From NCBI RefSeq assembly GCF_003574625.1, contig NZ_QNUJ01000002.1:248001-312000 (forward strand): a DNA stretch of 64,000 nucleotides. The letters are read 5' to 3'. A model generated the notes under the pieces. It was not told where the DNA came from. It saw only the letters and a list, made by a program, of their open reading frames with translations, and ran no database searches. The DNA is from Shinella zoogloeoides. GTDB taxonomy: Bacteria; Pseudomonadota; Alphaproteobacteria; Rhizobiales; Rhizobiaceae. Positions 1 through 64,000 of the stretch are shown in pieces (the first letter of the stretch is position 1; each line of letters starts with the position of its first letter). The translations under genes were made by a program, and so were the position numbers.

Positions 1-803
1 ATATGCGGGTCGAGGCTGTCGCGCAGGCCGTCGCCGAGAAGGTTGAAGCCGAGCACGGAGAGGAAGATGGCAAGGCCGGGGAAGAGCGCCACCCAGGGCG
101 CGAGCTGGATGAGCTGGCGCGCATCCGTCAGCATCGAGCCCCAGCTCGGGAACGGTGGCTGGATGCCGAGGCCGAGGAAGGAAAGTGCGGCTTCCGACAG
201 TACCGCCGAGCCCATGCCGAGCGTCGCCATGACGAGGATCGGCCCCATCATGTTGGGCAGGATCTGCGTGAACATGATGCGCAGGTCGCCGTAACCGAGC
301 GTCTGCGCCGCCTGCACATAGCCCTGCGATTTCAGCGACAGCGTCGAGGAGCGGGCGATGCGGCAGGTCCAGCTCCAGTTGGTGAGGCCGAGCGCGACGA
401 GGAGCGAGGGCAGGCCCGGGCCGAGCACTGCCATCACGGCAAGCGCGAAGATCAGCGAGGGAATGGCGAGCATGACATTGGTGAGGCCGTTGACGAGGTC
501 GTCCCACCAGCCGCCCCAGTAGCCGGCGGTCATGCCGAGCGTGACGCCGATGATCGAGTTGATCACCTGCGAGACGATGCCGACCGTCAGCGAGATCTGC
601 GCGCCGTAGAGGATGCGGGTATAGACGTCCCGTCCCTGCCCGTCCGTGCCGAACCAGAAGGTCGCGTCCGGCGGCAGTTCGGAAATCATCAGGTCCGCGT
701 CGAGCACCGGGTCGAAGGGCGCAATCCATGGGGCAAGGACGCCGGCGAGGATCACCAGCACCGTCAGCCCCGCGCCGAGCCAGAAGTTGAAGCCGAGGCG
801 CAT
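1..803 (-). CDS. Peptide ABC transporter permease, DppC-like (3' end cut by window edge)
   Basis: Inner-membrane permease of a dipeptide/oligopeptide importer. About 267 codons are visible and the stop lies outside the window. The N terminus has one membrane segment (about residues 8-28) followed by the DppC-type GTDGQGRDVYTRILYG element, then membrane segments and the EAA-type ATPase-contact loop (ALGYGDLRIMFTQILPN-like, near residues 170-190). The protein ends near the usual family length with an LGDGLRDSLDPH-type tail, so only a few residues are missing. ATG at 803 lies 5 bp after the stop of the DppB-like gene. ATPase genes (dppD/dppF) are expected just beyond the window. Confidence 0.93.
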   Translation of the reverse strand, partial: MRLGFNFWLGAGLTVLVILAGVLAPWIAPFDPVLDADLMISELPPDATFWFGTDGQGRDVYTRILYGAQISLTVGIVSQVINSIIGVTLGMTAGYWGGWWDDLVNGLTNVMLAIPSLIFALAVMAVLGPGLPSLLVALGLTNWSWTCRIARSSTLSLKSQGYVQAAQTLGYGDLRIMFTQILPNMMGPILVMATLGMGSAVLSEAALSFLGLGIQPPFPSWGSMLTDARQLIQLAPWVALFPGLAIFLSVLGFNLLGDGLRDSLDPH

Positions 804-808
804 TCCGC

Positions 809-1744
809 TCACTCCTGCTTGATGCGCGGATCGATCGCGGCATAGATCAGATCGACGGCGGTGTTGATGACGAGGAACCACAGCACGATGACGAGGATCG
901 TGCCCTGCACCACGGGAATGTCGCGGATCGCCACGCTGTCGACCAGCAGCGAGCCGATGCCCGGCCAGGCGAAGAGCTTCTCGATGACGACCGCCTGGCC
1001 GATCAGCGAGCCGAACTGCAGGCCGACCGTGGTGACGATCAAAACCAGCGCATTGCGCGCCACATGCCAGCGCACCACCTTGACCTCGCTCATGCCCTTG
1101 GAATGGGCGGTGCGGATGAAATCGGCATTCAGCACGTCGAGCACGCCCGCCCGCGTGGTGCGCGCCAGAAGCGCGAGCGGCGTCACGCCGAGCGTGACGG
1201 CGGGCAGGATGAGGTTGCGAAACGATCCGTCGCCATAGCCGAAGCTTGGCAGCCAGTTCAGTTGCAGGGCGAAAAGGTACATCAACAGCAGGCCCAGCCA
1301 GAACTGCGGCATGGAAAGCCCCGAGACCGCCCCGACCATCGTCACCGTATCGAGCACCGAGCCCGGCCGGAGCGCCGCGAGGAAGCCGAGCGGCACGCCG
1401 ACGACGAGGGCGAAGACCATGGCGGCGATCGCCAGTCGCAGCGAGGCCCACATGCGGTCGTTGATGAGGTCGATCACCGGCTGGCGGGTGCGGAAGGAGG
1501 TGCCGAGGTCGAAACGCGCAAGGTCGGTGACATAGGTCACGAAGCGCTCGACGAGCGGCTTGTTCAGCCCGAACTCCTCATTGAGGCGGGCGATCATCTG
1601 CGGGTCGGCGGCGCGCTTGCCATCGGCGAAGAGGCTTGCCGCGAAGGTGCCGGGCACCACGGAGAAGATGACGAAGATGAGCAGCGCCACCACGACGACC
1701 GTGGGGATGACCTGCAGGATGCGGCGCAGGGTGAAGCGTAGCAT
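809..1744 (-). CDS. Peptide ABC transporter permease, DppB-like
   Basis: A 311-residue BPD_transp_1 permease pairing with the DppC-like protein downstream. The N terminus MLRFTLRRILQVIPT and the membrane segment after it are typical of DppB. The EAA loop near the middle (AHSKGMSEVKVVRWHVARNA) and the C-terminal NTAVDLIYAAIDPRIK tail are also family hallmarks. The frame stays open upstream to 1783, but the MLRF start fits the family N terminus, and the upstream extension would run into the intercistronic hairpin region. It follows the binding-protein gene after an 86-bp gap and is part of one minus-strand operon with the amidohydrolase. Confidence 0.93.
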   Translation of the reverse strand: MLRFTLRRILQVIPTVVVVALLIFVIFSVVPGTFAASLFADGKRAADPQMIARLNEEFGLNKPLVERFVTYVTDLARFDLGTSFRTRQPVIDLINDRMWASLRLAIAAMVFALVVGVPLGFLAALRPGSVLDTVTMVGAVSGLSMPQFWLGLLLMYLFALQLNWLPSFGYGDGSFRNLILPAVTLGVTPLALLARTTRAGVLDVLNADFIRTAHSKGMSEVKVVRWHVARNALVLIVTTVGLQFGSLIGQAVVIEKLFAWPGIGSLLVDSVAIRDIPVVQGTILVIVLWFLVINTAVDLIYAAIDPRIKQE

Positions 1745-1790
1745 GAGCGGTTCCGTGTTGGGCGCCCTTGCGGAGCGCGACAATCGATGC

Positions 1791-1816
1791 GGGGGCGGCG
1801 TGAAGGTGCCGCCCCC
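1791..1816. terminator. GC-rich hairpin between binding-protein and permease genes
   Basis: GGGGGCGGC pairs with GCCGCCCCC across an 8-nt loop, just after the stop of the binding-protein gene. No T-run follows, so on the minus strand it is more likely a partial attenuator or mRNA 3'-end protector that keeps binding protein above permease levels than a full terminator. Confidence 0.6.
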
Positions 1817-1830
1817 GAACCCCTCAAGGC

Positions 1831-3423
1831 TTACTTGCGCGAGTCCGGCGCCGTCTCGTCGATCCAGATCTCGTCATAAGGCTGGACCGCCAGTTCGTTC
1901 GCATTCGGAACGAGGCCGTGGATCCACGGCTGGTAGGCCATGACGGCCTTGTTGTAGTTGAAGAACCAGACCGGCGCGTCGTCCTGCACGATGTTGTTGG
2001 CCTGGCGCAGGAGGTCGTTCTGCTTGGCCGGATCACGCTCCTGCACGGCCGCATCGTAGAGCTTGTCGAATTCGGGGCTCGCATAGCTCGTATAATTGCA
2101 GGCCGACTGCGCCGTCCTGGAATGGTAGCAGCGCAGCGCGTTCAGCGGGTCGGGACCGGACAGGTTCGACCAGATGAAGGCCTGGAAGTTGTTCGTCGTC
2201 ACCGCCTCGCCGAGGGCGGAGCTTTCCACCGGCTTCGGCTTCACGGTGATGCCGACCTTCTTCAGCATCGGCAGGATCGCCTCGACGATCGGCACGCCCC
2301 AGCTTTCGTTCGGGCTTGCCGTGACTTCGAACTCGAAGCCGTCGGCATAGCCGGCTTCCGCCAAAAGGGCCTTGGCCTTTTCCGGATCGAAGGCATAGGG
2401 CGCCTTGTCCTTGTCGAAGGCCGGCGAGGAGATCGGCAGCCAGCCGGAGGCCGGATAGGCCTTGTTCTTGACGAGGCGCTCGATGATCAGCGGCGAATTG
2501 ATCGCATAGTTGATCGCCTGGCGGACCCGCTTGTCCTTGAAGGGCTCGAAGGCCGGGTTGAAGCCGATATTGCGGGTATAGACCTCGGCGACCTCGAGGA
2601 GATGATCCTTCAGCCCCTCCTCGCCCTGATAGGCCTGGTACTGCGTCGGGCCGAGAATCGAGACGTCGATTTCCTTGTTGCGGAAGGCGACGTCGCGCGC
2701 GGCGTCCTCGGCCATCAGCACGATGTTGATGCGGTCGAGATAGGGCTTGCCTTCCTCGTAGTACTTGTCGAACTTCTCGACGACGACCTGCGAGCCCGGC
2801 ACATGCTCCTTGAAGACGAAGGCGCCGAGGCCGACGGGGTTCTTGCCGAAGGAGGATTCGTCCTCGACATTCGACGGATAGATGACCGTCGTGTTCTGCA
2901 TCAGCGGGAAGCCCGGATTGATCGGGCCGGTATAGGTGATCTCCAGCGTGTTGTCGTCGATCTTCTTCAGGCCGGAAATCTCCTCAGCCTTGCCGGCGAT
3001 ATAGTCGTCCGCGCCCTTGATATTGGCGATGAAGCTCGCGCCCGGGAAGGCGTTCTTCGGATTGGCGATGCGCTTGTAGCTATAGACGATGTCGTCGGCC
3101 GTCAGCGGCTTGCCGTTGTGGAAGACGGCGTTCTTGCGCAGGTGATAGGTGTGGGTCGTGCCGTCCTCGGAGACTTCTTCGGAATCGGCGAGTTCCAGCA
3201 CCGGCTTGTTCTGGTTGGAGTCCCAGCTGTAGAGCGCGCGGTGGATGGCCTGGGTGATGAATTCTTCCTGCGTGTTCGGGCTTGCCTGTACGTCGAGCGT
3301 CGCGAAGCTCGAGCCGTAGGGCGCGGTGAAGACGAGCGTTCCGCCGGAACGTTCACCCGCTGCCAGCGCCCCGGTAGCCACCCCGAGGCCGAGCATTGCG
3401 GCCAATGTCAGTCTTTTCAGCAT
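1831..3423 (-). CDS. Peptide ABC transporter substrate-binding protein, DppA/OppA type
   Basis: A 530-residue periplasmic binding protein of the SBP_bac_5 family, presumably delivering peptides to the DppBC-like permeases encoded next. A Sec signal peptide occupies about residues 1-24 (MLKRLTLAAMLGLGVATGALAA). The family N-terminal signature of a GTLVF strand followed by LDVQASPNTQEEF is present, as is the later YSYKRIANPKN element. ATG 3423 is preceded by GAGAGGGAGAACGAA, a good ribosome site; in-frame codons upstream have no such support. The gene lies 56 bp after the amidohydrolase stop. Ligand cannot be read from sequence; the context suggests peptides or amides, possibly with D-residues. 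Confidence 0.93.
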   Translation of the reverse strand: MLKRLTLAAMLGLGVATGALAAGERSGGTLVFTAPYGSSFATLDVQASPNTQEEFITQAIHRALYSWDSNQNKPVLELADSEEVSEDGTTHTYHLRKNAVFHNGKPLTADDIVYSYKRIANPKNAFPGASFIANIKGADDYIAGKAEEISGLKKIDDNTLEITYTGPINPGFPLMQNTTVIYPSNVEDESSFGKNPVGLGAFVFKEHVPGSQVVVEKFDKYYEEGKPYLDRINIVLMAEDAARDVAFRNKEIDVSILGPTQYQAYQGEEGLKDHLLEVAEVYTRNIGFNPAFEPFKDKRVRQAINYAINSPLIIERLVKNKAYPASGWLPISSPAFDKDKAPYAFDPEKAKALLAEAGYADGFEFEVTASPNESWGVPIVEAILPMLKKVGITVKPKPVESSALGEAVTTNNFQAFIWSNLSGPDPLNALRCYHSRTAQSACNYTSYASPEFDKLYDAAVQERDPAKQNDLLRQANNIVQDDAPVWFFNYNKAVMAYQPWIHGLVPNANELAVQPYDEIWIDETAPDSRK

Positions 3424-3479
3424 TTCGTTCTCCCTCTCGTGCCGTTTTCGGCATCGTTTCGTTTCAGTCCGGCAGGCCG

Positions 3480-5105
3480 TCAGCGCGCATCGTGCACGAC
3501 GCGGCCTGCAAGCAGGGTCAGCAGGCAGCGCGTGCCTGAGAGAATGGTGTCTGTCGGGGCCTCCAGAAGATCGTTGTCGAAGACGGCGATGTCCGCCCAC
3601 TGGCCGGGCACGAGCCGGCCCTTCACGCCCTCCGCCTTCTGCGAATAGGCGCCGTATTCGGTATAGGCCTGCAGGGCCTCCTCGCGGCCCAGTGTCTCGG
3701 ATGCCTCCATCACCGTGCCCTTGCCGGTCTCGCGCGTCACCATGGCGTGGAGGTTCGGGAAGGGATCGGGCGAGCAGACCGGCGAATCCGAACCCGTCGA
3801 GGGCTTGAGGCCGAGGCGCATCCAGGTGCCGATGGGGTAGGACGGAAGGCCGCGCTCCTCGCCGAGCACCGCGATGTAGCTATCGCCGAAATCGTGGATG
3901 AAGGCCATCTGCGGCGCCGGCAGGATGCCCGCCGCCTTCATGCGCTCATGCTGCTGCGGCGTGGAAAAGCCGCAATGCTCGATGCGGTGGCGGCGATCCG
4001 GGTCGGGATTGTCGGCCAGCGCCTTCTCGTAGGCGGTGATGAGCTGCTCGATCGCCCCGTCGCCGATGGCGTGGCAGACCATCTGGTAGCCCCGGTCGTG
4101 ATAGTCCTTGACGGCCGCATAAACCACCTCGTCGGGCAACATCTGCACGCCGATATTGTCCGGCTCGTCCTCATAGGGCTTCGTCATCCAGGCCGTGCGC
4201 CCGCCGGCCGAGCCGTCGAGGAAGACCTTGACGCCGCCGACGCGCAGCATGTCGTCGCCCTTGCCCGAAAGCAGCCCGGCGCGCCAGCAATCCTCGACGA
4301 TGGAGACGCCGGGATCGCCGAGCAACGTCAGCCAGACGCGCAGCGGCAGGCGGCCGGCGAGCTTGGCCATCTCATAGGCCTGGATCTCGGCGAAGCCGGC
4401 GACATGGCCGACGGCCGCATCCATGCAGCTCGTGATGCCGAAGGAAAGAAGATGCCTGCCGCCGCGCTCGATGCCGTCGATCAGCTCCTCGGTCGTCGCC
4501 TCGGGCATTACGGCCTTGACGAGGTTCTGGGCGTTTTCCGCAAGCAAGCCGTTCAGCCTGCCGCCGGTGAGGCCGATCACGCCGCCATCCGGCACCGGCG
4601 TCGCCTCGGTGATGCCGGCCAGTTCCAACGCGCGGGAATTGGCGATGGAGACATGGCCGCAGGCCCGCGTCAGCAGGACCGGATGATCCGGCGCGGCGCG
4701 GTCGAGATCCTCGCGGGTTGGGTGCCGGCCGGTATCGAGCTTGACCTGGTCGTAGCCGCGGCCGCGCACCCAGGCCCCCTTCGGCGTCGCCGCCGCACGC
4801 TCGGAAATCCGCGCCATGAGGTCGGCAAGCGTCGGCGCTGCGGCGGGCGTCGCATCCACATGGCCCATGGCGATGCCGGTGGCGATGAGATGCAGGTGAT
4901 TGTCGATGAGGCCGGGGCTGGCAAAGCGGCCTTCGAGATCGATGACCTCGGTCGAGGGGCCCTTGAGGCCCAGGATATCGGCATTGCTGCCGGTTGCGAG
5001 AACCTTTCCCTGCCAGACGGCAAGGGCTTCGCTGATGCCCTCCGCACGGCCGCGCCAGATGCGGCCATTCACCAGGATAAGATCAGCTTCAATTCCGAAT
5101 GCCAT
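3480..5105 (-). CDS. Amidohydrolase family 3 (YtcJ-like) metal-dependent hydrolase
   Basis: A 541-residue member of the TIM-barrel amidohydrolase superfamily. The N-terminal beta-sandwich (ADLILVNGRIW) leads into the metal-binding DNHLHL motif (H70, H72). IEHCGF near residue 330 and the TGSDSP motif near the C-terminal third supply further metal/acid positions of the YtcJ group. It has no signal peptide, so it is cytoplasmic. It is the first gene of the operon that continues into the peptide binding protein and permeases, suggesting it cleaves an amide or N-acyl substrate brought in by that transporter. ATG 5105 follows AGGGGGACTGTGA. The exact substrate is unknown; YtcJ-like enzymes are poorly characterised. 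Confidence 0.88.
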   Translation of the reverse strand: MAFGIEADLILVNGRIWRGRAEGISEALAVWQGKVLATGSNADILGLKGPSTEVIDLEGRFASPGLIDNHLHLIATGIAMGHVDATPAAAPTLADLMARISERAAATPKGAWVRGRGYDQVKLDTGRHPTREDLDRAAPDHPVLLTRACGHVSIANSRALELAGITEATPVPDGGVIGLTGGRLNGLLAENAQNLVKAVMPEATTEELIDGIERGGRHLLSFGITSCMDAAVGHVAGFAEIQAYEMAKLAGRLPLRVWLTLLGDPGVSIVEDCWRAGLLSGKGDDMLRVGGVKVFLDGSAGGRTAWMTKPYEDEPDNIGVQMLPDEVVYAAVKDYHDRGYQMVCHAIGDGAIEQLITAYEKALADNPDPDRRHRIEHCGFSTPQQHERMKAAGILPAPQMAFIHDFGDSYIAVLGEERGLPSYPIGTWMRLGLKPSTGSDSPVCSPDPFPNLHAMVTRETGKGTVMEASETLGREEALQAYTEYGAYSQKAEGVKGRLVPGQWADIAVFDNDLLEAPTDTILSGTRCLLTLLAGRVVHDAR

Positions 5106-5242
5106 TCACAGTCCCCCTGTCGGCACCGGCGAAGCGCGGAAACGCGACCACACACGCAACAGCGCTGAACGCTCCTGCGGCAAGACGGCTCCAGCCAGCA
5201 CCTATTTCCTCCATAGGCAAGGTGAGAGGTTAAGCCGGCCTT

Positions 5243-5285
5243 GGCCAATTCGCTTTTGGCACCACTCTATGCGAAATCGGCATAG
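5243..5285. promoter_or_regulatory. Candidate LysR operator S1 in the amidohydrolase/LysR divergent region
   Basis: The core is CTATGC-N7-GCATAG (5267-5285), a perfect inverted repeat that contains the LysR T-N11-A pattern (T5270, A5282). About 20 bp away sits CCAATTC with TTTTGGCA. The whole 43-bp block aligns to 9071-9113 with 32 identities. It lies 64 bp before the LysR start and about 140 bp before the amidohydrolase start, as expected for an autoregulated divergent LysR site. Confidence 0.72.
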
Positions 5286-5348
5286 TGATTTCTATTGAAT
5301 GACTTATGATCGCATTTTGGGGCGCGCGGGAGGCGATGGGAGCCGGCG

Positions 5349-6284
5349 ATGGAGATCAAGTGGCTTGAGGATTTCGTGACGCTTGCCGACACGTCGAGCT
5401 TTTCGCGTGCGGCTCAATTGCGCAATGTCACGCAACCTGCCTTCAGCCGGCGCATCAAGCAGCTCGAAGGCTGGCTCGGCGCCACGCTGATCAGCCGCGC
5501 CACCATGCCCGCGGAACTGACGCCGGCCGGGCGCAACTTCCTGCCCGTCGCGCAGGAGGCGATCCGCACCTTCTATGCGGCGCGCGAAGCGCTTCGCCCG
5601 TCGAACGAACCCGGCCTCATCCGCTTCGCCGCGCTGCACACGTTGACCGTCACCTTCTTTCCGCGCTGGCTGCAGGCGCTGGAGAAGGCCGGCGGCGCTT
5701 TCAGCACCTCGCTCATTCCCGACCGCGGCGGCATCGAGGCCAATCTCGACGCGCTCATCGGCGACGAGGCGGATTTCTTCCTGACCTATGCCCATCCCGA
5801 AGTGCCGTTCCACCTCGATCGCGGGCAGTTCGCCTCGCTGACCGTCGCGCAGGACCGGCTGGTCCCGCTCGTGGCGACGGAGATCGTGCTGTCCGGCACG
5901 CCGCAGCCGGGGCGCAACATCCTCGACCGGGCCGTCGCGCAGCCGCGGCTTGCCGTTCCCTATCTCAGCTACGGCTTCAATTCGTTCTTCGGCGTCGCGC
6001 TCTCGCGCCTCATGCTGCGCCGCCCACCCTTCCGCCGCCGCACGACGCATGAGAACACGATCAGCGCCGGCCTGATGAACATGGCCGTGACGGGGGCCGG
6101 CGTGTGCTGGCTGCCGGAAAGCCTTGCGCGCGAGGAAATCGAGGCCGGCCGCCTCGTGCCCGCCTCAGCGGACGAGGGCTGGAACCTCGACCTCGACATC
6201 CGCCTCTATCGCCACGCCGCGCCGCGCAACCGCAAGGTCGAGGACCTGTGGCGCACGGCGCAGCAGGCACTGGAACGCGCCTGA
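5349..6284 (+). CDS. LysR-family transcriptional regulator
   Basis: A 311-residue LysR-type regulator. The winged HTH occupies residues 1-60 (LEDFVTLADTSSFSRAAQ then VTQPAFSRRIKQLEGWLG), followed by the LysR_substrate effector domain. It is divergent from the amidohydrolase/peptide-transport operon and its stop abuts the convergent M55 peptidase gene (stop codons at 6282-6284 and 6285-6287). The start at 5349 follows GGGAG with 6-bp spacing. Because near-identical 43-bp elements lie before this gene and before the transaminase operon, it probably controls peptide uptake and D-amino-acid peptide breakdown together; the inducer is unknown. Confidence 0.93.
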   Translation: MEIKWLEDFVTLADTSSFSRAAQLRNVTQPAFSRRIKQLEGWLGATLISRATMPAELTPAGRNFLPVAQEAIRTFYAAREALRPSNEPGLIRFAALHTLTVTFFPRWLQALEKAGGAFSTSLIPDRGGIEANLDALIGDEADFFLTYAHPEVPFHLDRGQFASLTVAQDRLVPLVATEIVLSGTPQPGRNILDRAVAQPRLAVPYLSYGFNSFFGVALSRLMLRRPPFRRRTTHENTISAGLMNMAVTGAGVCWLPESLAREEIEAGRLVPASADEGWNLDLDIRLYRHAAPRNRKVEDLWRTAQQALERA

Positions 6285-7085
6285 TCAGACCTTGAGAAAG
6301 AGCAGCGCGCGCAGGATCTCGGAAAAGTCCCTGTGCTCGAAGGCGACGGCGCGGGGGCCGTGCGCCTTGGCGCCCGGATACCAGCCGGCGCGATAGGCCT
6401 CCGTCGGCGTGGCGAACTCGATCACCACTTCGTAGTGATCGGCCCTTGCCGGAAGCGCCTGCGCGAAATCGCCCGAGAGCGCCGCCGCCACGCCTTCACG
6501 GATCAGGCGGCGCGACCAGGCGGGTGAGATCGACGTGGAGGCCTTGCCCCTGCCGTCCAGCGTCTCGACCGCGGCAAGGCCGGGCACCATGGCCCGTGCC
6601 TCCGCGCACATGCCGACGTCGCCCGAAAGGAAGACGGACGGCACGCCGTAGCCGGCGGCACAGAGCGCATTGAAGGTGAATTCCGAGGCAACCTCACCGT
6701 TGAGCAACAGCCGCGAGATGCGGAGGTTCGAGGTATGGGCGAGCGGATTGACCTCCGTCCCCGCCTTGGAATGGTAGCCGGTATAGAGCGCCGCCGCGAA
6801 GGTCTCGTCGATGCCGAACATCATCTCGTCGGGATGGCCGGACCAGCCGCGCACGATGCGGGCATAATCCGGCAGACGGTCGAGGATGAGATTGCGGCCG
6901 CTGTCATGGGCGTCCTTGATCACCACTTCCGTCGCGCCGGCAGCCCGCGCGCCCTCGCAGGCGGCAACCACCTCGGCGGTCATCAGGGCACGGAACTCGG
7001 CCCAGTCGGGGTGAGCGCGGTCGGCCTCGTTCCAGTGGGCGATACCGGCGGTGCCTTCGATATCTGCGGAGATGAAGACTTTCAT
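6285..7085 (-). CDS. M55 family D-aminopeptidase (DppA-type zinc peptidase)
   Basis: A 266-residue cytoplasmic zinc peptidase of family M55, whose Bacillus subtilis prototype DppA removes N-terminal D-amino acids from short peptides. The family residues are visible: D8 and E10 in SADIEG, H60 in IKDAHDSG, H105 in GYHSKAGT, the presumed catalytic H117 in NPLAHTSN, and acidic residues in LNGEVASE (131-135). ATG 7085 overlaps the stop of the S58 peptidase in an ATGA (7082-7085), so the two are translationally coupled. It is last in the transaminase operon and converges with the LysR gene. Not to be confused with the peptide-binding protein also called DppA. Confidence 0.93.
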   Translation of the reverse strand: MKVFISADIEGTAGIAHWNEADRAHPDWAEFRALMTAEVVAACEGARAAGATEVVIKDAHDSGRNLILDRLPDYARIVRGWSGHPDEMMFGIDETFAAALYTGYHSKAGTEVNPLAHTSNLRISRLLLNGEVASEFTFNALCAAGYGVPSVFLSGDVGMCAEARAMVPGLAAVETLDGRGKASTSISPAWSRRLIREGVAAALSGDFAQALPARADHYEVVIEFATPTEAYRAGWYPGAKAHGPRAVAFEHRDFSEILRALLFLKV

Positions 7086-8119
7086 GGCAGCGGGTTCTCC
7101 TTGAGCCAGTCGGCGAGCGAGGGATAGAGGCGGCCGTTGCGGGCGGGCGTGGCGGGCGCCATGCAGAGCGCGTTCAGCACCGCCTCCTGCGTGGTCTCGG
7201 CGGCGGCGCGGAAAGCGATGTCGATATGGTCGTCGGCAAGCCGCTCCTGCGTGGAAAAGGCCCTGGCCGGATCGTGCTCCACCGGATCGGCGGTGGTGAA
7301 ACAGAGGACGACGTCGCCGCTGCCATGCCCCCAGAACGCGCCGAGCCGGGCAAGCCCCGCCCCACCGCGCCGCGCGACGCGCTGCAACTGGCGATCGCCG
7401 AGCGGAAGGTCCGTCGCCATCACAACGATGATCGAGCCGCGCTCGGGGCTGGCCGCTGCGCGTGGATCGGGCCGGCGGCCGTCCGGCAGGACGAGATCGC
7501 CCGCCGCGCCGAAATTGGCGAGCACCAGCGTGCCGAGCGTGAAATCGCGCTTGCCGATGCGCATCAGCCGCGAGGCCGTGCCGATACCGGCCTTGAAGCT
7601 GAAGGCGGTCATGCCGGAGCCGGCCCCGACCGCGCCCTGCCCCACGGGACCGGGCTTCGCCGCGTCCAGCGCGGCGTCGGCATCGGCGGGCGTCACCGCC
7701 AGCGCCTGGATATCGTTGATGCTGCCGTCGTTGCATTCACAGACCAGCGCATTGACCGTCGAGGTCTTGCGGCCGATGGCAGGGTTGGCGGCGATGGCGC
7801 GGCGGATGAGCGCCTCTGTGCAGGCCGCGACGCCGAAGGTGTTGGTCAGCAGGATCGGCGTTTCGATGGTGCCAAGCTCGGCCACCTGCATCAGGCCGGC
7901 CGACTTGCCGAAGCCGTTGATGACCTCGACCGCCGCCCGCGGCTTCAGGCGGAACGGATCGCCGGCATGGGGAACGATGGCCGTGACGCCGGTGAAGCGC
8001 CCGTCGCCGCGCAGCGAGCGATGGCCGACGGCAACGCCCGCAACGTCCGTGATGGCGTTGCCCGGTCCCGGCGCGAGCCTTCCTTCGGGCATCAAGCCCC
8101 ATTCCCGTGCCGTCTTCAT
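7082..8119 (-). CDS. S58 family (DmpA/P1) autoproteolytic aminopeptidase
   Basis: A 345-residue DmpA-like N-terminal nucleophile peptidase. This family self-cleaves before a Ser/Thr to give alpha and beta chains; members include the L-aminopeptidase/D-esterase DmpA and beta-peptidyl aminopeptidases. The N terminus GPGNAITDVAGVAVGH is a family hallmark, CECNDGSIND (128-136) supplies the oxyanion Asn region, and GAGSGM contains the predicted cleavage site Gly167|Ser168. The start at 8119 gives MKTAREWGL, and the end overlaps the M55 gene. Lying between a D-amino-acid transaminase and a D-aminopeptidase, it most likely acts on peptides with D- or beta-residues; stereospecificity cannot be read from sequence. 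Confidence 0.92.
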   Translation of the reverse strand: MKTAREWGLMPEGRLAPGPGNAITDVAGVAVGHRSLRGDGRFTGVTAIVPHAGDPFRLKPRAAVEVINGFGKSAGLMQVAELGTIETPILLTNTFGVAACTEALIRRAIAANPAIGRKTSTVNALVCECNDGSINDIQALAVTPADADAALDAAKPGPVGQGAVGAGSGMTAFSFKAGIGTASRLMRIGKRDFTLGTLVLANFGAAGDLVLPDGRRPDPRAAASPERGSIIVVMATDLPLGDRQLQRVARRGGAGLARLGAFWGHGSGDVVLCFTTADPVEHDPARAFSTQERLADDHIDIAFRAAAETTQEAVLNALCMAPATPARNGRLYPSLADWLKENPLP

Positions 8120-8145
8120 GCCGCCCCTCCCAACGCCTCCCTTTC

Positions 8146-8997
8146 CTAGACCGGAACGCCGGCCGCTTCCAGATAGAGCGCCTGGAGTTTTCGCGTCATC
8201 GGGCCGGGCCTGCCATCGCCGACCGTATGCTCGCCGATGCGCACGACGGGCATGACGAGGCTGGAGGCAGAGGTCTGGAACGCCTCGGCGGCGCCCTGCG
8301 CCTCTTCCGGCGAGAAGGCGCGCTCCTCGATGGTGAGCCCCTCGGCGGCGCAGAGCCGGGCAAGGGCGCGCTGCGTGCAGCCCGGCAACGTCGCCTGCGA
8401 GGCGGCGCGGGTGAGGATGCGCCCGTTGGCGGTGATGACATGGGCGGTCGCGGAGGCGCCCTCCGTCACCAGCCCGCCCTCCACCAGCCATACGTCGTCG
8501 AAGCCGCGGGCGCGCGCGGCCTGCTTGGCCATGACCTGGCCGAGCAGCATGGCCGTCTTGATGTCTCGCCGCTGCCAGCGCGGGTCCTCCGCCAGATCGA
8601 CGGAAATGCCCTCCCGCTGGCCCTTGGTGCCGGTCAGCACCTTTGCCTGCGTGAAGCCAACGAGCCGCGGCGCGAGCGCATCCGAATAGAGGAAGTCGCG
8701 GTCCGCTTCGCCGCGCGAGACATGCAGGTAGATCGTGCCGTCCCGCAGGCCGTTGCGGGCCATCAGCTCCGTCTGCACCGCGGCGATCTCCTCCAGCGGC
8801 AGCGGCAGCGGAATGGCGAGCTCCCCCACCGAACGCTCGAGACGGGCAAGATGAAGGTCATTGTCGATCATCCGGCCGTCGATGACGGCCGTCACCTCGT
8901 AGATCGCATCGCCGAACAGGAAACCGCGGTCGAAAAGCCCGATGCGGGCCTCCTCCTCCGGCACGAATTGACCGTGGATATAGACGATCCTGCCCAT
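8146..8997 (-). CDS. Class IV aminotransferase, D-amino-acid transaminase type
   Basis: A 283-residue PLP enzyme of fold type IV. Close in length to D-alanine transaminase. RGFLFGDAIYEV (24-35) is the usual N-terminal element, K147 in RDIKTAMLL is the predicted Schiff-base lysine, and VTEGASATAH (E179) matches the cofactor-binding glutamate region. It would convert D-amino acids and 2-oxoglutarate to oxoacids and D-glutamate. ATG 8997 gives MGRIVYIHG and follows GAGGAAGA. It is the first gene of the operon with the S58 and M55 peptidases, giving a logical route: release of D-residues, then deamination. Branched-chain or aminodeoxychorismate-lyase-like activity cannot be excluded. Confidence 0.9.
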   Translation of the reverse strand: MGRIVYIHGQFVPEEEARIGLFDRGFLFGDAIYEVTAVIDGRMIDNDLHLARLERSVGELAIPLPLPLEEIAAVQTELMARNGLRDGTIYLHVSRGEADRDFLYSDALAPRLVGFTQAKVLTGTKGQREGISVDLAEDPRWQRRDIKTAMLLGQVMAKQAARARGFDDVWLVEGGLVTEGASATAHVITANGRILTRAASQATLPGCTQRALARLCAAEGLTIEERAFSPEEAQGAAEAFQTSASSLVMPVVRIGEHTVGDGRPGPMTRKLQALYLEAAGVPV

Positions 8998-9070
8998 CTC
9001 TTCCTCTTGGCTCCGGCTGCGCGGGACTGCCCCGCTTTCGCGCGGACCATAGGAACGACCGGCATCGGCT

Positions 9071-9113
9071 GACCAATTCAATTTGGGCAGGACCTTATGC
9101 AAAATCTGCCTAG
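9071..9113. promoter_or_regulatory. Candidate LysR operator S2 upstream of the D-amino-acid transaminase operon
   Basis: This 43-bp block is 32/43 identical, without gaps, to 5243-5285. It carries the same CCAATTC...GGCA half and the same ATGC-AAATC-GC-TAG half, although the second arm is imperfect (GCCTAG instead of GCATAG). It lies 74 bp upstream of the transaminase ATG and ends 20 bp before the Dap stop codon, so the transaminase operon has its own regulated promoter. Confidence 0.7.
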
Positions 9114-9132
9114 GCTATTATTTTTCAGAAGC

Positions 9133-10695
9133 TTAGCCGCATTTTTCATAGTTGATGCCGCGCGCCAGCCAGCAGCCGAGCGTCAGGCCGGCAATGCGTC
9201 CGGCCTCGTCGCGACGGGCCTGCAGTGTCCAGTCGCCGGGCGCCGGCGCGTCCATCGAGCGCCGCGTCGCGACGATCCAGAGGTCCGGCCCCGCCGGCAG
9301 GACGATCTCCGGACGGCCGGTCCCGAGGAAGCCCTCGGCCCAGAGATAGGTGCCGCCGTCCCGGCATTCGATGACGATGCCGGCGTCCAGTTCCGCGGAA
9401 TGGTAACGCCCGGCGATCTCCGTCGAACCGGCCGGCGGCGCGGCGGCTACCGGCACCAGTCGCTCGGCATGGTTTTCCGAGGGGCGTCGCATCAGGATAT
9501 CCTCGCCATCGCGGCTGATCGTGACGGAGGAGGAGGCAAGGCCGCCCTCCGGCGCTTCCCACAGCGTTTCCGGCGATGTGGCGAAACGCAGGGTCGCCGC
9601 GTCGTATCCCGATTCCAGCCGCGCCAGCAGCCCGGTCTCGCGGCTGATCCACCGGCCCGACCAGCGCTCCTTGAGCGGCTGGGCAACGGGATGCGGCAGG
9701 CCGAGCGCCGCGCGCAGGATCCGGTGAGCCGCACCATAGGCATCGCCGTGATGGTTGAACATGACGACGACCGAAAGCCGCGCCTCGGTCGAGGCGACGC
9801 GGTAGGCGCGGAAGCCGCGCAGGGCGCCGCTATGGCCGGTGAAGGCGAAATCGCCGACGCGCGCATGCTGCAGGCCGAAACCATAAGCCGCCGGCGCACC
9901 GTCGCGGAAGGTCTGCGGCACGGCGATGCGCCGGTAGAGGCTTTCCGGGTCCTCGCGCATCGCGTCGATCCAGCATTCATAGGCCAGCATGTCGTCGAGC
10001 GAGGCGGAAATGCCGGCGTCGCCCCGCCAGTAGATGCCGTTTTCCGCCTGCATGTAGCCCGTCGCGTCGTTGCCCTCATAGCCGACGACACCGTCTTCCG
10101 GCCGGCGCGTATCGGCCGTCAGCACCGCGCCCGCCATGCCGGCCGGCTGCCAGATGTGGCGCGCATAGAGCGCCTCCAGCGTCTCTCCCGAAGCCTCCTC
10201 GACGAGCTCGGCGACGAGCCGGAAATTGCCGTTGCTGTAGGAATAGCGCGTGCCCGGCGCGAAATGCCCGGTGCGCGTGCGGGCGTAGACCTTCGCCGCA
10301 TCCTCGCGCGAAAATTCCTGCTCGGCCTTCGCGCCATGCAGCACGGTCAGCGCCCAGTAGTCGCGCAGGCCCGACTGGTTGTTGCAGAGATCGCGCACCG
10401 TTGGCAGGGGGCCCTCGAAATTCGGCAGGCGCGCGGCGAGCCGTTCGTCGAGCGCCTCGGGCGCGCCGCAGGCGGCAAGCATCGCCGCGCAGGTGAACTG
10501 CTTGGAGACCGAGCAGATCGGCAGCCGCGTTGCCGCGGTCATCGCCTGGTGCGTGTCGAGATCGGCAAAGCCGAAGGCCCGCCGAGCGATCACATGCCCC
10601 TCGCTCACCACCCCGACAACACCGCCCGGACCGGAAAAGCGAGCCGCAAACCCGTCCAGCTCCGCCTCGATCCGCCCGCCGTCGATCATGCCCAT
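9133..10695 (-). CDS. dap: D-aminopeptidase Dap (serine peptidase family S12, beta-lactamase fold)
   Basis: A 520-residue protein, the same length as the D-stereospecific aminopeptidase of Ochrobactrum anthropi, which releases N-terminal D-Ala, D-Ser or D-Thr. Catalytic positions agree: S62 and K65 in CSVSKQFT, Y153 in YSYSNGN, and H288 in TGHSGALRG. The DLCNNQSGLRDYWAL block is nearly identical to the recalled Ochrobactrum enzyme. Two further C-terminal beta-barrel domains are present, including the RSMDAPAPGDWTLQ element whose loop enters the active site in that enzyme. There is no signal peptide. It starts at 10695 (MGMIDGG) after GGGAGACGCGC and is divergent from an Lrp-type regulator. 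The frame remains open far upstream, antisense to the hydantoinase gene; that part is not coding. Confidence 0.96.
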   Translation of the reverse strand: MGMIDGGRIEAELDGFAARFSGPGGVVGVVSEGHVIARRAFGFADLDTHQAMTAATRLPICSVSKQFTCAAMLAACGAPEALDERLAARLPNFEGPLPTVRDLCNNQSGLRDYWALTVLHGAKAEQEFSREDAAKVYARTRTGHFAPGTRYSYSNGNFRLVAELVEEASGETLEALYARHIWQPAGMAGAVLTADTRRPEDGVVGYEGNDATGYMQAENGIYWRGDAGISASLDDMLAYECWIDAMREDPESLYRRIAVPQTFRDGAPAAYGFGLQHARVGDFAFTGHSGALRGFRAYRVASTEARLSVVVMFNHHGDAYGAAHRILRAALGLPHPVAQPLKERWSGRWISRETGLLARLESGYDAATLRFATSPETLWEAPEGGLASSSVTISRDGEDILMRRPSENHAERLVPVAAAPPAGSTEIAGRYHSAELDAGIVIECRDGGTYLWAEGFLGTGRPEIVLPAGPDLWIVATRRSMDAPAPGDWTLQARRDEAGRIAGLTLGCWLARGINYEKCG

Positions 10696-10786
10696 GCGCG
10701 TCTCCCTCGATTCTTCCGGCCGGATATTGGTCAGCGCCAGCAGGCGAGGCAACTCCTCAAATTCGCCACCGCCGGAAGATGCCGGC

Positions 10787-10803
10787 ATTGCCGGTTCGGC
10801 AAT
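10787..10803. promoter_or_regulatory. Palindrome in the dap/Lrp divergent region
   Basis: ATTGCCG-GTT-CGGCAAT is a perfect 7-3-7 inverted repeat between dap and the Lrp-type gene. A related half (CCGGCAATG) recurs about 40 bp on. It is a plausible operator for the adjacent Lrp/AsnC regulator; no direct evidence for which promoter it serves. Confidence 0.45.
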
Positions 10804-10870
10804 TTTTCCAACCAAATCTTCCGAAGCGGGATATTTCCGGCAATGTTCACCGGTCACGGCTGAAATATTC

Positions 10871-10899
10871 TTGACATAATTCCGTTTCGGAAATTTACT
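10871..10899 (+). promoter_or_regulatory. Sigma-70-like promoter with embedded operator for the Lrp-type gene
   Basis: TTGACA (10871-10876), a 17-bp spacer and TTTACT (10894-10899) form a good housekeeping promoter 19 bp before the start codon. The spacer holds TTCCG-TTT-CGGAA (10880-10892), a perfect 5-3-5 inverted repeat placed where a bound repressor would block polymerase, which fits autoregulation. Confidence 0.6.
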
Positions 10900-10917
10900 C
10901 TCCCCATTCAGGCCGAA

Positions 10918-11433
10918 ATGGAACCGGAAATGAGCCAGCGCTACATCGTCGACGATCTGGACCGTGAGATCATCCGCTATCTCTCCGAGGACGGTCGTCT
11001 TTCGGCGGCGGAAATCGCCGGCCGGATCGGCAGCGTCTCCGAGCGCACGATCCGCAACCGCATTGCCACCCTGCTGCAGGCGAAGATGATCGTCATCGGC
11101 GCCATTCCCGATCCTGTCGCCCTTGGGCGCGATGTTCAGGTGGAATTGCTCATCGAGGTCGAGGCGGGTCGGCAGGAAGAGGTCGCCATCCAGCTCGCCG
11201 AATATGACGAGATCGGCTACCTCGCGGCGACCAGCGGCACGGCCAATCTCAGCGCCTCGCTCTTCGTCGCCGACCATGCGGCGCTTCTCGAATTCATCGA
11301 CCAGGAGCTGGGCAAGCTGCCCGGCGTCAAGCGTGTGACGAGCTCGGTCGTCCTGCGGCTCTACAAGGTATTCGGCACGAGGACGACCGCGATCAGCCGC
11401 GGCTCGGACCTCGGCGGCAAGAAGAAAGGATAA
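10918..11433 (+). CDS. Lrp/AsnC-family transcriptional regulator
   Basis: A 171-residue Lrp-like regulator. The AsnC-type HTH is at the N terminus (LDREIIRYLSEDGRLSAAEIAGRIG, then SERTIRNRIATL), followed by an alpha-beta RAM effector domain (VQVELLIEVEAG through SSVVLRLYKVF). The frame allows starts at 10918 (MEPEMSQ) and 10930 (MSQRY); the latter follows GGAACCGGAA and may be the real one. It is divergent from dap and only 3 bp before the hydantoinase-like gene, so it probably heads that operon and may control dap from the shared region. The ligand is presumably an amino acid or derivative. Confidence 0.92.
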   Translation: MEPEMSQRYIVDDLDREIIRYLSEDGRLSAAEIAGRIGSVSERTIRNRIATLLQAKMIVIGAIPDPVALGRDVQVELLIEVEAGRQEEVAIQLAEYDEIGYLAATSGTANLSASLFVADHAALLEFIDQELGKLPGVKRVTSSVVLRLYKVFGTRTTAISRGSDLGGKKKG

Positions 11434-11436
11434 CCC

Positions 11437-12981
11437 ATGCTGCGCATTGGGGTGGATGTGGGCGGAACCAACACGGATGCGGCGCTGCTGCGCGGCACCG
11501 AGGTTCTGGCGACGGTGAAGTCCTCGACCACGGCGGACGTGACCTCGGGCGTCAGCGCGGCCATCCGCACGGTGCTCGCCGAGGCGGGCGTCGCCGCCGG
11601 CTCGGTCGATGCCGTCATGATCGGCACCACGCACTTCCTCAATGCCGTCGTCGAAGGCCGGCATCTGGAAAAGGTCGGCGTGCTGCGCCTTTGCGGCGCC
11701 TCCACCCGGTCCCTGCCGCCGATGATCGACTGGCCGGACACGCTTCGCCCCGTCGTCGATGGCGGCGCGGCGCTGGTCGGCGGCGGCGTCAACTATGACG
11801 GCTCGGAGATTGCCCCGCTCGACGGTCCGGCGATCCGTGAGGCCTGCCGTGACTGGCGCGCCCGCGGCATCGGCGCCGTCGCCATCTGCTCCGTCTTCGC
11901 GCTGGTCGATCCGCGCATGGAAAACGAGGCGGCCGAAATCGTCGCCGAGGAAATGCCGGAGGCGGCGATCAGCCTGTCGCACCGCGTCGGCCGCACGGGC
12001 CTGCTGCCGCGCGAGAGCGCCACCATCCTCAATGCCAGCCTCCACACGCTCGGCCGCGAGACGGTCGGCGCCTTCCGCTCGGCCTTCGCCGCGCTCGGCC
12101 TTGATTGCCCGCTCTACCTCACCCAGAACGACGGCACGCTGATGACGGCGGACTTCGCCGAGCGCTATCCGGTCTTCACCATCGCCTCCGGCCCGACCAA
12201 TTCCATGCGGGGTGCGGCCTTCCTCACCGGGCTTTCCGACGCCGCGGTGATCGACATCGGCGGCACCACCACCGATATCGGCATGCTGGTCGCCGGCTTC
12301 CCGCGCACCCGCAGCGAGGGCGCGATGATCGGCGGCGTGCCGACCAATTTCCGCGTGCCCGACGTCTATTCCTTCGGCCTCGGCGGCGGCAGCATCGTGC
12401 GGCCCGGCGACGCGCCGACGGTCGGCCCGGACTCGGTCGGCTTCCGGCTGCCGGAAAAGGCTCTTTGCTTCGGCGGTGATACCCTGACGGCGACCGACAT
12501 CGCGGTGGCCGCCGGCCTCGTCGATCTCGGCGACCGCGACCGCCTTTCGCAGATCACGCCCGATTTCGCCCGCCGGATGCTGGCGCAGATGAAGGCGAGC
12601 ATCGAGACGGTGCTCGACCGCATGAAGCCGAGCGCGGAGCCGATCCCGGCCATCCTCGTCGGCGGCGGCTCGGTGCTCGTCGACGGGCTGCTGGAAGGCA
12701 CCTCCGTCTCGCTGAAGCCGGATCACTTCGGCTCGGCCAATGCCATCGGCGCGGCCATCGCGCAGGTCTCCGGCGAGGTCGACAGCGTGGTCTCGCTGGA
12801 AGGCACGACGCGTGAGAAGGCGCTTGAAAGCGTGGTGGCCGAGGCGCGCGCCCGCGCGGTCGAGGCGGGCGCGGCGGCCGAGACGGTGACGCTCGCCGAA
12901 ATCGAGGAGACGCCGCTGGCCTACCTGCCCGGCAATGCCGTGCGCATCGCGGCGAAAGTCATTGGAGAACTCAGGGCATGA
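11437..12981 (+). CDS. Hydantoinase/oxoprolinase family protein, HyuA-like
   Basis: A 514-residue protein with the hydantoinase A N-terminal domain (MLRIGVDVGGTNTDAALL, an ASKHA-type phosphate loop) and the main HyuA domain containing a second motif, VIDIGGTTTDIGMLVAGFP, near residues 270-290. Relatives are ATP-dependent hydrolases of cyclic amides such as N-methylhydantoin, 5-oxoproline, or acetone carboxylase subunits. It is shorter than full HyuA proteins (about 650-700 residues) and there is no hyuB partner here; its partner position is taken by the DUF917 gene, whose start overlaps its stop in ATGA (12978-12981). This short-HyuA plus DUF917 pairing recurs in known genomes by recollection, but its substrate is not established. 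Confidence 0.88.
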   Translation: MLRIGVDVGGTNTDAALLRGTEVLATVKSSTTADVTSGVSAAIRTVLAEAGVAAGSVDAVMIGTTHFLNAVVEGRHLEKVGVLRLCGASTRSLPPMIDWPDTLRPVVDGGAALVGGGVNYDGSEIAPLDGPAIREACRDWRARGIGAVAICSVFALVDPRMENEAAEIVAEEMPEAAISLSHRVGRTGLLPRESATILNASLHTLGRETVGAFRSAFAALGLDCPLYLTQNDGTLMTADFAERYPVFTIASGPTNSMRGAAFLTGLSDAAVIDIGGTTTDIGMLVAGFPRTRSEGAMIGGVPTNFRVPDVYSFGLGGGSIVRPGDAPTVGPDSVGFRLPEKALCFGGDTLTATDIAVAAGLVDLGDRDRLSQITPDFARRMLAQMKASIETVLDRMKPSAEPIPAILVGGGSVLVDGLLEGTSVSLKPDHFGSANAIGAAIAQVSGEVDSVVSLEGTTREKALESVVAEARARAVEAGAAAETVTLAEIEETPLAYLPGNAVRIAAKVIGELRA

Positions 12982-14099
12982 AGTACTGGACGCTCACCGA
13001 GGCGGATATCGATCGGATCGCGGTCGGCTGCGGCATTCTCGGCACCGGCGGCGGCGGCAGCACCTATCACGGCTCTCTGCGCGCCAAGGCGCTGCTGCGC
13101 GAGGGCAAGCGCATCCGCATGGTGCGCCCGGCCGACATGGCGCCGGACGCGCAGATCATCGGGATCGGCGGCATCGGCGCACCGACCGTCGGCATCGAGA
13201 AGATCGCCGAGGGCGGCGAGGGCGTGCGCCTGATGCACGCACTCGAACGGCATATGGGCCGCAAGGTCGATGCGCTGCTCGGCGACGAGGTCGGCGGCGG
13301 CAACGGCATCGCGCCGATGCTGACGGCGGCCATGGTCGACCTGCCGGTGGTAGACGCCGACGGCATGGGCCGCGCCTTCCCCGAAGTGCAGATGACGACC
13401 TTCTTCATCCACGGCCAGCCGGTACAGCCGGCGGCACTCGCCGATGCCGACGGCAATGTCCTGATCGTCACCGAGGCGACCACGCCGAAGATGCTGGAAA
13501 AGCTTTTGCGCGCCAGCACCATCGCCATGGGCTGCACGGCGCTGATGACGACCGCGCCGATGTCCGGCGACTTCGTGCGCCGCTTCGGCGTGCCGCACAC
13601 GACGAGCCAGGCCTGGAGCCTCGGCAATGCGGTGCTGAACGCCCGCGCCGCCAAGGAGGATCCGGTCGAGGCGATCCTCAGGCAGTCCGGCGGCATACGC
13701 CTGATGCGCGGCAAGGTCACCGACATCGCCCGCCGCGTCAGCGCCGGCTTCAACCGCGGCACGCTGACCGTCGCGGGGCTCGACGAGGATGCGGGGCGCT
13801 CGATCGCCATCGAGATCCAGAACGAATATCTCATCGCCCGCGAGGGCGAGACGATCATCACAATGGTGCCGGATCTGATCTGCATCGTGGATTCGGAGAC
13901 CGGCCGCGCCATCGGCACGGAAGAGCTGCGCTACGGCCTGCGCATCGACGTGCTCTCCATGCCCGCACCGGTGCTGCTGCGCAGCGAGATCGCGCTGGAG
14001 TCCGTCGGCCCGCGGGCCTTCGGCTATGATTTCGACTTCGTGCCCGTCGGCATATCCGCCGATGCGCCCGCCGTTCCGCAATATGAAGAAGACGCCTGA
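12978..14099 (+). CDS. DUF917 family protein (thiohydantoin-desulfurase-related)
   Basis: A 373-residue protein of the DUF917 family, recognised by its N-terminal VGCGILGTGGGGSTYHGSLRAK, followed by GDEVGGGNGIAPML and DADGMGRAFPEVQM. A member of this family has, to my recollection, been tied to desulfuration of a thiohydantoin in ergothioneine breakdown; whether this copy shares that chemistry is inference. It overlaps the HyuA-like gene by ATGA and precedes a complete peptide ABC transporter, so the likely scheme is uptake of a heterocyclic or peptide-like compound followed by ring processing by the HyuA/DUF917 pair. No signal peptide, so cytoplasmic. Confidence 0.85.
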   Translation: MKYWTLTEADIDRIAVGCGILGTGGGGSTYHGSLRAKALLREGKRIRMVRPADMAPDAQIIGIGGIGAPTVGIEKIAEGGEGVRLMHALERHMGRKVDALLGDEVGGGNGIAPMLTAAMVDLPVVDADGMGRAFPEVQMTTFFIHGQPVQPAALADADGNVLIVTEATTPKMLEKLLRASTIAMGCTALMTTAPMSGDFVRRFGVPHTTSQAWSLGNAVLNARAAKEDPVEAILRQSGGIRLMRGKVTDIARRVSAGFNRGTLTVAGLDEDAGRSIAIEIQNEYLIAREGETIITMVPDLICIVDSETGRAIGTEELRYGLRIDVLSMPAPVLLRSEIALESVGPRAFGYDFDFVPVGISADAPAVPQYEEDA

Positions 14100-14131
14100 C
14101 CGTCCGCCCACCAACCTCCCGGGAGACCGAC

Positions 14132-15694
14132 ATGAATCGCCGTAATTTCCTGAAGACGTCCGCTCTTGCCGCCCTTGCCGCCGCCGGCACCCGCTGGAAC
14201 CTCGCGATGGCGCAGGGCACGGGCAGCATCTTCACTCTCGCCTGCCCGACGAGCTTCCCTGACCTCGACCCTGCGACCTCCTTCTCCAACGACGGCGCGG
14301 TGCTCGCCAATGTCTATGAGAGCCTTGCCCGCTACATTCCGGCGACCGACACGACCGCTGCGAAGATCGAGCCGCTGCTCGCCACCGGCTGGGAGGTCAG
14401 CGAAGACGGCAAGACCTGGACCTTCACCCTGCGCGACGGCGTGACGTTCCACGACGGCAGCCCGCTCACCTCCGAGGCCGTCAAGGGCTCCATCGAACGC
14501 ACGAAGAAGATCGCCGGCGGCGCCTCCTTCATCTGGGGACCGGTGACGGCCATCGAAACGCCGGAGCCGCTGAAGGTCGTCTTCAAGCTCTCCGAGCCGC
14601 AGCCGCTCGACCTCATCGCCTCGGCCGGCTTTGCCGCCTGGATCTATGCGCCCTCGTCCTTCGACAAGGACAATGCCTGGTTCAACGCCGGCAACGACGC
14701 CGGCACCGGCCCGTTCCGGATCTCGCGCTACGAACCCGGCCAGCGCGCGGTGCTCGAGCGCGCGGAAGGCTATTGGGGCGAAGTGCCCGAAGGCGCCTTC
14801 CAGACGGTCTCCTTCGAGATCGTCGAGGATGCGACGCTCGCCCAGAACATGATCGAGAGCGGCCAGGCCGACTGGACCTACAGCCTGCCCTACGAGAACC
14901 TCGAGGCGCTGAAGTCCAACCCGGACCTCAACGTCGTCGTCAACCCGTCCTTCGAGACGCTGTTCGGCCTCTACAACGTCAAGCGCGCGCCGCTCGACAA
15001 ATTGAAGGTGCGCCAGGCCCTGTCGCTCGCCTTCCCCTATGACGATATCATCGCCGCAGGGACCAGCGGCTTCGCCACGCGCGCCAAGGGCGTCGTTCCG
15101 GCCGGCATCTGGGGCCACGACGCGGACGCGCCGGTTCCGAAGACCGACCTCGAGGCCGCCAAGGCGCTGCTGGCCGAGGAAGGCATCGAGCCGGGCCTCG
15201 AACTTACCATGACCTATTCCACCTCGCAGGCGCTCGAAGCCGTCGCCGGTGAACTCTGGAAGGCCAATCTCGAAACCCTCGGCATCACGCTGACGCTGCA
15301 GCCGATGGCCTGGGAGGCCCAGTGGCAGCTCGGCAAGTCGAACCCGGAAGCCGCGCAGGACATCTTCGTCATGTTCTGGTGGCCGACCTTCGTCACGCCC
15401 TACGACTTCCTCTTCAATCTGTTCCACAGCGAGGAGAAGCCCAACTTCAACCTCGGCTACTACTCAAATGCCGATGTGGATGCGAAGATCGACGAGGCGG
15501 CAAAGCTCTCCGGCACCGACCGCGCCCGCGCGGAAGCCCTGTTCATCGAGGCGCAGCGCAAGATCATCGAGGACGCTGCGGCCGTGTTCATGCTGGACCA
15601 GCCCAACATCCACGTCATCCGCGCGGACGTGAAGGGTTATGTCGACAACCCGGCCTACGGGCACGTCAACTTCGTCAACAAACTGAGCCGGTAA
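14132..15694 (+). CDS. Peptide-type ABC substrate-binding protein with Tat signal (SBP_bac_5)
   Basis: A 520-residue periplasmic binding protein of the DppA/OppA class. The N terminus MNRRNFLKTSALAALAAAG contains a twin-arginine motif (RRNFLK), so it is probably exported folded by Tat, unlike the Sec-exported paralogue at 1831-3423. SBP_bac_5 features include LDPATSFSNDGAVLANVYESL and the FRISRYEPGQ element. GGGAGACCGAC precedes the ATG. It follows DUF917 by 32 bp and lies 16 bp before the permease gene, within a single operon. Ligand unknown; the association with HyuA/DUF917 suggests a substrate other than ordinary peptides. Confidence 0.92.
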   Translation: MNRRNFLKTSALAALAAAGTRWNLAMAQGTGSIFTLACPTSFPDLDPATSFSNDGAVLANVYESLARYIPATDTTAAKIEPLLATGWEVSEDGKTWTFTLRDGVTFHDGSPLTSEAVKGSIERTKKIAGGASFIWGPVTAIETPEPLKVVFKLSEPQPLDLIASAGFAAWIYAPSSFDKDNAWFNAGNDAGTGPFRISRYEPGQRAVLERAEGYWGEVPEGAFQTVSFEIVEDATLAQNMIESGQADWTYSLPYENLEALKSNPDLNVVVNPSFETLFGLYNVKRAPLDKLKVRQALSLAFPYDDIIAAGTSGFATRAKGVVPAGIWGHDADAPVPKTDLEAAKALLAEEGIEPGLELTMTYSTSQALEAVAGELWKANLETLGITLTLQPMAWEAQWQLGKSNPEAAQDIFVMFWWPTFVTPYDFLFNLFHSEEKPNFNLGYYSNADVDAKIDEAAKLSGTDRARAEALFIEAQRKIIEDAAAVFMLDQPNIHVIRADVKGYVDNPAYGHVNFVNKLSR

Positions 15695-15710
15695 GGCTTA
15701 CGGCGGTCCG

Positions 15711-16733
15711 ATGGAACTTCTCCGCTACATCCTGCGCCGCATGATCCTCTCCGCCTTCGTGGTGGTGGGAGTGACCTTTCTGGTCTTCATCGTGGCGCAG
15801 GTGGTTCCTTCGGACCCGGCCGCGCTCTATGCCGGCCCGCGCCCGACGGCCGAGCAGATCGAGAAGGCGCGTCAGGAGCTCAATCTCGACGCGCCTCTCC
15901 CCGCCCGCTTCGCGACCTTCGCCACGGCCATGGCCTCCGGCGATTTCGGCGTTTCCTACAAGTCGCGCCGGCTGATCGCGGAGGACCTCCGGGCCTATCT
16001 TCCGGCGACGCTGGAGCTTGCGGTCTTCTCCACCGGCCTTGCGCTGCTGATCGGCATTCCGCTCGGGGTCGCCGCCGCCGCGCGGCAGGGCCGGTGGCCG
16101 GATCGGCTCGGTAGCCTCGGCTCGATCGCGGCCGTCGCCATGCCGACCTTCTTCCTGGCGATGCTGCTGCAGCTCGTCTTCGCACAATGGCTCGGCATCC
16201 TGCCGCTCTCCGGACGCCTGTCCCGCGAGATCGCCATTGCCGCGCCGTTGCAGATGGTGACCGGCTTCAATCTCATCGATGCGATCATCGCCGGGCGCGC
16301 CGACGTCTTCGGCGATGCGCTGGCGCATCTGATCCTGCCGGCCCTCACGCTCGCCTCCTATCCCGCCGGCGTCGCCATGCGGCTGACGCGCTCGGCGATG
16401 ATCGAGATCCTGGAGCGCCGCCACGTCGTCGCCGCCCGCGCGCTCGGCCTTTCCGAGCCGCGCATCCTCTTCGGCCACGCGCTGCCGAACGCCATGGGGC
16501 CGGCGCTGACCGTAATCGGCCTCTCCTTCGCCTATGCGCTGACCGGGGCGGTGCTGGTCGAGATCATCTTCGCCTGGCCGGGCCTCGGCCGCTATGTCTC
16601 CGAAGCGATCCTCGCCAAGGACTTCCCGGTCATCGCCGCCGTCACCATGGTGGTGACGATCTGCTATGTCGTGATGAACCTCCTCATCGACATCGCCCAG
16701 GCCCTGGTCGACCCACGGGTGGCGCTCTCATGA
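15711..16733 (+). CDS. Peptide ABC transporter permease, DppB-like
   Basis: A 340-residue permease whose first membrane segment follows MELLRYILRRMILSAFVVVG. The EAA loop (ARALGLSEPRILFGHALPNA) and C-terminal NLLIDIAQALVDPRVAL tail are standard for DppB. Its stop overlaps the start of the DppC-like gene in an ATGA at 16730-16733. The ribosome site is weak, which fits translational coupling to the binding-protein gene 16 bp upstream. Confidence 0.93.
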   Translation: MELLRYILRRMILSAFVVVGVTFLVFIVAQVVPSDPAALYAGPRPTAEQIEKARQELNLDAPLPARFATFATAMASGDFGVSYKSRRLIAEDLRAYLPATLELAVFSTGLALLIGIPLGVAAAARQGRWPDRLGSLGSIAAVAMPTFFLAMLLQLVFAQWLGILPLSGRLSREIAIAAPLQMVTGFNLIDAIIAGRADVFGDALAHLILPALTLASYPAGVAMRLTRSAMIEILERRHVVAARALGLSEPRILFGHALPNAMGPALTVIGLSFAYALTGAVLVEIIFAWPGLGRYVSEAILAKDFPVIAAVTMVVTICYVVMNLLIDIAQALVDPRVALS

Positions 16734-17569
16734 CACGTCTCGTTCAACGCCTCGGCTGGCCGGGCACCATCGCCCTCGCAATCGTCGTCCTCTTCGTCAC
16801 CGCCGCGATCCTCGCGCCGTGGATCGCGCCCTATCCGGCGCAGGGCGCCGGCGCGCCGAATGTCATCGCCAAGCTTCGGCCGCCCTCGGCAGAGTACTGG
16901 CTCGGCACCGACCATCTCGGCCGCGACATCCTCAGCCGCATCATCTACGGCACCCGCGTCTCGCTGACCAACGGCGTGCTGATCGTCGCCTTCTCGCTGC
17001 TCATCGGCCTGCCGGTCGGGCTGGCCGCGGGCTATTTCGGCGGCTGGATCGACGAGGCACTGATGCGCGGTACGGATGTCTTCCTCGCCTTCCCCGCCCT
17101 GCTGCTCGCCGTCCTGATGGCCGCTGCGCTCGGGCCGGGCTTCCTCAACAGCATCATCGCGGTCGCCGTAACCTGGTGGCCCTGGTATGCCCGCCTTGCC
17201 CGCGCGGAAGTGCTGGTGCTGCGCGGCCAGCCCTATGTCGAGGCCGCACGCCTTGCCGGCGTCTCGCATCCGCGCATCATCATAAGGCACATCCTGCCCG
17301 CAACGGGCCGGCCGCTGACCGTCCAGGCCGCGCTCGACGTCGGCCCGGCGCTGCTGACGGCCGCCGCCCTCTCCTTCCTCGGCCTCGGCGTCCTGCCGCC
17401 GACCGCCGACTGGGGCCAGATGGTCGATGCCGGCCGCAAGTTCTTCCCCGCGCGCTGGTGGTACTCGGCCATGCCCGGCATGACGATCTTCATCGTGGCG
17501 CTCGCCTTCAGCGTGCTCGGCGATGCCCTGCGCGAGCGCAAGGGAGGTGCCGCCCGTGCCTCTGCTTGA
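16730..17569 (+). CDS. Peptide ABC transporter permease, DppC-like
   Basis: A 279-residue permease partner of the DppB-like protein. The N-terminal membrane anchor is followed by the GTDHLGRDILSRIIYG signature of the DppC group, then the EAA loop (AARLAGVSHPRIIIRHILPA) and the LGDALRERKGG tail. The start is set by the ATGA overlap with the preceding gene. Its last codons overlap the start of the ATPase gene by 14 bp. Confidence 0.94.
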   Translation: MTRLVQRLGWPGTIALAIVVLFVTAAILAPWIAPYPAQGAGAPNVIAKLRPPSAEYWLGTDHLGRDILSRIIYGTRVSLTNGVLIVAFSLLIGLPVGLAAGYFGGWIDEALMRGTDVFLAFPALLLAVLMAAALGPGFLNSIIAVAVTWWPWYARLARAEVLVLRGQPYVEAARLAGVSHPRIIIRHILPATGRPLTVQAALDVGPALLTAAALSFLGLGVLPPTADWGQMVDAGRKFFPARWWYSAMPGMTIFIVALAFSVLGDALRERKGGAARASA

Positions 17570-18509
17570 TGTCCGCGACCTTTCCGTCAGCATCCCGATG
17601 CCGGACGGCGACGTCCATGCCGTGCGCTCCGTCAGCCTTGAGATCGAGCGCGGCGAAATCCATGGCGTGATCGGCGAATCCGGCTGCGGCAAGACCATGA
17701 CCGGCATGGCGGCGCTCGGCCTCGTGCCGAAGGGCGCGCGCATTACCGCCGAGCGCTTCCATTTCGACGGCGAGGACCTTCGTGAAAATGCGGCGCGCCT
17801 GCGCGGTCGGCGCATCGGCCTCATCTCGCAGGACCCCGCCGCCGCGCTCAACCCCGTGCTCTCCATCGCCCGCCAGCTCGACGACGTGATCCGCGCCCAT
17901 CGCGGCATGTCCCGGCAGGCCCGCCGCGCGGAAGCCCTATCGCTTCTCGCCGCAACCGGCCTTCCCGACCCGGAAAGGGTATTGAAGAGCTATCCGCACC
18001 AGCTCTCGGGCGGCATGCAGCAGCGCGTCGTCATCGCACAGGCGCTCGCCACCGGCGCGGACTTCCTGATCGCCGACGAGCCGACGACGGCGCTCGACGT
18101 CTCGGTCGGCGCGCAGGTGCTGGCGCTCCTGCGCAAGCTCGTCGCCGAGCGGGGCTTGACCGTATTGATGATCACCCACGACATGGACGTGATCGCAGAG
18201 GCCTGCGACCGGGCGACCGTGCTCTATGCCGGCCGCTCCGTCGAGATCGGGCCGGTCGCCGCCGTGCTGCAAAGCCCCGGCCATCCCTATACCCGCGCGC
18301 TCCTCGCCGCCCTTCCCGACGCGGGACCGCACGGCGCGCGCCTTGCCGCCATCGAGGGTTCCATCCCGCCGCCGCGCTCGGCCATCACCGGCTGCGCCTT
18401 CGCGCCGCGCTGTCCGCAGGCCATGCCCGTCTGCAGCGCCGAGCCGCCGCCCGAGCGCCGCCGCGACGCCCATCGCTGGCTGTGCCACCTGCCGGAGGAC
18501 GCAGCATGA
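17556..18509 (+). CDS. Peptide ABC transporter ATPase, DppD-like
   Basis: A 317-residue nucleotide-binding protein. Walker A is GESGCGKT, the signature motif LSGGMQQRV and Walker B FLIADEPTTALD, and the C-terminal oligopeptide-transporter extension carries the Cys-rich CAFAPRCPQAMPVC segment that binds iron-sulfur or metal in some relatives. The start is a GTG at 17556: AGGGAGGT lies 8 bp before it and the product then begins PLLDVRDLSVSI, the family N terminus. The ATG at 17523 has no ribosome site and would add 11 unusual residues. It overlaps the DppF-like gene by ATGA. Confidence 0.93.
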   Translation: MPLLDVRDLSVSIPMPDGDVHAVRSVSLEIERGEIHGVIGESGCGKTMTGMAALGLVPKGARITAERFHFDGEDLRENAARLRGRRIGLISQDPAAALNPVLSIARQLDDVIRAHRGMSRQARRAEALSLLAATGLPDPERVLKSYPHQLSGGMQQRVVIAQALATGADFLIADEPTTALDVSVGAQVLALLRKLVAERGLTVLMITHDMDVIAEACDRATVLYAGRSVEIGPVAAVLQSPGHPYTRALLAALPDAGPHGARLAAIEGSIPPPRSAITGCAFAPRCPQAMPVCSAEPPPERRRDAHRWLCHLPEDAA

Positions 18510-19294
18510 CCCCGGCCCCGATGCTCGACGTCGACACGCTCGTCATCCGCTACCGCGCCGGCCTCTTCGCCGCGCGGCCGAAGCCCGCCGTCAACGGCGC
18601 GAGCTTTCGCCTCGAAAGGGGCGAGACGCTCGGTATCGTCGGGGAAAGTGGCTCCGGCAAGACGAGCCTGCTGCGCGCCATCCTCCGGCTGCTGCCGGTC
18701 GAAAGCGGCACGATCCGCCTCGACGGGCAGGACTGGCTGGCGCTGAAGGGCGATGCCCTTCGAAAGGCGCGCCAGAAGATCGGCGTCGTCTCGCAGAACC
18801 CCTTCCTGTCGCTGAGCCCGCGGCTCACCATCGAGGAAATCCTCGCCGAACCCATGCTGGCGGCCGGCCGGCGGCAGGGCGCGGCCATGCGCGAGAAGAT
18901 CGCAAGCCTCCTCTCCGACTGCGGCCTTCCGGCCGACTTCCTCGCAAGGCGTGCCCGCGAGCTTTCCGGCGGACAGGCGCAGCGCGTCGCCATCGCCCGC
19001 GCGCTGGCGCTGGAACCCGGCCTCCTCATCCTCGACGAGCCGACCTCGGCGCTCGACGTCTCCGTGCAGGCGCAGATCCTCAACCTGCTCTCGGACCTCA
19101 AGGAAAGCCGCGGCCTTTCCATGCTCTTCGTCACGCACAACCTGAAGGTTGTCGCGCATATCTCCGATACGCTCCTCGTCATGCGGCGCGGCGACATCGT
19201 CGAGTTCGGCCGGACCGAGGACGTGATCCGCGCGCCCGCCGAGGCCTATACGCACGAGCTGCTGTCCTTCGGCCGCAACCCGGCCATCGGCTGA
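18506..19294 (+). CDS. Peptide ABC transporter ATPase, DppF-like
   Basis: A 262-residue second ATPase of the importer. Walker A is GESGSGKT, the signature is LSGGQAQRV and Walker B is [12 protein letters not shown]. It is shorter than typical DppF (about 320) because it lacks the Cys-containing C-terminal extension that its partner keeps. GGAGGA before the ATG and the ATGA overlap at 18506-18509 set the start; an in-frame ATG at 18482 lies deep inside the partner gene and is not used. It ends the operon and is followed by a C-tract and a hairpin. Confidence 0.92.
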   Translation: MTPAPMLDVDTLVIRYRAGLFAARPKPAVNGASFRLERGETLGIVGESGSGKTSLLRAILRLLPVESGTIRLDGQDWLALKGDALRKARQKIGVVSQNPFLSLSPRLTIEEILAEPMLAAGRRQGAAMREKIASLLSDCGLPADFLARRARELSGGQAQRVAIARALALEPGLLILDEPTSALDVSVQAQILNLLSDLKESRGLSMLFVTHNLKVVAHISDTLLVMRRGDIVEFGRTEDVIRAPAEAYTHELLSFGRNPAIG

Positions 19295-19299
19295 TCATT

Positions 19300-19312
19300 C
19301 CCCCCCCCCCCC
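19300..19312 (+). repeat. Homopolymer of 13 C
   Basis: Thirteen consecutive C residues lie 5 bp after the DppF-like stop and just before a terminator-like hairpin. It is intergenic and does not alter any reading frame. Length may be uncertain, since such tracts slip both in cells and in sequencing. Confidence 0.95.
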
Positions 19313-19322
19313 AAACGACGAC

Positions 19323-19350
19323 GCCGACCCCGGGACTTCCCGGGATCGGC
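19323..19350. terminator. Bidirectional terminator between two convergent ABC operons
   Basis: GCCGACCCCGGG pairs with CCCGGGATCGGC (one C-A mismatch) around a 4-nt loop. It lies between the DppF-like stop (19294) and the stop of the convergent Aap-like ATPase (19377). No long T-run follows on either strand. Confidence 0.6.
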
Positions 19351-19376
19351 GCAACAGGTCGGGCTGAACGCCCCTT

Positions 19377-20168
19377 TTAGTGCTTGAGCACGCGGGCGAG
19401 GAAGGAGCGGGCGCGCTCGTTCTGCGGGTTGTCGAAGAACTCGTCCGGCTTGCCGATCTCCAGGATCGAACCCTGGTCGATATAGACGATGCGGTCGGCG
19501 ACTTCGCGGGCGAAGCCCATTTCGTGCGTCACGATCATCATCGTCATGCCGTCGGCGGCAAGCTCGCGCATGACGTCGAGCACTTCGCCGATCATTTCCG
19601 GGTCGAGCGCCGAGGTCGGCTCGTCGAACAGCATGAGATGCGGTTCCATCGCCAGCGAGCGGGCAATCGCCACGCGCTGCTGCTGGCCGCCGGAGAGCTG
19701 GCCGGGATATTTGTGCGCATGGGCCTTGAGGCCGACGCGGTCGAGCAGCTTGAGGGCGGTCGCCTCGGCCTCGGCCTTCGACTTCTTATGCACGCGCATC
19801 GGCGCGATGGTGATGTTCTCCACCACCGTCTTGTGCGGGAAGAGGTTGAACTGCTGGAACACCATGCCGACGCCCTTGCGGATGGCCGCAAGCTCGCGCT
19901 CGCCGCCGAGCAGGCGGTCTTCCTCGACCGGCACATGGTAGCCGTCGACGACGAGGCTGCCGTTCTGGTACATTTCGAGGCCGTTGACGCAGCGGATCAG
20001 CGTGGACTTGCCCGAGCCGCTGGCGCCGATCACCACCACCACCTCGCCGCGCGTGACGGCAAGGTCGATGCCCTTGAGAACGTGGTGGCTACCGTAGAAC
20101 TTGTTGAGGTTCTTCATTTCGACGATGGTGCTCATGGAGCGGCCTCCGGCATTGTTCGTTTCGCTCAT
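19377..20168 (-). CDS. Polar amino-acid ABC transporter ATPase (AapP/GlnQ-like)
   Basis: A 263-residue ATPase with Walker [10 protein letters not shown]-loop FQQFNLFPH, signature LSGGQQQRV, Walker [15 protein letters not shown] and the switch histidine in VTHEMGF, all typical of the GlnQ/AapP/HisP group. Two starts are possible: ATG 20168, which overlaps the permease stop by ATGA, and ATG 20135 (MSTIVEMKN), which has a stronger GGAGG site. It is the last gene of a binding protein-permease-permease-ATPase operon. Specificity is probably polar L-amino acids as for Aap/Bzt systems. It might also serve the ATPase-less paralogous transporter at 42818-46244. Confidence 0.93.
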
Positions 20169-21295
20169 CGGGTGCCTCGCGCAAGATGCTTTTCGAGCTT
20201 CCGGGCGACGAAGGTGATCAGGGATCCGACGAGGAAATAGGTCAGGAACAGGAACGAATAGACTTCATAGGTGCGGTCGCCATATTGCGGATTGGCGAGG
20301 ATCATCTGGCCGGCGCGCAGGAAATCGGTAAGGCCGATGATGAAGACCAGCGGGGCGGTGTTGAAGATGTCGAGCACGTTGCCGACGAGCGGCGGCACCA
20401 CCACGCGAAGGGCCTGCGGCAGGACGATCGAGCGGTTGATGTCGAACTCGCTCATGCCGAGCGAACGAGCGGCTTCCGTCTGACCGCGCGGCACGGCCTG
20501 CAGGCCACTGCGCACATATTCGGCGACATAGGCGGAATAGAACAGCGTGAAGCCGATCATGCCGCGCACCACGTCGGCGAGGTTGAGCTGCGGCGTCAGC
20601 ACGGGCATCAGGATCCAGATCCAGTAGACGACCATGATGAGCGGCACGGAGCGCATGACCTCGATATAGGCGGTCGAGATCCAGCGGACGCTGGAAAAGC
20701 GGCTGCGGCGACCGAAGGCGAGCAGGATGCCGAGCGGCAGCGTGACGATCGAGGTGACGAGCGTCAGCAGGATGCTGAGCAGCAGGCCGCCCCAGAGGCC
20801 GGCGCCGGGCGGCGCCATGACGGCGAAGATCGCGATCAGGCCGACGAAGCTGGCCGGCACCAGGACCCTGCGGACGGCCGGAAGGCGAGAGCTCGCCGCC
20901 CAACCGAGGGCAAAGAGCGCGACGGTCGCGGCGACCAGCGCGACGTTGGCGGGGTTCTCCGTCCCGGTGAGAACGAGGGATGCCGCGACGACGGCGACGA
21001 GACCACCGGCATGGCGCATGCGGAAGGCGAAGACGCAGCCGAGCGCCGCGCCCAGAAGGACGGCGATGATCATCACCGCCACCCAGGTGCGCCAGATCTG
21101 ATCGGCCGGGAAGATGCCGATCATCAGGACGCGCAGGCTCTGCGGAATGATATCCCACCGCGCCACCGTCAGCGCCCAGCTGGCGATCTGCCAGAGGAGC
21201 CAGAGGACGCCGGGAATGACCGTCAGGGACAGGAGGGCGTCGAACGGCTTGCCGAACAGGTTGTGCCGCGACCATTTGAGGGATTTTGCGATCAT
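20165..21295 (-). CDS. Amino-acid ABC transporter permease, AapM/BztC-like
   Basis: A 376-residue permease, longer than HisM-type proteins because of an N-terminal region with extra membrane segments, as in AapM/BztC. The EAA loop [20 protein letters not shown] lies in the C-terminal third and the protein ends [15 protein letters not shown]. The start at 21295 overlaps the stop of the AapQ-like gene in ATGA (21292-21295). The reading frame is open further upstream antisense to nothing known; the coupled start is preferred. Confidence 0.93.
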
Positions 21296-22500
21296 CGCGA
21301 GGCTCCGCGTTTGCTCATGCGGCGGTCGGCAAAGTCGACGGCGGCGCTGATGGCCCAGCTCAGGATCAGGTAGGACACCATGACGATCACGATGCCTTCG
21401 AGGCTGTGGCCGGTCTGGTTGGCGATGGTGCCATAGATGTTGAAGAGTTCGGGATAGCCGATGGCGATACCGAGCGCCGTGTTCTTCGTCAGGCTGATAT
21501 ACTGGTTGCCGAAGGACGGCAGCACGACGCGGAAGACCTGCGGCAGGATGATATCGTTGACCGTATCGCGGCGGGTAAGGCTGAGCGAGGCGGCGGCCTC
21601 CCACTGGCCTTTCGGCAGAGCGTCGATGGCGCCGCGCACGATCTCCGCGATGTAGGAGGCGCTGTTGAAGACGATGGCGAGCAGCAGGGCGGCCATTTCC
21701 GGGCTCATGCTGGTGCCGCCGCGTGCCTGGAACTTCGAGGTGACCGGGACGTCGAGGCCCAGAACGCCTGTTGCGAACATGACGCCGGCAAGAACGACGG
21801 CCGCGCCGGCGCACATCCAGCGCGCCTTCTTCTGCCGGATGAAGATCAGGCCGAGCACGGCCGCCCAGAAGAGGACGGCGATGCCGAGGGCGAGCGGCGA
21901 CGAGCCGCCCTGCCACGCGGGCGCGGGAAAATAGAGGCCCTGCTGGCTGATGACGACGCCGTAGAACTTGGCGGCCGCGGCAATCGGCGGGAAATGCAGG
22001 ACGACGGCGAAATACCAGAAGACGAGCTGGATCAGCAGCGGCGTGTTGCGCACGAACTCCACGCACCAGAAGGAAAGGTTGCGCACCACCCAGTTGGTCG
22101 AGAGCCGGCCGACGCCGAGCAGCGTGCCGAGCACGGTGCTGAGGATGATGGCGAGGATCCCCACCTTGATCGTATTGAAGATGCCCGTGATGAAGGCCTG
22201 CGCGATCAGGCGATCCGAGGTGAAGTCCGTCAGGCCCGGCCAGAAGCTGCCGTCGAAGACGAAGGTCTTGCCTTCGCTGATGTCGAAGCCGGCGGCGTCC
22301 CACAGGAACGAGAAGCTGAACTTGATGCCGTGGCGGGCAAGCCCTTCCTTCACGGCATAGCCGAAGAGAACCACCAGGACGACAGCAGCCGCGATGACGG
22401 CGAACTGGATGGCGTCATACCGGATCCGGTTGCGCCGGCGGCGGGCCAGAAGATCGTCGTCGGCCGGAGCTCCGGCCGCGTTCGCTTGGTGCACAGTCAT
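21292..22500 (-). CDS. Amino-acid ABC transporter permease, AapQ/BztB-like
   Basis: A 402-residue permease with an extended N-terminal half and a large extracytoplasmic region, the AapQ/BztB architecture. Recognisable elements are FVRNTPLLIQLVFWYF near residue 125 and the EAA loop AASLSLTRRDTVNDIILPQ, then LTKNTALGIAIGYPELF. It pairs with the AapM-like protein. It is separated from the binding-protein gene by a 65-bp gap holding a 12-bp-stem hairpin. Confidence 0.93.
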   Translation of the reverse strand: MTVHQANAAGAPADDDLLARRRRNRIRYDAIQFAVIAAAVVLVVLFGYAVKEGLARHGIKFSFSFLWDAAGFDISEGKTFVFDGSFWPGLTDFTSDRLIAQAFITGIFNTIKVGILAIILSTVLGTLLGVGRLSTNWVVRNLSFWCVEFVRNTPLLIQLVFWYFAVVLHFPPIAAAAKFYGVVISQQGLYFPAPAWQGGSSPLALGIAVLFWAAVLGLIFIRQKKARWMCAGAAVVLAGVMFATGVLGLDVPVTSKFQARGGTSMSPEMAALLLAIVFNSASYIAEIVRGAIDALPKGQWEAAASLSLTRRDTVNDIILPQVFRVVLPSFGNQYISLTKNTALGIAIGYPELFNIYGTIANQTGHSLEGIVIVMVSYLILSWAISAAVDFADRRMSKRGASR

Positions 22501-22524
22501 ATCGAGATACCAGAGCCGAAGGAG

Positions 22525-22552
22525 GGACCGGGGCGGAATGCCGCCCCGGTCC
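22525..22552. terminator. Strong hairpin between the Aap-like binding-protein and permease genes
   Basis: GGACCGGGGCGG pairs perfectly with CCGCCCCGGTCC around an AATG loop, 14 bp after the binding-protein stop and 25 bp before the permease start. No T-run follows, so partial termination or 3'-end protection is likelier than complete stop. Confidence 0.7.
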
Positions 22553-22565
22553 GGTCATGAAAGGA

Positions 22566-23597
22566 TCAGTTCCAGAGGGGCGAGTAGATCGAGCCGCCCT
22601 GCGACCACTGGGCGTTCGGCGTGCCCTTGCGGTCGAGGAACATCTTGGTGTTCGGGCCGAGGTTGCGGTCGTAGATCTCGCCGTAATTGCCGACGGCCTT
22701 GATCGCCTGCATGACGAAGTCGTCGGACAGGCCGAAGTCCTTGCCGTAACCGCCGCCGACGCCGAGGAACTTCTGGACGAAGGGATCTTCGCTCTTCAGC
22801 TTCTCTTCGAGATTGGCCTGGGTGATCTCGGACTCCTCAGCCTGGAACAGGCCGTAGGTGACCCAGCGCAGCGCGTTGCGCCACTTGGAATCGTTCGCCG
22901 CAACGAAACCGCCGAAGGGCGACTTGTCGAGCGTGTCGGGCAGGATCAGGTAATCGGCCGGCTTCGGCGAGTTGCCGGCCCAGGCGGCGAGTGCGGACTT
23001 GTCCGTGCTCATCGCGTTGCAGCGGCCGGAATTGAGGGCGGCGAACAGCTTTTCGAGGTTTTCGTAGGTGAGAACCTTGGAGCCTTCCCAGCCGCGCGCC
23101 TTGAAGGCGCTGGTGAGGACCGTCTCGGTCACGGAGCCCTGCGTCGTGCAGAAGGTGGCACCGTCGAGATCGGCGAATTCCTTAACGCCGGAATCCGTCT
23201 TCACCATGATGCCGGTGCCGTCGTAGAAGTTGATCGGCAGGAAGTCGATGGCGATCGAGGATTCGCGCGCCGGCTTGATGGTGGTGTGGGCGAAGACGAC
23301 GTCGACCTGGTTGGTCAGCACCGCGTCGAAGCGGCTCTTGTCCGTGACGGTGACGAACTTGACCTTCGAGGCGTCGCCGAGAACGGCGGCCGCGACGGCG
23401 CGGCAGAAGTCCACGTCGAGGCCTTCCAGCTGGCCGGTCGTGGTGTTCAGGTAGCCGAAACCGGGAGCCGTGTTGTCGGTGCCGCAGTTCAGCGTGCCGC
23501 GCTGCTTGACGGTATCGAGGACGGAGGCCGACGCCTGACCTGCGGTAAAGGCAAGACCGGCAAACACGCCGGCCGTGAGGAGCTTCATCAGTTTCAT
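22566..23597 (-). CDS. Amino-acid ABC transporter substrate-binding protein, AapJ/BztA-like
   Basis: A 343-residue periplasmic protein with a Sec signal peptide (about residues 1-24, ending GQASA). It starts the mature chain with VLDTVKQRGTLNCGT, and GFGYLNTTTGQLEGLDVDFCRAVAAAVLGD is the typical SBP_bac_3 opening. The length and the C-terminal NLGPNTKMFLDRKGTPNAQW region match AapJ/BztA rather than the shorter HisJ group. ATG 23597 follows AGGGGAATGCA. First gene of the transporter operon. Confidence 0.94.
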   Translation of the reverse strand: MKLMKLLTAGVFAGLAFTAGQASASVLDTVKQRGTLNCGTDNTAPGFGYLNTTTGQLEGLDVDFCRAVAAAVLGDASKVKFVTVTDKSRFDAVLTNQVDVVFAHTTIKPARESSIAIDFLPINFYDGTGIMVKTDSGVKEFADLDGATFCTTQGSVTETVLTSAFKARGWEGSKVLTYENLEKLFAALNSGRCNAMSTDKSALAAWAGNSPKPADYLILPDTLDKSPFGGFVAANDSKWRNALRWVTYGLFQAEESEITQANLEEKLKSEDPFVQKFLGVGGGYGKDFGLSDDFVMQAIKAVGNYGEIYDRNLGPNTKMFLDRKGTPNAQWSQGGSIYSPLWN

Positions 23598-23850
23598 TGC
23601 ATTCCCCTGTGAATATCGCGACGGCTCGCACCCCGGTGCGCAGCCCTGTTCTCTTGCCGAGATCTGATTTGGGCGATAGGCAACAGCGGCTCTTGCCGTT
23701 CTGCAGCGATTGTTCCCGCCATTGGCCTAAGTCCGCCGTCTGGTATCCAGATTACGAACCCATATCAATCGACAAATGAACGATATGAACAGGGTTTATT
23801 CAGGTCTACTTAATTCTGCTTTACGTACTCTTTAGCAAAATTGATCGAAC
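23598..23850. promoter_or_regulatory. Promoter region of the Aap-like operon (253 bp, no gene seen)
   Basis: AT-rich stretch around 23740-23845 between the AapJ-like start and the stop of the LysR gene. No open frame with coding character and no convincing terminator were recognised. It must hold the promoter for the minus-strand transporter operon; specific boxes are not clear. Confidence 0.4.
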
Positions 23851-24819
23851 TCAGCCGCCGGCGGCCTCCACGGGCGTTGCGCCAAGGCCGATCTTCGGCT
23901 CGCCCTTGCCGGTCGGAAGGCGGCGACGGGAATCGATCCGGGCATTCACCTCGGCGATGAAGGCCTGCACGGCGGGGCTGCGCTTTTCCCCCTTGCGGAA
24001 GGCGAGCGAGATCTTGCGGCGGATCTCCGGCTCCACCTTGCACACCCAGACGTCCTCGAGATCGTAGCTCGCGCGAAGGCCCGGCAGGATCGAGATGCCG
24101 TAGCCCTCCCGGATCAGCGCGATCGTTACCTCGAAGCCCTTGCAGCGGGCGATGATGTTGGGCGTGAAGCCGGCATCCTGGCAGGCGTCGGTGATCATGC
24201 GATTATAGGCGGAGGAGGCCGTATCGAGCGCCCAACGCTCGTCGCGGAGCTGGTGCAGCATCACAGTCGGCTGCTCGGCGAGCGGATGGGTCTGGGAGAC
24301 CATGACGTTGAAGACGTCCTCCATCAGCGGGATCGTCTCGATATTGGGATCGAGCGCGCCGGCGGGGACATTGAGGTCGTCGATGATGGCGATATCCGTC
24401 TGCCAGCTTCGAAGCGCCGCGAGGCTTTCGGCCGGCTCCATCTCGTCGAACTGCACCGTCAGATGCGGATGGAGGCGGTGCAGCTCATGGATGGCGCCCG
24501 CCACCACCGCCGCGGCGACGGAGGGAAAGGCGGCCACCCGCAGCTCGCCGGCAATCACCTTCTTCAGTTCGGCGATGTCGGCGCGGGCCGATTCGAGCTC
24601 GATGAGGATGCGCTCCGCCCGCTCGACGAGCTGCTTGCCGGCCGGCGTCAGCTCGACGCCGCGGCCGCGCCGCTCGATGAGGTCGATCCCCACCTCCTGT
24701 TCCAGAAGCGCGATCTGCTGCGAGACGGCGGATGGCGAGACGTAGAGCGCCTCGGCCACGGCCGCCATGGTCTTGCGGATCGACAGTTCGCGCAACGCGC
24801 GCAGGCGGGCAAGGTCCAT
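23851..24819 (-). CDS. LysR-family regulator, divergent from the glyA-dsdA operon
   Basis: A 322-residue LysR-type protein of the ArgP/CysB-like size class. The N-terminal HTH is ARLRALRELSIRKTMAAVAEAL then VSPSAVSQQIALLEQEVG, followed by the effector-binding domain. ATG 24819 (MDLARLRAL) has GGAGGAGAGA directly upstream; the ATG at 24834 lies inside that ribosome site and is unlikely. It is divergent, over about 130 bp, from the glyA-folD-purU-ridA-dsdA operon and probably activates it, with a serine- or glycine-related inducer as a guess. Confidence 0.92.
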   Translation of the reverse strand: MDLARLRALRELSIRKTMAAVAEALYVSPSAVSQQIALLEQEVGIDLIERRGRGVELTPAGKQLVERAERILIELESARADIAELKKVIAGELRVAAFPSVAAAVVAGAIHELHRLHPHLTVQFDEMEPAESLAALRSWQTDIAIIDDLNVPAGALDPNIETIPLMEDVFNVMVSQTHPLAEQPTVMLHQLRDERWALDTASSAYNRMITDACQDAGFTPNIIARCKGFEVTIALIREGYGISILPGLRASYDLEDVWVCKVEPEIRRKISLAFRKGEKRSPAVQAFIAEVNARIDSRRRLPTGKGEPKIGLGATPVEAAGG

Positions 24820-24951
24820 TCTCTCCTCCTCCAATCGTTACGGGAATGATTAGCAGATCAGAACGCATGTGCAAATATTATTAACTTTTTCTGGATCGAA
24901 GCCATCGCTAGCCTTTCTCCAAGCCCTCATACCCTTCCGCGGAGACAGGTC
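24820..24951. promoter_or_regulatory. Divergent LysR/glyA promoter region
   Basis: 132 bp, locally AT-rich (ATTATTAACTTTTTC near 24876-24891) in otherwise GC-rich DNA, between the divergent LysR and glyA starts. This is too short for a glycine riboswitch and I see no such structure. Confidence 0.5.
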
Positions 24952-26229
24952 ATGACCGAACAGACGAAAGCCTATTTCAACACACCCGTCCACGAGCGCG
25001 ACCCGCTCGTCGCCCAGGCGCTCGACAACGAACGCAAGCGCCAGCAGGACCAGATCGAGCTCATCGCGTCCGAGAACATCGTCAGCCGCGCCGTGCTCGA
25101 CGCCCTCGGCCACGAGATGACCAACAAGACGCTGGAAGGCTATCCGGGCAACCGCTTCCACGGCGGCGGTCAGTTCGTCGACGTCGTCGAGCAGGCGGCC
25201 ATCGACCGCGCCAAGGAACTCTTCGGCTGCGCCTATGCCAACGTGCAGCCCCATTCGGGCACGCAGGCGAACCTCGCCGTCTTCTTCCTGCTGCTGAAGC
25301 CGGGCGACAAGGTTCTCTCGCTCGACCTTGCCGCCGGCGGCCACCTTTCGCACGGCATGAAGGGCAACCTTTCGGGCCGCTGGTTCGAATCGCACAATTA
25401 CAATGTGAACCCGGAAACCGAAGTCATCGACTATGACGAGCTGGAGCGCATCGCCGAGGAGGTCCGCCCGACGCTGCTCATCACCGGCGGCTCGGCCTAT
25501 CCGCGCGAGCTCGATTTCGAGCGCATGGGCAAGATCGCCAAGAAGGTCGGCGCCTGGTTCCTCGTCGACATGGCGCATATCGCCGGCCTCGTGGCGGGCG
25601 GCCAGCATCCCTCGCCCTTCCCGCATGCCGACATCGTCACCTGCACGACCACCAAGACGCTGCGCGGCCCGCGCGGCGGCCTGATCCTCACCAACAACGA
25701 AGCCTGGTTCAAGAAGCTGCAGGCCGCCGTCTTCCCGGGCGTCCAGGGTTCGCTGCACAGCAACGTGCTCGCCGCCAAGGCCGTCTGCCTCGGCGAAGCG
25801 CTGCGCGACGACTTCAAGGTCTACGCCGCACAGGTCAAGGCAAATGCCCGCGCGCTCGCCGAAACCCTGATCGCCCGCGGCGTGCGCATCGTCTCCGGCG
25901 GCACGGATACCCACATCGTGCTGGTCGACCTGTCGAGCAAGGGCCTGATCGGCAAGCAGGCGGAAGACCTTCTCGCCCGCGCCAACATCACCGCCAACAA
26001 GAACCCGATCCCGAACGACAGCCCGCGTCCGCCGGAATGGGTCGGCATGCGCCTTGGCGTTTCGGCGGCCACCACCCGCGGCATGAAGGAAGACGAGTTC
26101 CGCACGCTCGGCAACATCATCGCCGACCTCATCGAGGCGGAAGCCGCCGGCAAGGCCGACGACGTCGTTCCGGGTGCCAAGGCCAAGGTCGCGGAACTTA
26201 CCGCCGCCTTCCCGGTCTACGCTCACTAA
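24952..26229 (+). CDS. glyA: Serine hydroxymethyltransferase
   Basis: A 425-residue PLP enzyme interconverting serine plus tetrahydrofolate with glycine plus 5,10-methylene-THF. K235 in VTCTTTKTLRGPRGG is the cofactor lysine. QIELIASENIVSRAVL, LEGYPGNRFHGG and NVQPHSGTQANLAV are diagnostic. GGAGACAGGTC precedes ATG 24952. Being first in an operon with folD, purU and a D-serine dehydratase gene suggests a dedicated catabolic copy in addition to a housekeeping glyA elsewhere (inference). Confidence 0.97.
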   Translation: MTEQTKAYFNTPVHERDPLVAQALDNERKRQQDQIELIASENIVSRAVLDALGHEMTNKTLEGYPGNRFHGGGQFVDVVEQAAIDRAKELFGCAYANVQPHSGTQANLAVFFLLLKPGDKVLSLDLAAGGHLSHGMKGNLSGRWFESHNYNVNPETEVIDYDELERIAEEVRPTLLITGGSAYPRELDFERMGKIAKKVGAWFLVDMAHIAGLVAGGQHPSPFPHADIVTCTTTKTLRGPRGGLILTNNEAWFKKLQAAVFPGVQGSLHSNVLAAKAVCLGEALRDDFKVYAAQVKANARALAETLIARGVRIVSGGTDTHIVLVDLSSKGLIGKQAEDLLARANITANKNPIPNDSPRPPEWVGMRLGVSAATTRGMKEDEFRTLGNIIADLIEAEAAGKADDVVPGAKAKVAELTAAFPVYAH

Positions 26230-26325
26230 GCGCGGCTTCTCACAACCGCAATGGAGTGCCGCGCCGCAAGCGCGGCGCTCTTGCCGGCCCATGACCGGGC
26301 CTTGGAAGATGCGAAAGGGAACGTC

Positions 26326-27219
26326 ATGGGAATGGATAGAATTGCCGCCGGTGCGATCATCGACGGCAAGGCCTTCGCGGCCGGCCTCTTGGAAGACGTG
26401 GCGGCGAAGGTCGCCAAGCTGAAGGAAACGACCGGCGCCGTCCCCGGCCTTGCCGTGGTCCTCGTCGGCTCCGATCCCGCCAGTGCCGTCTATGTCGGCT
26501 CCAAGCACCGCCAGACGGTCGCCGCCGGCATGAATTCCTTCAAGCACGAGCTTGCGGCCGATACGACGCAGGACGAGCTGATGGCACTGATCGGCCGGCT
26601 GAACGTCGATCCCGCCGTGCACGGCATCCTCGTGCAGCTTCCGCTGCCCGCCCATCTCGATGCGAACGCCGTCATCCAGGGCATCAATCCCGACAAGGAT
26701 GTCGACGGTTTCCACATTTCCAATGCCGGCCGGCTTTCCACCGGCCAGCCGGCGCTGGTGCCCTGCACGCCGCTCGGCTGCCTGATGCTGCTGAAGGACC
26801 ATCTCGGCGGCAACCTCTCGGGCCTCCATGCCGTGGTGATCGGCAAGTCCAACATCGTCGGCAAGCCGATGGCGCAGCTCCTGCTTTCGGAAAACTGCAC
26901 GGTGACCATCGCCCATTCGCGCACGAGGAACACGCCGGAACTCTGCCGCGCCGCCGATATCCTCGTCGTCGCCGTCGGCCGTCCGGGCCTCGTGCGCGGC
27001 GACTGGATCAAGCCGGGGGCCGTGGTCATCGACGTCGGCATCAACCGCGTGGAGATCGACGGCAAGTCGCGCATCGTCGGCGACGTCGCCTTCGAGGAAG
27101 CCCGCCATGCCGGCGCGATCACGCCGGTTCCGGGCGGCGTCGGCCCGATGACCATCGCGTGCCTCCTCTCCAATACGCTCACGGCCTTCCGCCGCCAGCA
27201 TTCCGTCACCATCGACTGA
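26326..27219 (+). CDS. folD: Bifunctional methylene-THF dehydrogenase / methenyl-THF cyclohydrolase
   Basis: A 297-residue FolD that oxidises 5,10-methylene-THF and hydrolyses the product to 10-formyl-THF. Y56 and K60 in [10 protein letters not shown] are the catalytic pair, and [26 protein letters not shown] and [11 protein letters not shown] are family signatures. ATG 26326 follows GAAAGGGAACGTC; an in-frame ATG at 26251 and another at 26332 are less well supported. It follows glyA by 96 bp and takes over the C1 unit produced there. Confidence 0.96.
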
Positions 27220-27239
27220 TCGACCCGAAAGGATCGCCA

Positions 27240-28136
27240 ATGTCCGCTCTTTCCAACCGCTATGCCCTGCGCGTCGCCTGCCCCTCCATCCGGGGCGTGA
27301 CCGCCGCCATCGCGACCTATCTCTCCGCCAATGGCTGCAACATCTCCGACAGCGCCCAGTTCGACGACAAGAGCACCGGCCGCTACTTCATGCGCGTCAG
27401 CTTCCAGTCCGAGGAAGGCCGCACGCTGGAGGAACTGCGCGAAGGCTTTGCCGAGATCGCCGCGACCTATGAGGCCGATGCCGAATTCTTCGACGAGACG
27501 ACCAAGCGCAAGGTCATCCTCATGGTGTCGCGCTTCGGCCATTGCCTCAACGACCTGCTCTACCGCTGGCGCATCGGCGCGCTGCCCATCGACATCGTCG
27601 GCGTCATCTCCAACCATTTCGACTACCAGAAGGTCGTCGTGAACCACGACATCCCCTTCCACCACATCAAGGTGACGAAGGAAAACAAGCCGGAGGCCGA
27701 GGCCGAGCAGATGCGCATCGTCGAGGAGACGGGCGCCGAGCTGATCGTGCTCGCCCGCTACATGCAGGTGCTCTCCGACGAGATGTGCAGGAAGATGTCG
27801 GGCCGGATCATCAACATCCATCACTCGTTCCTGCCCTCCTTCAAGGGTGCGAACCCCTACAAGCAGGCCTTCGAGCGCGGCGTGAAGCTGATCGGCGCGA
27901 CATCGCACTATGTCACCGCCGACCTCGACGAAGGCCCGATCATCGAGCAGGACACCGTGCGCGTGACGCATGCCCAGAGCGCCGACGACTATGTCAGCCT
28001 CGGCCGTGACGTGGAGAGCCAGGTGCTCGCCCGCGCGATCCACGCCCATATCCACGGCCGCGTCTTCATGAACGGCAACAGGACCATCGTCTTCCCGCCC
28101 TCGCCCGGCTCCTACGCCTCCGAGCGCATGGGCTGA
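27240..28136 (+). CDS. purU: Formyltetrahydrofolate deformylase
   Basis: A 298-residue PurU that hydrolyses 10-formyl-THF to formate and THF. The N-terminal ACT domain (about residues 5-85; RVACPSIRGVTAAIATYL) separates it from PurN. The formyltransferase domain carries N192 and H194 in IINIHHSFLPSFKGA and the downstream SHYVTADLDEGPI aspartate region. The start at 27240 follows GAAAGGATCGCCA, 20 bp after folD. In this setting it regenerates THF so that serine/glycine catabolism can continue, releasing formate. Confidence 0.96.
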   Translation: MSALSNRYALRVACPSIRGVTAAIATYLSANGCNISDSAQFDDKSTGRYFMRVSFQSEEGRTLEELREGFAEIAATYEADAEFFDETTKRKVILMVSRFGHCLNDLLYRWRIGALPIDIVGVISNHFDYQKVVVNHDIPFHHIKVTKENKPEAEAEQMRIVEETGAELIVLARYMQVLSDEMCRKMSGRIINIHHSFLPSFKGANPYKQAFERGVKLIGATSHYVTADLDEGPIIEQDTVRVTHAQSADDYVSLGRDVESQVLARAIHAHIHGRVFMNGNRTIVFPPSPGSYASERMG

Positions 28137-28165
28137 GGCCCGCATCCGACATTGGAGAACATGCC

Positions 28166-28546
28166 ATGATCCAGGAAATTCACACCACCGACGCCCCGGG
28201 CGCCGTCGGCCCGTTCTCGCAGGCGATCAAGGTCGGCGACCTGCTCTTCGTCTCCGGCCAGCTGCCGATCGACCCGGCGACGGGCGAGTTCAATTCGGAC
28301 GATGCAGTTGCCCAGGCCGAGCAGTGCCTGAAGAACCTCGCCGCCATCGCGGCCGCCGCCGGCACCAGCCTTGCCAATACCGTCAAGACCACCGTGCTCC
28401 TGACCGACCTCGGCAAGTTCGCCGACATCAACGCCGTCTATGCGGGCTTCTTCTCGAAACCCTATCCGGCGCGCGCCTGCTATGAAGTGAGCGCCCTTCC
28501 GAAAGGCGCGAAGGTCGAGATCGAGGCCGTCATCGCCCTTGCGTGA
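28166..28546 (+). CDS. ridA: RidA-family enamine/imine deaminase
   Basis: A 126-residue Rid protein. Family residues include the GPFSQAI loop, FVSGQLPIDP, R103 in YPARACYEV and E120 in VEIEAVIALA, the arginine-glutamate pair that hydrolyses 2-aminoacrylate. The gene sits directly before the D-serine dehydratase gene, whose PLP enzyme releases exactly that reactive enamine, so its role in limiting damage is well supported by context. GGAGAAC precedes ATG 28166. Confidence 0.95.
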   Translation: MIQEIHTTDAPGAVGPFSQAIKVGDLLFVSGQLPIDPATGEFNSDDAVAQAEQCLKNLAAIAAAAGTSLANTVKTTVLLTDLGKFADINAVYAGFFSKPYPARACYEVSALPKGAKVEIEAVIALA

Positions 28547-28617
28547 CGGCGCAAGGTGCGGGAAACCGGACACGCCCTCTTTGTTGCCGAAGCGGCCGCT
28601 TCAGACAGGAAGCCGAC

Positions 28618-29940
28618 ATGACGATTGAACTGCCGAACGATCCCGCCCGCGCGGACGTGCTTGCCGCCCGCCCGACACTCTGGACCAATCCCCTCTACCG
28701 CGACGACGCGATCGCCGACGCCTCGCTGCCGCTAGATTCCTCCGACGTGGATGCGGCGGAGGCGAACTGGAAGCGGCTCGCGCCGCTGCTCGAGACCTGC
28801 TTTCCCGAACTTGCGGCGGCCTCCGGCGCGATCCGTTCCGAGCTGATCGAGCTGAAGGCGCTGCGGGACGGCCTCGGCTATGGCGACCCGGAGTTCGGCC
28901 GGGTCTTCGTCAAGGCGGACAATGCCCTGCCGGTCGCCGGATCCATCAAGGCCCGCGGCGGCGTCTACGAGGTCTTCGTCTATGCCGAGGAACTGGCGAA
29001 GCGCGAAGGGCTGCTGAAGGACGGTGAGGACATCCGCACGCTTGCCGGGCCGGACGCGAAAGCCTTCTTCTCCCGCTACACCATCGCGGTCGGCAGCACC
29101 GGCAATCTCGGCCTCAGCGTCGGCATCGCCGCCCGTGCCCTCGGCTTCAAGGCGACGGTCCACATGTCTTCCGACGCGAAAGCCTGGAAGGTCGAGCGCC
29201 TGAGGAAACTCGGCGTCGAGGTCGTCCAGCACGAGGCGGACTATACGACGGCGGTTGAAAAGGCCCGCGACGTCGCCGGGAGCGATCCGACCATCTATTT
29301 CGTCGACGACGAGCAGTCCCGCCGTCTCTTCCTCGGCTATAGCGCCGCCGCCTCGGAGCTCGCCGCGCAGCTTGCCGATGCGGGCGTGACGGTCGATGCG
29401 GAGCATCCGCTCTTCCTCTACCTTCCCTGCGGCATCGGCGGCGCGCCGGGGGGCGTCGCCTATGGCGCCAAGCGTATCTTCGGCGACAACGTCCATTGCT
29501 TCTTCGTCGAGCCGGTGCAGTCGCCCTGCGCGCTCGTCCACATGATGAGTGGCGCGAGGGACCTCGTTTCCGTCTACGACGTCGGCCTCACCAATGTCAC
29601 GGAAGCCGACGGCATGGCGGTCGCCCGCATGTCCGCCTTCGTGGCGACGGTGATGCGCGACATGCTCGCCGGCGTCTTCACGGTCGACGACGCCTCGCTC
29701 TTCCGCTGGCTCCTGCTGGCCCACGAAACGCAGGATATCCGCCTCGAGCCCTCCGCGACGGCAGGCTTCGCCGGGCCGGATTTCATCGTGAAGCATCCGC
29801 AGGGCCGGGCATTCTGCAAGGCGCAGCGGATCGAGGGCCACCTTGACCGGGCAACCCATATCGTCTGGACCACCGGCGGCTCCTTCGTGCCGCAGGAGCA
29901 GTTCGAAGCCTTCCTGAAGACGGCGGCCGAGAACCGGTAA
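28618..29940 (+). CDS. dsdA: D-serine ammonia-lyase (D-serine dehydratase)
   Basis: A 440-residue fold-type-II PLP enzyme converting D-serine to pyruvate and ammonia; the E. coli enzyme is 442 residues. K111 in VAGSIKARGGVYEV is the Schiff-base lysine, and STGNLGLSVGIAARALGF, LPCGIGGAPGGVAYG and the N-terminal PTLWTNPLY agree with DsdA. ATG 28618 follows AGGAAGCCGAC; the frame is open to 28543 but that part overlaps ridA. There is no dsdC or dsdX nearby; the LysR gene at 23851-24819 may take the regulatory role. Confidence 0.96.
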   Translation: MTIELPNDPARADVLAARPTLWTNPLYRDDAIADASLPLDSSDVDAAEANWKRLAPLLETCFPELAAASGAIRSELIELKALRDGLGYGDPEFGRVFVKADNALPVAGSIKARGGVYEVFVYAEELAKREGLLKDGEDIRTLAGPDAKAFFSRYTIAVGSTGNLGLSVGIAARALGFKATVHMSSDAKAWKVERLRKLGVEVVQHEADYTTAVEKARDVAGSDPTIYFVDDEQSRRLFLGYSAAASELAAQLADAGVTVDAEHPLFLYLPCGIGGAPGGVAYGAKRIFGDNVHCFFVEPVQSPCALVHMMSGARDLVSVYDVGLTNVTEADGMAVARMSAFVATVMRDMLAGVFTVDDASLFRWLLLAHETQDIRLEPSATAGFAGPDFIVKHPQGRAFCKAQRIEGHLDRATHIVWTTGGSFVPQEQFEAFLKTAAENR

Positions 29941-29963
29941 CGCCACGCAAGCTCCGGCGCGTA

Positions 29964-30009
29964 CGGCGCGGGGTGCGGACCTGCCATCGGCGGGTTCCGC
30001 CCCGCGCCG
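29964..30009. terminator. Long GC-rich hairpin after dsdA
   Basis: CGGCGCGGGG...GCGGACCTGCC pairs, with small bulges, to the mirrored GGCGGGTTCCGC and CCCCGCGCCG. It starts 24 bp after the dsdA stop and lies between convergent genes. No T-run. Probably a bidirectional terminator. Confidence 0.6.
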
Positions 30010-30020
30010 TCGTCCGTCCG

Positions 30021-30068
30021 GAGCATTTCCAGCAAAAGTGCGAAGCGGTTTTGCGTTCGGAAATGCTC
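30021..30068. repeat. Rhizobial-type intergenic palindromic repeat
   Basis: GAGCATTTCC and GGAAATGCTC form the ends of a 48-bp element with an AAAAG/GCGAAGCGGTTTTGCG interior. I recognise this sequence type as a common dispersed intergenic repeat in Rhizobiaceae (RIME-like); the exact family name is not certain. Its right end touches the TAG stop of the convergent FAD protein gene at 30068-30070. Confidence 0.65.
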
Positions 30069-31492
30069 TAAAAGCGCGGCGTGCGCGCGCCCGCCATCCG
30101 GTGCGCGACCTTCTCCGCAACGAGGAGGGCGTGCTCCGTCACCTGCGGCAATCCCATCAGCTCGCCGAAGGTCCCGCGCGCCAGCGGGCCGGCGATGAAA
30201 AGCGTTTCGGCGGCCTCTCCATTTGTGCCGATGGCACGGCTGTCGTCGTCGACCGCAAGGCCGAGGCCGACCGTATCGAGCTGCAGCGCACCCGCTGCCG
30301 CCAGCGCTTCGAGAAACGGCTGGCTCGACAGGATCGCGCGATGACCCGGCCCCGTCGTCACCACCACGGTATCGTAATGCTCCACGAACGGCCGTCCGCC
30401 CCGGCGCGGCCGGAACGTCACCGCGATCGTGCCGTCCGCCCGAAGCGTGGCATCGGCGAGGGAAGCCGCATGGATATGCAGCGAGCCGGCCGCAAGGCGC
30501 CGGTCGATGACGGCCTCCACCTGCGGCGCGATGCGGAAGCGATGCACATCCCAATAGGGCCGGAGAAAGCGGACGAGGCGGCGGCGCTCGGCAACGGGCA
30601 GCGCGCGCCAGATCGCGCCCCCCTCGCCGCGCAGCCTGTCGAAGACGGCATGCCAGGTGATGCCCTCCCCCGCCGCCTGTTCGAGCGTGCGGCGGACGCG
30701 GCGGAGAAGCTCGCGCGCCGAACGGGCGGGAGGGATCGTGAAGTCGCCGAACGGCTCCTGCGGAAGCGGGGTGTGCCCGCGCGAGCGCAGGCCCCGGCGC
30801 GAGACGGCGGTGACCGGTCCTTCATGCCCTGCCGCATCGAGCACGGCGATCACGTCGGCCGCGGTCAGCCCCGTGCCGACGACGAGCACGCGATCCTTGC
30901 GGAAAATGCCGGCAAACGCGCCCGGCACCGTGGCATCGGGAATATAGGCCGCGTGGCCGGCAAGCGCCCGGTCGAGGACAGCGGGCGCCTGCGGGCTCGG
31001 ATGGGTCGTCGCCACCACAACGCAGTCCGCCTTCAGGACGGAACCGTCCGCCGCCGCGACCCGCCATCCGCCGGCCGCGGCTCTCACGGCGCGAACGCGG
31101 CTGCGGCGGTGCTCGATCCGCCCCGCGGCGACGAGCGGCCGGAGCGTGGCATCGACATAATGCCCGAAGGCCGAGCGGCGCGCGAAGATGCGGCCGTCCC
31201 TCGTCACCGCCTCGCCGTCATCGGCGAGGGCGCCCGTTTCGAGCAGCCATCGCTCGAAATGCGTATCGTCGCCGGGAAGGAGCGTCATGCGCGCGGCCGG
31301 CACGTTGATGCGGTGGACCGGCTCGTCCGTGTCATAGGCAAGACCGCCGCCGAGCATGGCGCGCGGCTCGTAGACGACGATCCGCGCCGTGCCTTCGGGC
31401 AGCAGCCGGGCCAGATGATAGGCGACAGCCGCGCCGGTGAAGCCGCCGCCGACGATCGCGACGACCGGGACGGATATCGCGCCGACGATCAT
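30068..31492 (-). CDS. FAD/NAD(P)-binding oxidoreductase (FAD-NAD(P)-binding family)
   Basis: A 474-residue flavoprotein. VPVVAIVGGGFTGAAVAYHLA (residues 8-28) is a dinucleotide-binding Rossmann motif, YEPRAMLGGGLAYDT follows the second strand and positions the sugar-binding acid, and VLVVGTGLTAADVIAVLDAAG near residue 205 is a second nucleotide-binding motif. HRINVPAARM is typical of the FAD-NAD(P)-binding group related to bacterial flavin monooxygenases. It begins 1 bp after the stop of the FMN monooxygenase gene, so the two are co-translated and likely act on the same organosulfur or amine compound. Reductase versus oxygenase role is open. Confidence 0.85.
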   Translation of the reverse strand: MIVGAISVPVVAIVGGGFTGAAVAYHLARLLPEGTARIVVYEPRAMLGGGLAYDTDEPVHRINVPAARMTLLPGDDTHFERWLLETGALADDGEAVTRDGRIFARRSAFGHYVDATLRPLVAAGRIEHRRSRVRAVRAAAGGWRVAAADGSVLKADCVVVATTHPSPQAPAVLDRALAGHAAYIPDATVPGAFAGIFRKDRVLVVGTGLTAADVIAVLDAAGHEGPVTAVSRRGLRSRGHTPLPQEPFGDFTIPPARSARELLRRVRRTLEQAAGEGITWHAVFDRLRGEGGAIWRALPVAERRRLVRFLRPYWDVHRFRIAPQVEAVIDRRLAAGSLHIHAASLADATLRADGTIAVTFRPRRGGRPFVEHYDTVVVTTGPGHRAILSSQPFLEALAAAGALQLDTVGLGLAVDDDSRAIGTNGEAAETLFIAGPLARGTFGELMGLPQVTEHALLVAEKVAHRMAGARTPRF

Positions 31493-31493
31493 C

Positions 31494-32909
31494 TCAGGCG
31501 CCGACGGATTTGAGGGCGGGAACCGCTTCGGCCTCGCGGCGCTTCACCGCCTCGATGTCGCGGTAGCCGTCAGCGGGGTGGGTCTTCGACAGGTACGGCC
31601 CCTCGCCGAAGAGCTTTTCGCGCAGTGTCCCCGGCCTGTAGGCCGTCGGATAGGCGCCGCGCTTCTGCAGTTCCGGCACGATATGGGCGACGATGTCCTC
31701 GAAGCTGTCGGGCGTCACCGCATAGGCGAGGTTGAAGCCGTCGACATCCGTATCTTCGACCCATTCCTGCAGGATGTCGGCGATGCGCTCCGGCGAGCCA
31801 ACGAAGACCGGCCCCATGCCACCGATGCCGCCGAACTGCGCCAGCTCCTCGATGGTCCACGACTTGTCGCCGCCGGCGATGTGCTCGACGAAGGAATGGA
31901 TGGCGTTGGTCTCGATCTTCTCCACCACGTCCGCCGGCGCATATTGCCCGAAGTCGATGCCGCTCCAGCCGGACATGAAGGTGAGCGAGCCGTCATAGGA
32001 GACATAGCTCCTGTATTCCTCGAATTTCTTGCGGGCCTTCTCCTCCGTTTCGTCGGTGATGACGGTGACGAGCGTGTAGATATAGACCTTCTTCGGATCT
32101 CGGCCGGCGGCGGCGATGCGCTGGCGGATGTCGGAGACATAGGCCTTCAGCACCGATTTCGTCGGCGCGGCGACGAAGATGCACTCCGCATGGGCGGCGG
32201 CGAAGGCCTTGCCGGGGCCGGACGCACCGGCCTGGTAAAGTACCGGCGTGCGCTGCGGCGAGGGCTCCGTCAGGCCATAGCCCGGCACTTCGAAATACTT
32301 GCCCTTGTGGCCGATCTCGTGAACCTTTTCCGGATGGGTGAAGATGCGCTTCTTGCCGTCGCGGACCACTGCTCCCTCCTCCCAGGAACCCTCCAGAAGC
32401 TTATACAGCACTTCGACATATTCCGCAGCGACCTCGTAGCGATCGTCGTGCCGGCGCAGGCCGCCCTGCCCGACATTCCTCGCCCCGCTCTCCAGATAGG
32501 AGGTGACGATATTCCAGCCGACGCGGCCCTTGGAATGATGGTCGGCCGTCGCGAGGCGGCGGGCGAAGGTATAGGGGTGCTCGAAGGAGGTGGACGCCGT
32601 GATGCCGATGCCGAGATGCTCGGTGGCGAGCGCGATGGGGGCGGCGAGCTGCAGCGGATCGTTCACCGGGAGCTGCGCGGCCTGGTGGATGGCGTGATAG
32701 TTGGAGCCCTTGTAGACATCGTAATAACCGATGACGTCGGCGATGAAGATGCCGTCGAAGACGCCGCGCTCCAGCGTGCGCGCGAGATCCTGCCAATAGT
32801 CGAGGTCCTTGTATTTCCACGACTTGTCGCGCGGATGCGCCCAGAGGCCGGGCGACTGGTGGCCGACGCAGTTCATGTCGAAGGCGTTGAAGCGGATAGG
32901 ACGGGCCAT
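31494..32909 (-). CDS. FMNH2-dependent monooxygenase, NtaA/DszA/DmoA family
   Basis: A 471-residue luciferase-fold monooxygenase. NAFDMNCVGHQSPGLWAHPRD near the N terminus, DADVIGYYDVYKGS-type and GWNIVTSYLESGARN motifs identify the NtaA/SnaA/DszA group, which includes dibenzothiophene-sulfone, dimethylsulfide and nitrilotriacetate monooxygenases. These use reduced FMN from a separate reductase; no classical reductase is adjacent, but an FAD/NAD(P) protein is encoded 1 bp downstream. ATG 32909 follows GGAGAGACCC on the minus strand. The shared AT-rich motif in its promoter region supports a sulfur-acquisition role. Confidence 0.9.
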   Translation of the reverse strand: MARPIRFNAFDMNCVGHQSPGLWAHPRDKSWKYKDLDYWQDLARTLERGVFDGIFIADVIGYYDVYKGSNYHAIHQAAQLPVNDPLQLAAPIALATEHLGIGITASTSFEHPYTFARRLATADHHSKGRVGWNIVTSYLESGARNVGQGGLRRHDDRYEVAAEYVEVLYKLLEGSWEEGAVVRDGKKRIFTHPEKVHEIGHKGKYFEVPGYGLTEPSPQRTPVLYQAGASGPGKAFAAAHAECIFVAAPTKSVLKAYVSDIRQRIAAAGRDPKKVYIYTLVTVITDETEEKARKKFEEYRSYVSYDGSLTFMSGWSGIDFGQYAPADVVEKIETNAIHSFVEHIAGGDKSWTIEELAQFGGIGGMGPVFVGSPERIADILQEWVEDTDVDGFNLAYAVTPDSFEDIVAHIVPELQKRGAYPTAYRPGTLREKLFGEGPYLSKTHPADGYRDIEAVKRREAEAVPALKSVGA

Positions 32910-32979
32910 GGGTCTCTCCAGAATAGCGAGGATGCCGGACAGCATCGTTCGCAGGCGAGGATAGCGTGGGCTTTTCTTA

Positions 32980-33009
32980 AATACAGAAATTCTATCTTTT
33001 ATATAGAAT
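32980..33009. promoter_or_regulatory. AT-rich sulfur-island motif, site A
   Basis: AATACAGAAATTCTATC at 32980-32996 overlaps a perfect ATTCTAT-N7-ATAGAAT inverted repeat (32989-33009). It lies in the divergent region of the FMN monooxygenase and the SfnB/DszC-like gene. Site B differs from it at one position of 17. Confidence 0.7.
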
Positions 33010-33149
33010 AATTTCGGGAATGCCTTTTCTCGCAGCCGTCCTGCCCCTCTGGGAAGATGTGCGGGCGCGGCGGGACGCCCGTCCGCCAACCTTCACCCCT
33101 CCTTGCCGTGGCGCCTGCCCGGAAGGAACCCGACAGCAGGAGACCCGCC

Positions 33150-34361
33150 ATGACCGCCCTACACCTCGTCAAGGAGCCCGATCCGCAAGCCGACCGGGCC
33201 CGCCTCTTCGCGAAAGCCGAGGAGATTTCCGCCGATCTCGCCCGCCGAGGCGCGCAGCTCGATGCCGAGGGCAGGCCGCCGCTGGAGGAGATCGACCGGC
33301 TGAAGACGGAGGGCCTGCTGACGGCGCTGCACCCGGCCGGGATCGGCGGCGGCGGGCTCGACTGGGTGGACGTGCTGCGGCTGGTGCGCATCCTGGCGCG
33401 CGGCGAAAGCTCGATTGGCCAGTTGCTCGGCTATCACTTCGTCAACAGCCAGTATGTCTACTGGGCCGCCGACGATCCGGACAGAGCCTGGACCCTCGGC
33501 GCCGAGACCGTCGAAAAACGGCTCTACTGGGGCGCCGCCGTCAATCCGCGCGATCCGGGCCTGACGCTGACCCGCAGCGGCGATCACTACCTGCTCAACG
33601 GCCGCAAGACCTTCTCCACCGGCGCGCATGTCTCCGACCGCATCAATGCCAGCGCCGCCTTCGGCGAGGCGGTCGCCAGCCTCGTCCTGCCGACCGACCG
33701 GCCCGGCTACATCGCCAATGACGACTGGGACAATATCGGCCAGCGGCTCTCCGACAGCGGCAGCGTCGATTTCCACGACTTCCCGGTCTACGAGAGCGAC
33801 TTCCTCCTGCCGCTCGCCGCAAAGGATGCCGCGCCGCCGGTGCTCGCGACGTTCAACACGCCGCTGATCCAGCTCGTCTTCGTCAACTTCTATCTCGGCA
33901 CGGCGGAGGGCGCGCTGGCGGCCGCGGCAGACTATGTGCGGACGACGACGCGCCCCTGGATCACCTCCGGCGTCGAGAAGGCGAGCGAAGATCCGTATAT
34001 CCTCGAGCGGATCGGCGAATTCCGCGCCGCGCTGAAGGCCTCAGCGGCGCTTGCCGATGCCGCTGCAACCGCCGTTCAATCGGCGCTTGCGCGCGGCCGG
34101 GCCGTCACCGCGCGCGAACGCGGCGAGGCGGCGATCGAGGCCTATGAGGCCAAGGTCAGCGCCACCCATGTTGCGCTCGACATCACCGCCCGCGTCTTCG
34201 AACTGACCGGCGCCCGCTCGACGGCCTCGCATTACCGCTTCGACCGCTATTGGCGCAACGTGCGCACCCACACGCTGCACGACCCGGTATTCTACAAGGC
34301 CCGCGAGGTCGGCGACTTCGTGCTCAACGGCCGCGTGCCTGAGCCGAGCCTTTATAGCTGA
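33150..34361 (+). CDS. Acyl-CoA-dehydrogenase-fold flavin oxidoreductase (SfnB/DszC-like)
   Basis: A 403-residue protein of the acyl-CoA dehydrogenase fold, in the subgroup that includes DszC and SfnB, which are flavin-dependent monooxygenases acting on sulfur compounds rather than on acyl-CoA. The N-terminal helical domain, the GRKTFSTGAH beta-domain element and the C-terminal YWRNVRTHTLHDP motif, shared by this subgroup, are all visible. The start at 33150 follows CAGGAGACCCGCC. It is divergent from the DszA-like monooxygenase, resembling a DszC/DszA division of labour. Substrate unknown. Confidence 0.87.
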   Translation: MTALHLVKEPDPQADRARLFAKAEEISADLARRGAQLDAEGRPPLEEIDRLKTEGLLTALHPAGIGGGGLDWVDVLRLVRILARGESSIGQLLGYHFVNSQYVYWAADDPDRAWTLGAETVEKRLYWGAAVNPRDPGLTLTRSGDHYLLNGRKTFSTGAHVSDRINASAAFGEAVASLVLPTDRPGYIANDDWDNIGQRLSDSGSVDFHDFPVYESDFLLPLAAKDAAPPVLATFNTPLIQLVFVNFYLGTAEGALAAAADYVRTTTRPWITSGVEKASEDPYILERIGEFRAALKASAALADAAATAVQSALARGRAVTARERGEAAIEAYEAKVSATHVALDITARVFELTGARSTASHYRFDRYWRNVRTHTLHDPVFYKAREVGDFVLNGRVPEPSLYS

Positions 34362-34382
34362 GGCTAGAGACTCCCAAGGCCA

Positions 34383-34429
34383 CCATCCGCCGGCATGCCC
34401 GGCGGATGGATTCTCGGCTCAAGGCCGAG
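34383..34429. repeat. Mosaic palindromic intergenic repeat
   Basis: Two hairpins in tandem: CCATCCGCCGG pairs with CCGGCGGATGG around CATGC, then CTCGGC pairs with GCCGAG around TCAAG, followed by GATGACGGC. This CGGATGGATTCTCGG...CCGAGGATGACG pattern is a dispersed intergenic element frequent in rhizobial and other alphaproteobacterial genomes, by recollection. It may also act as terminator for the gene ending at 34361. Confidence 0.65.
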
Positions 34430-34494
34430 GATGACGGCAGCGGGCGGGGCAACCTTGCCGGCAAAAGGCTTCTCATGCTCCTCGTTCGTTCACG

Positions 34495-34526
34495 CAAAAA
34501 AGGCCGCAATCCCGAGGATTGCGGCC
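34495..34526 (-). terminator. Rho-independent terminator of the sfnB-like gene
   Basis: GGCCGCAATCC and GGATTGCGGCC form a perfect 11-bp stem with a 3-nt loop (34502-34526). On the minus strand it is followed at once by six T, and it lies 30 bp after the stop at 34557. The clearest intrinsic terminator in the window. Confidence 0.9.
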
Positions 34527-34556
34527 AGGCGACCACCCCCACCACGAGGGTTGATT

Positions 34557-35771
34557 TCAGAGCGCGCCGTTTCTCGGCGGCGTGACGCCGTTGAGGTGAT
34601 AGTTGCCGACGACGTGGTATTTCCAGCGCACCGGATCGTGCAGCGTGTGGGTGCGGGCGTTGCGCCAATGGCGCTCGAGGTTGAGGCCGCGTTTGGTGGC
34701 GGAGGTGCCGGCCAGCTCGAAGAGCACGTTGGCCGCGTCGATGGCGAGTTCCGTCGTCAGCACCTTGGCGGCGGCGGCGGCGAGGGTTGCCGCGACGGCA
34801 TTTTCCGCGCTGAGGTTCACCTGCGCCAGATCGACCTTCCGCCCGGCCCGCTCCAGCGTCGCCTCGGCCGCCTCGACGCGGATGGCGAGTTCGCCGATGC
34901 GGGCGATGGTCAGGGGATCGTCCGCGGCGCGCTCGACGCCGCTGTCGGTCCACGGCCGCGCCTTGTCGCGGACATAGCCGATGGTCTCCTTCAGCGCCGC
35001 GCGCGCGATGCCGAGATCGATGGCGGCATGGATGATCTGGCCGACCGAGCCGATGGTGCCGGGTCGCTCGAAGCCCTTCTGGTGCGGCACGACGGCATCG
35101 GCCGGCACGTAGACGTCGCGCAGGATCGTCGTGCCGCTGCCTGTCGTGCGCTGGCCGAAACCGTCCCAGTCGTCGACGATCTCGATGCCCTCCGTCTCGC
35201 GCGGCACGAAGGACATGGTGAGGCGGTCTTCCCCATCCAGCGCGAAGATCGCCACCCAATGGGCAAAGAGCACGCCGGTCGAATAGAATTTCCGACCGTT
35301 GATGCGGAAGCCGGCACCGTCGGGGTTAATGCGCGTGTTGTAGTCGCCGACGGTCTTCGTGCCGACCTCGGAAAGCGCGTTGCCGAAGCGGTCGCCGGCA
35401 AGCGCGCGGCCGAAATAGAAGCGCTTCTGCGCCTCGCTGCCGTCATGGCGCAGGGCTTCCAGAATGTAGAAGTGGTTCTGCGGGATCTGGCCGATGGAGC
35501 TGTCGGCCTCCGACAGGATCGCCGTCACCTCGGCCAGGACGGCATTCGACACATCGATGCCGCCATAGTCCGCCGGCACGGTGATGGCAAGGAGGCCGGA
35601 GGCGGAAAGCCGGTCCAGCTCGGCGAAGGGGAGCGCGCGCTCGTAGTCACGCCGGCTCGCGCCGCTTTCGAATTCGGCCGCAAGCGAGCGGGCGACGGCA
35701 AGCGCCTCCTCCTCGCTGGCGATGCGGTGGACGGTCTCCTGCCGTTCGGCGAACCGGGTGACGCTGCTCAT
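34557..35771 (-). CDS. SfnB family sulfur-acquisition oxidoreductase
   Basis: A 404-residue acyl-CoA-dehydrogenase-fold flavoprotein resembling Pseudomonas SfnB, associated with growth on dimethyl sulfone and related compounds. Features: VPADYGGIDVSNAVLAEV, ADSSIGQIPQNHF, GRKFYSTGVLFAHW, and C-terminal RHWRNARTHTLHDPVRWKYH, the last shared with the paralogue at 33150-34361. ATG 35771 (MSSVTRF) follows AAAGGAACGACC, better supported than ATG 35786. It lies 25 bp after the dioxygenase gene in one operon and ends at a clear terminator. Confidence 0.88.
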   Translation of the reverse strand: MSSVTRFAERQETVHRIASEEEALAVARSLAAEFESGASRRDYERALPFAELDRLSASGLLAITVPADYGGIDVSNAVLAEVTAILSEADSSIGQIPQNHFYILEALRHDGSEAQKRFYFGRALAGDRFGNALSEVGTKTVGDYNTRINPDGAGFRINGRKFYSTGVLFAHWVAIFALDGEDRLTMSFVPRETEGIEIVDDWDGFGQRTTGSGTTILRDVYVPADAVVPHQKGFERPGTIGSVGQIIHAAIDLGIARAALKETIGYVRDKARPWTDSGVERAADDPLTIARIGELAIRVEAAEATLERAGRKVDLAQVNLSAENAVAATLAAAAAKVLTTELAIDAANVLFELAGTSATKRGLNLERHWRNARTHTLHDPVRWKYHVVGNYHLNGVTPPRNGAL

Positions 35772-35796
35772 GGTCGTTCCTTTCACGCGGGCGGGA

Positions 35797-36837
35797 TCAG
35801 GCCCTGGCCGGTTTTTCGAGAAGGTGAAGCAGGTCGGGATGGTGCTTCGCCGCGACGTCGGGATGCGAGCGCAGGCGGCTCTTCAGGTGGTTGATGCCGA
35901 CCTCCCGGAAGATCGGGTTGAGCGGGTCGATGGTGACGCCGCGCTCGCCGCGCTTCAGCTCCTCCGGCAACGGAATGACTGGAATGGTCGCGTCGTAGCG
36001 GGCGCCGAGGAAGAAGGCGACCGAGAAGCGTTCCGTACCGGCCGGCGGGGTGACGACGTCGTGCACGTCGGCGCGCACGAAGCCGTTCGTCGCCAGCTCA
36101 AGGAGTTCGCCGCTGTTGATGACGAAGGTGCCCGGCACCGGCGGCGCATCGATCCAGACGCCATCCTCCGTGCGGATGCGCAGGCCCGGCGTCGTATCCT
36201 GAAGAAGCACGGTGACGAAGCCGCCGTCCTTGTGCGCGCCGACGCCCTGGTCGCTGCCCGCCGCCTCGCGGCCCGGATAGCGGATGATCTTCAGAAGCTG
36301 CGACGGGGACGGCTCATAAATGTCGGCAAAGGCGTTTTCCGGCTGACCGAGGGAAAGCGCGACGGCCTTCAGCACGTCGATGCCGATGCGGGTGACTTCC
36401 GTCTGATAGCGCAGAAGCAACGGCTTCAGCTCCGGCAGAGCCTCCGGCCACTGGTTCGGGCCGTAGAGGCGGTTCCAAGGCGCCTCGGCGCTGTCCGCCA
36501 CCGGCTCGCCCTCGGTGTTGACGTCGAGCTGTTCACGCCAGTCCTGCTCGCCGCGGGTGCGCTCGTAGCCGGCGCGGTTATAGCCGCGGAAATGCGGCGA
36601 CCTGACCATCTCGATCGACAGCTTGTCGGCTTCCGGCAGCGCGAAGAAGCGCTTGGACGCGGCGAGCACGTCGTCGATCAGGCTCTGCGGCACGCCATGG
36701 CCGGTGAGATAGAAGAAGCCGTGGTCGTGCAGGACGCGCGTCAGCTCCTTGATGAAAGCCGCGCGCTCGTCCGCGCTGCCGTAGAAGCGGGAAAAATCGA
36801 TCGTCGGCAGGTGGACGGGCTTGGTGTGGATGGTCAT
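35797..36837 (-). CDS. 2-oxoglutarate/Fe(II) dioxygenase of the isopenicillin-N-synthase family
   Basis: A 346-residue IPNS-like dioxygenase. The N-terminal DIOX_N region (LPTIDFSRFYG, HGFFYLTGHGVP) is followed by the metal triad H202 and D204 in GVGAHKDGG and H259 in RADVHDVV, with R270 and S272 of the co-substrate-binding RxS motif. It would use 2-oxoglutarate and oxygen to hydroxylate or cleave a small substrate. The start at 36837 follows GGGAGAGAGCCGAC. First gene of a two-gene operon with sfnB-like; site B lies 127 bp upstream. Its substrate is unknown, and a TauD-like desulfonating role is inference from context. Confidence 0.88.
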   Translation of the reverse strand: MTIHTKPVHLPTIDFSRFYGSADERAAFIKELTRVLHDHGFFYLTGHGVPQSLIDDVLAASKRFFALPEADKLSIEMVRSPHFRGYNRAGYERTRGEQDWREQLDVNTEGEPVADSAEAPWNRLYGPNQWPEALPELKPLLLRYQTEVTRIGIDVLKAVALSLGQPENAFADIYEPSPSQLLKIIRYPGREAAGSDQGVGAHKDGGFVTVLLQDTTPGLRIRTEDGVWIDAPPVPGTFVINSGELLELATNGFVRADVHDVVTPPAGTERFSVAFFLGARYDATIPVIPLPEELKRGERGVTIDPLNPIFREVGINHLKSRLRSHPDVAAKHHPDLLHLLEKPARA

Positions 36838-36963
36838 GTCGGCTCTCTCCCCGAGAAAATGGTTGGACCTTGCGTCATTACCGCGCCGTTGCAGCCGGTT
36901 GAATCGGCTCGTTCGCGCGGCCACGCCTGGAACTGCGGGAGAGAGTAGCGGCCATTCGGGCCG

Positions 36964-36990
36964 AATACAGAAAATCTATCATTTTTATAC
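36964..36990. promoter_or_regulatory. AT-rich sulfur-island motif, site B
   Basis: AATACAGAAAATCTATC at 36964-36980, then ATTTTTATAC. It is 16/17 identical to site A and lies 127 bp upstream of the dioxygenase start on the same plus-strand orientation as site A. Confidence 0.7.
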
Positions 36991-37037
36991 ACTTCAAGGA
37001 GGAATGATGTTTCTTTCTGAAGAACCGGCCGGAGGAA

Positions 37038-37066
37038 ACCCCGGCGCGAGGAGGGAGCGCCGGGGT
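37038..37066 (-). terminator. Terminator after metY
   Basis: ACCCCGGCGC and GCGCCGGGGT form a perfect 10-bp stem with a 9-nt loop, 25 bp beyond the metY stop on the minus strand and followed by TTCCT. Probably terminates the transporter-metY operon before site B. Confidence 0.7.
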
Positions 37067-37090
37067 CGCACGCCGATCAGGCGGCCGGCC

Positions 37091-38452
37091 TCAGGCCAGC
37101 GCTATGGCTCTTTCAAGATCGGCGATCAGGTCTTCGGGATGTTCGAGGCCGATGGAAAGCCGCACATAGCCGGGCGTCACGCCCGTCGCGAGCTGGTCTT
37201 CCAGCGAGAGCTGCGAATGGGTCGTGGTTGATGGATGGATCGCCAGCGACCGCGCATCGCCGATATTGGCGAGGTGGTAGAAGAGCTGGAGATTGTCGAT
37301 GAAGCCGCGCCCCGCCTCCCGCCCGCCCTTCAGCTCGAAACCGACCAGCGCGCCGAAATGCCCGGCCTTGAAGTATGTCTCCGCCCGCGCCCTGGCGGCG
37401 CCCTCCTGGAACTTCGGGAAGATCACCCGCTCCACCTTCGGGTGGGCCTTCAGGTATTCGGCCACTTTGACCGCGTTCTCGTTGTGCTGGCGAAGGCGCA
37501 GCGGCAGCGTTTCGAGCCCCTGGATGAACTGGAAGGCGTTCTGCGGGCTGATCGCCGCGCCGAGATCGCGCAGCAGCACGGCGCGGGCGCGCAGGATATA
37601 GGGGTGAAAGGCGATGGCTGCCGCCTTCTCGATCCACGTCCTGCCCTGGTAGCTCGCATCCGGCTCGTTGAGGTTCGGCTGCCGCGCGGCATGGTCCGCC
37701 CAGGGGAAGTTGCCGCCGTCGACGATGGCGCCGCCGATGGAGGTGCCGTGGCCGCCGATATATTTGGTGGTCGAGTAGACGACGACCGCCGCGCCATGCT
37801 CCAGCGGCCGGATGATGAGGGGTGCGGCCGTGTTGTCGATAATCAGCGGAATGCCGTGGCGACGACCGATGGCCGCGACTTCGGCGATCGGGAAGACCTC
37901 CAGCTTCGGGTTCGGCAGGGATTCGGCATAGTAGGCGCGGGTGCGCGCGTCGGTCGCCTTCTCGAAGGCTTCCAGATCCGCCGCATCGACGAAGCGCGTC
38001 TCGATGCCGAAGCTCTTCAGCGTCGCGGCGAAGAGCGCCCAGGTGCCGCCATAGAGGCCCGCCGCGCTGACTATATTGTCGCCGGCCCGCGCCAGATTGA
38101 GGATCGCGAAGGCCGAGGCGGCCTGGCCAGAAGAGACCGCCAGCGCCGCCGCCCCGCCCTCAAGCTCGGCAAGGCGCTGCTCGAAGGCATCCTGCGTCGG
38201 GTTGGAGACGCGGGTATAGAGATGGCCGGGCGCTTCCAGCGCGAAAAGCTTGTCGGCGCCGTCCGTGCCGGGAAGCTGGAAGGAACTCGTCTGGTAGATC
38301 GGCACGGCCACCGCGCCGCTTGCCGGATCGAAGCGGAAGCTGCCGCCGTGCAGCGCTATGGTTTCGGGATGCCGGCTCTTGAAGGTCGCGGTTCCGGCCG
38401 GGACCTCGACGATATCCTGTTCGGCGACCTCGGGGGATTGATGGATCGTCAT
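37091..38452 (-). CDS. metY: O-acetylhomoserine sulfhydrylase (O-acetylhomoserine aminocarboxypropyltransferase)
   Basis: A 453-residue gamma-family Cys/Met metabolism PLP enzyme. K230 in VVVYSTTKYIGGHG is the cofactor lysine, and VPIYQTSSFQLPGTDGADKLF and LYTRVSNPTQDAFEQRLAELEGG are typical of MetY (OAH/OAS sulfhydrylase). The length, greater than MetB/MetZ (about 400), supports MetY. It joins sulfide to O-acetylhomoserine to form homocysteine, and so is the assimilation end of this sulfur island. AAAGGAG precedes ATG 38452, which overlaps the stop of the small membrane protein in ATGA. Confidence 0.94.
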   Translation of the reverse strand: MTIHQSPEVAEQDIVEVPAGTATFKSRHPETIALHGGSFRFDPASGAVAVPIYQTSSFQLPGTDGADKLFALEAPGHLYTRVSNPTQDAFEQRLAELEGGAAALAVSSGQAASAFAILNLARAGDNIVSAAGLYGGTWALFAATLKSFGIETRFVDAADLEAFEKATDARTRAYYAESLPNPKLEVFPIAEVAAIGRRHGIPLIIDNTAAPLIIRPLEHGAAVVVYSTTKYIGGHGTSIGGAIVDGGNFPWADHAARQPNLNEPDASYQGRTWIEKAAAIAFHPYILRARAVLLRDLGAAISPQNAFQFIQGLETLPLRLRQHNENAVKVAEYLKAHPKVERVIFPKFQEGAARARAETYFKAGHFGALVGFELKGGREAGRGFIDNLQLFYHLANIGDARSLAIHPSTTTHSQLSLEDQLATGVTPGYVRLSIGLEHPEDLIADLERAIALA

Positions 38453-38778
38453 GACACTTCTCCTTTGGTGAGGCGCCCTCGGGCGCGCGAGGGATGGACG
38501 GACAGAAGGGCGCCCGCGACGAGAATGGCCGCTGCGGCCCAGAAGGCTTCCGGCGCGTACCACCGGATGCCGTAGAGGTGATCCTCGGTGCAGAGCGCCT
38601 GGGCGAGCGTGCAGAGGTCGCTTGTGCCCGCAAGGCAGGTGACGGCCTGCCGGACAGTGAGGTAGTCGTTCCCGACCACCTTGCCGAAGATCAGCCACCA
38701 CCAGCCGACGGAAAGGAGCGCGAGGACGCCGCCGGCGAGCGCGACGGCATGGTGGGAAAGGCGCGTGCTAGACGTCAT
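38449..38778 (-). CDS. Small two-segment membrane protein of unknown function with three cysteines
   Basis: A 109-residue protein I do not recognise. Two predicted membrane segments (about 11-31 and 74-94) flank a loop containing C48, C56 and C63. The C terminus is basic (SRARGR). It overlaps the ABC ATPase gene by 11 bp and the metY start by ATGA, so it is locked into the transporter-metY operon at both ends. The conserved coupling suggests a role in sulfur uptake or handling, for instance as a thiol-bearing membrane accessory, but this is inference. Confidence 0.75.
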   Translation of the reverse strand: MTSSTRLSHHAVALAGGVLALLSVGWWWLIFGKVVGNDYLTVRQAVTCLAGTSDLCTLAQALCTEDHLYGIRWYAPEAFWAAAAILVAGALLSVHPSRARGRLTKGEVS

Positions 38779-39556
38779 GGGAGATCCCCAGCTTTTCCAG
38801 CAATGACCGGCGAAGCGCGACGAGGTCCGGATCGTCCCGGCGGCGCGGATGCGGCTGGCCGACGCGCACCTCCGCGACGATGGCGGCGGGCCGGTCGGAG
38901 AGAACGATCACCCGGTCGGCCAGAAGCAGCGCCTCCTCGACGTCGTGCGTGACGAGGAGCGCGGTGAAGCCGGCGCTCTTCCAGAGATCGAGAAGCTCGT
39001 TCTGCATCCTCAGCCGCGTCAGCGAATCGAGCTTGCCGAAGGGCTCGTCGAGCAGCAGCAGCTTCGGATCGTTGACCAGTGCCCGAGCAAGCGCGGCGCG
39101 CTGCGCCATGCCGCCGGAAAGCTGATGCGGGTAGAAATCGGCAAAGCCTTCCAGCTTCACCAGCTTCAGCACCTCGTCGATGCGGTATTCCTGCTCGCGG
39201 ATGAGGCCGCGCGCCTCCAGGCCAGTCGCGATGTTGGCGCGCACGGTGCGCCAGGGAAACAGCGTGGCGTCCTGGAAGACGAGGATGCGGTCCGGGTTAG
39301 GCGCGGCGATCGGCCGGCCGTCTTCCAGTACCCTGCCCGTCGTCGGCGTCTCCAGCCCGGCGGCAAGGCGCAGCAGCGTGGACTTGCCGCAGCCGGAGGG
39401 GCCGAGAAGGGCGACGAATTCGCCCGGCGCGAGGGAAAGGCTGACATCGTCGAGGACCGCAAGGGCCCTGCCGTCGAGGTCGTAGCGATGGGTCACGCCC
39501 TCGATATCGAGCGCGATGCTGCTTGCGGGCGTGGGATCGGCAAGAGCGAGCGACAT
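38768..39556 (-). CDS. Sulfonate/nitrate/taurine-type ABC transporter ATPase (SsuB/TauB-like)
   Basis: A 262-residue ATPase with Walker A GPSGCGKST, Q-loop VFQDATLFPW, signature LSGGMAQRA, Walker B LLLLDEPFGKLDSLT and switch region VTHDVEEALLLADRV. The EPFGKLD form and the D-A-T-L-F-P-W Q-loop are typical of the SsuB/TauB/NrtD family. ATG 39556 shares one base with the stop of the permease gene (TGATG). Gene order binding protein-permease-ATPase and linkage to metY indicate an organosulfur substrate. Confidence 0.92.
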   Translation of the reverse strand: MSLALADPTPASSIALDIEGVTHRYDLDGRALAVLDDVSLSLAPGEFVALLGPSGCGKSTLLRLAAGLETPTTGRVLEDGRPIAAPNPDRILVFQDATLFPWRTVRANIATGLEARGLIREQEYRIDEVLKLVKLEGFADFYPHQLSGGMAQRAALARALVNDPKLLLLDEPFGKLDSLTRLRMQNELLDLWKSAGFTALLVTHDVEEALLLADRVIVLSDRPAAIVAEVRVGQPHPRRRDDPDLVALRRSLLEKLGISHDV

Positions 39557-40557
39557 CAAAGGATTCCCTTCTGCCAGCCGAGGAGCTGGTCGCGCAGGAC
39601 GAAGAGCAGGCGCACGAGGCCGGCGCAGATCAGCGCCATGACGATCAGCGCGGCATAGACATTGGCATAGGCCGAATAGGCCGTGTTGAACTGGAGGTAC
39701 CAGCCGAGGCCGAACTTCGCCCCGAGCATCTCGGCGACGACCAGCACGGCGAAGGAATAGTAGAGCCCCATGAAGACGCCGACGAAGACGTTCGGCAGCG
39801 CGGCGGGGATCGCCACCTTGAAGATGAGGAAGCGGTTGTCCGCGCCGAGGGTGCGGGCGACGTCGTAATAGGCGCGATTGACCTGCGCGACGCCGGCCGC
39901 CGTGAGGATCGCGACGGGAATGCCCGAGGCAAGCGCCACGAGGAAGATCGAGGCGTGGAACGTCGTCGGGAAAAGGAAGAAGGTGCAGGGGATCCAGGCG
40001 CTCGCCGGCACCGGGCCGATGAGTTTCAGGAGCGGCATGCCCCAATAGGCGAAGCGCTTCGACCAGCCGAGCGCCACGCCCCCGGCAAAGCCGGCGAGGA
40101 TGCCCGAGAAGAAGCCGAGCCCCCAGAGCCGCCCGGTATAGGCGACGCAGACGAGCAGGCGCTCCCAGTCCGTCACATAGACATGCAGCAGGCCCTGCGG
40201 CGGCGAGAAGAACGGCTTCGGCAGCCAGCCGAGCTTGGCCGTCAGCACCTCCCAGCCCGCAAGCCAGAGGCCGAGGACGATGAACCACGGCCCGTAATGC
40301 ACCAGCGTGCGGCCGAAGCGGCCGAGCCTGTGCACGGTGAGCGACAGCGCGAGAAAGAGCCCCGCGCCGGCAAGGGTGACCGCGGCGAAAAGTGCCGTCG
40401 CACCCCAGGTGATGACATCCGGCAGGCCATAGGTGACGGCCGAGGCGAGAAGCCACGTGCCGGCCGCGTAAAGGCCGTTTCGCCAGATCCCGCCGGAAGG
40501 CAGGGCGAAGGCCCGCCGCCCTGCCCCGCCGAATGTTTCCTCTATCGCCGCGCTCAT
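39556..40557 (-). CDS. Sulfonate/nitrate/taurine-type ABC transporter permease (SsuC/TauC-like)
   Basis: A 333-residue permease, longer than SsuC/TauC (about 260-280) because of an N-terminal region with two or three extra membrane segments (about residues 25-75). The EAA loop is DVARTLGADNRFLIFKVAIPAALP, and WIPCTFFLFPTTFHASIFLVALASGI is typical of the family. The start at 40557 lies 6 bp after the binding-protein stop. It is coupled to the ATPase gene by a one-base overlap. Confidence 0.9.
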   Translation of the reverse strand: MSAAIEETFGGAGRRAFALPSGGIWRNGLYAAGTWLLASAVTYGLPDVITWGATALFAAVTLAGAGLFLALSLTVHRLGRFGRTLVHYGPWFIVLGLWLAGWEVLTAKLGWLPKPFFSPPQGLLHVYVTDWERLLVCVAYTGRLWGLGFFSGILAGFAGGVALGWSKRFAYWGMPLLKLIGPVPASAWIPCTFFLFPTTFHASIFLVALASGIPVAILTAAGVAQVNRAYYDVARTLGADNRFLIFKVAIPAALPNVFVGVFMGLYYSFAVLVVAEMLGAKFGLGWYLQFNTAYSAYANVYAALIVMALICAGLVRLLFVLRDQLLGWQKGIL

Positions 40558-40562
40558 CGGGA

Positions 40563-41597
40563 TCACGCGAAGATGTCGATGGTGACGCGGCCGGCGATTT
40601 CCGCAGGGTCGGTCGAGGCGTCGATGACACCCGTCAGTTTCAGGTCCTCGTAGCCGATCTGCACCTCCTTCAGGAGGTCCTTGCCGAACCAGTGGTCGTG
40701 ATAGGTGAAGGCGGCGAGGACTTCCGTCAGGTCCTCCAGAGAGAGGCCCGGCTTCAGCGTGTCGAAGTACCATTTGGCCACTTCGTCGGGGTGCCTGGCC
40801 GTGTACTGGTGGATTTCGAGATTGGCCGCCGCGACGCGCTTGATGGCGTCCTTGTTGGCCTCGTAATAGTCGCCGTTGACGCCGAGCACGCAGCAGACGC
40901 GATCCTTGAAGGTGCCGGTCTGCGTGTCCGCGACGCGGCGGAAGCCGTGCTGCTTCTCGTAGGAATAGGCCCAGGGATCCATATGCGCGACGGCATCCGC
41001 CTCGCCCCTCAGCACGCCCTCGGCGACGAGATCGAAGGGGAAGACCTTCCAGGTGACGTCGGTTTCCGGGTTGAGCCCGGCCTTGGCGAGCGCGACCGAG
41101 AAGGCGACGCGCGAGGGCGACATGACGTCGAAGGTGCCGATGGTCTTGCCCTTGAGGTCGGTCAGCGTTTTGATATCGGAGTCCGGCTTGACGAGGATGC
41201 TCTGGCAGCCGCCATGCGAGCCGGCGAAGAGCCGCACGTCGAAGCCCTGCTCGATCGGCTTCAGCCAGTCGTAGAGAAGGCCGGGGCCGGCCTCGGCCTT
41301 GCGGGTGGCGAGCGCCTGGATGAGCGTCTGGCCGCTCGAACCCTGGTAGAACAATTCCACATCGAGGCCGTGCCTGGCATAGATGCCCTTGGCAAGGCCG
41401 AAACCAACGGGAGAATGGCAGGCGGCGACCTCCGTCCATTCCAGCTTGATCGGAATGAGGTTGCCAGCAATGGCATAGCGCGTCGAGCGCGCGCCGATCA
41501 CGCCGGCGGTGGCGGCAACGGCCGTGACGCCGGCGGCCTTGATCAGGCCGCGGCGCGACAGCCCCTTGGAAAGGATGGTTTCGGACTGCTGGCTCAT
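40563..41597 (-). CDS. ABC substrate-binding protein, NrtA/SsuA/TauA type, with Tat signal
   Basis: A 344-residue binding protein of the NMT1/SsuA-like class. Residues 12-40 hold a twin-arginine signal (LSRRGLIKAAGVTAVAATAG). The mature part has HSPVGFGLAKGIYARHGLDVELF and the DLKGKTIGTFDVMSPS element typical of sulfonate/nitrate/taurine binding proteins. GAGGGGACATCCG precedes ATG 41597. First gene of a five-gene operon ending in metY; site C lies 54 bp upstream. Likely ligand is a sulfonate or other organosulfur compound; nitrate or a thiamine precursor is possible but fits the context less well. Confidence 0.9.
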   Translation of the reverse strand: MSQQSETILSKGLSRRGLIKAAGVTAVAATAGVIGARSTRYAIAGNLIPIKLEWTEVAACHSPVGFGLAKGIYARHGLDVELFYQGSSGQTLIQALATRKAEAGPGLLYDWLKPIEQGFDVRLFAGSHGGCQSILVKPDSDIKTLTDLKGKTIGTFDVMSPSRVAFSVALAKAGLNPETDVTWKVFPFDLVAEGVLRGEADAVAHMDPWAYSYEKQHGFRRVADTQTGTFKDRVCCVLGVNGDYYEANKDAIKRVAAANLEIHQYTARHPDEVAKWYFDTLKPGLSLEDLTEVLAAFTYHDHWFGKDLLKEVQIGYEDLKLTGVIDASTDPAEIAGRVTIDIFA

Positions 41598-41650
41598 CGG
41601 ATGTCCCCTCGAATGACGATGGGACCAGCCTAGCGATAACAAATTTTGTT

Positions 41651-41667
41651 TATAGATTTTATAGATT
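41651..41667 (-). promoter_or_regulatory. AT-rich sulfur-island motif, site C
   Basis: On the minus strand AATCTATAAAATCTATA matches site B at 13 of 17 positions. It contains a direct TATAGATT repeat and lies 54 bp upstream of the ssuA-like start within a locally very AT-rich stretch (41637-41672). Confidence 0.55.
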
Positions 41668-41800
41668 ATTGTGGCGGCGGAAAGGGAAATATTCTTTCAT
41701 CGAGGGCCGGCGCGATGGATTTGGCATGCGGCGGCGGCAGCTGGCGGGGCAAACGAGGGGCTGCGACAGCCCTTCAGGGAAAGCGGAAGGCGCCCGCCCC

Positions 41801-42526
41801 TCAGAACGCGAAGCGGATGGAAGCGCCGAGATTCACCCGCAGCACACGATCGATCTCATAGGGATTGATGGGTGTGGTACCCAAATTACCGAAACGGGTA
41901 TTGCCGGTCTCGAACCCGCCCGCATAGGAAACCAGGGCATCGAGACCCAGGACGGCATTAGGTGCGATCCTGTGCCGGACACCGGCGCCGACCTGCGCGA
42001 CGGGGCCGATCTTCGTGTGGCCCGCGACATCGGACACGAAACTCCCCGTCCCCCTGTCCGTCTCCGTCACGCCGGAGAGGGTGTTGAACGTCAGTCCCAG
42101 CCCGGCCGTGCCCCTGAGCGTGGTGGCCTCGGAGAGGGGCACGTCATATGCGACGCTGCCCAGGATCACGTCGCTGCTCGCCATGCCTTTGAAATCCGAG
42201 GTACCGGCCGAGAAGGGCGGGTTCACCAGGAAATCCGCGCTCCATCTGATATTGCTGCGAATATGCTGATAGCCGAGGGAGACCGAGAGGTCCGGATCGA
42301 GCCGATAGCCGATATGGGCGCCGCCGCCTATCGCACCGCCGAACCGCACCTCGTCCACGGTGCCGAAGCCGGCCCCGCCGTTGGTGGTGCTGGAGGAGCC
42401 GAAGGCAAAGCCGCCGAGCACATCCAGCCCGACGAAGAAATCATCCTCTCCGGCCAGCGCCGTCATAGGGAAAGCCGCGGAAACGGCGGCAGCCAGAAGC
42501 AGGTATCGCGGGCGCATGGGCATCAT
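41801..42526 (-). CDS. Outer-membrane beta-barrel family protein
   Basis: A 241-residue protein with a Sec signal peptide (about residues 1-22, ending TALAG in the form MTALA-GEDD). The rest alternates polar and hydrophobic residues in strand-length pieces such as VSLGYQHIRSNIRW and VRHRIAPNAVLGLDALVSYAG, and it ends in RFAF with a terminal aromatic residue, as required for barrel assembly. It resembles small OmpW/Omp25-like porin-fold proteins of Rhizobiales. Starts at 42526, 42523 or 42517 are possible; none has a clear ribosome site. It faces the amino-acid transporter genes across a 290-bp region; a link to sulfur uptake is unproven. Confidence 0.8.
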   Translation of the reverse strand: MMPMRPRYLLLAAAVSAAFPMTALAGEDDFFVGLDVLGGFAFGSSSTTNGGAGFGTVDEVRFGGAIGGGAHIGYRLDPDLSVSLGYQHIRSNIRWSADFLVNPPFSAGTSDFKGMASSDVILGSVAYDVPLSEATTLRGTAGLGLTFNTLSGVTETDRGTGSFVSDVAGHTKIGPVAQVGAGVRHRIAPNAVLGLDALVSYAGGFETGNTRFGNLGTTPINPYEIDRVLRVNLGASIRFAF

Positions 42527-42690
42527 CAGGAGGGTGAAGGCGGGACAGCTTGGCAAATCATGGTTAGCAAACCGCTAATCCCCCGCGGCGTTGATGAAAT
42601 TCGCAAGGACCTTCTGCCGGCGCCATTCTTCCGTCTTGGTCAAAAACCGGCCGCCCGGCCTGCTTTCCGGAGAAGCAATTTCCACCCCGG

Positions 42691-42707
42691 CATTCCAATT
42701 TGGAATG
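42691..42707. promoter_or_regulatory. Perfect palindrome CATTCCA-ATT-TGGAATG
   Basis: A 7-3-7 inverted repeat located 12 bp before site D and about 110 bp before the second AapJ-like gene. GGAATG recurs shortly after. Its position suggests a second operator in this regulatory region. Confidence 0.5.
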
Positions 42708-42718
42708 GGCATTCCTTA

Positions 42719-42735
42719 AATACAGTAATTTTATA
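42719..42735 (+). promoter_or_regulatory. AT-rich sulfur-island motif, site D
   Basis: AATACAGTAATTTTATA matches site A at 14 of 17 positions and also shares the preceding CTTA context (CTTAAATACAG in both). It lies 83 bp upstream of the AapJ-like start at 42818. Confidence 0.65.
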
Positions 42736-42817
42736 GATAATATAAAAATACCTTCCGCATCCGACGAGGCTTCGCGTGGCGGAAGCTCGGTTGTTTTGAA
42801 AATGGGGACATTTCGAC

Positions 42818-43849
42818 ATGACAGTGCAGAAGACCTTCCGGCGGGCGATCCAGGCGGCAGCGGCCGCGGCTTTCCTCGCCACCACCATGCTTTCGGGACT
42901 TGCCCATGCCGGCCCGACGCTGGACAAGATCAACCAGCGCGGCACGATCAAGGTCGGTGTCGGCACGACGCCCGGCTTCTTCGCCCCCGACGGCAACGGC
43001 AAGTGGCAGGGCTTCTTCGTCGATTTCGGCCGTGCCCTTTCCATTGCCGTCTTCGGCGATCCGGACAAGGTGGAATTCACCAATTCCTCGCCGCAGCAGC
43101 GCCTTCCCGCCCTCCAGAGCGGCGAATTCGACATCCTGCTTTCCGGCGTGACGGTGACGACCACCCGCGCCTTCAAGCTCGGCTTCCACTTCGGCCCGGC
43201 GGTCTTTTATGACGGCCAGGGCATTCTCGTTCGCAAGGACCTCGGCGTGACGAAGGCTGCCGATCTCGACGGCGCGACCATCGGCGCGCAGAGCGGCACG
43301 ACGGGCGAATTGAACGTCGCCGACTTCTTCCGCAAGACGGGCAAGTCCTTCACGCCGGTCACCATCGAGGATACCGGGCAGTTCATCGACGCGCTCGAAT
43401 CCGGCCGCGTCGACGCGATCACGCAGGACTCCTCCGACCTCGTCGGCAAACGCACCCAGCTCAAGAAGCCGGACGATTACGTGCTGCTGCCCGAGCGCCT
43501 TTCCAAGGAGCCGCTGGCGCCGGCGATCGCCGGTGGCGACGACCGCTGGCTGGAACTCGTCAACTGGACGGTGAACGCGACGATCCAGGCCGAGGAATGG
43601 GGCATCACCTCGGCCAATGTCGATGAATTCCTGAAGTCGGAAGACCCGGCCATCCAGCGCTTCCTCGGCGTCGATCCGTCCTTTGCCAACGAGATCGGGC
43701 TCGATCCGAAATGGGCCTACAACATCGTCAAGACGGTCGGGAACTACGGCGAGATCTTCGAGCGCAACCTCAAGCCGCTCGGCTGGGAGCGCGGCTACAA
43801 CAGCCTGTGGACCAATGGCGGCCTGCTCTATTCGCCGCCGTTCCGCTGA
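42818..43849 (+). CDS. Amino-acid ABC transporter substrate-binding protein, AapJ/BztA-like (second system)
   Basis: A 343-residue periplasmic protein paralogous to the one at 22566-23597. Signal peptide about 1-31 (ending GLAHA), then GPTLDKINQRGTIKVGVGT and a SBP_bac_3 domain; the C-terminal TVGNYGEIFERNLKPLGWERG region matches AapJ/BztA. Substrate-site differences from the first paralogue (for example SSPQQRLPALQSGEFDIL) suggest another ligand. Placement under a sulfur-island motif and next to ssuD suggests a sulfur-containing amino acid such as cystine, djenkolate or cysteate; this is inference. Confidence 0.92.
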   Translation: MTVQKTFRRAIQAAAAAAFLATTMLSGLAHAGPTLDKINQRGTIKVGVGTTPGFFAPDGNGKWQGFFVDFGRALSIAVFGDPDKVEFTNSSPQQRLPALQSGEFDILLSGVTVTTTRAFKLGFHFGPAVFYDGQGILVRKDLGVTKAADLDGATIGAQSGTTGELNVADFFRKTGKSFTPVTIEDTGQFIDALESGRVDAITQDSSDLVGKRTQLKKPDDYVLLPERLSKEPLAPAIAGGDDRWLELVNWTVNATIQAEEWGITSANVDEFLKSEDPAIQRFLGVDPSFANEIGLDPKWAYNIVKTVGNYGEIFERNLKPLGWERGYNSLWTNGGLLYSPPFR

Positions 43850-43872
43850 GCGATCCGGCAAAGAGAACAGCG

Positions 43873-45147
43873 GTGTTGCGCCTGGAATTGCGTAAGAACG
43901 GGGAGAGGGAGCATTTTCGTGCTTCGAGGAAGAGCGGGAATGCGCCGATCCCTGACCCACGCTTGTTCCGCACCGTCCTGCCGGGCCCGCCGCGGCCCGG
44001 CATCCTCGGGAAGATCCGCGCCTGGTGGGGCGGCTGGCCGCTCGGCCAGCTCGCCTTCCTCCTCGCGGTCGCCGCGCTCGGCACGCTCTTCGTCGGCAAT
44101 GTGCTGGAAACGATGGCGCGCATCGGCATCCTGCCGGGCTTCGGCTTCCTTTCCAGCTCCGCCAATTTCGAGATCGGCGAAAGCCCCATCGCCTTCCGCG
44201 CCGGCGATACCTATCTGCGGGCGATCCTGGCGGGCCTCGTCAACACGCTGAAGGTCTCGCTGCTCGGCTGCGTCCTTGCGACCATCCTCGGTGTCGCCGT
44301 CGGCGTCGCGGGGCTTTCGCGCAACCTGCTGCTTTCCGGCCTCGTGCGCTGGTTCATCGAGATCACCCGCAACACGCCGCTCCTGCTGCAGCTCTTCTTC
44401 TGGATGGCGCTTGCCAAGGCGCTGCCGGCGCCGCGCCAGGCAGCCGCCCTCTTCGGCTCCGTCTTCCTCACCAATCGCGGTGTCTATATTCCCGCGATCT
44501 CTCTGGAGGGCGGGCCGTTCGGACTGGCCGCGGCGCTCGGCATCACGGGTCTTGCCGCCGTCGCGCTCCTTCTCCTCCTGCGCGCCACGCGCCGCCTCAC
44601 GCGCCGGACCGGAGCGGTCGCGCTCGCGCTCGCCATCGCGGCGCCCCTCGCCTTCCTCCTTCTTTCCGGCGCCCGGCCGGAAGCCGAGATGCCGGTGCTT
44701 TCCGGCTTCAACATTCGCGGCGGGCTCAATCTCTCGCCGGAATTCGCCGCGCTGCTCACCGGCCTCGTCGTGAAATTCGCGGCGCTGATCGCGGAGATCG
44801 TGCGGGCGGGCATCCAGTCGGTCGGCACCGGCCAGTGGGAGGCGGCGCGGGCGCTCGGGCTGCATGATGGCCAGATCATCCGCCTCGTCGTGCTGCCGCA
44901 GGCGCTGCGCGTCATCACGCCCCTGACGACATCGAGCTATCTCGACCTCACCAAGGATTCCAGCCTTGCGGTCGCCATCGGCTTTCCCGACCTCGTCAGC
45001 ATCGTCAACACGACGGCAAACACGACGGGCCAATCCCTCGAGGCGCTGATCATCCTGATAGGCGCCTTCCTCACCATCAATCTCGCCCTCTCGGCGCTGA
45101 TGAACCTCTATAACAGCCGCGTCGCGCTGAGGGGAACGAGACGATGA
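43873..45147 (+). CDS. Amino-acid ABC transporter permease, AapQ/BztB-like (second system)
   Basis: About 424 residues from a GTG start at 43873, 23 bp after the binding-protein stop, with AAAGAGAACAGCG upstream. No ATG lies in frame until well inside the coding region, so the start is uncertain (TTG 43876 is also possible). The membrane architecture has an extended N-terminal half as in AapQ; landmarks are ITRNTPLLLQLFFWMALA and the EAA loop [24 protein letters not shown], then LTKDSSLAVAIGFPDL. Coupled by ATGA (45144-45147) to the next permease. Confidence 0.88.
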   Translation: MLRLELRKNGEREHFRASRKSGNAPIPDPRLFRTVLPGPPRPGILGKIRAWWGGWPLGQLAFLLAVAALGTLFVGNVLETMARIGILPGFGFLSSSANFEIGESPIAFRAGDTYLRAILAGLVNTLKVSLLGCVLATILGVAVGVAGLSRNLLLSGLVRWFIEITRNTPLLLQLFFWMALAKALPAPRQAAALFGSVFLTNRGVYIPAISLEGGPFGLAAALGITGLAAVALLLLLRATRRLTRRTGAVALALAIAAPLAFLLLSGARPEAEMPVLSGFNIRGGLNLSPEFAALLTGLVVKFAALIAEIVRAGIQSVGTGQWEAARALGLHDGQIIRLVVLPQALRVITPLTTSSYLDLTKDSSLAVAIGFPDLVSIVNTTANTTGQSLEALIILIGAFLTINLALSALMNLYNSRVALRGTRR

Positions 45148-46244
45148 CCGCCACCGCCTCCCGCCTGCTGCCGGCGCTGCGCACCGGCCTTTTCGGAACG
45201 CGCACCAACACGCTCATCACCCTTGCGACGCTTCTCGTCCTCTCGCAGGTCGTGCCGCCGTTCCTGCGCTGGGCGGTGCTCGACGCCACCTTTTCCGGCA
45301 ATGCGGAGGCCTGCAGCCGCGAGGGCGCCTGCTGGGCCTTCGTCACGGCGAAGCTGCGCTTCATCCTCTTCGCCTTCTATCCGCCGGAGCTGCAATGGCG
45401 GCCGTCGCTGGTCATCGTGCTCCTCGGCGCGATCCTTTCGGCAAGCGCGCTGCCGCGCTTCTGGGGGCGGCCGCTTCTCGTCGCCTGGCCGCTGACCATC
45501 CTTGCCTGCTGGCTGCTGATGCAGGGCGCCTTCACCGCAACGCCCATTCCGTCCAACCAGTGGGGCGGCCTGCCGGTGACGCTCTTCGTCTGGGCGGTAT
45601 GCTTCGCCGCGGCGACGCCCATCGCCGTGCTTCTGGCGCTCGCCCGCCGCTCGACGCTCGGGGGCCTGCGTACCTTTTCCGTCCTCTATATCGAGTTGAT
45701 GCGCGGCACGCCCATGGTCGCCATCCTCTATGTCGCCATGCTGATCCTGCCGATGGCGCTGCCGGACGGCCTTTCCTTCGACAAGATGCTTCGTGCCATC
45801 CTCATGGTCACGCTGTTCTGGGCCGCCTATATCGCCGAGGTCATCCGTGCCGGGCTCCAGGCCATCCCCAACGGCCAGACCGAAGCGGCGACGGCGCTCG
45901 GCCTCGGCTACTGGCGCACCCAGCGCCTGGTGATCCTGCCGCAGGCGCTGCGCATCGTCATCCCCGGCATGGTGAACCTCGCCATCGGCTTCCTGCTCGC
46001 GACCTCTCTGCTCGCCGTCATCGGCATCTTCGACCTTCTCAACGCCGCCCGCGCCTCGGCCGCCGATCCGCAATGGCTCGGCTTCTACAACGAGGCCTAT
46101 ATCGTCGTGGCCGTCATCTATTTCGTGATCTGCTTCGGCGCCTCGCGCTACAGCCGCTGGCTGGAGCGGCGCCTTGCGGGCGGCAAGGAAGGCTCCGCCT
46201 CCCCGCCCGCAGGCGGCCCATCGCCCGCCCTGCGCAAGGAATAA
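45144..46244 (+). CDS. Amino-acid ABC transporter permease, AapM/BztC-like (second system)
   Basis: A 366-residue permease partner. The N-terminal half carries extra membrane segments and a Cys-containing extracytoplasmic loop ([14 protein letters not shown]). The C-terminal BPD_transp domain has [20 protein letters not shown] and the EAA loop [24 protein letters not shown]. No ATPase gene follows; the next gene is ssuD. The system must borrow an ATPase, the AapP-like product at 19377-20168 being a candidate. Confidence 0.92.
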
Positions 46245-46287
46245 TCCCGCCGGGGCGCTACAAGAGAATATAATTCCTTACTCAAAC

Positions 46288-46304
46288 TATAGAATTTATT
46301 ATCG
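46288..46304 (+). promoter_or_regulatory. Possible AT-rich sulfur-island motif, site E (weak)
   Basis: TATAGAATTTATTATCG shares the 9-bp core ATAGAATTT with the reverse complement of site A (10 of 17 overall). It is 38 bp upstream of the ssuD start, in an AT-rich island between GC-rich genes. It could instead be part of the promoter. Confidence 0.35.
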
Positions 46305-46341
46305 TACCGGCATTCTCATTCCCCAACCCGGAAGACAGCGC

Positions 46342-47511
46342 ATGAGCAAGTCCGACCAGCCCCTCGATTTCCTCTGGTTCATCCCCAGTTCCGGCGATGG
46401 CGCCTATCTCGGTTCCGACGAGCTCGCCCGTTCGCCTGATCCGGGCTATCTGCGCGAGATCGCCGTTGCCGCCGACCGGCTCGGCTATTCCGGCGTGCTC
46501 ATTCCCGTTGGGGCAGCGTGCGAGGAATCCTTCGTCCTCGCCGCCGATCTTGCTGCCCGCACCGAGAGGCTGAAGTTCCTTGTGGCGATCCGCCCCGGCA
46601 CCGCGACGCCGGCCTATTACGCCCGCCTTGCCGCAACGCTCGACCGCATGTCGAACGGCCGTCTCCTTCTCAACATCGTGGTGGGCGGCAGCGCGCAGGA
46701 ACTGGCCGGCGACGGCATCTTCCTGCCGCATGACGAGCGCTACGACCATGCCGCCGAATTCTTCCAGGTCTTCAACGAGCTGATCGAGACGGGCCGTTCC
46801 ACGCTCGACGGCAAGTACATCAAGGCGATCGATGCGAAGCTCGGTCTGCCGCCGGTGCAGCAGCCGCGCCCGCCGATCTATTTCGGCGGCTCCTCCGATG
46901 CGGCGATCGATTTTGCCGGCGGCCTTGTCGACAAATATCTCACCTGGGGCGAACCGCCGGCGCAGGTGGCCGGGAAGATCGCCCATGCCCGCAAGGCCGC
47001 CGCCGCGAAAGGCCGGGAAGCCTCCTTCGGCATCCGCCTGCATTTCATCGTCCGCGAGACGGACGAGGAGGCGTGGGAGGCCGCCGACCGACTGATCTCC
47101 AAGCTTTCCGACGACGCCATCGCCGCCGCGCAGGAGACGCTGACGAAGAACTCCGATTCCGTCGGCCAGGCGCGCATGGTGGCGCTGCACAACGGCCAGC
47201 GCGACAGGCTGGAGGTCTCGCCGAACCTGTGGGCCGGCATCGGCCTCGTGCGCTCGGGCGCCGGCACCGCCCTCGTCGGCTCGCCGAAGACAGTGGCCGC
47301 GCGGCTGCGCGAATACCAGGCGCTCGGCATCGACACGGTCATCGCCTCCGGCTACCCGCATCTCGAGGAGGCCTACCGCGTCTCCGAGCTGCTCTTCCCC
47401 GAGCTCGGCCTGCCCGGCCCCCGCGGCCAGCTCCGCGCCTCCTTCGGCGACCGGCAGGTCTTCGGCGGCGGCGGACATGCCGGCAATGTCAGGCTGACAT
47501 CGGCCTCCTGA
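46342..47511 (+). CDS. ssuD: FMNH2-dependent alkanesulfonate monooxygenase
   Basis: A 389-residue luciferase-family enzyme; E. coli SsuD has 381. [16 protein letters not shown] at the N terminus, [39 protein letters not shown] and [11 protein letters not shown] are typical of SsuD, and [20 protein letters not shown] continues the match. It cleaves alkanesulfonates to aldehyde and sulfite with reduced FMN and oxygen. GGAAGACAGCGC precedes ATG 46342. No ssuE-type reductase is in the window. It lies 97 bp after the ATPase-less transporter and completes the sulfur island. Confidence 0.93.
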
Positions 47512-47610
47512 ACGATGAGGCAAGGCGCCAGTCTTGGCGCGCGCCCGGCCGGGCGATATAAGGCGGTCCTCACCCTTCGCTCGACCGCCCTCCCGCCCGG
47601 CTCCAGGACA

Positions 47611-48150
47611 ATGACGACCATTCCGGTAGTAGAAACAGAACGCCTGCTGCTGCGCGGCTTCCGACCCGACGATCTCGACGCCATGGCCGCCATGTGGGCG
47701 ATGCCCGAGGTCGTGCGCTATATCGGCGGCGTTCCGCAAACACGCGAGCAATGCTGGATCCGCCTTCTCCGGCAGATCGGCATGTGGAGCGTCATGGGCT
47801 TCGGCTTCTGGGCGATCACGGAGCGGGCAACGAGCGCGCTGATCGGCGAAGGCGGCTTCCATGAGATGCACCGCGCCATGGACCCCAGCATCGCGGGCAC
47901 GATGGAGGCCGGCTGGGGCCTGATGCCCGCCTGGCACGGACGCGGCTATGCCAGCGAGGCGCTGGACGCCATGCTCGCCTGGGCCGACGCGGCCCATCGC
48001 GGCAAACCCGTCACCTGCATCATCGCCCCCGAGAACGCGCCCTCGATGCGGCTTGCCCATAGGCACGGCTTTGCGGAATTCGCGCGCACCCTGTACCAGG
48101 ATAGCGAAATCGCGGTCCTCCGTCGCCTCGAAGGGCCGAATGCGGCTTGA
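47611..48150 (+). CDS. GNAT family N-acetyltransferase (RimJ/RimL type)
   Basis: A 179-residue GNAT protein of the Acetyltransf_3 group. It opens with VVETERLLLRGFRPDDLDAM and carries the acetyl-CoA pyrophosphate loop AWHGRGYASEALDAMLAWA (motif A, GRGYAS) and APENAPSMRLAHRHGF (motif B). The start at 47611 follows CCAGGACA. It lies 99 bp after ssuD on the same strand, probably a separate unit. Substrate unknown. Confidence 0.9.
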   Translation: MTTIPVVETERLLLRGFRPDDLDAMAAMWAMPEVVRYIGGVPQTREQCWIRLLRQIGMWSVMGFGFWAITERATSALIGEGGFHEMHRAMDPSIAGTMEAGWGLMPAWHGRGYASEALDAMLAWADAAHRGKPVTCIIAPENAPSMRLAHRHGFAEFARTLYQDSEIAVLRRLEGPNAA

Positions 48151-48171
48151 GCCTCGACGCCCCGAACGATA

Positions 48172-48196
48172 AAGGCCCGCCGGGAGGGCGGGCCTT
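48172..48196. terminator. Bidirectional terminator hairpin
   Basis: AAGGCCCGCC and GGCGGGCCTT form a perfect 10-bp stem with a GGGAG loop between the convergent acetyltransferase and small secreted protein genes. The A/T-rich stem ends suit termination on both strands. Confidence 0.8.
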
Positions 48197-48225
48197 CGTC
48201 ATGCGATACGATACCTTGATTCCGA

Positions 48226-48681
48226 TCAGCCGCCGGCCTTCAGGGCCGCGCTGCAAAGGCTCCAGTAGCCGCCGCCCTTCTGGATCCATTTCAGGTCGTT
48301 GAGCGTGCCGGCATCCTTGTTGACGTGATAGGAGTCCACGCAGGTCTTCAGACGACCCTTCGCCGGGGTCTCACCGGCATATTTCTTGTCGACGGCCTTC
48401 GGGAAGCTGACGCCCTTCGGCGCCTTCACCTTCGCCTTGGCCGGTTCCTTCTCGGTCGTCGCCGCAACGGCCTTGTTATCGGCGTCGTCTTCCTTGGCGG
48501 CGTCCGCGCCGCAGAACTTCGCGCGGAAATCGTTCCACTTGACGTCCTTGGCGGAGCCGTCGGCCTTGGCGGCCTGATACTTGGTGCTGCATTCCTTCAT
48601 CGTGAGAGCGGAAGCAGGGCTGACGAAAGCCATGGAAGCCAGGAGTGCTCCCGCAGCCATAAGCGTGACACGTTCGAACAT
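48226..48681 (-). CDS. Small secreted protein with two cysteine-bounded repeats, function unknown
   Basis: A 151-residue protein with a Sec signal peptide (about 1-25, VSPASA). The mature part has two related segments, C31 to C57 (KECSTKYQAAKADG, KWNDFRAKFC) and C114 to C143 (KTCVDSYHVNKDAG, KWIQKGGGYWSLC), joined by a Lys/Ala/Glu-rich, probably disordered linker (58-100). Each segment likely closes one disulfide. I know similar unnamed periplasmic proteins in Rhizobiales but no function. GAGGCTAAATCC precedes ATG 48681. Confidence 0.85.
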   Translation of the reverse strand: MFERVTLMAAGALLASMAFVSPASALTMKECSTKYQAAKADGSAKDVKWNDFRAKFCGADAAKEDDADNKAVAATTEKEPAKAKVKAPKGVSFPKAVDKKYAGETPAKGRLKTCVDSYHVNKDAGTLNDLKWIQKGGGYWSLCSAALKAGG

Positions 48682-48727
48682 GGATTTAGCCTCGATTGAA
48701 TCGTGATGTCTGCGAAGGCCGCCCGGC

Positions 48728-49075
48728 TCAGGAGGGCAGCGTTCCATTCGGCGTGGCGGCATCGACCGCCTTGGGGAGATATTGCGCGAGAAGCGTCGGC
48801 ACCTCGCTCAGATCGACCCCGAATGTCTTGGCCAGGTTCTGAAGTTGCGTTGAAGAGAGGGCTTGCTGGATCTGCTCGGCAGAAACCGGAAGATTCTCAC
48901 CGGTCCCGACCCAGGATGTGACCTGTTCGCTGAGGCCCGCCGAATGCAGCTGCGCGAGAACCCCGTCGAGACCGCCCGCGTTCTCGAACATCTGCGTGGC
49001 GACCGCCCCGAGATTCACGTCCTTGCCCTGCAATACATCGGTCAGCACCGATCCCAGCCCATCGAACAATCCCAT
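48728..49075 (-). CDS. YidB family protein (DUF937)
   Basis: A 115-residue protein with the YidB/DUF937 pattern: MGLFDGLGSVLTDVLQGK, then GGLDGVLAQLHSAGLSEQVTSWVGTGENLPVSAEQI and FGVDLSEVPTLLAQYLPKAVD. Function in the family is unknown. AAGGAGACATCCGCA precedes ATG 49075. It ends 46 bp upstream of the small secreted protein, possibly in the same operon. Confidence 0.9.
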   Translation of the reverse strand: MGLFDGLGSVLTDVLQGKDVNLGAVATQMFENAGGLDGVLAQLHSAGLSEQVTSWVGTGENLPVSAEQIQQALSSTQLQNLAKTFGVDLSEVPTLLAQYLPKAVDAATPNGTLPS

Positions 49076-49222
49076 TGCGGATGTCTCCTTCCATTGCTGC
49101 GGACAGCTATTCCTAGCACCGGCAAAACCCGTCCGCAAACGCGCAAATACGGCAGGCGAGACCTGCCCGTCACGCGCGGGCGCCGGAATTTTCCCGTCCG
49201 CCCGCATCGTCCCTCCAAACAA

Positions 49223-49522
49223 CCATGCGGCGAAAATTCGGACAAATTTATGGAGAGTTCATGGCAGCATCCCGGCAGCGTCGATCTCCTCTACGGTAAA
49301 GCCCCGCGACAAGGGACCGACTCGGGCGCACCAGAAGGCAATGCGCCATGAAACGACGGGGCATTTCGCCGTCTCATCTTGAACCGAAGGTTGAAAGTCT
49401 TGTGCGCTTTCCGTGAAGACACCATGCGGGAAAGCGAGCAATGCGCCGCCAAGCATTTGACATTTCTGCATTATCGCCCTTGCGGGATTATCTTCGCAAG
49501 GCACCCGGACAAGGCCGCAGTA
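49223..49522. other. Non-coding upstream region with nothing recognised
   Basis: Part of a 536-bp gap (49076-49611) between divergent yidB-like and NCS1 permease genes. Base composition is lower in GC than in the flanking genes. A minus-strand open frame at 49259-49633 lacks a ribosome site and known motifs and is probably chance. No structured RNA was recognised. Confidence 0.4.
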
Positions 49523-49571
49523 CCGAACGGTTCGGTTCGGCATTGACACATGCATGGCTGTAGGATCACTT
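49523..49571 (+). promoter_or_regulatory. Candidate promoter/operator of the NCS1 permease gene
   Basis: A perfect 13-bp palindrome CCGAAC-G-GTTCGG (49523-49535) sits 7 bp before TTGACA (49543-49548). The minus-10 element is poor (TCACTT at 17-bp spacing), which suggests an activator-dependent promoter. The permease ATG is at 49612. Confidence 0.45.
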
Positions 49572-49611
49572 TCCATAGGCACAGGGTTCATTACGTCAAG
49601 AGGGGACAACA

Positions 49612-51063
49612 ATGACGATACCACCCGGTGCATCTCCGCAATTGTACAACGAGGACCTCGCGCCCGCCGAAAAGCGCAACTGGGGCGCCTTCTCGATCTT
49701 CAACGTCTGGACATCGGACGTGCACAGCCTCTGGGGCTACTATCTTGCCGCCAGCCTCTTTCTCTTCTGCGGCAGCTTCATCAACTTCCTGCTCGCGATC
49801 GGCATCGGCTCGCTGGTCATCTTCGTGCTCATGCACATGGTCGGTCTTGCCGGCGTGCGCACGGGCGTGCCCTTCCCGGTTCTCGCCCGTGCCTCCTTCG
49901 GCATCTGGGGCGCGAATTTCCCGGCGCTGGTGCGCGCCATCGTCGCCTGCTTCTGGTACGGCGCGCAGACCGCGGCGGCCTCGGGCGCCATCGTCGCACT
50001 GCTCATCCGCAACGAGAGCATCCTGCAGTTCCACCAGTCGAGCCACATGCTCGGCCATTCGACGCTGGAGCTGATCTGCTACGTCATCGTCTGGGGCCTG
50101 CAGCTCCTCATCATCCAGAACGGCATGGAAACGGTGCGCAAGTTCCAGGACTGGGCCGGCCCGGCCGTCTGGATCATGATGCTGCTGCTCGCCGTCTATC
50201 TCGTCGTCAAATCCGGCGGCTTCTCCTTCAACCACACGATCCCGATGGACGTGCTGCTCGAGAAGACCAAGGATGCGGGCGTGCCGGGCACGCCGGGATC
50301 CTTCGCCGCGCTGACGGCGGTCGCCGCGATCTGGGTGACCTATTTCTCGGCGCTCTACCTCAACTTCTGCGATTTCTCGCGCTATTGCCCGAGCGAACGC
50401 TCGCTGACGGTCGGCAATCTCTGGGGCCTGCCGGTCAACCTGATCCTCTTCTCGCTGGTCGCCGGCGTCACCACCATCGCAGCCTATAACGTCTATGGCG
50501 AGGTGCTGCTCTATCCCGACCAGATCTCGGCCAAGTTCGACAGCATCTTCCTGGCGCTGCTCGCCGCGCTCACCTTCGCGGTGGCGACGCTCGGCATCAA
50601 CGTCGTCGCCAACTTCGTCTCGCCGGCCTTCGACTTCGCCAACGTCTTCCCCAAGCATATCGACTTCAAGCGGGGCGGCTATATCGCGGCGCTGATCGCG
50701 CTGGTGCTCTATCCGTTCGCGCCCTGGGAAGGCGGGGCCGCCCATTTCGTCAACATGGTCGGCAACACGATGGGCCCGATCTTCGGCGTGATGATGGTCG
50801 ACTACTACCTCATCCGCAAAGGCCGGGTGAATGTCGAGGCGCTCTACCGCGAGGACGGCGAGTTCCGCTTCGAGAACGGCTGGCACGTCAACGCGCTGAT
50901 CGCCGCCGGCATCGGCATCGTCTTCTCGTCGATCCTGCCGGGCCTGACCTCCATCATGCCGTCCTGGTGGGGCGTCTACGGCTGGTTCTTCGGCGTCGCC
51001 ATCGCGGGCGTGATCTATTACGCCCTGCGCTCGGCACGCGCCGGCAAGCCGCTGCCGGCCTGA
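49612..51063 (+). CDS. NCS1 family nucleobase/hydantoin/allantoin permease
   Basis: A 483-residue integral membrane protein with about 12 segments. It shows the NCS1 features NEDLAPAEKRNWGAFSIFNVWTSD at the N terminus, VRTGVPFPVLARASFGIWG, and the motif region YFSALYLNFCDFSRYCPS. The family carries cytosine, uracil, allantoin, hydantoins, thiamine or pyridoxine with a cation. AGAGGGGACAACA precedes ATG 49612. No catabolic gene is adjacent that would fix the substrate; the HyuA/DUF917 genes in the same window make hydantoin-like compounds a possibility only. Confidence 0.9.
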   Translation: MTIPPGASPQLYNEDLAPAEKRNWGAFSIFNVWTSDVHSLWGYYLAASLFLFCGSFINFLLAIGIGSLVIFVLMHMVGLAGVRTGVPFPVLARASFGIWGANFPALVRAIVACFWYGAQTAAASGAIVALLIRNESILQFHQSSHMLGHSTLELICYVIVWGLQLLIIQNGMETVRKFQDWAGPAVWIMMLLLAVYLVVKSGGFSFNHTIPMDVLLEKTKDAGVPGTPGSFAALTAVAAIWVTYFSALYLNFCDFSRYCPSERSLTVGNLWGLPVNLILFSLVAGVTTIAAYNVYGEVLLYPDQISAKFDSIFLALLAALTFAVATLGINVVANFVSPAFDFANVFPKHIDFKRGGYIAALIALVLYPFAPWEGGAAHFVNMVGNTMGPIFGVMMVDYYLIRKGRVNVEALYREDGEFRFENGWHVNALIAAGIGIVFSSILPGLTSIMPSWWGVYGWFFGVAIAGVIYYALRSARAGKPLPA

Positions 51064-51111
51064 CGGGACTTCCCCGCGGGACGGGCGGCCTGCCGCACCG
51101 TCCCCGCCTCC

Positions 51112-51138
51112 GGATCGGGGGTGTCACGCTCCCGATCC
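51112..51138. terminator. Hairpin after the NCS1 permease gene
   Basis: GGATCGGG and CCCGATCC form an 8-bp stem with an 11-nt loop 49 bp after the stop, followed by CTTTCG. Probable weak intrinsic terminator. Confidence 0.5.
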
Positions 51139-51249
51139 CTTTCGCGTCCCGGCCCGCCGCCGGGGATAGAGCCCGCGTATCTTTCCCGTCCATAGTGACT
51201 TTGCGCCGCGAAACTGGCTATGCTTCCGCCGACCAGAAGGATGGATTGC

Positions 51250-52155
51250 ATGACCGAGAAATCTCCGAACGACAATTTCCCCGCCGGCTACGAGCCGGCC
51301 GAAGTGTGGACCTGGGACAAGGGAAACGGCGGCACTTTCGCCAATATCAACCGCCCCGTCGCCGGCCCGACGCATGACAAGGCGCTGCCCGTCGGCAAGC
51401 ATCCGCTGCAGCTCTATTCGCTCGCCACGCCCAACGGCGTGAAGGTGACGATCATGCTGGAGGAGCTGCTGGCCGCCGGCCATGCGGGCGCCGAATACGA
51501 CGCCTGGCCCATCCGCATCGGCGATGGCGACCAGTTCGGCTCCGGCTTCGTCGACGTCAATCCGAACTCGAAGATCCCGGCGCTGATGGACCATGCGCCG
51601 AAGGACGGGGGCAAGCCGCTGCGCGTCTTCGAATCCGCCTCGATCCTGCTCTATCTCGCCGAGAAGTTCGACGCCTTCCTGCCGGCCGACCTGCGTGCCC
51701 GCACCGAGGCGGTCAACTGGCTGTTCTGGCAGATGGGCTCCGCCCCCTTCCTCGGCGGCGGCTTCGGCCATTTCTATGCCTATGCGCCGATCCGCATCAA
51801 ATATGCGATCGACCGCTATGCCATGGAGGTCAAGCGCCAGCTCGACGTGCTGGACCGCCATCTCGCCGACAACCGCTTCATGGCCGGCGCCGACTACACT
51901 ATCGCCGACATGGCGATCTGGCCCTGGTACGGCAGCCTTGCGCAGAACAAGCAGTACGGCAATGCCGGCACGTTCCTCGAAGTCGAGAGCTACAGGAACG
52001 TCCAGCGCTGGACGGCGGAGATCGCCGCCCGCCCGGCGGTGCAGCGCGGCCGCATGGTCAACCGCCTCACCGGCGACCCGTCGGAACAGCTGCACGAGCG
52101 GCACGACGCCTCCGACTTCGACACGCAGACCGAGGACAAGCGCGGCAGAGCGTAG
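51250..52155 (+). CDS. yghU: YghU-type glutathione S-transferase / disulfide oxidoreductase
   Basis: A 301-residue GST-fold protein of the Nu class (E. coli YghU is 288). The N-terminal FPAGYEPAEVWTWDKGNGGTFANINRPVAGPTHDKALPVGKHPLQLYSLATPNGVKV-type opening is diagnostic in its pieces (WTWDK, NINRPVAG, LATPNG). ESASILLYLAEKF is the thioredoxin-domain GSH-binding Ser site, and the helical domain has NRFMAGADYTIADMAIWPW. It reduces organic peroxides or disulfides with two glutathiones. AAGGATGGATTGC precedes ATG 51250; in-frame ATG 51220 is less likely. Cytoplasmic. Confidence 0.94.
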   Translation: MTEKSPNDNFPAGYEPAEVWTWDKGNGGTFANINRPVAGPTHDKALPVGKHPLQLYSLATPNGVKVTIMLEELLAAGHAGAEYDAWPIRIGDGDQFGSGFVDVNPNSKIPALMDHAPKDGGKPLRVFESASILLYLAEKFDAFLPADLRARTEAVNWLFWQMGSAPFLGGGFGHFYAYAPIRIKYAIDRYAMEVKRQLDVLDRHLADNRFMAGADYTIADMAIWPWYGSLAQNKQYGNAGTFLEVESYRNVQRWTAEIAARPAVQRGRMVNRLTGDPSEQLHERHDASDFDTQTEDKRGRA

Positions 52156-52166
52156 GAAGAATCGAC

Positions 52167-52544
52167 ATGGCAAACCTGCCCGACATGACCAAGCACCGCG
52201 GCTTTCCTTCCGGCATGCCGGGGACCGGCGTGCAGTTCACCATCCGCCGCGCCAATCCGCGCGGCGTGACGCCCATCAAGGCGCTGCCCCGGCGCGCCCG
52301 GCCGGGCACGGCGGAACACCGCATCGACGCGGCGTTCCTGCATGCCCTCTGGCATCATTTCGGCGACGAGCCCTTCGAGCGGGGCAATCTCGACGCCGCG
52401 CGCCTCAGCCTGCTCTTCGGCCGCGAGGTCGTGCCGGCGGAGAAGGAGTTCGATCCGCTCTCCTACGAGGCCATGCTGATGATCGACGAGCGGGTCGCCC
52501 GCCAGAGCTTCCCGGAATCCTTCGAGGACGTGTTCGAGGTCTGA
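52167..52544 (+). CDS. Conserved-looking hypothetical protein
   Basis: A 125-residue soluble protein I do not recognise. It is rich in His, Arg and Phe, has no signal peptide or membrane segment, and no metal motif is evident. AGGAAGAATCGAC gives a good ribosome site, it follows yghU by 11 bp and codon usage matches its neighbours, so it is very likely real and co-transcribed with yghU. Its end lies 11 bp from the convergent ABC ATPase stop. Confidence 0.75.
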   Translation: MANLPDMTKHRGFPSGMPGTGVQFTIRRANPRGVTPIKALPRRARPGTAEHRIDAAFLHALWHHFGDEPFERGNLDAARLSLLFGREVVPAEKEFDPLSYEAMLMIDERVARQSFPESFEDVFEV

Positions 52545-52555
52545 CGCGCGGCGGC

Positions 52556-53620
52556 TCAGTTGAGCCGCTGCTCCGTTTCCGCGTCGAAGACGTGGAGGGC
52601 GGCAGGATCGACGGTGAGGAACACATCCTCGCCGGCCTCGATACGGGCCGAGGCGGGGAGCGCCGCGACGAGGCCCTGGCCGCCGACCGTGACGGTGACG
52701 ATGCGCTCCGGCCCGGTCAGTTCGGCGACCTCGCAGCGCGCGGCAAGGCGCAGCCCCTCGCCGCCGGTCCTGACGGCCTCGGGCCGCAGGCCGAGCACCA
52801 GCTTGCGCCCCGGCGCAAGCTTTTCCAGCCCCGGAACCGCAAGCACGATATCCGTCCCATCGACCTTCACCCCGTCCGGCCCGGCGGTGGCGGCAAGGAG
52901 GTTCATCGGCGGCGCGCCGACGAAGGTCGCGACATAGAGCGTCGCCGGCCGATCGTAGATCGCTTCCGGCGTGTCGAGCTGTTCGATGCGGCCGTTCCGC
53001 ATCACGGCGATGCGCGTCGCCAGCGTCATTGCCTCGATCTGGTCGTGGGTGACGTAGACGACGGTCGTCCTCGTCATCTGGTGCAGGCGCTTCAGCTCCG
53101 TGCGCATCTCCATGCGCAGCTTGGCATCGAGGTTGGAGAGCGGTTCGTCGAAGAGGAAGATCTTCGGGTTGCGCACCAGCGCCCGGCCGATGGCAACGCG
53201 CTGGCGCTGGCCGCCCGAAAGCTGGCCGGGCTTGCGCTCGAGAAGATTTTCGATCTGGAGGAGCCTTGCCGTCTCCTCCACCGCGCGGTCGCGCTCGGCC
53301 TTGGCCACCTTGCGCATTTCGAGGCCAAAGCCGATGTTCCGGTGCACCGTGAGGTTGGGATAGAGCGCATAGGACTGGAACACCATGGCGATGTCCCGGT
53401 CCTTCGGATGCATGCCGACGATGGAGCGCCCGTCGATGCGGATATCGCCGCTCGTCGGCTCGGCGAGGCCGGCGATGATGTTGAGCAGCGTGGACTTGCC
53501 GCAGCCCGACGCGCCGAGCAGCACGAGGAACTCGCCGCTTTCCAGCGCGATGTCGATGCCCTTCAGCGTCTCGACGGCGCCGTAGTTCTTGCGGATGGCC
53601 TCGATGGTCAGCGTGCTCAT
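52556..53620 (-). CDS. Sugar ABC transporter ATPase, UgpC/MalK-like
   Basis: A 354-residue CUT1 ATPase. Walker A GASGCGKST, Q-loop FQSYALYPNLTV, signature LSGGQRQRVAIGRAL, Walker B FLFDEPLSNLDAKLR and switch YVTHDQIEAMTLA are followed by a C-terminal TOBE/OB regulatory domain (about 240-354; VLGLRPEAV). AAAGGACCGGC precedes ATG 53620, which overlaps the kinase stop in ATGA. Last gene of the six-gene sugar operon; it energises the two permeases at 55560-57289. Confidence 0.94.
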   Translation of the reverse strand: MSTLTIEAIRKNYGAVETLKGIDIALESGEFLVLLGASGCGKSTLLNIIAGLAEPTSGDIRIDGRSIVGMHPKDRDIAMVFQSYALYPNLTVHRNIGFGLEMRKVAKAERDRAVEETARLLQIENLLERKPGQLSGGQRQRVAIGRALVRNPKIFLFDEPLSNLDAKLRMEMRTELKRLHQMTRTTVVYVTHDQIEAMTLATRIAVMRNGRIEQLDTPEAIYDRPATLYVATFVGAPPMNLLAATAGPDGVKVDGTDIVLAVPGLEKLAPGRKLVLGLRPEAVRTGGEGLRLAARCEVAELTGPERIVTVTVGGQGLVAALPASARIEAGEDVFLTVDPAALHVFDAETEQRLN

Positions 53621-54540
53621 GCCGGTCCTTTCTCGGCGGTCGGGACATACCGCCTCGGATGGGTGGAAATCGCCGTGGAGGCGACGGTCGTGCCGGCGGC
53701 AAGGCTCGCTTCCAGCCCCCTGCCCCCGGCATAGGCGGCAAGGAACGCCGCATTGAAGACGTCGCCGGCGCCGATCGTGTCGACCACCGCAACCCGCGGG
53801 GCCTCGGCCCGCAAGAGCCCGCCATCCGCATCGACGGCGATGGCGCCCTTGGGCCCGCATTTCACGACGACGACGGCATCCTTCGGCATGCCCCGCTGCA
53901 GGATACGGCCGGCCTCCGCCGGGTCGGCGACGCCGGCAAGGCTTGTCGTCTCCACCTCGTTGAAGAGGGCGATGCGGCAGCGCGACAGCCAGCCTTTCGC
54001 CGCCGCCCGGTTGCTTTCCGTCCAGCCGTGCAGCGGCCAGCCGGTATCGAGCGCGACGGCGATGCCGTGGCGATCCGCCCAGTCGAAGAAGCGGCCGTAG
54101 TCCTCCACCAGCCGGTCGGTGAGGAAGGAGCCGCACAGAAGCGCGATGCCACCGGCAAGGCGCGAACCGTCGAGCACCGCGAAGACATCCTCCAGGCTAA
54201 AGAGCGGCAGGTGCCCCCGCGTCGTGAAGAAGGTGCGCTCGCCGTCCGGGTGTGTGATGCCGACGGAAAGCGTCGTGCTGTCGCCATGCACCGGCCAGTT
54301 CCGCGCCCGCTCGCCGAAGCCTTCCGCAAGCCAGGCGCCGAAGCGGTCGCTGCCGATGCTGGCCGCGATCTCGAAGGGCGTGCCGAGCGCCATCCAGGCA
54401 AGCGCCGCATTGCCGGCGGAGCCGCCGACACGCAGCTCGTCATGATCGACGATGATCTCCGTGCCCGGCTGCGGCCAGGGCGCGGCCGGCCCCATGATCA
54501 GGTCGACATTGACGTTTCCGACGACGGCAAGCGGTCTCAC
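53617..54540 (-). CDS. PfkB family carbohydrate kinase
   Basis: A 307-residue ribokinase-fold enzyme. VGNVNVDLIMG and RVGGSAGNAALAWMALG form the N-terminal sugar-binding region, and VVDTIGAGDVFNAAFLAAYA is the C-terminal PfkB signature with the catalytic aspartate. The start is a GTG at 54540, immediately after the SIS gene stop (54541-54543), with GGAG 7 bp upstream. It probably phosphorylates the sugar or aminosugar taken up by this operon, before or after the SIS enzyme. Confidence 0.92.
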   Translation of the reverse strand: MRPLAVVGNVNVDLIMGPAAPWPQPGTEIIVDHDELRVGGSAGNAALAWMALGTPFEIAASIGSDRFGAWLAEGFGERARNWPVHGDSTTLSVGITHPDGERTFFTTRGHLPLFSLEDVFAVLDGSRLAGGIALLCGSFLTDRLVEDYGRFFDWADRHGIAVALDTGWPLHGWTESNRAAAKGWLSRCRIALFNEVETTSLAGVADPAEAGRILQRGMPKDAVVVVKCGPKGAIAVDADGGLLRAEAPRVAVVDTIGAGDVFNAAFLAAYAGGRGLEASLAAGTTVASTAISTHPRRYVPTAEKGPA

Positions 54541-55563
54541 TCATTCACTCCGGGTAATCTTGCTGGAGCGCACCGGCGTTCCGGCATCGGCGACACGCGC
54601 GGCGGCAAAGGCGATCATCAGGCGCTGCGCCGTCGGCAGCATGGAGAAGACGGCGGCAAGTCCCGCCGAGGGCGGGAAGGCAATCGTCGCGGCCCCAGCT
54701 ACCGGCGGATGGCCGGAAGCGTCGAAGACGACGAGCTTGGCGCCGGCCTCGGCCACGGAGACCGCCATGGCCGTCACCAGGTCGGCGGTCGCATCGTTGC
54801 CGCGGAAGAGCACGACGCCCATTTCCGGCGACAGCATCTCCATCGGCCCATGCCGCAACTGGCCGCCTTCCAGCGAGAAGCACGGCACCCGCGACAGCTC
54901 CGTAAAGCCGAGCGCGATGGCTTCGGCAAGGCCCTGCAGATGCCGGCCCGACGTCACGACGGAGCGAGCGCCCGAAAGGGCTGCAAGCGCCTCCTCGATG
55001 GCGGGCTCCTCGGGGTTTTCCAGTGCGGCGATGGCCGGCCCCGTCTCCTCGCCGAGCGCGCCGAGGATGGCAAGATGCAGCGCGAAGCTCACCATCAGGC
55101 TGCGTGTGGCGGCGAAGGCCTGCTCCGTGCCGCCCGCGCCGACAAGGCAGGGCGCGGTGCGGGCGAGGAAGGAGCCCCCCTCCAGCGTGAAGCCGAAGGT
55201 TTCCGCATTGCCGCCCGTCTCGCCGAACCAGCGCAGGACCTCGGCGCTCTCGCCCGACTGCGAGGTGATGAAGACGGTTCGACCGTCGAGAACGAGCGGC
55301 GCGCAGAGCTGTTCGGAGAGCGGCAGCGCAATGGCGTCGATGCCGAGGCGACGGTAAAGCGGCTCGACCGCGCGGCCGACGGCATGCGAGCCGCCCATGC
55401 CGAGAAGAAGGAGCCTGCCGGTCCGCTTGAGGCTTTCGGCGGCCCGTGCCGCCATGGCGCCGTTGGCGTGGAAGGAGGCCAGCGCATCCGCGTGCTGGCG
55501 CGCCATTTCCCGGTCGATGGCCCGGAGCCCTTCCGGCCGTGTCGCATTCGTCGTCATCGTCAT
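54541..55563 (-). CDS. SIS domain sugar isomerase/deglycase (AgaS/FrlB/GlmS-C-like)
   Basis: A 340-residue protein with two SIS folds. LLLLGMGGSHAVGRAVEPLYRRLG (about 48-72) and VFITSQSGESAEVLRWF (about 96-112) bind the sugar phosphate in the first, SVVTSGRHLQGLAEAIALGFTEL and EGGQLRHGPMEML lie in the second. The architecture matches GlmS isomerase domains, AgaS deaminase and fructosamine-6-phosphate deglycases. There is no glutaminase domain, so it is catabolic rather than GlmS. With a PfkB kinase and sugar ABC genes it suggests use of an aminosugar or Amadori compound. Confidence 0.9.
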   Translation of the reverse strand: MTMTTNATRPEGLRAIDREMARQHADALASFHANGAMAARAAESLKRTGRLLLLGMGGSHAVGRAVEPLYRRLGIDAIALPLSEQLCAPLVLDGRTVFITSQSGESAEVLRWFGETGGNAETFGFTLEGGSFLARTAPCLVGAGGTEQAFAATRSLMVSFALHLAILGALGEETGPAIAALENPEEPAIEEALAALSGARSVVTSGRHLQGLAEAIALGFTELSRVPCFSLEGGQLRHGPMEMLSPEMGVVLFRGNDATADLVTAMAVSVAEAGAKLVVFDASGHPPVAGAATIAFPPSAGLAAVFSMLPTAQRLMIAFAAARVADAGTPVRSSKITRSE

Positions 55564-56405
55564 CCTTTCACACCGCCGCTGGTGAGGCCGGAAATCAGGG
55601 CCCGTTGCATGAGAAGGCCGACCAGCACCGGGGGCAGCGCGGCAAGCACGCCGGCGGTCGCGATCAGCCCGTAGTCGGAGACGCGCCCGCCCGCGAGGTC
55701 GGCAATGGCGACCGTCAGCGTGCGTGCGCGCTGGTCGGAGGTAAAGAGCAGCGCATAGAAGAACTCATCCCAACCGAGCAGGAAGGCGAAGAGCGCCGAC
55801 GTCGCGACGATGGGCATGGCGAGCGGCAGGGTGACGATGCGCAGGGTGGCAAAGAGGCTCGCCCCGTCCATCATCGCCGCCTGCTCGATCTCGCGCGGGA
55901 TCCCGTCGAAGCCGGATTTCATCAGCCAGGTGGTGAAGGGCGCGAGGATACTGAGATAGACGAGCGCGAGGCCGAAGACGGAATTGAGCAGCCCGAGCGC
56001 GGCGAGCGCCATGTAGAGCGGCACGGCGAGCGCGACCGGCGGCAGCATATAGGTGGCGATGACGAGCGACAGCGACCAGCCGACGGACGGCGTGCGCGAC
56101 ACGGCCCAGCCGGCCGGAATGGCGAGCGCGATGGCGGCGATCGTCGCCATGCCGGCAACGAGGATGCTGTTGACGAGCGAGGCGACGAAGGAAGCGCCGG
56201 CGCTGTTCGGCACGGTCGACAGGAGGTTGGCGTAGCGCGAGAAATCCACCGTGCCCGGCCACCAGCGCAGCGGCCGCGCCATCAGGTCGGCGGCCGGCGA
56301 AATGCTCATGACGAAGAGCCACAGGATCGGCGCGAGGATGACGGCCGCCAGGAGAAGCGCGGCACCATGAATGAGGATCGAGGCGAGGAGGCTGCGGCGT
56401 TCCAT
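55560..56405 (-). CDS. Sugar ABC transporter permease, UgpE/MalG-like
   Basis: A 281-residue CUT1 permease with six predicted membrane segments. The EAA loop is EIEQAAMMDGASLFATLRIVTLPLA and the C terminus QRALISGLTSGGVKG is the standard MalG ending. It overlaps the SIS gene start in ATGA (55560-55563) and shares one base with the stop of the UgpA-like gene. Confidence 0.94.
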   Translation of the reverse strand: MERRSLLASILIHGAALLLAAVILAPILWLFVMSISPAADLMARPLRWWPGTVDFSRYANLLSTVPNSAGASFVASLVNSILVAGMATIAAIALAIPAGWAVSRTPSVGWSLSLVIATYMLPPVALAVPLYMALAALGLLNSVFGLALVYLSILAPFTTWLMKSGFDGIPREIEQAAMMDGASLFATLRIVTLPLAMPIVATSALFAFLLGWDEFFYALLFTSDQRARTLTVAIADLAGGRVSDYGLIATAGVLAALPPVLVGLLMQRALISGLTSGGVKG

Positions 56406-57289
56406 CAGGCGGCACTCCCGGCGGCGCGGCGCACCAGCATGCCGTAGCCGATCGCCAGCACCGTCACGATCAGCGTGACGACAAGGGCGAGCGAGGCCCC
56501 GGAGCCGGCGCGCTGGAAGGAGAAGGCCTCCTGGTAGACGAGGATCGACAGGGTGCGCGTGGAGTTGGCCGGCCCGCCGCGCGTCATGACCCAGATGATG
56601 TCGAACACCTTGAAGGCCTCGATGGTGCGCAGCACCAGCGCCACCATCAGCGGCCCGGCAAGATAGGGCAGGATGACGAAGCGGAAACGGGCGAAGGGCC
56701 CGGCGCCGTCGACCAGCGAGGCGGAGGTGATGTCGCGCGGCACCGCCTGCAGCGCGGCGAGCGCGATGAGGGCGACCAGCGGGAAGTTCTTCCAGCAGTC
56801 GGCAAGAATCAGCGCCGTCATCGCGGTGGCGGGCTCACCGAGCCAGGACCGGTAGGCATCGAGGATGCCGACCTGCGTCAGCGCGGCGTTCAGCGCGCCG
56901 TATTCCGGATTGTAGATCAGCCGCCAGAGCGTCGCGTTGACGACCGTCGGCAGCGCCCAGGGCAGGATGAGCAGGGCGCGCAGCACCGTGCGGCCGTAGA
57001 ATTGCTGGTTGAGAAGCAGGGCGGCGAGCACGCCGAGCACCATTTCCGCCGTCACCGAGACGACGGCGAACCATGTGGTCGCGGAAAGCGCCCGAAGGAA
57101 ATTGCTGCTCGTCAGCATCTTCGCGTAGTTGTCGAAGCCGACGAAACTGCCGCCGAGGCCCACCAGCTTGGCATCGGTGAAGGAGAGCCGCACCGTGTCG
57201 ACCATCGGCCAGCCGATGACGGCCAGCATGATCGCCAGAAGCGGCAGCATGAGAAGCCATGCCCGGGTCGTCATCCAGGTGCTGGACAT
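56405..57289 (-). CDS. Sugar ABC transporter permease, UgpA/MalF-like
   Basis: A 294-residue CUT1 permease with the N terminus WLLMLPLLAIMLAVIGWPMVDTV, then LRALLILPWALPTVVNATLWRLIYNPEYG and the EAA loop ITSASLVDGAGPFARFRFVILPYL. AGAGGACGCT precedes ATG 57289. It follows the binding-protein gene after a 66-bp gap that contains a hairpin. Confidence 0.94.
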   Translation of the reverse strand: MSSTWMTTRAWLLMLPLLAIMLAVIGWPMVDTVRLSFTDAKLVGLGGSFVGFDNYAKMLTSSNFLRALSATTWFAVVSVTAEMVLGVLAALLLNQQFYGRTVLRALLILPWALPTVVNATLWRLIYNPEYGALNAALTQVGILDAYRSWLGEPATAMTALILADCWKNFPLVALIALAALQAVPRDITSASLVDGAGPFARFRFVILPYLAGPLMVALVLRTIEAFKVFDIIWVMTRGGPANSTRTLSILVYQEAFSFQRAGSGASLALVVTLIVTVLAIGYGMLVRRAAGSAA

Positions 57290-57321
57290 AGCGTCCTCTC
57301 GTCCATTTCGATCAGAGCGTG

Positions 57322-57345
57322 CGCGGGCGGCCGGGGCCGCCCGCG
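57322..57345. terminator. Hairpin between sugar binding-protein and permease genes
   Basis: CGCGGGCGGC and GCCGCCCGCG form a perfect 10-bp stem with a CGGG loop, 10 bp after the binding-protein stop. No T-run. The same arrangement occurs at 1791-1816 and 22525-22552. Confidence 0.65.
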
Positions 57346-57355
57346 AGGTATTCCA

Positions 57356-58594
57356 TCAAAGGCCGCTGTTTTCCGCAGCGGACTTCAGCGCGTCCTCGGG
57401 CGTCGCCTGGCCGAGCAGGGCTTCCTGGATGGCCTGCTGCAGCGCCGTCGACAGTTCCTGATACTTCGGTGTGGTCGGGCGCGGATACATGGCGGCAAGG
57501 CTGAGCTTGGCGGCCGCGATCATCTCCTCCTGGCCGGCGGTGACGGCCGGATCGTCATAGGAGGAGGCCCAGATCGGCAGGCTCAGCTTCGCATAGGCGT
57601 TCTGCGTTTCCTGCGAGGTCATGTGGACGATGTATTTCCAGGCTTCGTCCTGGTGCTTGCTCGTGGAGGTGATGCCGAGGCCCATCGAGCCGTTGACGGC
57701 CGAAACCTCGCTCTTGCCTTCCACGCCCGGCGCCGGCACAACGCCGACCTTGCCGGCAACCTTGCTGTCCTTGCCGGCATTGGCCATGTTGTACATGTAG
57801 GTCCAGTTGAGCGCGAAGGCCGCCTCGCCGTTCTGGAAGACGTTGCGCACGTCCTCCTCGAGGAATTCCTTCGAGTTCGGGTTGGTAACGCCCGACGTGT
57901 AGCTGTCGACCATGTATTTCAGCGCGTCGAGCCCGCCGCCTTCGGTGAAGGCCGGCTTGCCATCCTTCAGGAATGCGCCGCCATAGGCGCTGACGAGGGT
58001 GGTGTAGTCGCAGATCGCCGCTTCCGCCTGCGACCAGCTCCAGGCGATCGGCGTGGCGAGAATGCCCTTGTCCTTGATGGTCTTGGCCTGCTCGTTCAGT
58101 TCGGCCCAGGTCTTCGGCGGCGCCTTGATGCCGGCCTTTTCAAGGATCTCCTTGTTGTAGAACAGGTACTTGGTGTCGAGGATCCAGGGCATGCCGTAGG
58201 ACTTGCCGTCATAGTCGACGGTGGTCCAGGCGCCGGGCAGCACGCCCTTCTTCATGTCGTCGGTGATGCGCGGGGTGACGTCGGCCAGCACGTTGTTCGT
58301 GGCATATTCGGCCGGCCAGATCACGTCGAAGAGCACGACGTCATAGCCGCCGCCGGAGCCCTGCGCCAGCACGGTCTTGTCGTGCAGGCCCTCGTAGGGC
58401 ACGAATTCCAGGTTCACCTTGATATCCGGGTTCGCCTTGGTGAAGGCATCCGTCATGGCGCGCACATCCGCCTCGCTATAGGCGGCCTGCGCCATGAAGA
58501 GCGCGTTGAGCGTGGTTTCGGCAAAGGCGTGCGGGGCCGCTGCGCCCACGATGAATGCCGCGCCGAGAAGGGTCTTCGTAATCGATTTCAACAT
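57356..58594 (-). CDS. Sugar ABC transporter substrate-binding protein (SBP_bac_1, UgpB/MalE class)
   Basis: A 412-residue periplasmic protein with a Sec signal peptide (about 1-25, ending HAFAE). ETTLNALFMAQAAYSEADVRAMTDAFTKANPDIKVNLEFVPYEGLHDK opens the family fold; GYDVVLFDVIWPAEYATNNVL and the aromatic pieces SYGMPWILDTKYLFYNKEIL are typical of CUT1 sugar receptors. CTGGAGGACGGC precedes ATG 58594. First gene of the operon, divergent from the ROK regulator. Ligand not determinable here. Confidence 0.93.
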   Translation of the reverse strand: MLKSITKTLLGAAFIVGAAAPHAFAETTLNALFMAQAAYSEADVRAMTDAFTKANPDIKVNLEFVPYEGLHDKTVLAQGSGGGYDVVLFDVIWPAEYATNNVLADVTPRITDDMKKGVLPGAWTTVDYDGKSYGMPWILDTKYLFYNKEILEKAGIKAPPKTWAELNEQAKTIKDKGILATPIAWSWSQAEAAICDYTTLVSAYGGAFLKDGKPAFTEGGGLDALKYMVDSYTSGVTNPNSKEFLEEDVRNVFQNGEAAFALNWTYMYNMANAGKDSKVAGKVGVVPAPGVEGKSEVSAVNGSMGLGITSTSKHQDEAWKYIVHMTSQETQNAYAKLSLPIWASSYDDPAVTAGQEEMIAAAKLSLAAMYPRPTTPKYQELSTALQQAIQEALLGQATPEDALKSAAENSGL

Positions 58595-58672
58595 GCCGTC
58601 CTCCAGTTTGCTTGGTTGTAAGCAAGGCGCCCGCGGCGCCCTGCCCTGTTCCCGGAACGCTTCGGTTCCTTA

Positions 58673-58695
58673 TTAAGTCAAAACTATTGACTTAA
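58673..58695. promoter_or_regulatory. ROK operator TTAAGTCA-N7-TGACTTAA
   Basis: A perfect 8-7-8 inverted repeat centred between the divergent sugar-transport operon (start 58594) and the ROK regulator gene (start 58736). It overlaps the expected promoters of both, since CTTAAGTGTTCTGTATTCT follows on the plus strand. Size and AT-rich arms suit a NagC/Mlc-like ROK repressor. Confidence 0.85.
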
Positions 58696-58735
58696 GTGTT
58701 CTGTATTCTTCAAATGGTGTCAAGAGGGGATGCCG

Positions 58736-59941
58736 ATGAACGAACTCAGGAAGATCCGCGCCAAGAGCGGCACCAACCAGGAAGGTACGAGCGCCCACAA
58801 CCGGCGCGTCCTCATCGAAGCCATCCGCCTCAACGGCCCGCTGTCGCGCGCCGACCTCGCCCGCGCCACGCGCCTGACCAAACAGACGGTGTCCAACCTT
58901 ATCGAAAGCCTGGAGGCCGATGGGCTCGTCGCCTCGCAGGCCGTGGTGCGCGGGGCGCGCGGGCAGCCCTCGACGCCCTACGGCCTCGTTCCCGAAGGCG
59001 CCTTCGCCCTCGGCGTACAGATCGACCGGGAGCTTGCCCGGGTCGTCGCAGTCGATCTTCTCGGGCGGGAAAGTGCCCGCGCGGTGGCCAACCTGCCGCC
59101 CGGCGATCCTGCCGGCGGCAGCCGCGTGATCCTCGACCTCGTCGACACGGTGCGGGGCGAGCTTGCCGCGCGCATTCCCGCCTCAATCCACCGCCTCACC
59201 GGCCTCGGCGTCGCCATGCCCGGCCCCTTCGGCCTGGAGCCGCCGGACGACGACCGCTGGATGATGGGCAAGTGGCAGACCTTCCCGCTCCTTGAAACGC
59301 TCGCCGCCGGCACGGGGCTCGAAACCAGCCTGCAGAACGACGCCTCCGCCTGCGCCACCGCCGAGCGGATGGGCGGGGCGGCCGACGGCCTCGACCATGT
59401 GGTCTGCCTCTATCTCGGCTACGGCATCGGCGCCGGCCTCATCCTCGGCGGCGAACTCTACAGCGGCAGCAACCGCAATGCCGGCGAGCTGGGCATGGTG
59501 CTGTTTTCCCGCGGCGGCAGCGTGCAGCCGCTCGAGCACCGCGCCTCGCTCGCCTCGCTCTTCCAGAGCCTCGGCCTCGATTCCGCGACGACCGACGCCT
59601 ATGACGCGGTCGAGCGGCTGGCGGCGCAAGACGATCCGCGCATCCGCGCCTGGCTCGCCGGGGCGGCGGCGGATTTCCGCCAGGCGGTGCACATGGTCGA
59701 GACCCTTTTCGATCCGCAGACCGTCATCCTCACCGGCAGCGCGCCGCAGCCGCTGGCGCTTCGACTGTTCGAGGCGATCTTTCCCCTGCTGCCTTCCAAT
59801 GCCGAGCGGCCGGGCCGGGCCCTGCCCCGCCTCCAGCTCGGCACGATGGATCCCTGGGCCGTCGCGCTCGGCGCTGCCGCCGAGCCGATCCGCCGGACCT
59901 TCGATCCGCTTTTCGCGGCGATCCTGAAGGAAGCCTCCTGA
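58736..59941 (+). CDS. ROK family transcriptional regulator
   Basis: A 401-residue ROK protein. The N-terminal winged HTH (about 20-75) includes HNRRVLIEAIRLNGPLSRADLARATRLTKQTVSNLIESLEADGLV-type pieces (SRADLARATRLTKQTVSNLI). The ROK domain has a sugar-binding GYGIGAGLILGGELYSGSNRNAGELG segment. The usual CXCGXXGC zinc motif after it is absent: the chain continues GMVLFSRGGSVQPLEHRASL, as in some rhizobial ROK regulators. ATG 58736 is preceded by AGAGGGG at 8 bp; ATG 58730 would overlap the ribosome site. It presumably represses the divergent sugar operon until inducer binds. Confidence 0.92.
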   Translation: MNELRKIRAKSGTNQEGTSAHNRRVLIEAIRLNGPLSRADLARATRLTKQTVSNLIESLEADGLVASQAVVRGARGQPSTPYGLVPEGAFALGVQIDRELARVVAVDLLGRESARAVANLPPGDPAGGSRVILDLVDTVRGELAARIPASIHRLTGLGVAMPGPFGLEPPDDDRWMMGKWQTFPLLETLAAGTGLETSLQNDASACATAERMGGAADGLDHVVCLYLGYGIGAGLILGGELYSGSNRNAGELGMVLFSRGGSVQPLEHRASLASLFQSLGLDSATTDAYDAVERLAAQDDPRIRAWLAGAAADFRQAVHMVETLFDPQTVILTGSAPQPLALRLFEAIFPLLPSNAERPGRALPRLQLGTMDPWAVALGAAAEPIRRTFDPLFAAILKEAS

Positions 59942-59947
59942 GAAGCC

Positions 59948-60862
59948 TTAGGCGATGTTCATCGCCCGCTTGTGCCCGGCGACCTCCGCCAGCAGCCAGT
60001 CCTGGAAGACGCTGGTCCCCGCCTTGTTGCCGATGCTGCGGCGCTGCTGGAGATAATAGCCCGCCGGATAGGCATGGCGGGCGGCGAAGGGCGCGACGAG
60101 CTTGCCCTGCCGCAGGAGATCCTCCGCCATGATCGTGTCCGCAAGCGCGATGCCCGCGCCGTTCATGGCCTCGCGCATGATCAGGGTACAGTCGTGCAAC
60201 GTCGAGCCGGCCGGCACGGCACCTTCGGAAATGCCCTCCTGCTCCAGCCACTGCTTCCAGCGTGTCGTCTCGCATTCGTGAATGAGGTGATGGTGGAAGA
60301 GATCGGCCGGCGAGCGCAGCGGCACCGGCCCCTCCAGCAGCGACGGCGCGCAGACCGGCGTCAGCAGCAGCGGGATCATCATCGTCAGCGCAGGTCCGGC
60401 CTTGTAGACGAATTCGTCGACGATCGCGAGGTCGACATTGGTGCGCTTGCCCGAGGTGGAGATTTCGAGGTCGACATTCGGATGCAGGCGGCGGAAGTCC
60501 GGCAGGCGGTCGGCAAGCCACAGGTTGAGGAAGGTCGGCTCGCACATCAGCTTGACGCGCTGCGCCTTCTGGCTGCGCGGCCCCTCGCGCAGGCTGACAT
60601 CCTCCGTCGCGCGCCAGATCGTCTCGAAGGCTTCCGAAAGCGTGCGGGCATAATAGGAGCCGCGCATCGTCGGCGTCACCTGCCGGAAACCGCGCTCGAA
60701 CAGCTCCTGGCCGAGCGTCTTCTCGAGCGTGCGGATATGCCGGCTGACCGCCGAAGGCGTCAGGTGCAGCTCTTCCGCCGCGTCCTTGATGCTGCCGAGA
60801 CGCGCGGCGGCTTCGAAAGCGCGCATGCCGTTGAGGGAAGGTAGAACCATGGCGGCGACCAT
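59948..60862 (-). CDS. LysR-family regulator, GcvA-like
   Basis: A 304-residue LysR protein whose N terminus LPSLNGMRAFEAAARLGSIKDAAEELHLTPSAVSRHIRTLEKTLG is typical, in pieces, of the GcvA/AmpR subgroup. A C-terminal effector domain follows with ALVDEF-like and GAGIALADTIMAEDLLRQGKLV elements. Starts at 60862 (MVAAMVLPSL) and 60850 (MVLPSL) are both possible. It is divergent from the leucyl aminopeptidase-proline iminopeptidase-peptide transport genes and probably controls them. Its stop is 7 bp from the ROK gene stop (convergent). Confidence 0.92.
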   Translation of the reverse strand: MVAAMVLPSLNGMRAFEAAARLGSIKDAAEELHLTPSAVSRHIRTLEKTLGQELFERGFRQVTPTMRGSYYARTLSEAFETIWRATEDVSLREGPRSQKAQRVKLMCEPTFLNLWLADRLPDFRRLHPNVDLEISTSGKRTNVDLAIVDEFVYKAGPALTMMIPLLLTPVCAPSLLEGPVPLRSPADLFHHHLIHECETTRWKQWLEQEGISEGAVPAGSTLHDCTLIMREAMNGAGIALADTIMAEDLLRQGKLVAPFAARHAYPAGYYLQQRRSIGNKAGTSVFQDWLLAEVAGHKRAMNIA

Positions 60863-61123
60863 GGATTATCACTTGAGTTTTTGTCAATCGATATGGACGA
60901 AATTGACGCTTGAATGGCCGTCCCCTTCGGCGGTACCGATTTGGACCGAGCCCCTAAGTCGCCACGGGAAAACGGTTATTCCGCCCATGGCTCCCATCTT
61001 GCCACCGCTGATGGTTGGTTTCGGCACGGCCATCTCTTGCGGACAGGCGCCCGGTGCCGCCTTCCGGGAAATGGGACGGGCCTCGCAGCCAGCCTCCGCG
61101 TTGCCGTAACAGGAAGCAGGCCT
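60863..61123. promoter_or_regulatory. Divergent region between GcvA-like regulator and pepA-like genes
   Basis: 261 bp. The first part (60865-60905) is AT-rich with TTATCACTTGAGTTTTTGTC; the rest is GC-rich and remains open in the peptidase frame back to 60914, but without a ribosome site or family similarity, so it is treated as untranslated. Confidence 0.4.
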
Positions 61124-62629
61124 ATGCCCCAATCGCCCGTCCCGGTCTTCGAAGCGGCTGACGCCATCGCTGCCAATGCCTCCGTCATCGTGATCCTGAA
61201 GGCCGACGGGCAAGCCCTCGGCCCGCGCGCCGCGGCGCTCGACGAGGCCGCCGGCGGCATTCTCTCGCGCGCCTGTTCCACCGCGGCCGAAGCCGGCACC
61301 TGCATCGATCTCGTTCCGCCGCAGGGCGTTGCGGCCCGCCGCCTGATCGTCCTGTCGCTCGGCAAGGCCGAGACCGTCAGCGCGCTTTCGCTGGCCAAGG
61401 CCGGCGGCAGCCTTGCCGCCCATCTGGAGGACAAGGGCGAGGACGAGGCGACCCTCGTTCTCGATCCCATTGCCGGCGTCTCGCTTTCCGGCGCAGAAAT
61501 CCTGGCGCGCGTGGCGCTCGGCCTCAGGCTGCGACGCTACCGTTTCGACCTGCGCAACAAGCGGCCCGTCGCCGCCGCCGACAAGGTCTGGCGCCTGCAA
61601 CTGGTCGGCGCGGACAAGAATGCACTGGAGGCTGCACTTACCCGCACCAATGCCGTCGCTGAGGGTGTCGAATATGCCCGCACACTGGTCAACCTGCCGC
61701 CCAACCACCTTCATCCTGAGAGTTTCCCGAGCCATCTCGAGCCGCTGCGCGCAGCCGGCATCGAGGTCGAGGTGCTGGACGCCGGCCACCTGAAGGAGCT
61801 CGGCATGAACGCGATCCTCGCGGTCGGCGCGGGCTCGGTGCGCGCGCCGAAGATCGCCGTGCTGCGCTATCGCGGCGAAGGATCGGGCGAGCAGCCGCTC
61901 GCCTTCGTCGGCAAGGGCGTCTGCTTCGATTCCGGGGGCCTGTGCATCAAGGGCGGCGAGCAGATGTTCGACATGAAGGCCGACATGGCCGGCGCTGCCG
62001 CCGTCGTCGGTCTCCTCCTGTCGCTCGCCCGGCAGAAGAGCCCGGTTCATGCCGTCGGCGTTCTCGGCATTGCCGAGAACCTGCCCTCCGGCACGGCGCT
62101 GAAGCCCCGCGAGATCATCACCACCGGGTCGGGCCAGACCGTCGAGGTCTTCGATACCGACGCGGAAGGCCGCCTCATCCTTGCCGATTGCCTCTACTAT
62201 ACGGCGACACGCTTCGAACCCTCCGCCATCGTCGATCTTGCGACGCTCACCTATTCCGTGATGCGCGGCCTCGGCTCGATCTTCGCCGGCCTCTTCAGTA
62301 CGGACGACGCGATCGCCGCGCAGATGATCGCGGCCGGCGAGACGGTCGGCGAGCGCTTCTGGCAGCTGCCGCTTGACCGCGCCTATGACGAAGGGTTGAA
62401 ATCGCCACTGGCGGACCTGCGCCACCATGCCAAGGACATGGAGGACGGCGATGCGCCCTATGCCGCCGCCTTCCTCCGCCATTTCACGGAAGACCGTCCC
62501 TGGGTGCATCTCGACATCGCCGGCAAGGAGCTGGCTGGCGAGGATCGCCCGCTCGGCCGGGAAGGCGCCACGGCCTTCGGCGTTCAGATGCTGGAGGAAT
62601 GGGTGCAGATGAATAGAAAGAGCGCTTGA
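61124..62629 (+). CDS. Leucyl aminopeptidase, M17 family
   Basis: A 501-residue cytosol aminopeptidase. The C-terminal catalytic domain has K264 and D269 in FVGKGVCFDSGG, K276, D287 in DMKADMAGAAAV, and D346, E348 and R350 in DTDAEGRLIL, the complete set of metal and catalytic residues. In the NTDAEGR signature the first Asn is Asp here, and CIKGGEQM replaces the commoner SIKPGEGM. The N-terminal domain covers about residues 1-165. AACAGGAAGCAGGCCT precedes ATG 61124. First gene of a peptide-utilisation operon. It removes N-terminal residues from imported peptides. Confidence 0.94.
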   Translation: MPQSPVPVFEAADAIAANASVIVILKADGQALGPRAAALDEAAGGILSRACSTAAEAGTCIDLVPPQGVAARRLIVLSLGKAETVSALSLAKAGGSLAAHLEDKGEDEATLVLDPIAGVSLSGAEILARVALGLRLRRYRFDLRNKRPVAAADKVWRLQLVGADKNALEAALTRTNAVAEGVEYARTLVNLPPNHLHPESFPSHLEPLRAAGIEVEVLDAGHLKELGMNAILAVGAGSVRAPKIAVLRYRGEGSGEQPLAFVGKGVCFDSGGLCIKGGEQMFDMKADMAGAAAVVGLLLSLARQKSPVHAVGVLGIAENLPSGTALKPREIITTGSGQTVEVFDTDAEGRLILADCLYYTATRFEPSAIVDLATLTYSVMRGLGSIFAGLFSTDDAIAAQMIAAGETVGERFWQLPLDRAYDEGLKSPLADLRHHAKDMEDGDAPYAAAFLRHFTEDRPWVHLDIAGKELAGEDRPLGREGATAFGVQMLEEWVQMNRKSA

Positions 62630-62657
62630 CGCGACTTCGGCCTTGGGAGAGGGAAAC

Positions 62658-63563
62658 ATGTCGGATCGGATCAACAGCACGGAAGGGCGGGCACCGTTCC
62701 GGGGCTACGAGACCTGGTACCGCGTCAGCGGCGACCTTCGCAGCGGCAAGCTGCCGGTGGTCATCTTGCATGGCGGACCGGGCGTCGCGCACAATTATGT
62801 CGACGCCTACAAGCTGCTGGCCCGCGACGGCCGGACGGTCATCCATTACGATCAGCTTGGCTGCGGCAACTCCACCCTGCTGCCGGAAAAGGGCGCGGAC
62901 TTCTGGACGCCGCAGCTCTTCATCGACGAGCTGGAAAGCCTCGTCGACCATCTCGGCATCCGAGGCGGCTTCCATGTGCTCGGCCAGAGCTGGGGCGGCA
63001 TGCTGGGCGCCGAATATGCCGTGCTGCAGCCCGAAGGCCTCGTCTCCCTGACCATCGCCAATTCGCCCGCCTCCATGAAGCTCTGGGTCGAGGAAGCCAA
63101 CCGGCTGCGCGCCGACCTGCCGCAGGACGTGCAGGACACGCTGACGCGGCACGAGACGGCCGGCACGACGGACCATGCGGATTACCAGCAGGCGACGAAC
63201 GTCTTCTACGAGCGGCATGTCTGCCGCGTCGTGCCCTTCCCGCCGGAGGTGACGGCGAGCTTCGAGCAGGCGGCGCGCAATCCCACCGTCTACACGCTGA
63301 TGAACGGGCCGAACGAATTCCACGTCATCGGCACGCTGAAGACCTGGAGCGTCATCGACCGCCTTCCGGCCGTCGACGTGCCGACGCTCATCATTTCCGG
63401 GCGCTACGACGAAGCCACGCCCGCCACGGTGCAGCCCTTCAAGGACGGCATCAAAGGCGCGCGCTGGGAAATATTCGAGCATTCCAGCCACATGCCGCAT
63501 GTCGAGGAACAGGAAAACTGCATGCGGGTGGTCGGGGACTTCCTCAATCAGCACGATCGATAG
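62658..63563 (+). CDS. Proline iminopeptidase (alpha/beta hydrolase, S33 family)
   Basis: A 301-residue alpha/beta hydrolase. ILHGGPGVAHNY (oxyanion HGGPG motif, 38-42), the nucleophile S111 in LGQSWGGMLG, the acid in IISGRYDEATP and H in HSSHMPHVEE form the catalytic set. The proline-iminopeptidase/tricorn-interacting-factor group shares the pattern YDQLGCGNS and a C-terminal GDFLNQHDR-like end. GGGAGAGGGAAAC precedes ATG 62658. Placed between an aminopeptidase and a peptide-binding protein, it would release N-terminal Pro (or amino-acid amides, as some relatives do). Confidence 0.92.
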   Translation: MSDRINSTEGRAPFRGYETWYRVSGDLRSGKLPVVILHGGPGVAHNYVDAYKLLARDGRTVIHYDQLGCGNSTLLPEKGADFWTPQLFIDELESLVDHLGIRGGFHVLGQSWGGMLGAEYAVLQPEGLVSLTIANSPASMKLWVEEANRLRADLPQDVQDTLTRHETAGTTDHADYQQATNVFYERHVCRVVPFPPEVTASFEQAARNPTVYTLMNGPNEFHVIGTLKTWSVIDRLPAVDVPTLIISGRYDEATPATVQPFKDGIKGARWEIFEHSSHMPHVEEQENCMRVVGDFLNQHDR

Positions 63564-63577
63564 AAAAGGGGACAGAC

Positions 63578-64000
63578 ATGAAGAAACTGCTTTTGACGGC
63601 CTCGACCGTCGCGCTCCTGGCCGGCGGATGGCTGGCTCCGGCGCAAGCCGAATACCAGCAGGACCACCGCGGCGGCACGATGCGCCTTCTCGCCCGCTCG
63701 GCGGCCGGCACGCTCGACCCGCATATCAACTACACCGACCAGGGCTGGCAGATGTATCAGCCGATCTATGACGGCCTCGTCGCCTTCCGCAAGGCCGAGG
63801 GCACGGACGGCTTCACCATCGTCCCGGACCTCGCCGAAGCGCTGCCGGAGGTCACCAACGACGGCAAGACCTTCACCTTCAAGCTGCGCAAGGGCATCAA
63901 GTTCTCCACCGGCCAGGAGGTCGGCGTGAAGGACGTGGTCGCCTCGTTCCAGCGTATCTTCAAGATTTCCGGCCCGACCTCGGGCACCTTCTATGCCGGC
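63578..64000 (+). CDS. Peptide ABC transporter substrate-binding protein (cut by window edge)
   Basis: The first 141 residues of an SBP_bac_5 protein. Signal peptide about 1-24 (MKKLLLTASTVALLAGGWLA, ending AQAE), then GGTMRLLARSAAGTLDPHINYTDQ and LAEALPEVTNDGKTFTFKLRKGIKFSTGQ, the canonical DppA/OppA opening. GAAAAGGGGACAGAC precedes ATG 63578, 14 bp after the iminopeptidase stop. Permease and ATPase genes are expected downstream of the window. It is the third peptide-type binding protein in 64 kb. Confidence 0.93.
   Translation, partial: MKKLLLTASTVALLAGGWLAPAQAEYQQDHRGGTMRLLARSAAGTLDPHINYTDQGWQMYQPIYDGLVAFRKAEGTDGFTIVPDLAEALPEVTNDGKTFTFKLRKGIKFSTGQEVGVKDVVASFQRIFKISGPTSGTFYAG

What the first reader, a model, noticed from the sequence alone, without database searches (positions are those of the whole stretch)
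1..10695. A dedicated D-amino-acid peptide utilisation regulon with three unrelated aminopeptidases
Within 4.5 kb there are an M55 D-aminopeptidase, an S58 DmpA-type autoproteolytic peptidase and an S12 Dap-type D-aminopeptidase, joined to a D-amino-acid transaminase, a peptide ABC transporter and an amidohydrolase. The three peptidases have unrelated folds and mechanisms (zinc, N-terminal nucleophile, Ser-Lys-Tyr) and are encoded by genes whose known relatives act on D- or unusual N-terminal residues. Together they form a logical route from imported D-peptides (peptidoglycan fragments, non-ribosomal peptides) to oxoacids. I do not know of a described pathway with this combination.
Basis: partly seen in the sequence, partly recalled or inferred. 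Interest (0 to 1): 0.82.

Follow-up and report, generated by a model that had tools for sequence, protein, structure and literature searches.

The report
LysR-controlled unusual-peptide scavenging gene cluster
A Shinella-like bacterium carries neighbouring genes for a peptide importer, three unrelated aminopeptidases and a D-amino-acid transaminase; two of the peptidases recur side by side in distant bacteria and most of the genes probably share one switch, which points to a machine for eating peptides that contain mirror-image amino acids.

Summary
In detail: M55, S58 and S12/DAP peptidases lie within 4.4 kb (6285-10695), with a D-amino-acid transaminase (DAAT), LysR, Amidohydro_3 and a peptide ABC transporter whose two ATPases lie just outside the window. 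Comparison changes the reading. (1) S58-M55 is the recurrent pair: adjacent at 8 of 14 M55 loci in a family sample (0.05 expected at random) and 7 of 11 in a phylum sample, there beside a peptide ABC importer and, in one family, beside an epimerase or DgcN (D-Glu catabolism). (2) A 47-bp composite LysR-type site precedes the amidohydrolase and is repeated before DAAT, so DAAT-S58-M55 plus amidohydrolase-transporter is probably one regulon. (3) The DAP gene lies upstream of that second site and is absent from 5 of the 10 genus clusters that hold all the other genes: an accessory. (4) The S58 belongs to an ECND subfamily apart from the DmpA-like (ETYD) clade, and DmpA itself prefers L-peptides (recalled), so "three D-aminopeptidases" overstates it. 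Most likely: import of mixed L/D peptides (peptidoglycan stem fragments or similar), alternate trimming, transamination. Substrate untested. New variant of a known kind.

The parts
1..803 (-). ABC permease 2 (DppC-like); about 18 bases of its 3' end lie outside the window; two ABC ATPase genes follow in L009 (10112 to about 12000)
   Evidence: BPD_transp_1 97.9 bits; L009 ABC_tran + oligo_HPY in two neighbouring frames
809..1744 (-). ABC permease 1 (DppB/GsiC/Opp2B-like)
   Evidence: Pfam; best NCBIfam Opp2B 309, under cut-off 350
1831..3423 (-). peptide-type solute-binding protein (SBP_bac_5); secretion-signal-like start, judged by eye
   Evidence: 315.8 bits; best solved match 8upi, a peptide ABC SBP
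3480..5105 (-). Amidohydro_3 metal-dependent amidohydrolase, role unassigned
   Evidence: 429.9 bits; best solved matches 3icj, 3igh, both uncharacterised
5239..5285 (-). composite LysR-type site A in the LysR/amidohydrolase divergent promoter (consensus ATGC-N7-GCAT, then GCCAA-N7-TTGGC)
   Evidence: found, with variation, in all 15 gaps aligned
5349..6284 (+). LysR-family regulator, divergent from the amidohydrolase operon, convergent with M55
   Evidence: HTH_1 + LysR_substrate; 12 of 13 orthologues in the family sample (E under 1e-70) lie within about 4 kb of an S58 gene
6285..7085 (-). M55 aminopeptidase (DppA-like); positions matching the DppA metal ligands present
   Evidence: 275 bits; 1hi9; D8, E10, H60, H105, E135, H117 (roles recalled); only M55 in the genome
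7082..8119 (-). S58 N-terminal-nucleophile aminopeptidase, ECND subfamily, predicted autocleavage G228|S229
   Evidence: 343 bits; 2drh, 1b65; tree
8146..8997 (-). D-amino-acid transaminase (PRK06680 subfamily), Lys147 aligned with the 1daa PLP lysine (role recalled); a second paralog lies elsewhere in the genome
9067..9113 (-). composite LysR-type site B, between the DAP stop codon and DAAT
   Evidence: weight matrix trained on site A only: 29.7; next independent hit in the window -18.0
9133..10695 (-). S12 D-aminopeptidase (Beta-lactamase + DAP_B domains), accessory gene upstream of site B
   Evidence: equivalog 673.8 over 443; 1ei5 486 bits; S62, K65, Y153, N155, H288

Best explanation
A nutrient-scavenging regulon for short peptides with unusual (mixed L/D) residues. 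The ABC importer brings peptides into the cytoplasm. S58, here probably acting on L- or small N-terminal residues, and M55, acting on D-residues, trim them in alternation; in this lineage an accessory DAP adds a second D-aminopeptidase. A dedicated DAAT paralog turns released D-amino acids into 2-oxoacids. A LysR regulator switches DAAT-S58-M55 and amidohydrolase-SBP-ABC together through two copies of one composite site. The likeliest natural substrates are peptidoglycan stem-peptide fragments or other bacterial D-peptides. Shown by sequence: gene content, conserved neighbourhood, the duplicated site, DAP lying outside it. Inferred: direction of transport, cytoplasmic location, stereopreference, substrate, LysR binding.
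For: Domains and catalytic residues. DAAT-S58-M55-LysR-amidohydrolase-SBP-ABC together at 10 of 13 M55 loci of the genus; S58-M55-LysR-amidohydrolase-SBP-ABC at 4 of 12 family-sample loci outside the genus (L047, L052, L056, L057; DAAT in L047 and L056 only). S58-M55 adjacency at 8 of 14 loci in the family sample, 0.05 expected at random, and at 7 of 11 in the phylum sample. L094 and L096 (two genera of one family): importer-S58-M55 beside an enolase-superfamily epimerase; L094 also has DgcN (equivalog 524.6 over 480); the L096 epimerase passes L-Ala-D/L-Glu epimerase (355.8 over 343). Site B is found with a matrix trained on site A only. DAAT is a second paralog.
Against: No substrate test. 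The S58 family is not D-specific in peptides (DmpA, recalled), and 8 of 20 S58 genes not next to M55 also have the ECND motif. Some distant S58-M55 operons carry a beta-aspartyl-peptidase homologue, which fits iso-peptides as well. At 6 of 14 family and 4 of 11 phylum M55 loci no S58 is adjacent (L050 is near a contig end). M55 and DAAT miss the strict equivalog cut-offs. Site B was not found in L047, L052 or L057, although L047 has DAAT. The amidohydrolase has no assigned role.
Confidence: 0.58

Rival explanations
1. Iso-peptide, beta-peptide or glutathione-like peptide catabolism: the importer is Gsi-like and S58 cleaves beta-amino or iso-linked N-termini; D-stereochemistry is secondary.
For: Some distant S58-M55 operons have an RpiR regulator and an Asparaginase_2 protein related to beta-aspartyl-peptidase (423 against cut-off 567); the one ATPase tested is GsiA-like (1038.6 against cut-off 1077). 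The S58 family includes beta-peptidyl aminopeptidases (3n2w).
Against: M55 and DAAT fit D-residues better; L094 and L096 adjoin an L-Ala-D/L-Glu or DgcA-like epimerase. No beta-aspartyl-peptidase was found among the window genes tested at 1-10695 or the L009 genes tested.
Confidence: 0.22
2. General scavenging of ordinary oligopeptides by promiscuous aminopeptidases, with D-specific names inherited from annotation.
For: DmpA prefers L-peptides (recalled); SBP and permease 1 reach no NCBIfam cut-off.
Against: A second DAAT paralog in the cluster, DAP over its equivalog cut-off, and rarity of M55 in the family (13 of 121), which ill suits a housekeeping peptidase.
Confidence: 0.12
3. Degradation of, or self-protection against, D-amino-acid-containing natural products (non-ribosomal peptides, antibiotics).
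For: DAP has a penicillin-recognising-enzyme type fold (family Beta-lactamase) and is found in varied contexts.
Against: The importer and DAAT point to catabolism. No biosynthetic gene was recognised among the neighbours tested; an APH-family phosphotransferase gene lies about 8 kb off in L009, untested.
Confidence: 0.06

Closest known systems
Bacillus subtilis dppA-E with neighbouring ykfA-D (murein-peptide use)
   Same: M55 with a dipeptide ABC transporter, next to stem-peptide enzymes. Passages of PMC2954226 say that ykfA-D lie next to dppB-E and give the pathway; DppA as a D-aminopeptidase at the head of that operon is recalled.
   Different: No S58, DAP, DAAT, amidohydrolase or LysR there (recalled); no YkfA/B/C-type gene among the genes tested at 1-10695.
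E. coli iaaA-gsiABCD (glutathione import; recalled)
   Same: In L093, an S58-M55 operon, a GsiA-like fused ATPase and a beta-aspartyl-peptidase homologue
   Different: The window cluster has no such peptidase here and has two separate ATPases; the E. coli operon has no S58 or M55 (recalled).
DgcN-DgcA D-glutamate catabolism
   Same: DgcN and an enolase-superfamily gene adjoin the importer-S58-M55 genes in L094; a DgcA/epimerase-like gene in L096. Pathway seen in passages of PMC10845958; its primary paper is not held.
   Different: Not among the genes tested in the window cluster; DAAT would do the D-residue step.
Pseudomonas putida dbu operon (PMC12724383; title and start of abstract in a search listing)
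   Same: A regulated D-amino-acid catabolic operon with a transporter
   Different: Free D-branched-chain amino acids by an oxidase; no peptidase mentioned in what I saw.
Agrobacterium YejBEF-YepA muropeptide import (PMC9790009; title and start of abstract in a search listing)
   Same: ABC import of peptidoglycan fragments in Rhizobiales
   Different: Muropeptide recycling; I did not test whether its genes resemble the window's transporter.

Membership tests
S12 D-aminopeptidase (DAP, 1ei5 type) | Beta-lactamase domain plus DAP_B domain | tested here: met
   162.5 and 160 bits
S12 D-aminopeptidase (DAP, 1ei5 type) | curated equivalog cut-off; SxxK, YxN, HxG residues (roles recalled) | tested here: met
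   (673.8 over 443)
S12 D-aminopeptidase (DAP, 1ei5 type) | activity on D-Ala N-termini | not testable with these tools
   needs assay
M55 DppA | M55 domain and metal-binding positions | tested here: met
M55 DppA | Bacillus DppA equivalog cut-off | tested here: not met
   136.6 against 430; so filed as an M55 relative, not as DppA
S58 DmpA | S58 family with G|S autocleavage motif | tested here: met
S58 DmpA | place in the ETYD (DmpA-like) clade | tested here: not met
   ECND clade, 96/90 support, apart from a 100/100 ETYD/ETWD clade; DmpA itself was not in the tree, its motif was read
D-amino-acid transaminase | fold-type IV Aminotran_4 and PLP lysine | tested here: met
D-amino-acid transaminase | TIGR01121 equivalog cut-off | tested here: not met
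   201 against 277; PRK06680 subfamily met, 334 over 320
D-amino-acid transaminase | 1daa carboxylate motif R98-x-H100 (recalled) | tested here: not met
   R kept, H replaced by F
LysR regulon | same operator-like site at more than one promoter | tested here: met
LysR regulon | LysR binds those sites | not testable with these tools
   needs gel shift

The most novel reading that the evidence does not exclude
S58 (ECND type) and M55 are a conserved partner pair across Pseudomonadota that, with a peptide importer, strip mixed-chirality peptides by taking turns: one handles L- (or beta/iso-) N-termini and the other D-N-termini, so that neither stalls. The Shinella cluster is a three-peptidase extension under a two-site LysR switch.
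Probability: 0.35. Interest if true: 0.6.

Novelty: new variant of a known kind. Interest (0 to 1): 0.45.

Why it matters
It gives a concrete genetic and regulatory handle on how some bacteria may consume D-residue peptides such as cell-wall remains. It singles out an S58-M55 pair that can be assayed at once, and it shows that which genes stand together (three peptidases) is not the same as which genes seem to be controlled together.

Tried and rejected
Rejected: (a) Lrp/AsnC as the common regulator. Of the 13 M55 loci of the genus it was found next to the cluster only in the window, G431 and G425, within the stretches read. (b) A single DAP-DAAT-S58-M55 operon under LysR: site B lies between DAP and DAAT, and no such site was found upstream of DAP. 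(c) Tyr146 of DmpA replaced by Asn as proof of new specificity: a passage of PMC9570944 says that position is replaced in most of the sequences its authors compared.

Led nowhere: paper searches on the combination (open-access library only). In one search none of the 20 listed of 26 papers held more than two of the four terms; one search gave 5 papers, none with 'P1 family peptidase'; two searches gave none. No search asked for all three peptidases by every name they go by, so this is weak evidence that the combination is not in print. Fold prediction was not used, because the enzymes and the SBP had sequence relatives with solved structures.

Limits: the S58 list was cut at its weak end. In one search only up to 19 candidates per genome were scored and the E cut-off was mine. 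The expected value assumes random placement and ignores relatedness; the 8 loci fall in 7 genera. The scan used six exact peptide patterns, so it finds close relatives; several of its loci have short flanks. The 20 unlinked S58s were picked by me from the list. Row L094 was dropped from the S58 tree (275 aa; match in two pieces). L016 is labelled linked but adjoins DAP, not M55. L110 was checked by pattern, not by matrix. The window pattern was drawn from the two window sites themselves.
Full report
WHAT IS THERE. The window is G000:C12:248001-312000 of a 5.38-Mb genome. Its nearest named relatives by the DAP gene are Shinella (80% identity). On the minus strand lie S12/DAP (9133-10695), DAAT (8146-8997), S58 (7082-8119) and M55 (6285-7085), then, past a convergent LysR (5349-6284, plus strand), Amidohydro_3 (3480-5105), SBP (1831-3423) and two permeases. 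The two ATPases are outside the window. The genome has one M55 and two S58 genes and two DAATs over the PRK06680 cut-off, the cluster copy being the lower-scoring one (333.6 against 422.9).

ENZYMES. DAP passes the D-aminopeptidase equivalog, matches 1ei5 over residues 4-518 and has S62, K65, Y153, N155 and H288. M55 matches 1hi9 at 103.5 bits and keeps the metal positions, but is far under the Bacillus DppA cut-off. S58 matches 2drh (238.5 bits) and 1b65, DmpA (186.6 bits), and keeps the G|S cleavage motif. Where DmpA has ETYD, the window and 2drh have ECND. All 25 cluster-linked S58s read have ECND. Of 20 S58s not next to M55, 8 have ECND, 9 ETYD or ETWD, 2 ETND and 1 none of these. In a tree of 45 rows, 24 M55-linked S58s (window included), the DAP-linked L016 and those 8 unlinked ones form one clade (96/90), apart from a clade of the 9 ETYD/ETWD rows (100/100). 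So linkage to M55 is confined to the ECND group in this sample but does not define it. That DmpA prefers L-residues in real peptides is recalled. Residue roles are recalled throughout.

WHAT IS CONSERVED. In a family sample of 121 genomes, M55 is in 13 (14 loci), S58 in 111 and DAP_B in 12. S58 adjoins M55 at 8 of 14 loci, with 36 to 93 bp between domain matches; random placement within 3 kb would give 0.05. In G040 the order is reversed (L053). DAP adjoins M55 only in the window (1 of 12 DAP genomes); four of the other DAP genomes (G075, G078, G096, G106) have an M55 on another contig. Two DAP genomes of one genus (L074, L075) and G106 (L079) have DAP beside another peptide-type ABC set. In a phylum sample of 299 genomes M55 is over the cut-off in 12 including the window's; of the 11 others, 7 have S58 next to it with SBP, permease and ATPase matches alongside.

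In the genus, 21 genomes were searched: M55 in 13, DAP in 13. Of the 13 M55 loci (the window's; L055; the other 11), S58 is adjacent in 12, DAAT and LysR in 11, the amidohydrolase in 10, DAP in 7, all three peptidases in 6, and the complete set including importer in 5. G425, 96-99% identical over the shared genes, has the same locus, Lrp side included, without DAP. In G426, DAP-M55 stands without S58 between genes of two other peptide ABC transporters. In Rhizobium sp. Root482 (L014) DAP stands beside LysR-amidohydrolase-SBP-ABC with no DAAT, S58 or M55 match. Of 21 DAP loci from genome contigs, 15 have no S58, M55, DAAT, LysR or amidohydrolase match (tblastn, E 1e-8). DAP is therefore an accessory gene. 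LysR orthologues (E under 1e-70) are in 13 of 121 family genomes; 12 of these lie within about 4 kb of an S58 gene, a tighter link in this sample than S58-M55.

REGULATION. The LysR-amidohydrolase gap holds a composite site, consensus ATGC-N7-GCAT followed by GCCAA-N7-TTGGC, in all 15 gaps aligned. A weight matrix made only from these sites (14 distinct) scores the DAP-DAAT gap of the window 29.7; the next independent hit in 64 kb is -18.0. In 10 of 10 other scanned DAAT loci of the close group (L055, L056, L105-L107, L111-L115), a site before DAAT scores 9.5 to 30.2; an eleventh, L110, has it by pattern. Against it: nothing above -4.2 was found in L104, L108, L109, L012, L016, L046, L051, L093 or L099, and no second site in L047, L052, L057 or L014, although L046 and L047 have a DAAT. 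The core pattern, drawn from both window sites, has two perfect matches in the genome, these two, plus one with two mismatches elsewhere; the reversed control has none. Site B begins 19 bases past the DAP stop codon, so DAP is upstream of it. That this looks like a LysR T-N11-A box is recalled; binding is inferred.

SUBSTRATE. In distant genomes, tested in part, S58-M55 goes with further genes: an RpiR-type regulator was confirmed by Pfam in L093, L095, L097 and L046, an Asparaginase_2 (beta-aspartyl-peptidase-like) protein in L093, L099 and L046, and a GsiA-like ATPase in L093 (1038.6 against 1077). In L094 the importer adjoins an enolase-superfamily protein and DgcN (over its cut-off); in L096 an epimerase that passes L-Ala-D/L-Glu epimerase and just misses DgcA (390 against 400). 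L094 and L096 come from two genera of one family, so they are not independent. These neighbours favour peptidoglycan-type L/D peptides, while the beta-aspartyl-peptidase homologue keeps iso-peptides open. The B. subtilis arrangement of ykfA-D beside dppB-E is from passages of PMC2954226.

VERDICT. A real, co-inherited and probably co-regulated peptide-catabolism cluster; a new variant of a known kind.

Noticed in passing
window 10918-18509: Lrp/AsnC regulator, HyuA-like, S-Me-THD (DUF917) protein and a second SBP/ABC set, divergent from DAP; beside the peptidase cluster only in the window, G431 and G425 among the genus loci read.
   Followed up: partly
L051 9353-12952, L054 6492-10191, L102 9426-13174: Another M55 setting: M55 (63-64% to the window's) beside a different Beta-lactamase-family protein and a PLP enzyme (BioF/Kbl-like in L051), with ABC transporter genes.
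   Followed up: partly
L094 9815-18460; L096 9885-17793: Importer-S58-M55 genes adjoining an enolase-superfamily protein, in L094 also DgcN: a lead for peptidoglycan D-Glu use.
   Followed up: partly
L013 11630-13253 (same locus as L109 4969-6592): Amidohydrolase in two pieces in different frames beside DAP in Shinella lacus; no match to S58, M55, DAAT or LysR in the stretch.
   Followed up: no
L108 12552-14953: DAP directly before M55, without S58 and DAAT matches, between genes of two peptide-type ABC transporters.
   Followed up: no
L113 5506-15729: DAAT-S58-M55-LysR kept with a site before DAAT, but a different peptide ABC set and no amidohydrolase match in place of the usual operon.
   Followed up: no
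L009 2783-5345 (outside the window): An APH-family phosphotransferase gene next to a class-III aminotransferase gene, beyond a sugar-type ABC set on the far side of the peptide ATPases.
   Followed up: no
L116 and L123 regions (G108:C5, G119:C6), G078:C4, G016:C2, G071:C2, G086:C247: LysR orthologue with an S58 gene nearby but no M55 found beside it: a possible older LysR-S58 core.
   Followed up: no
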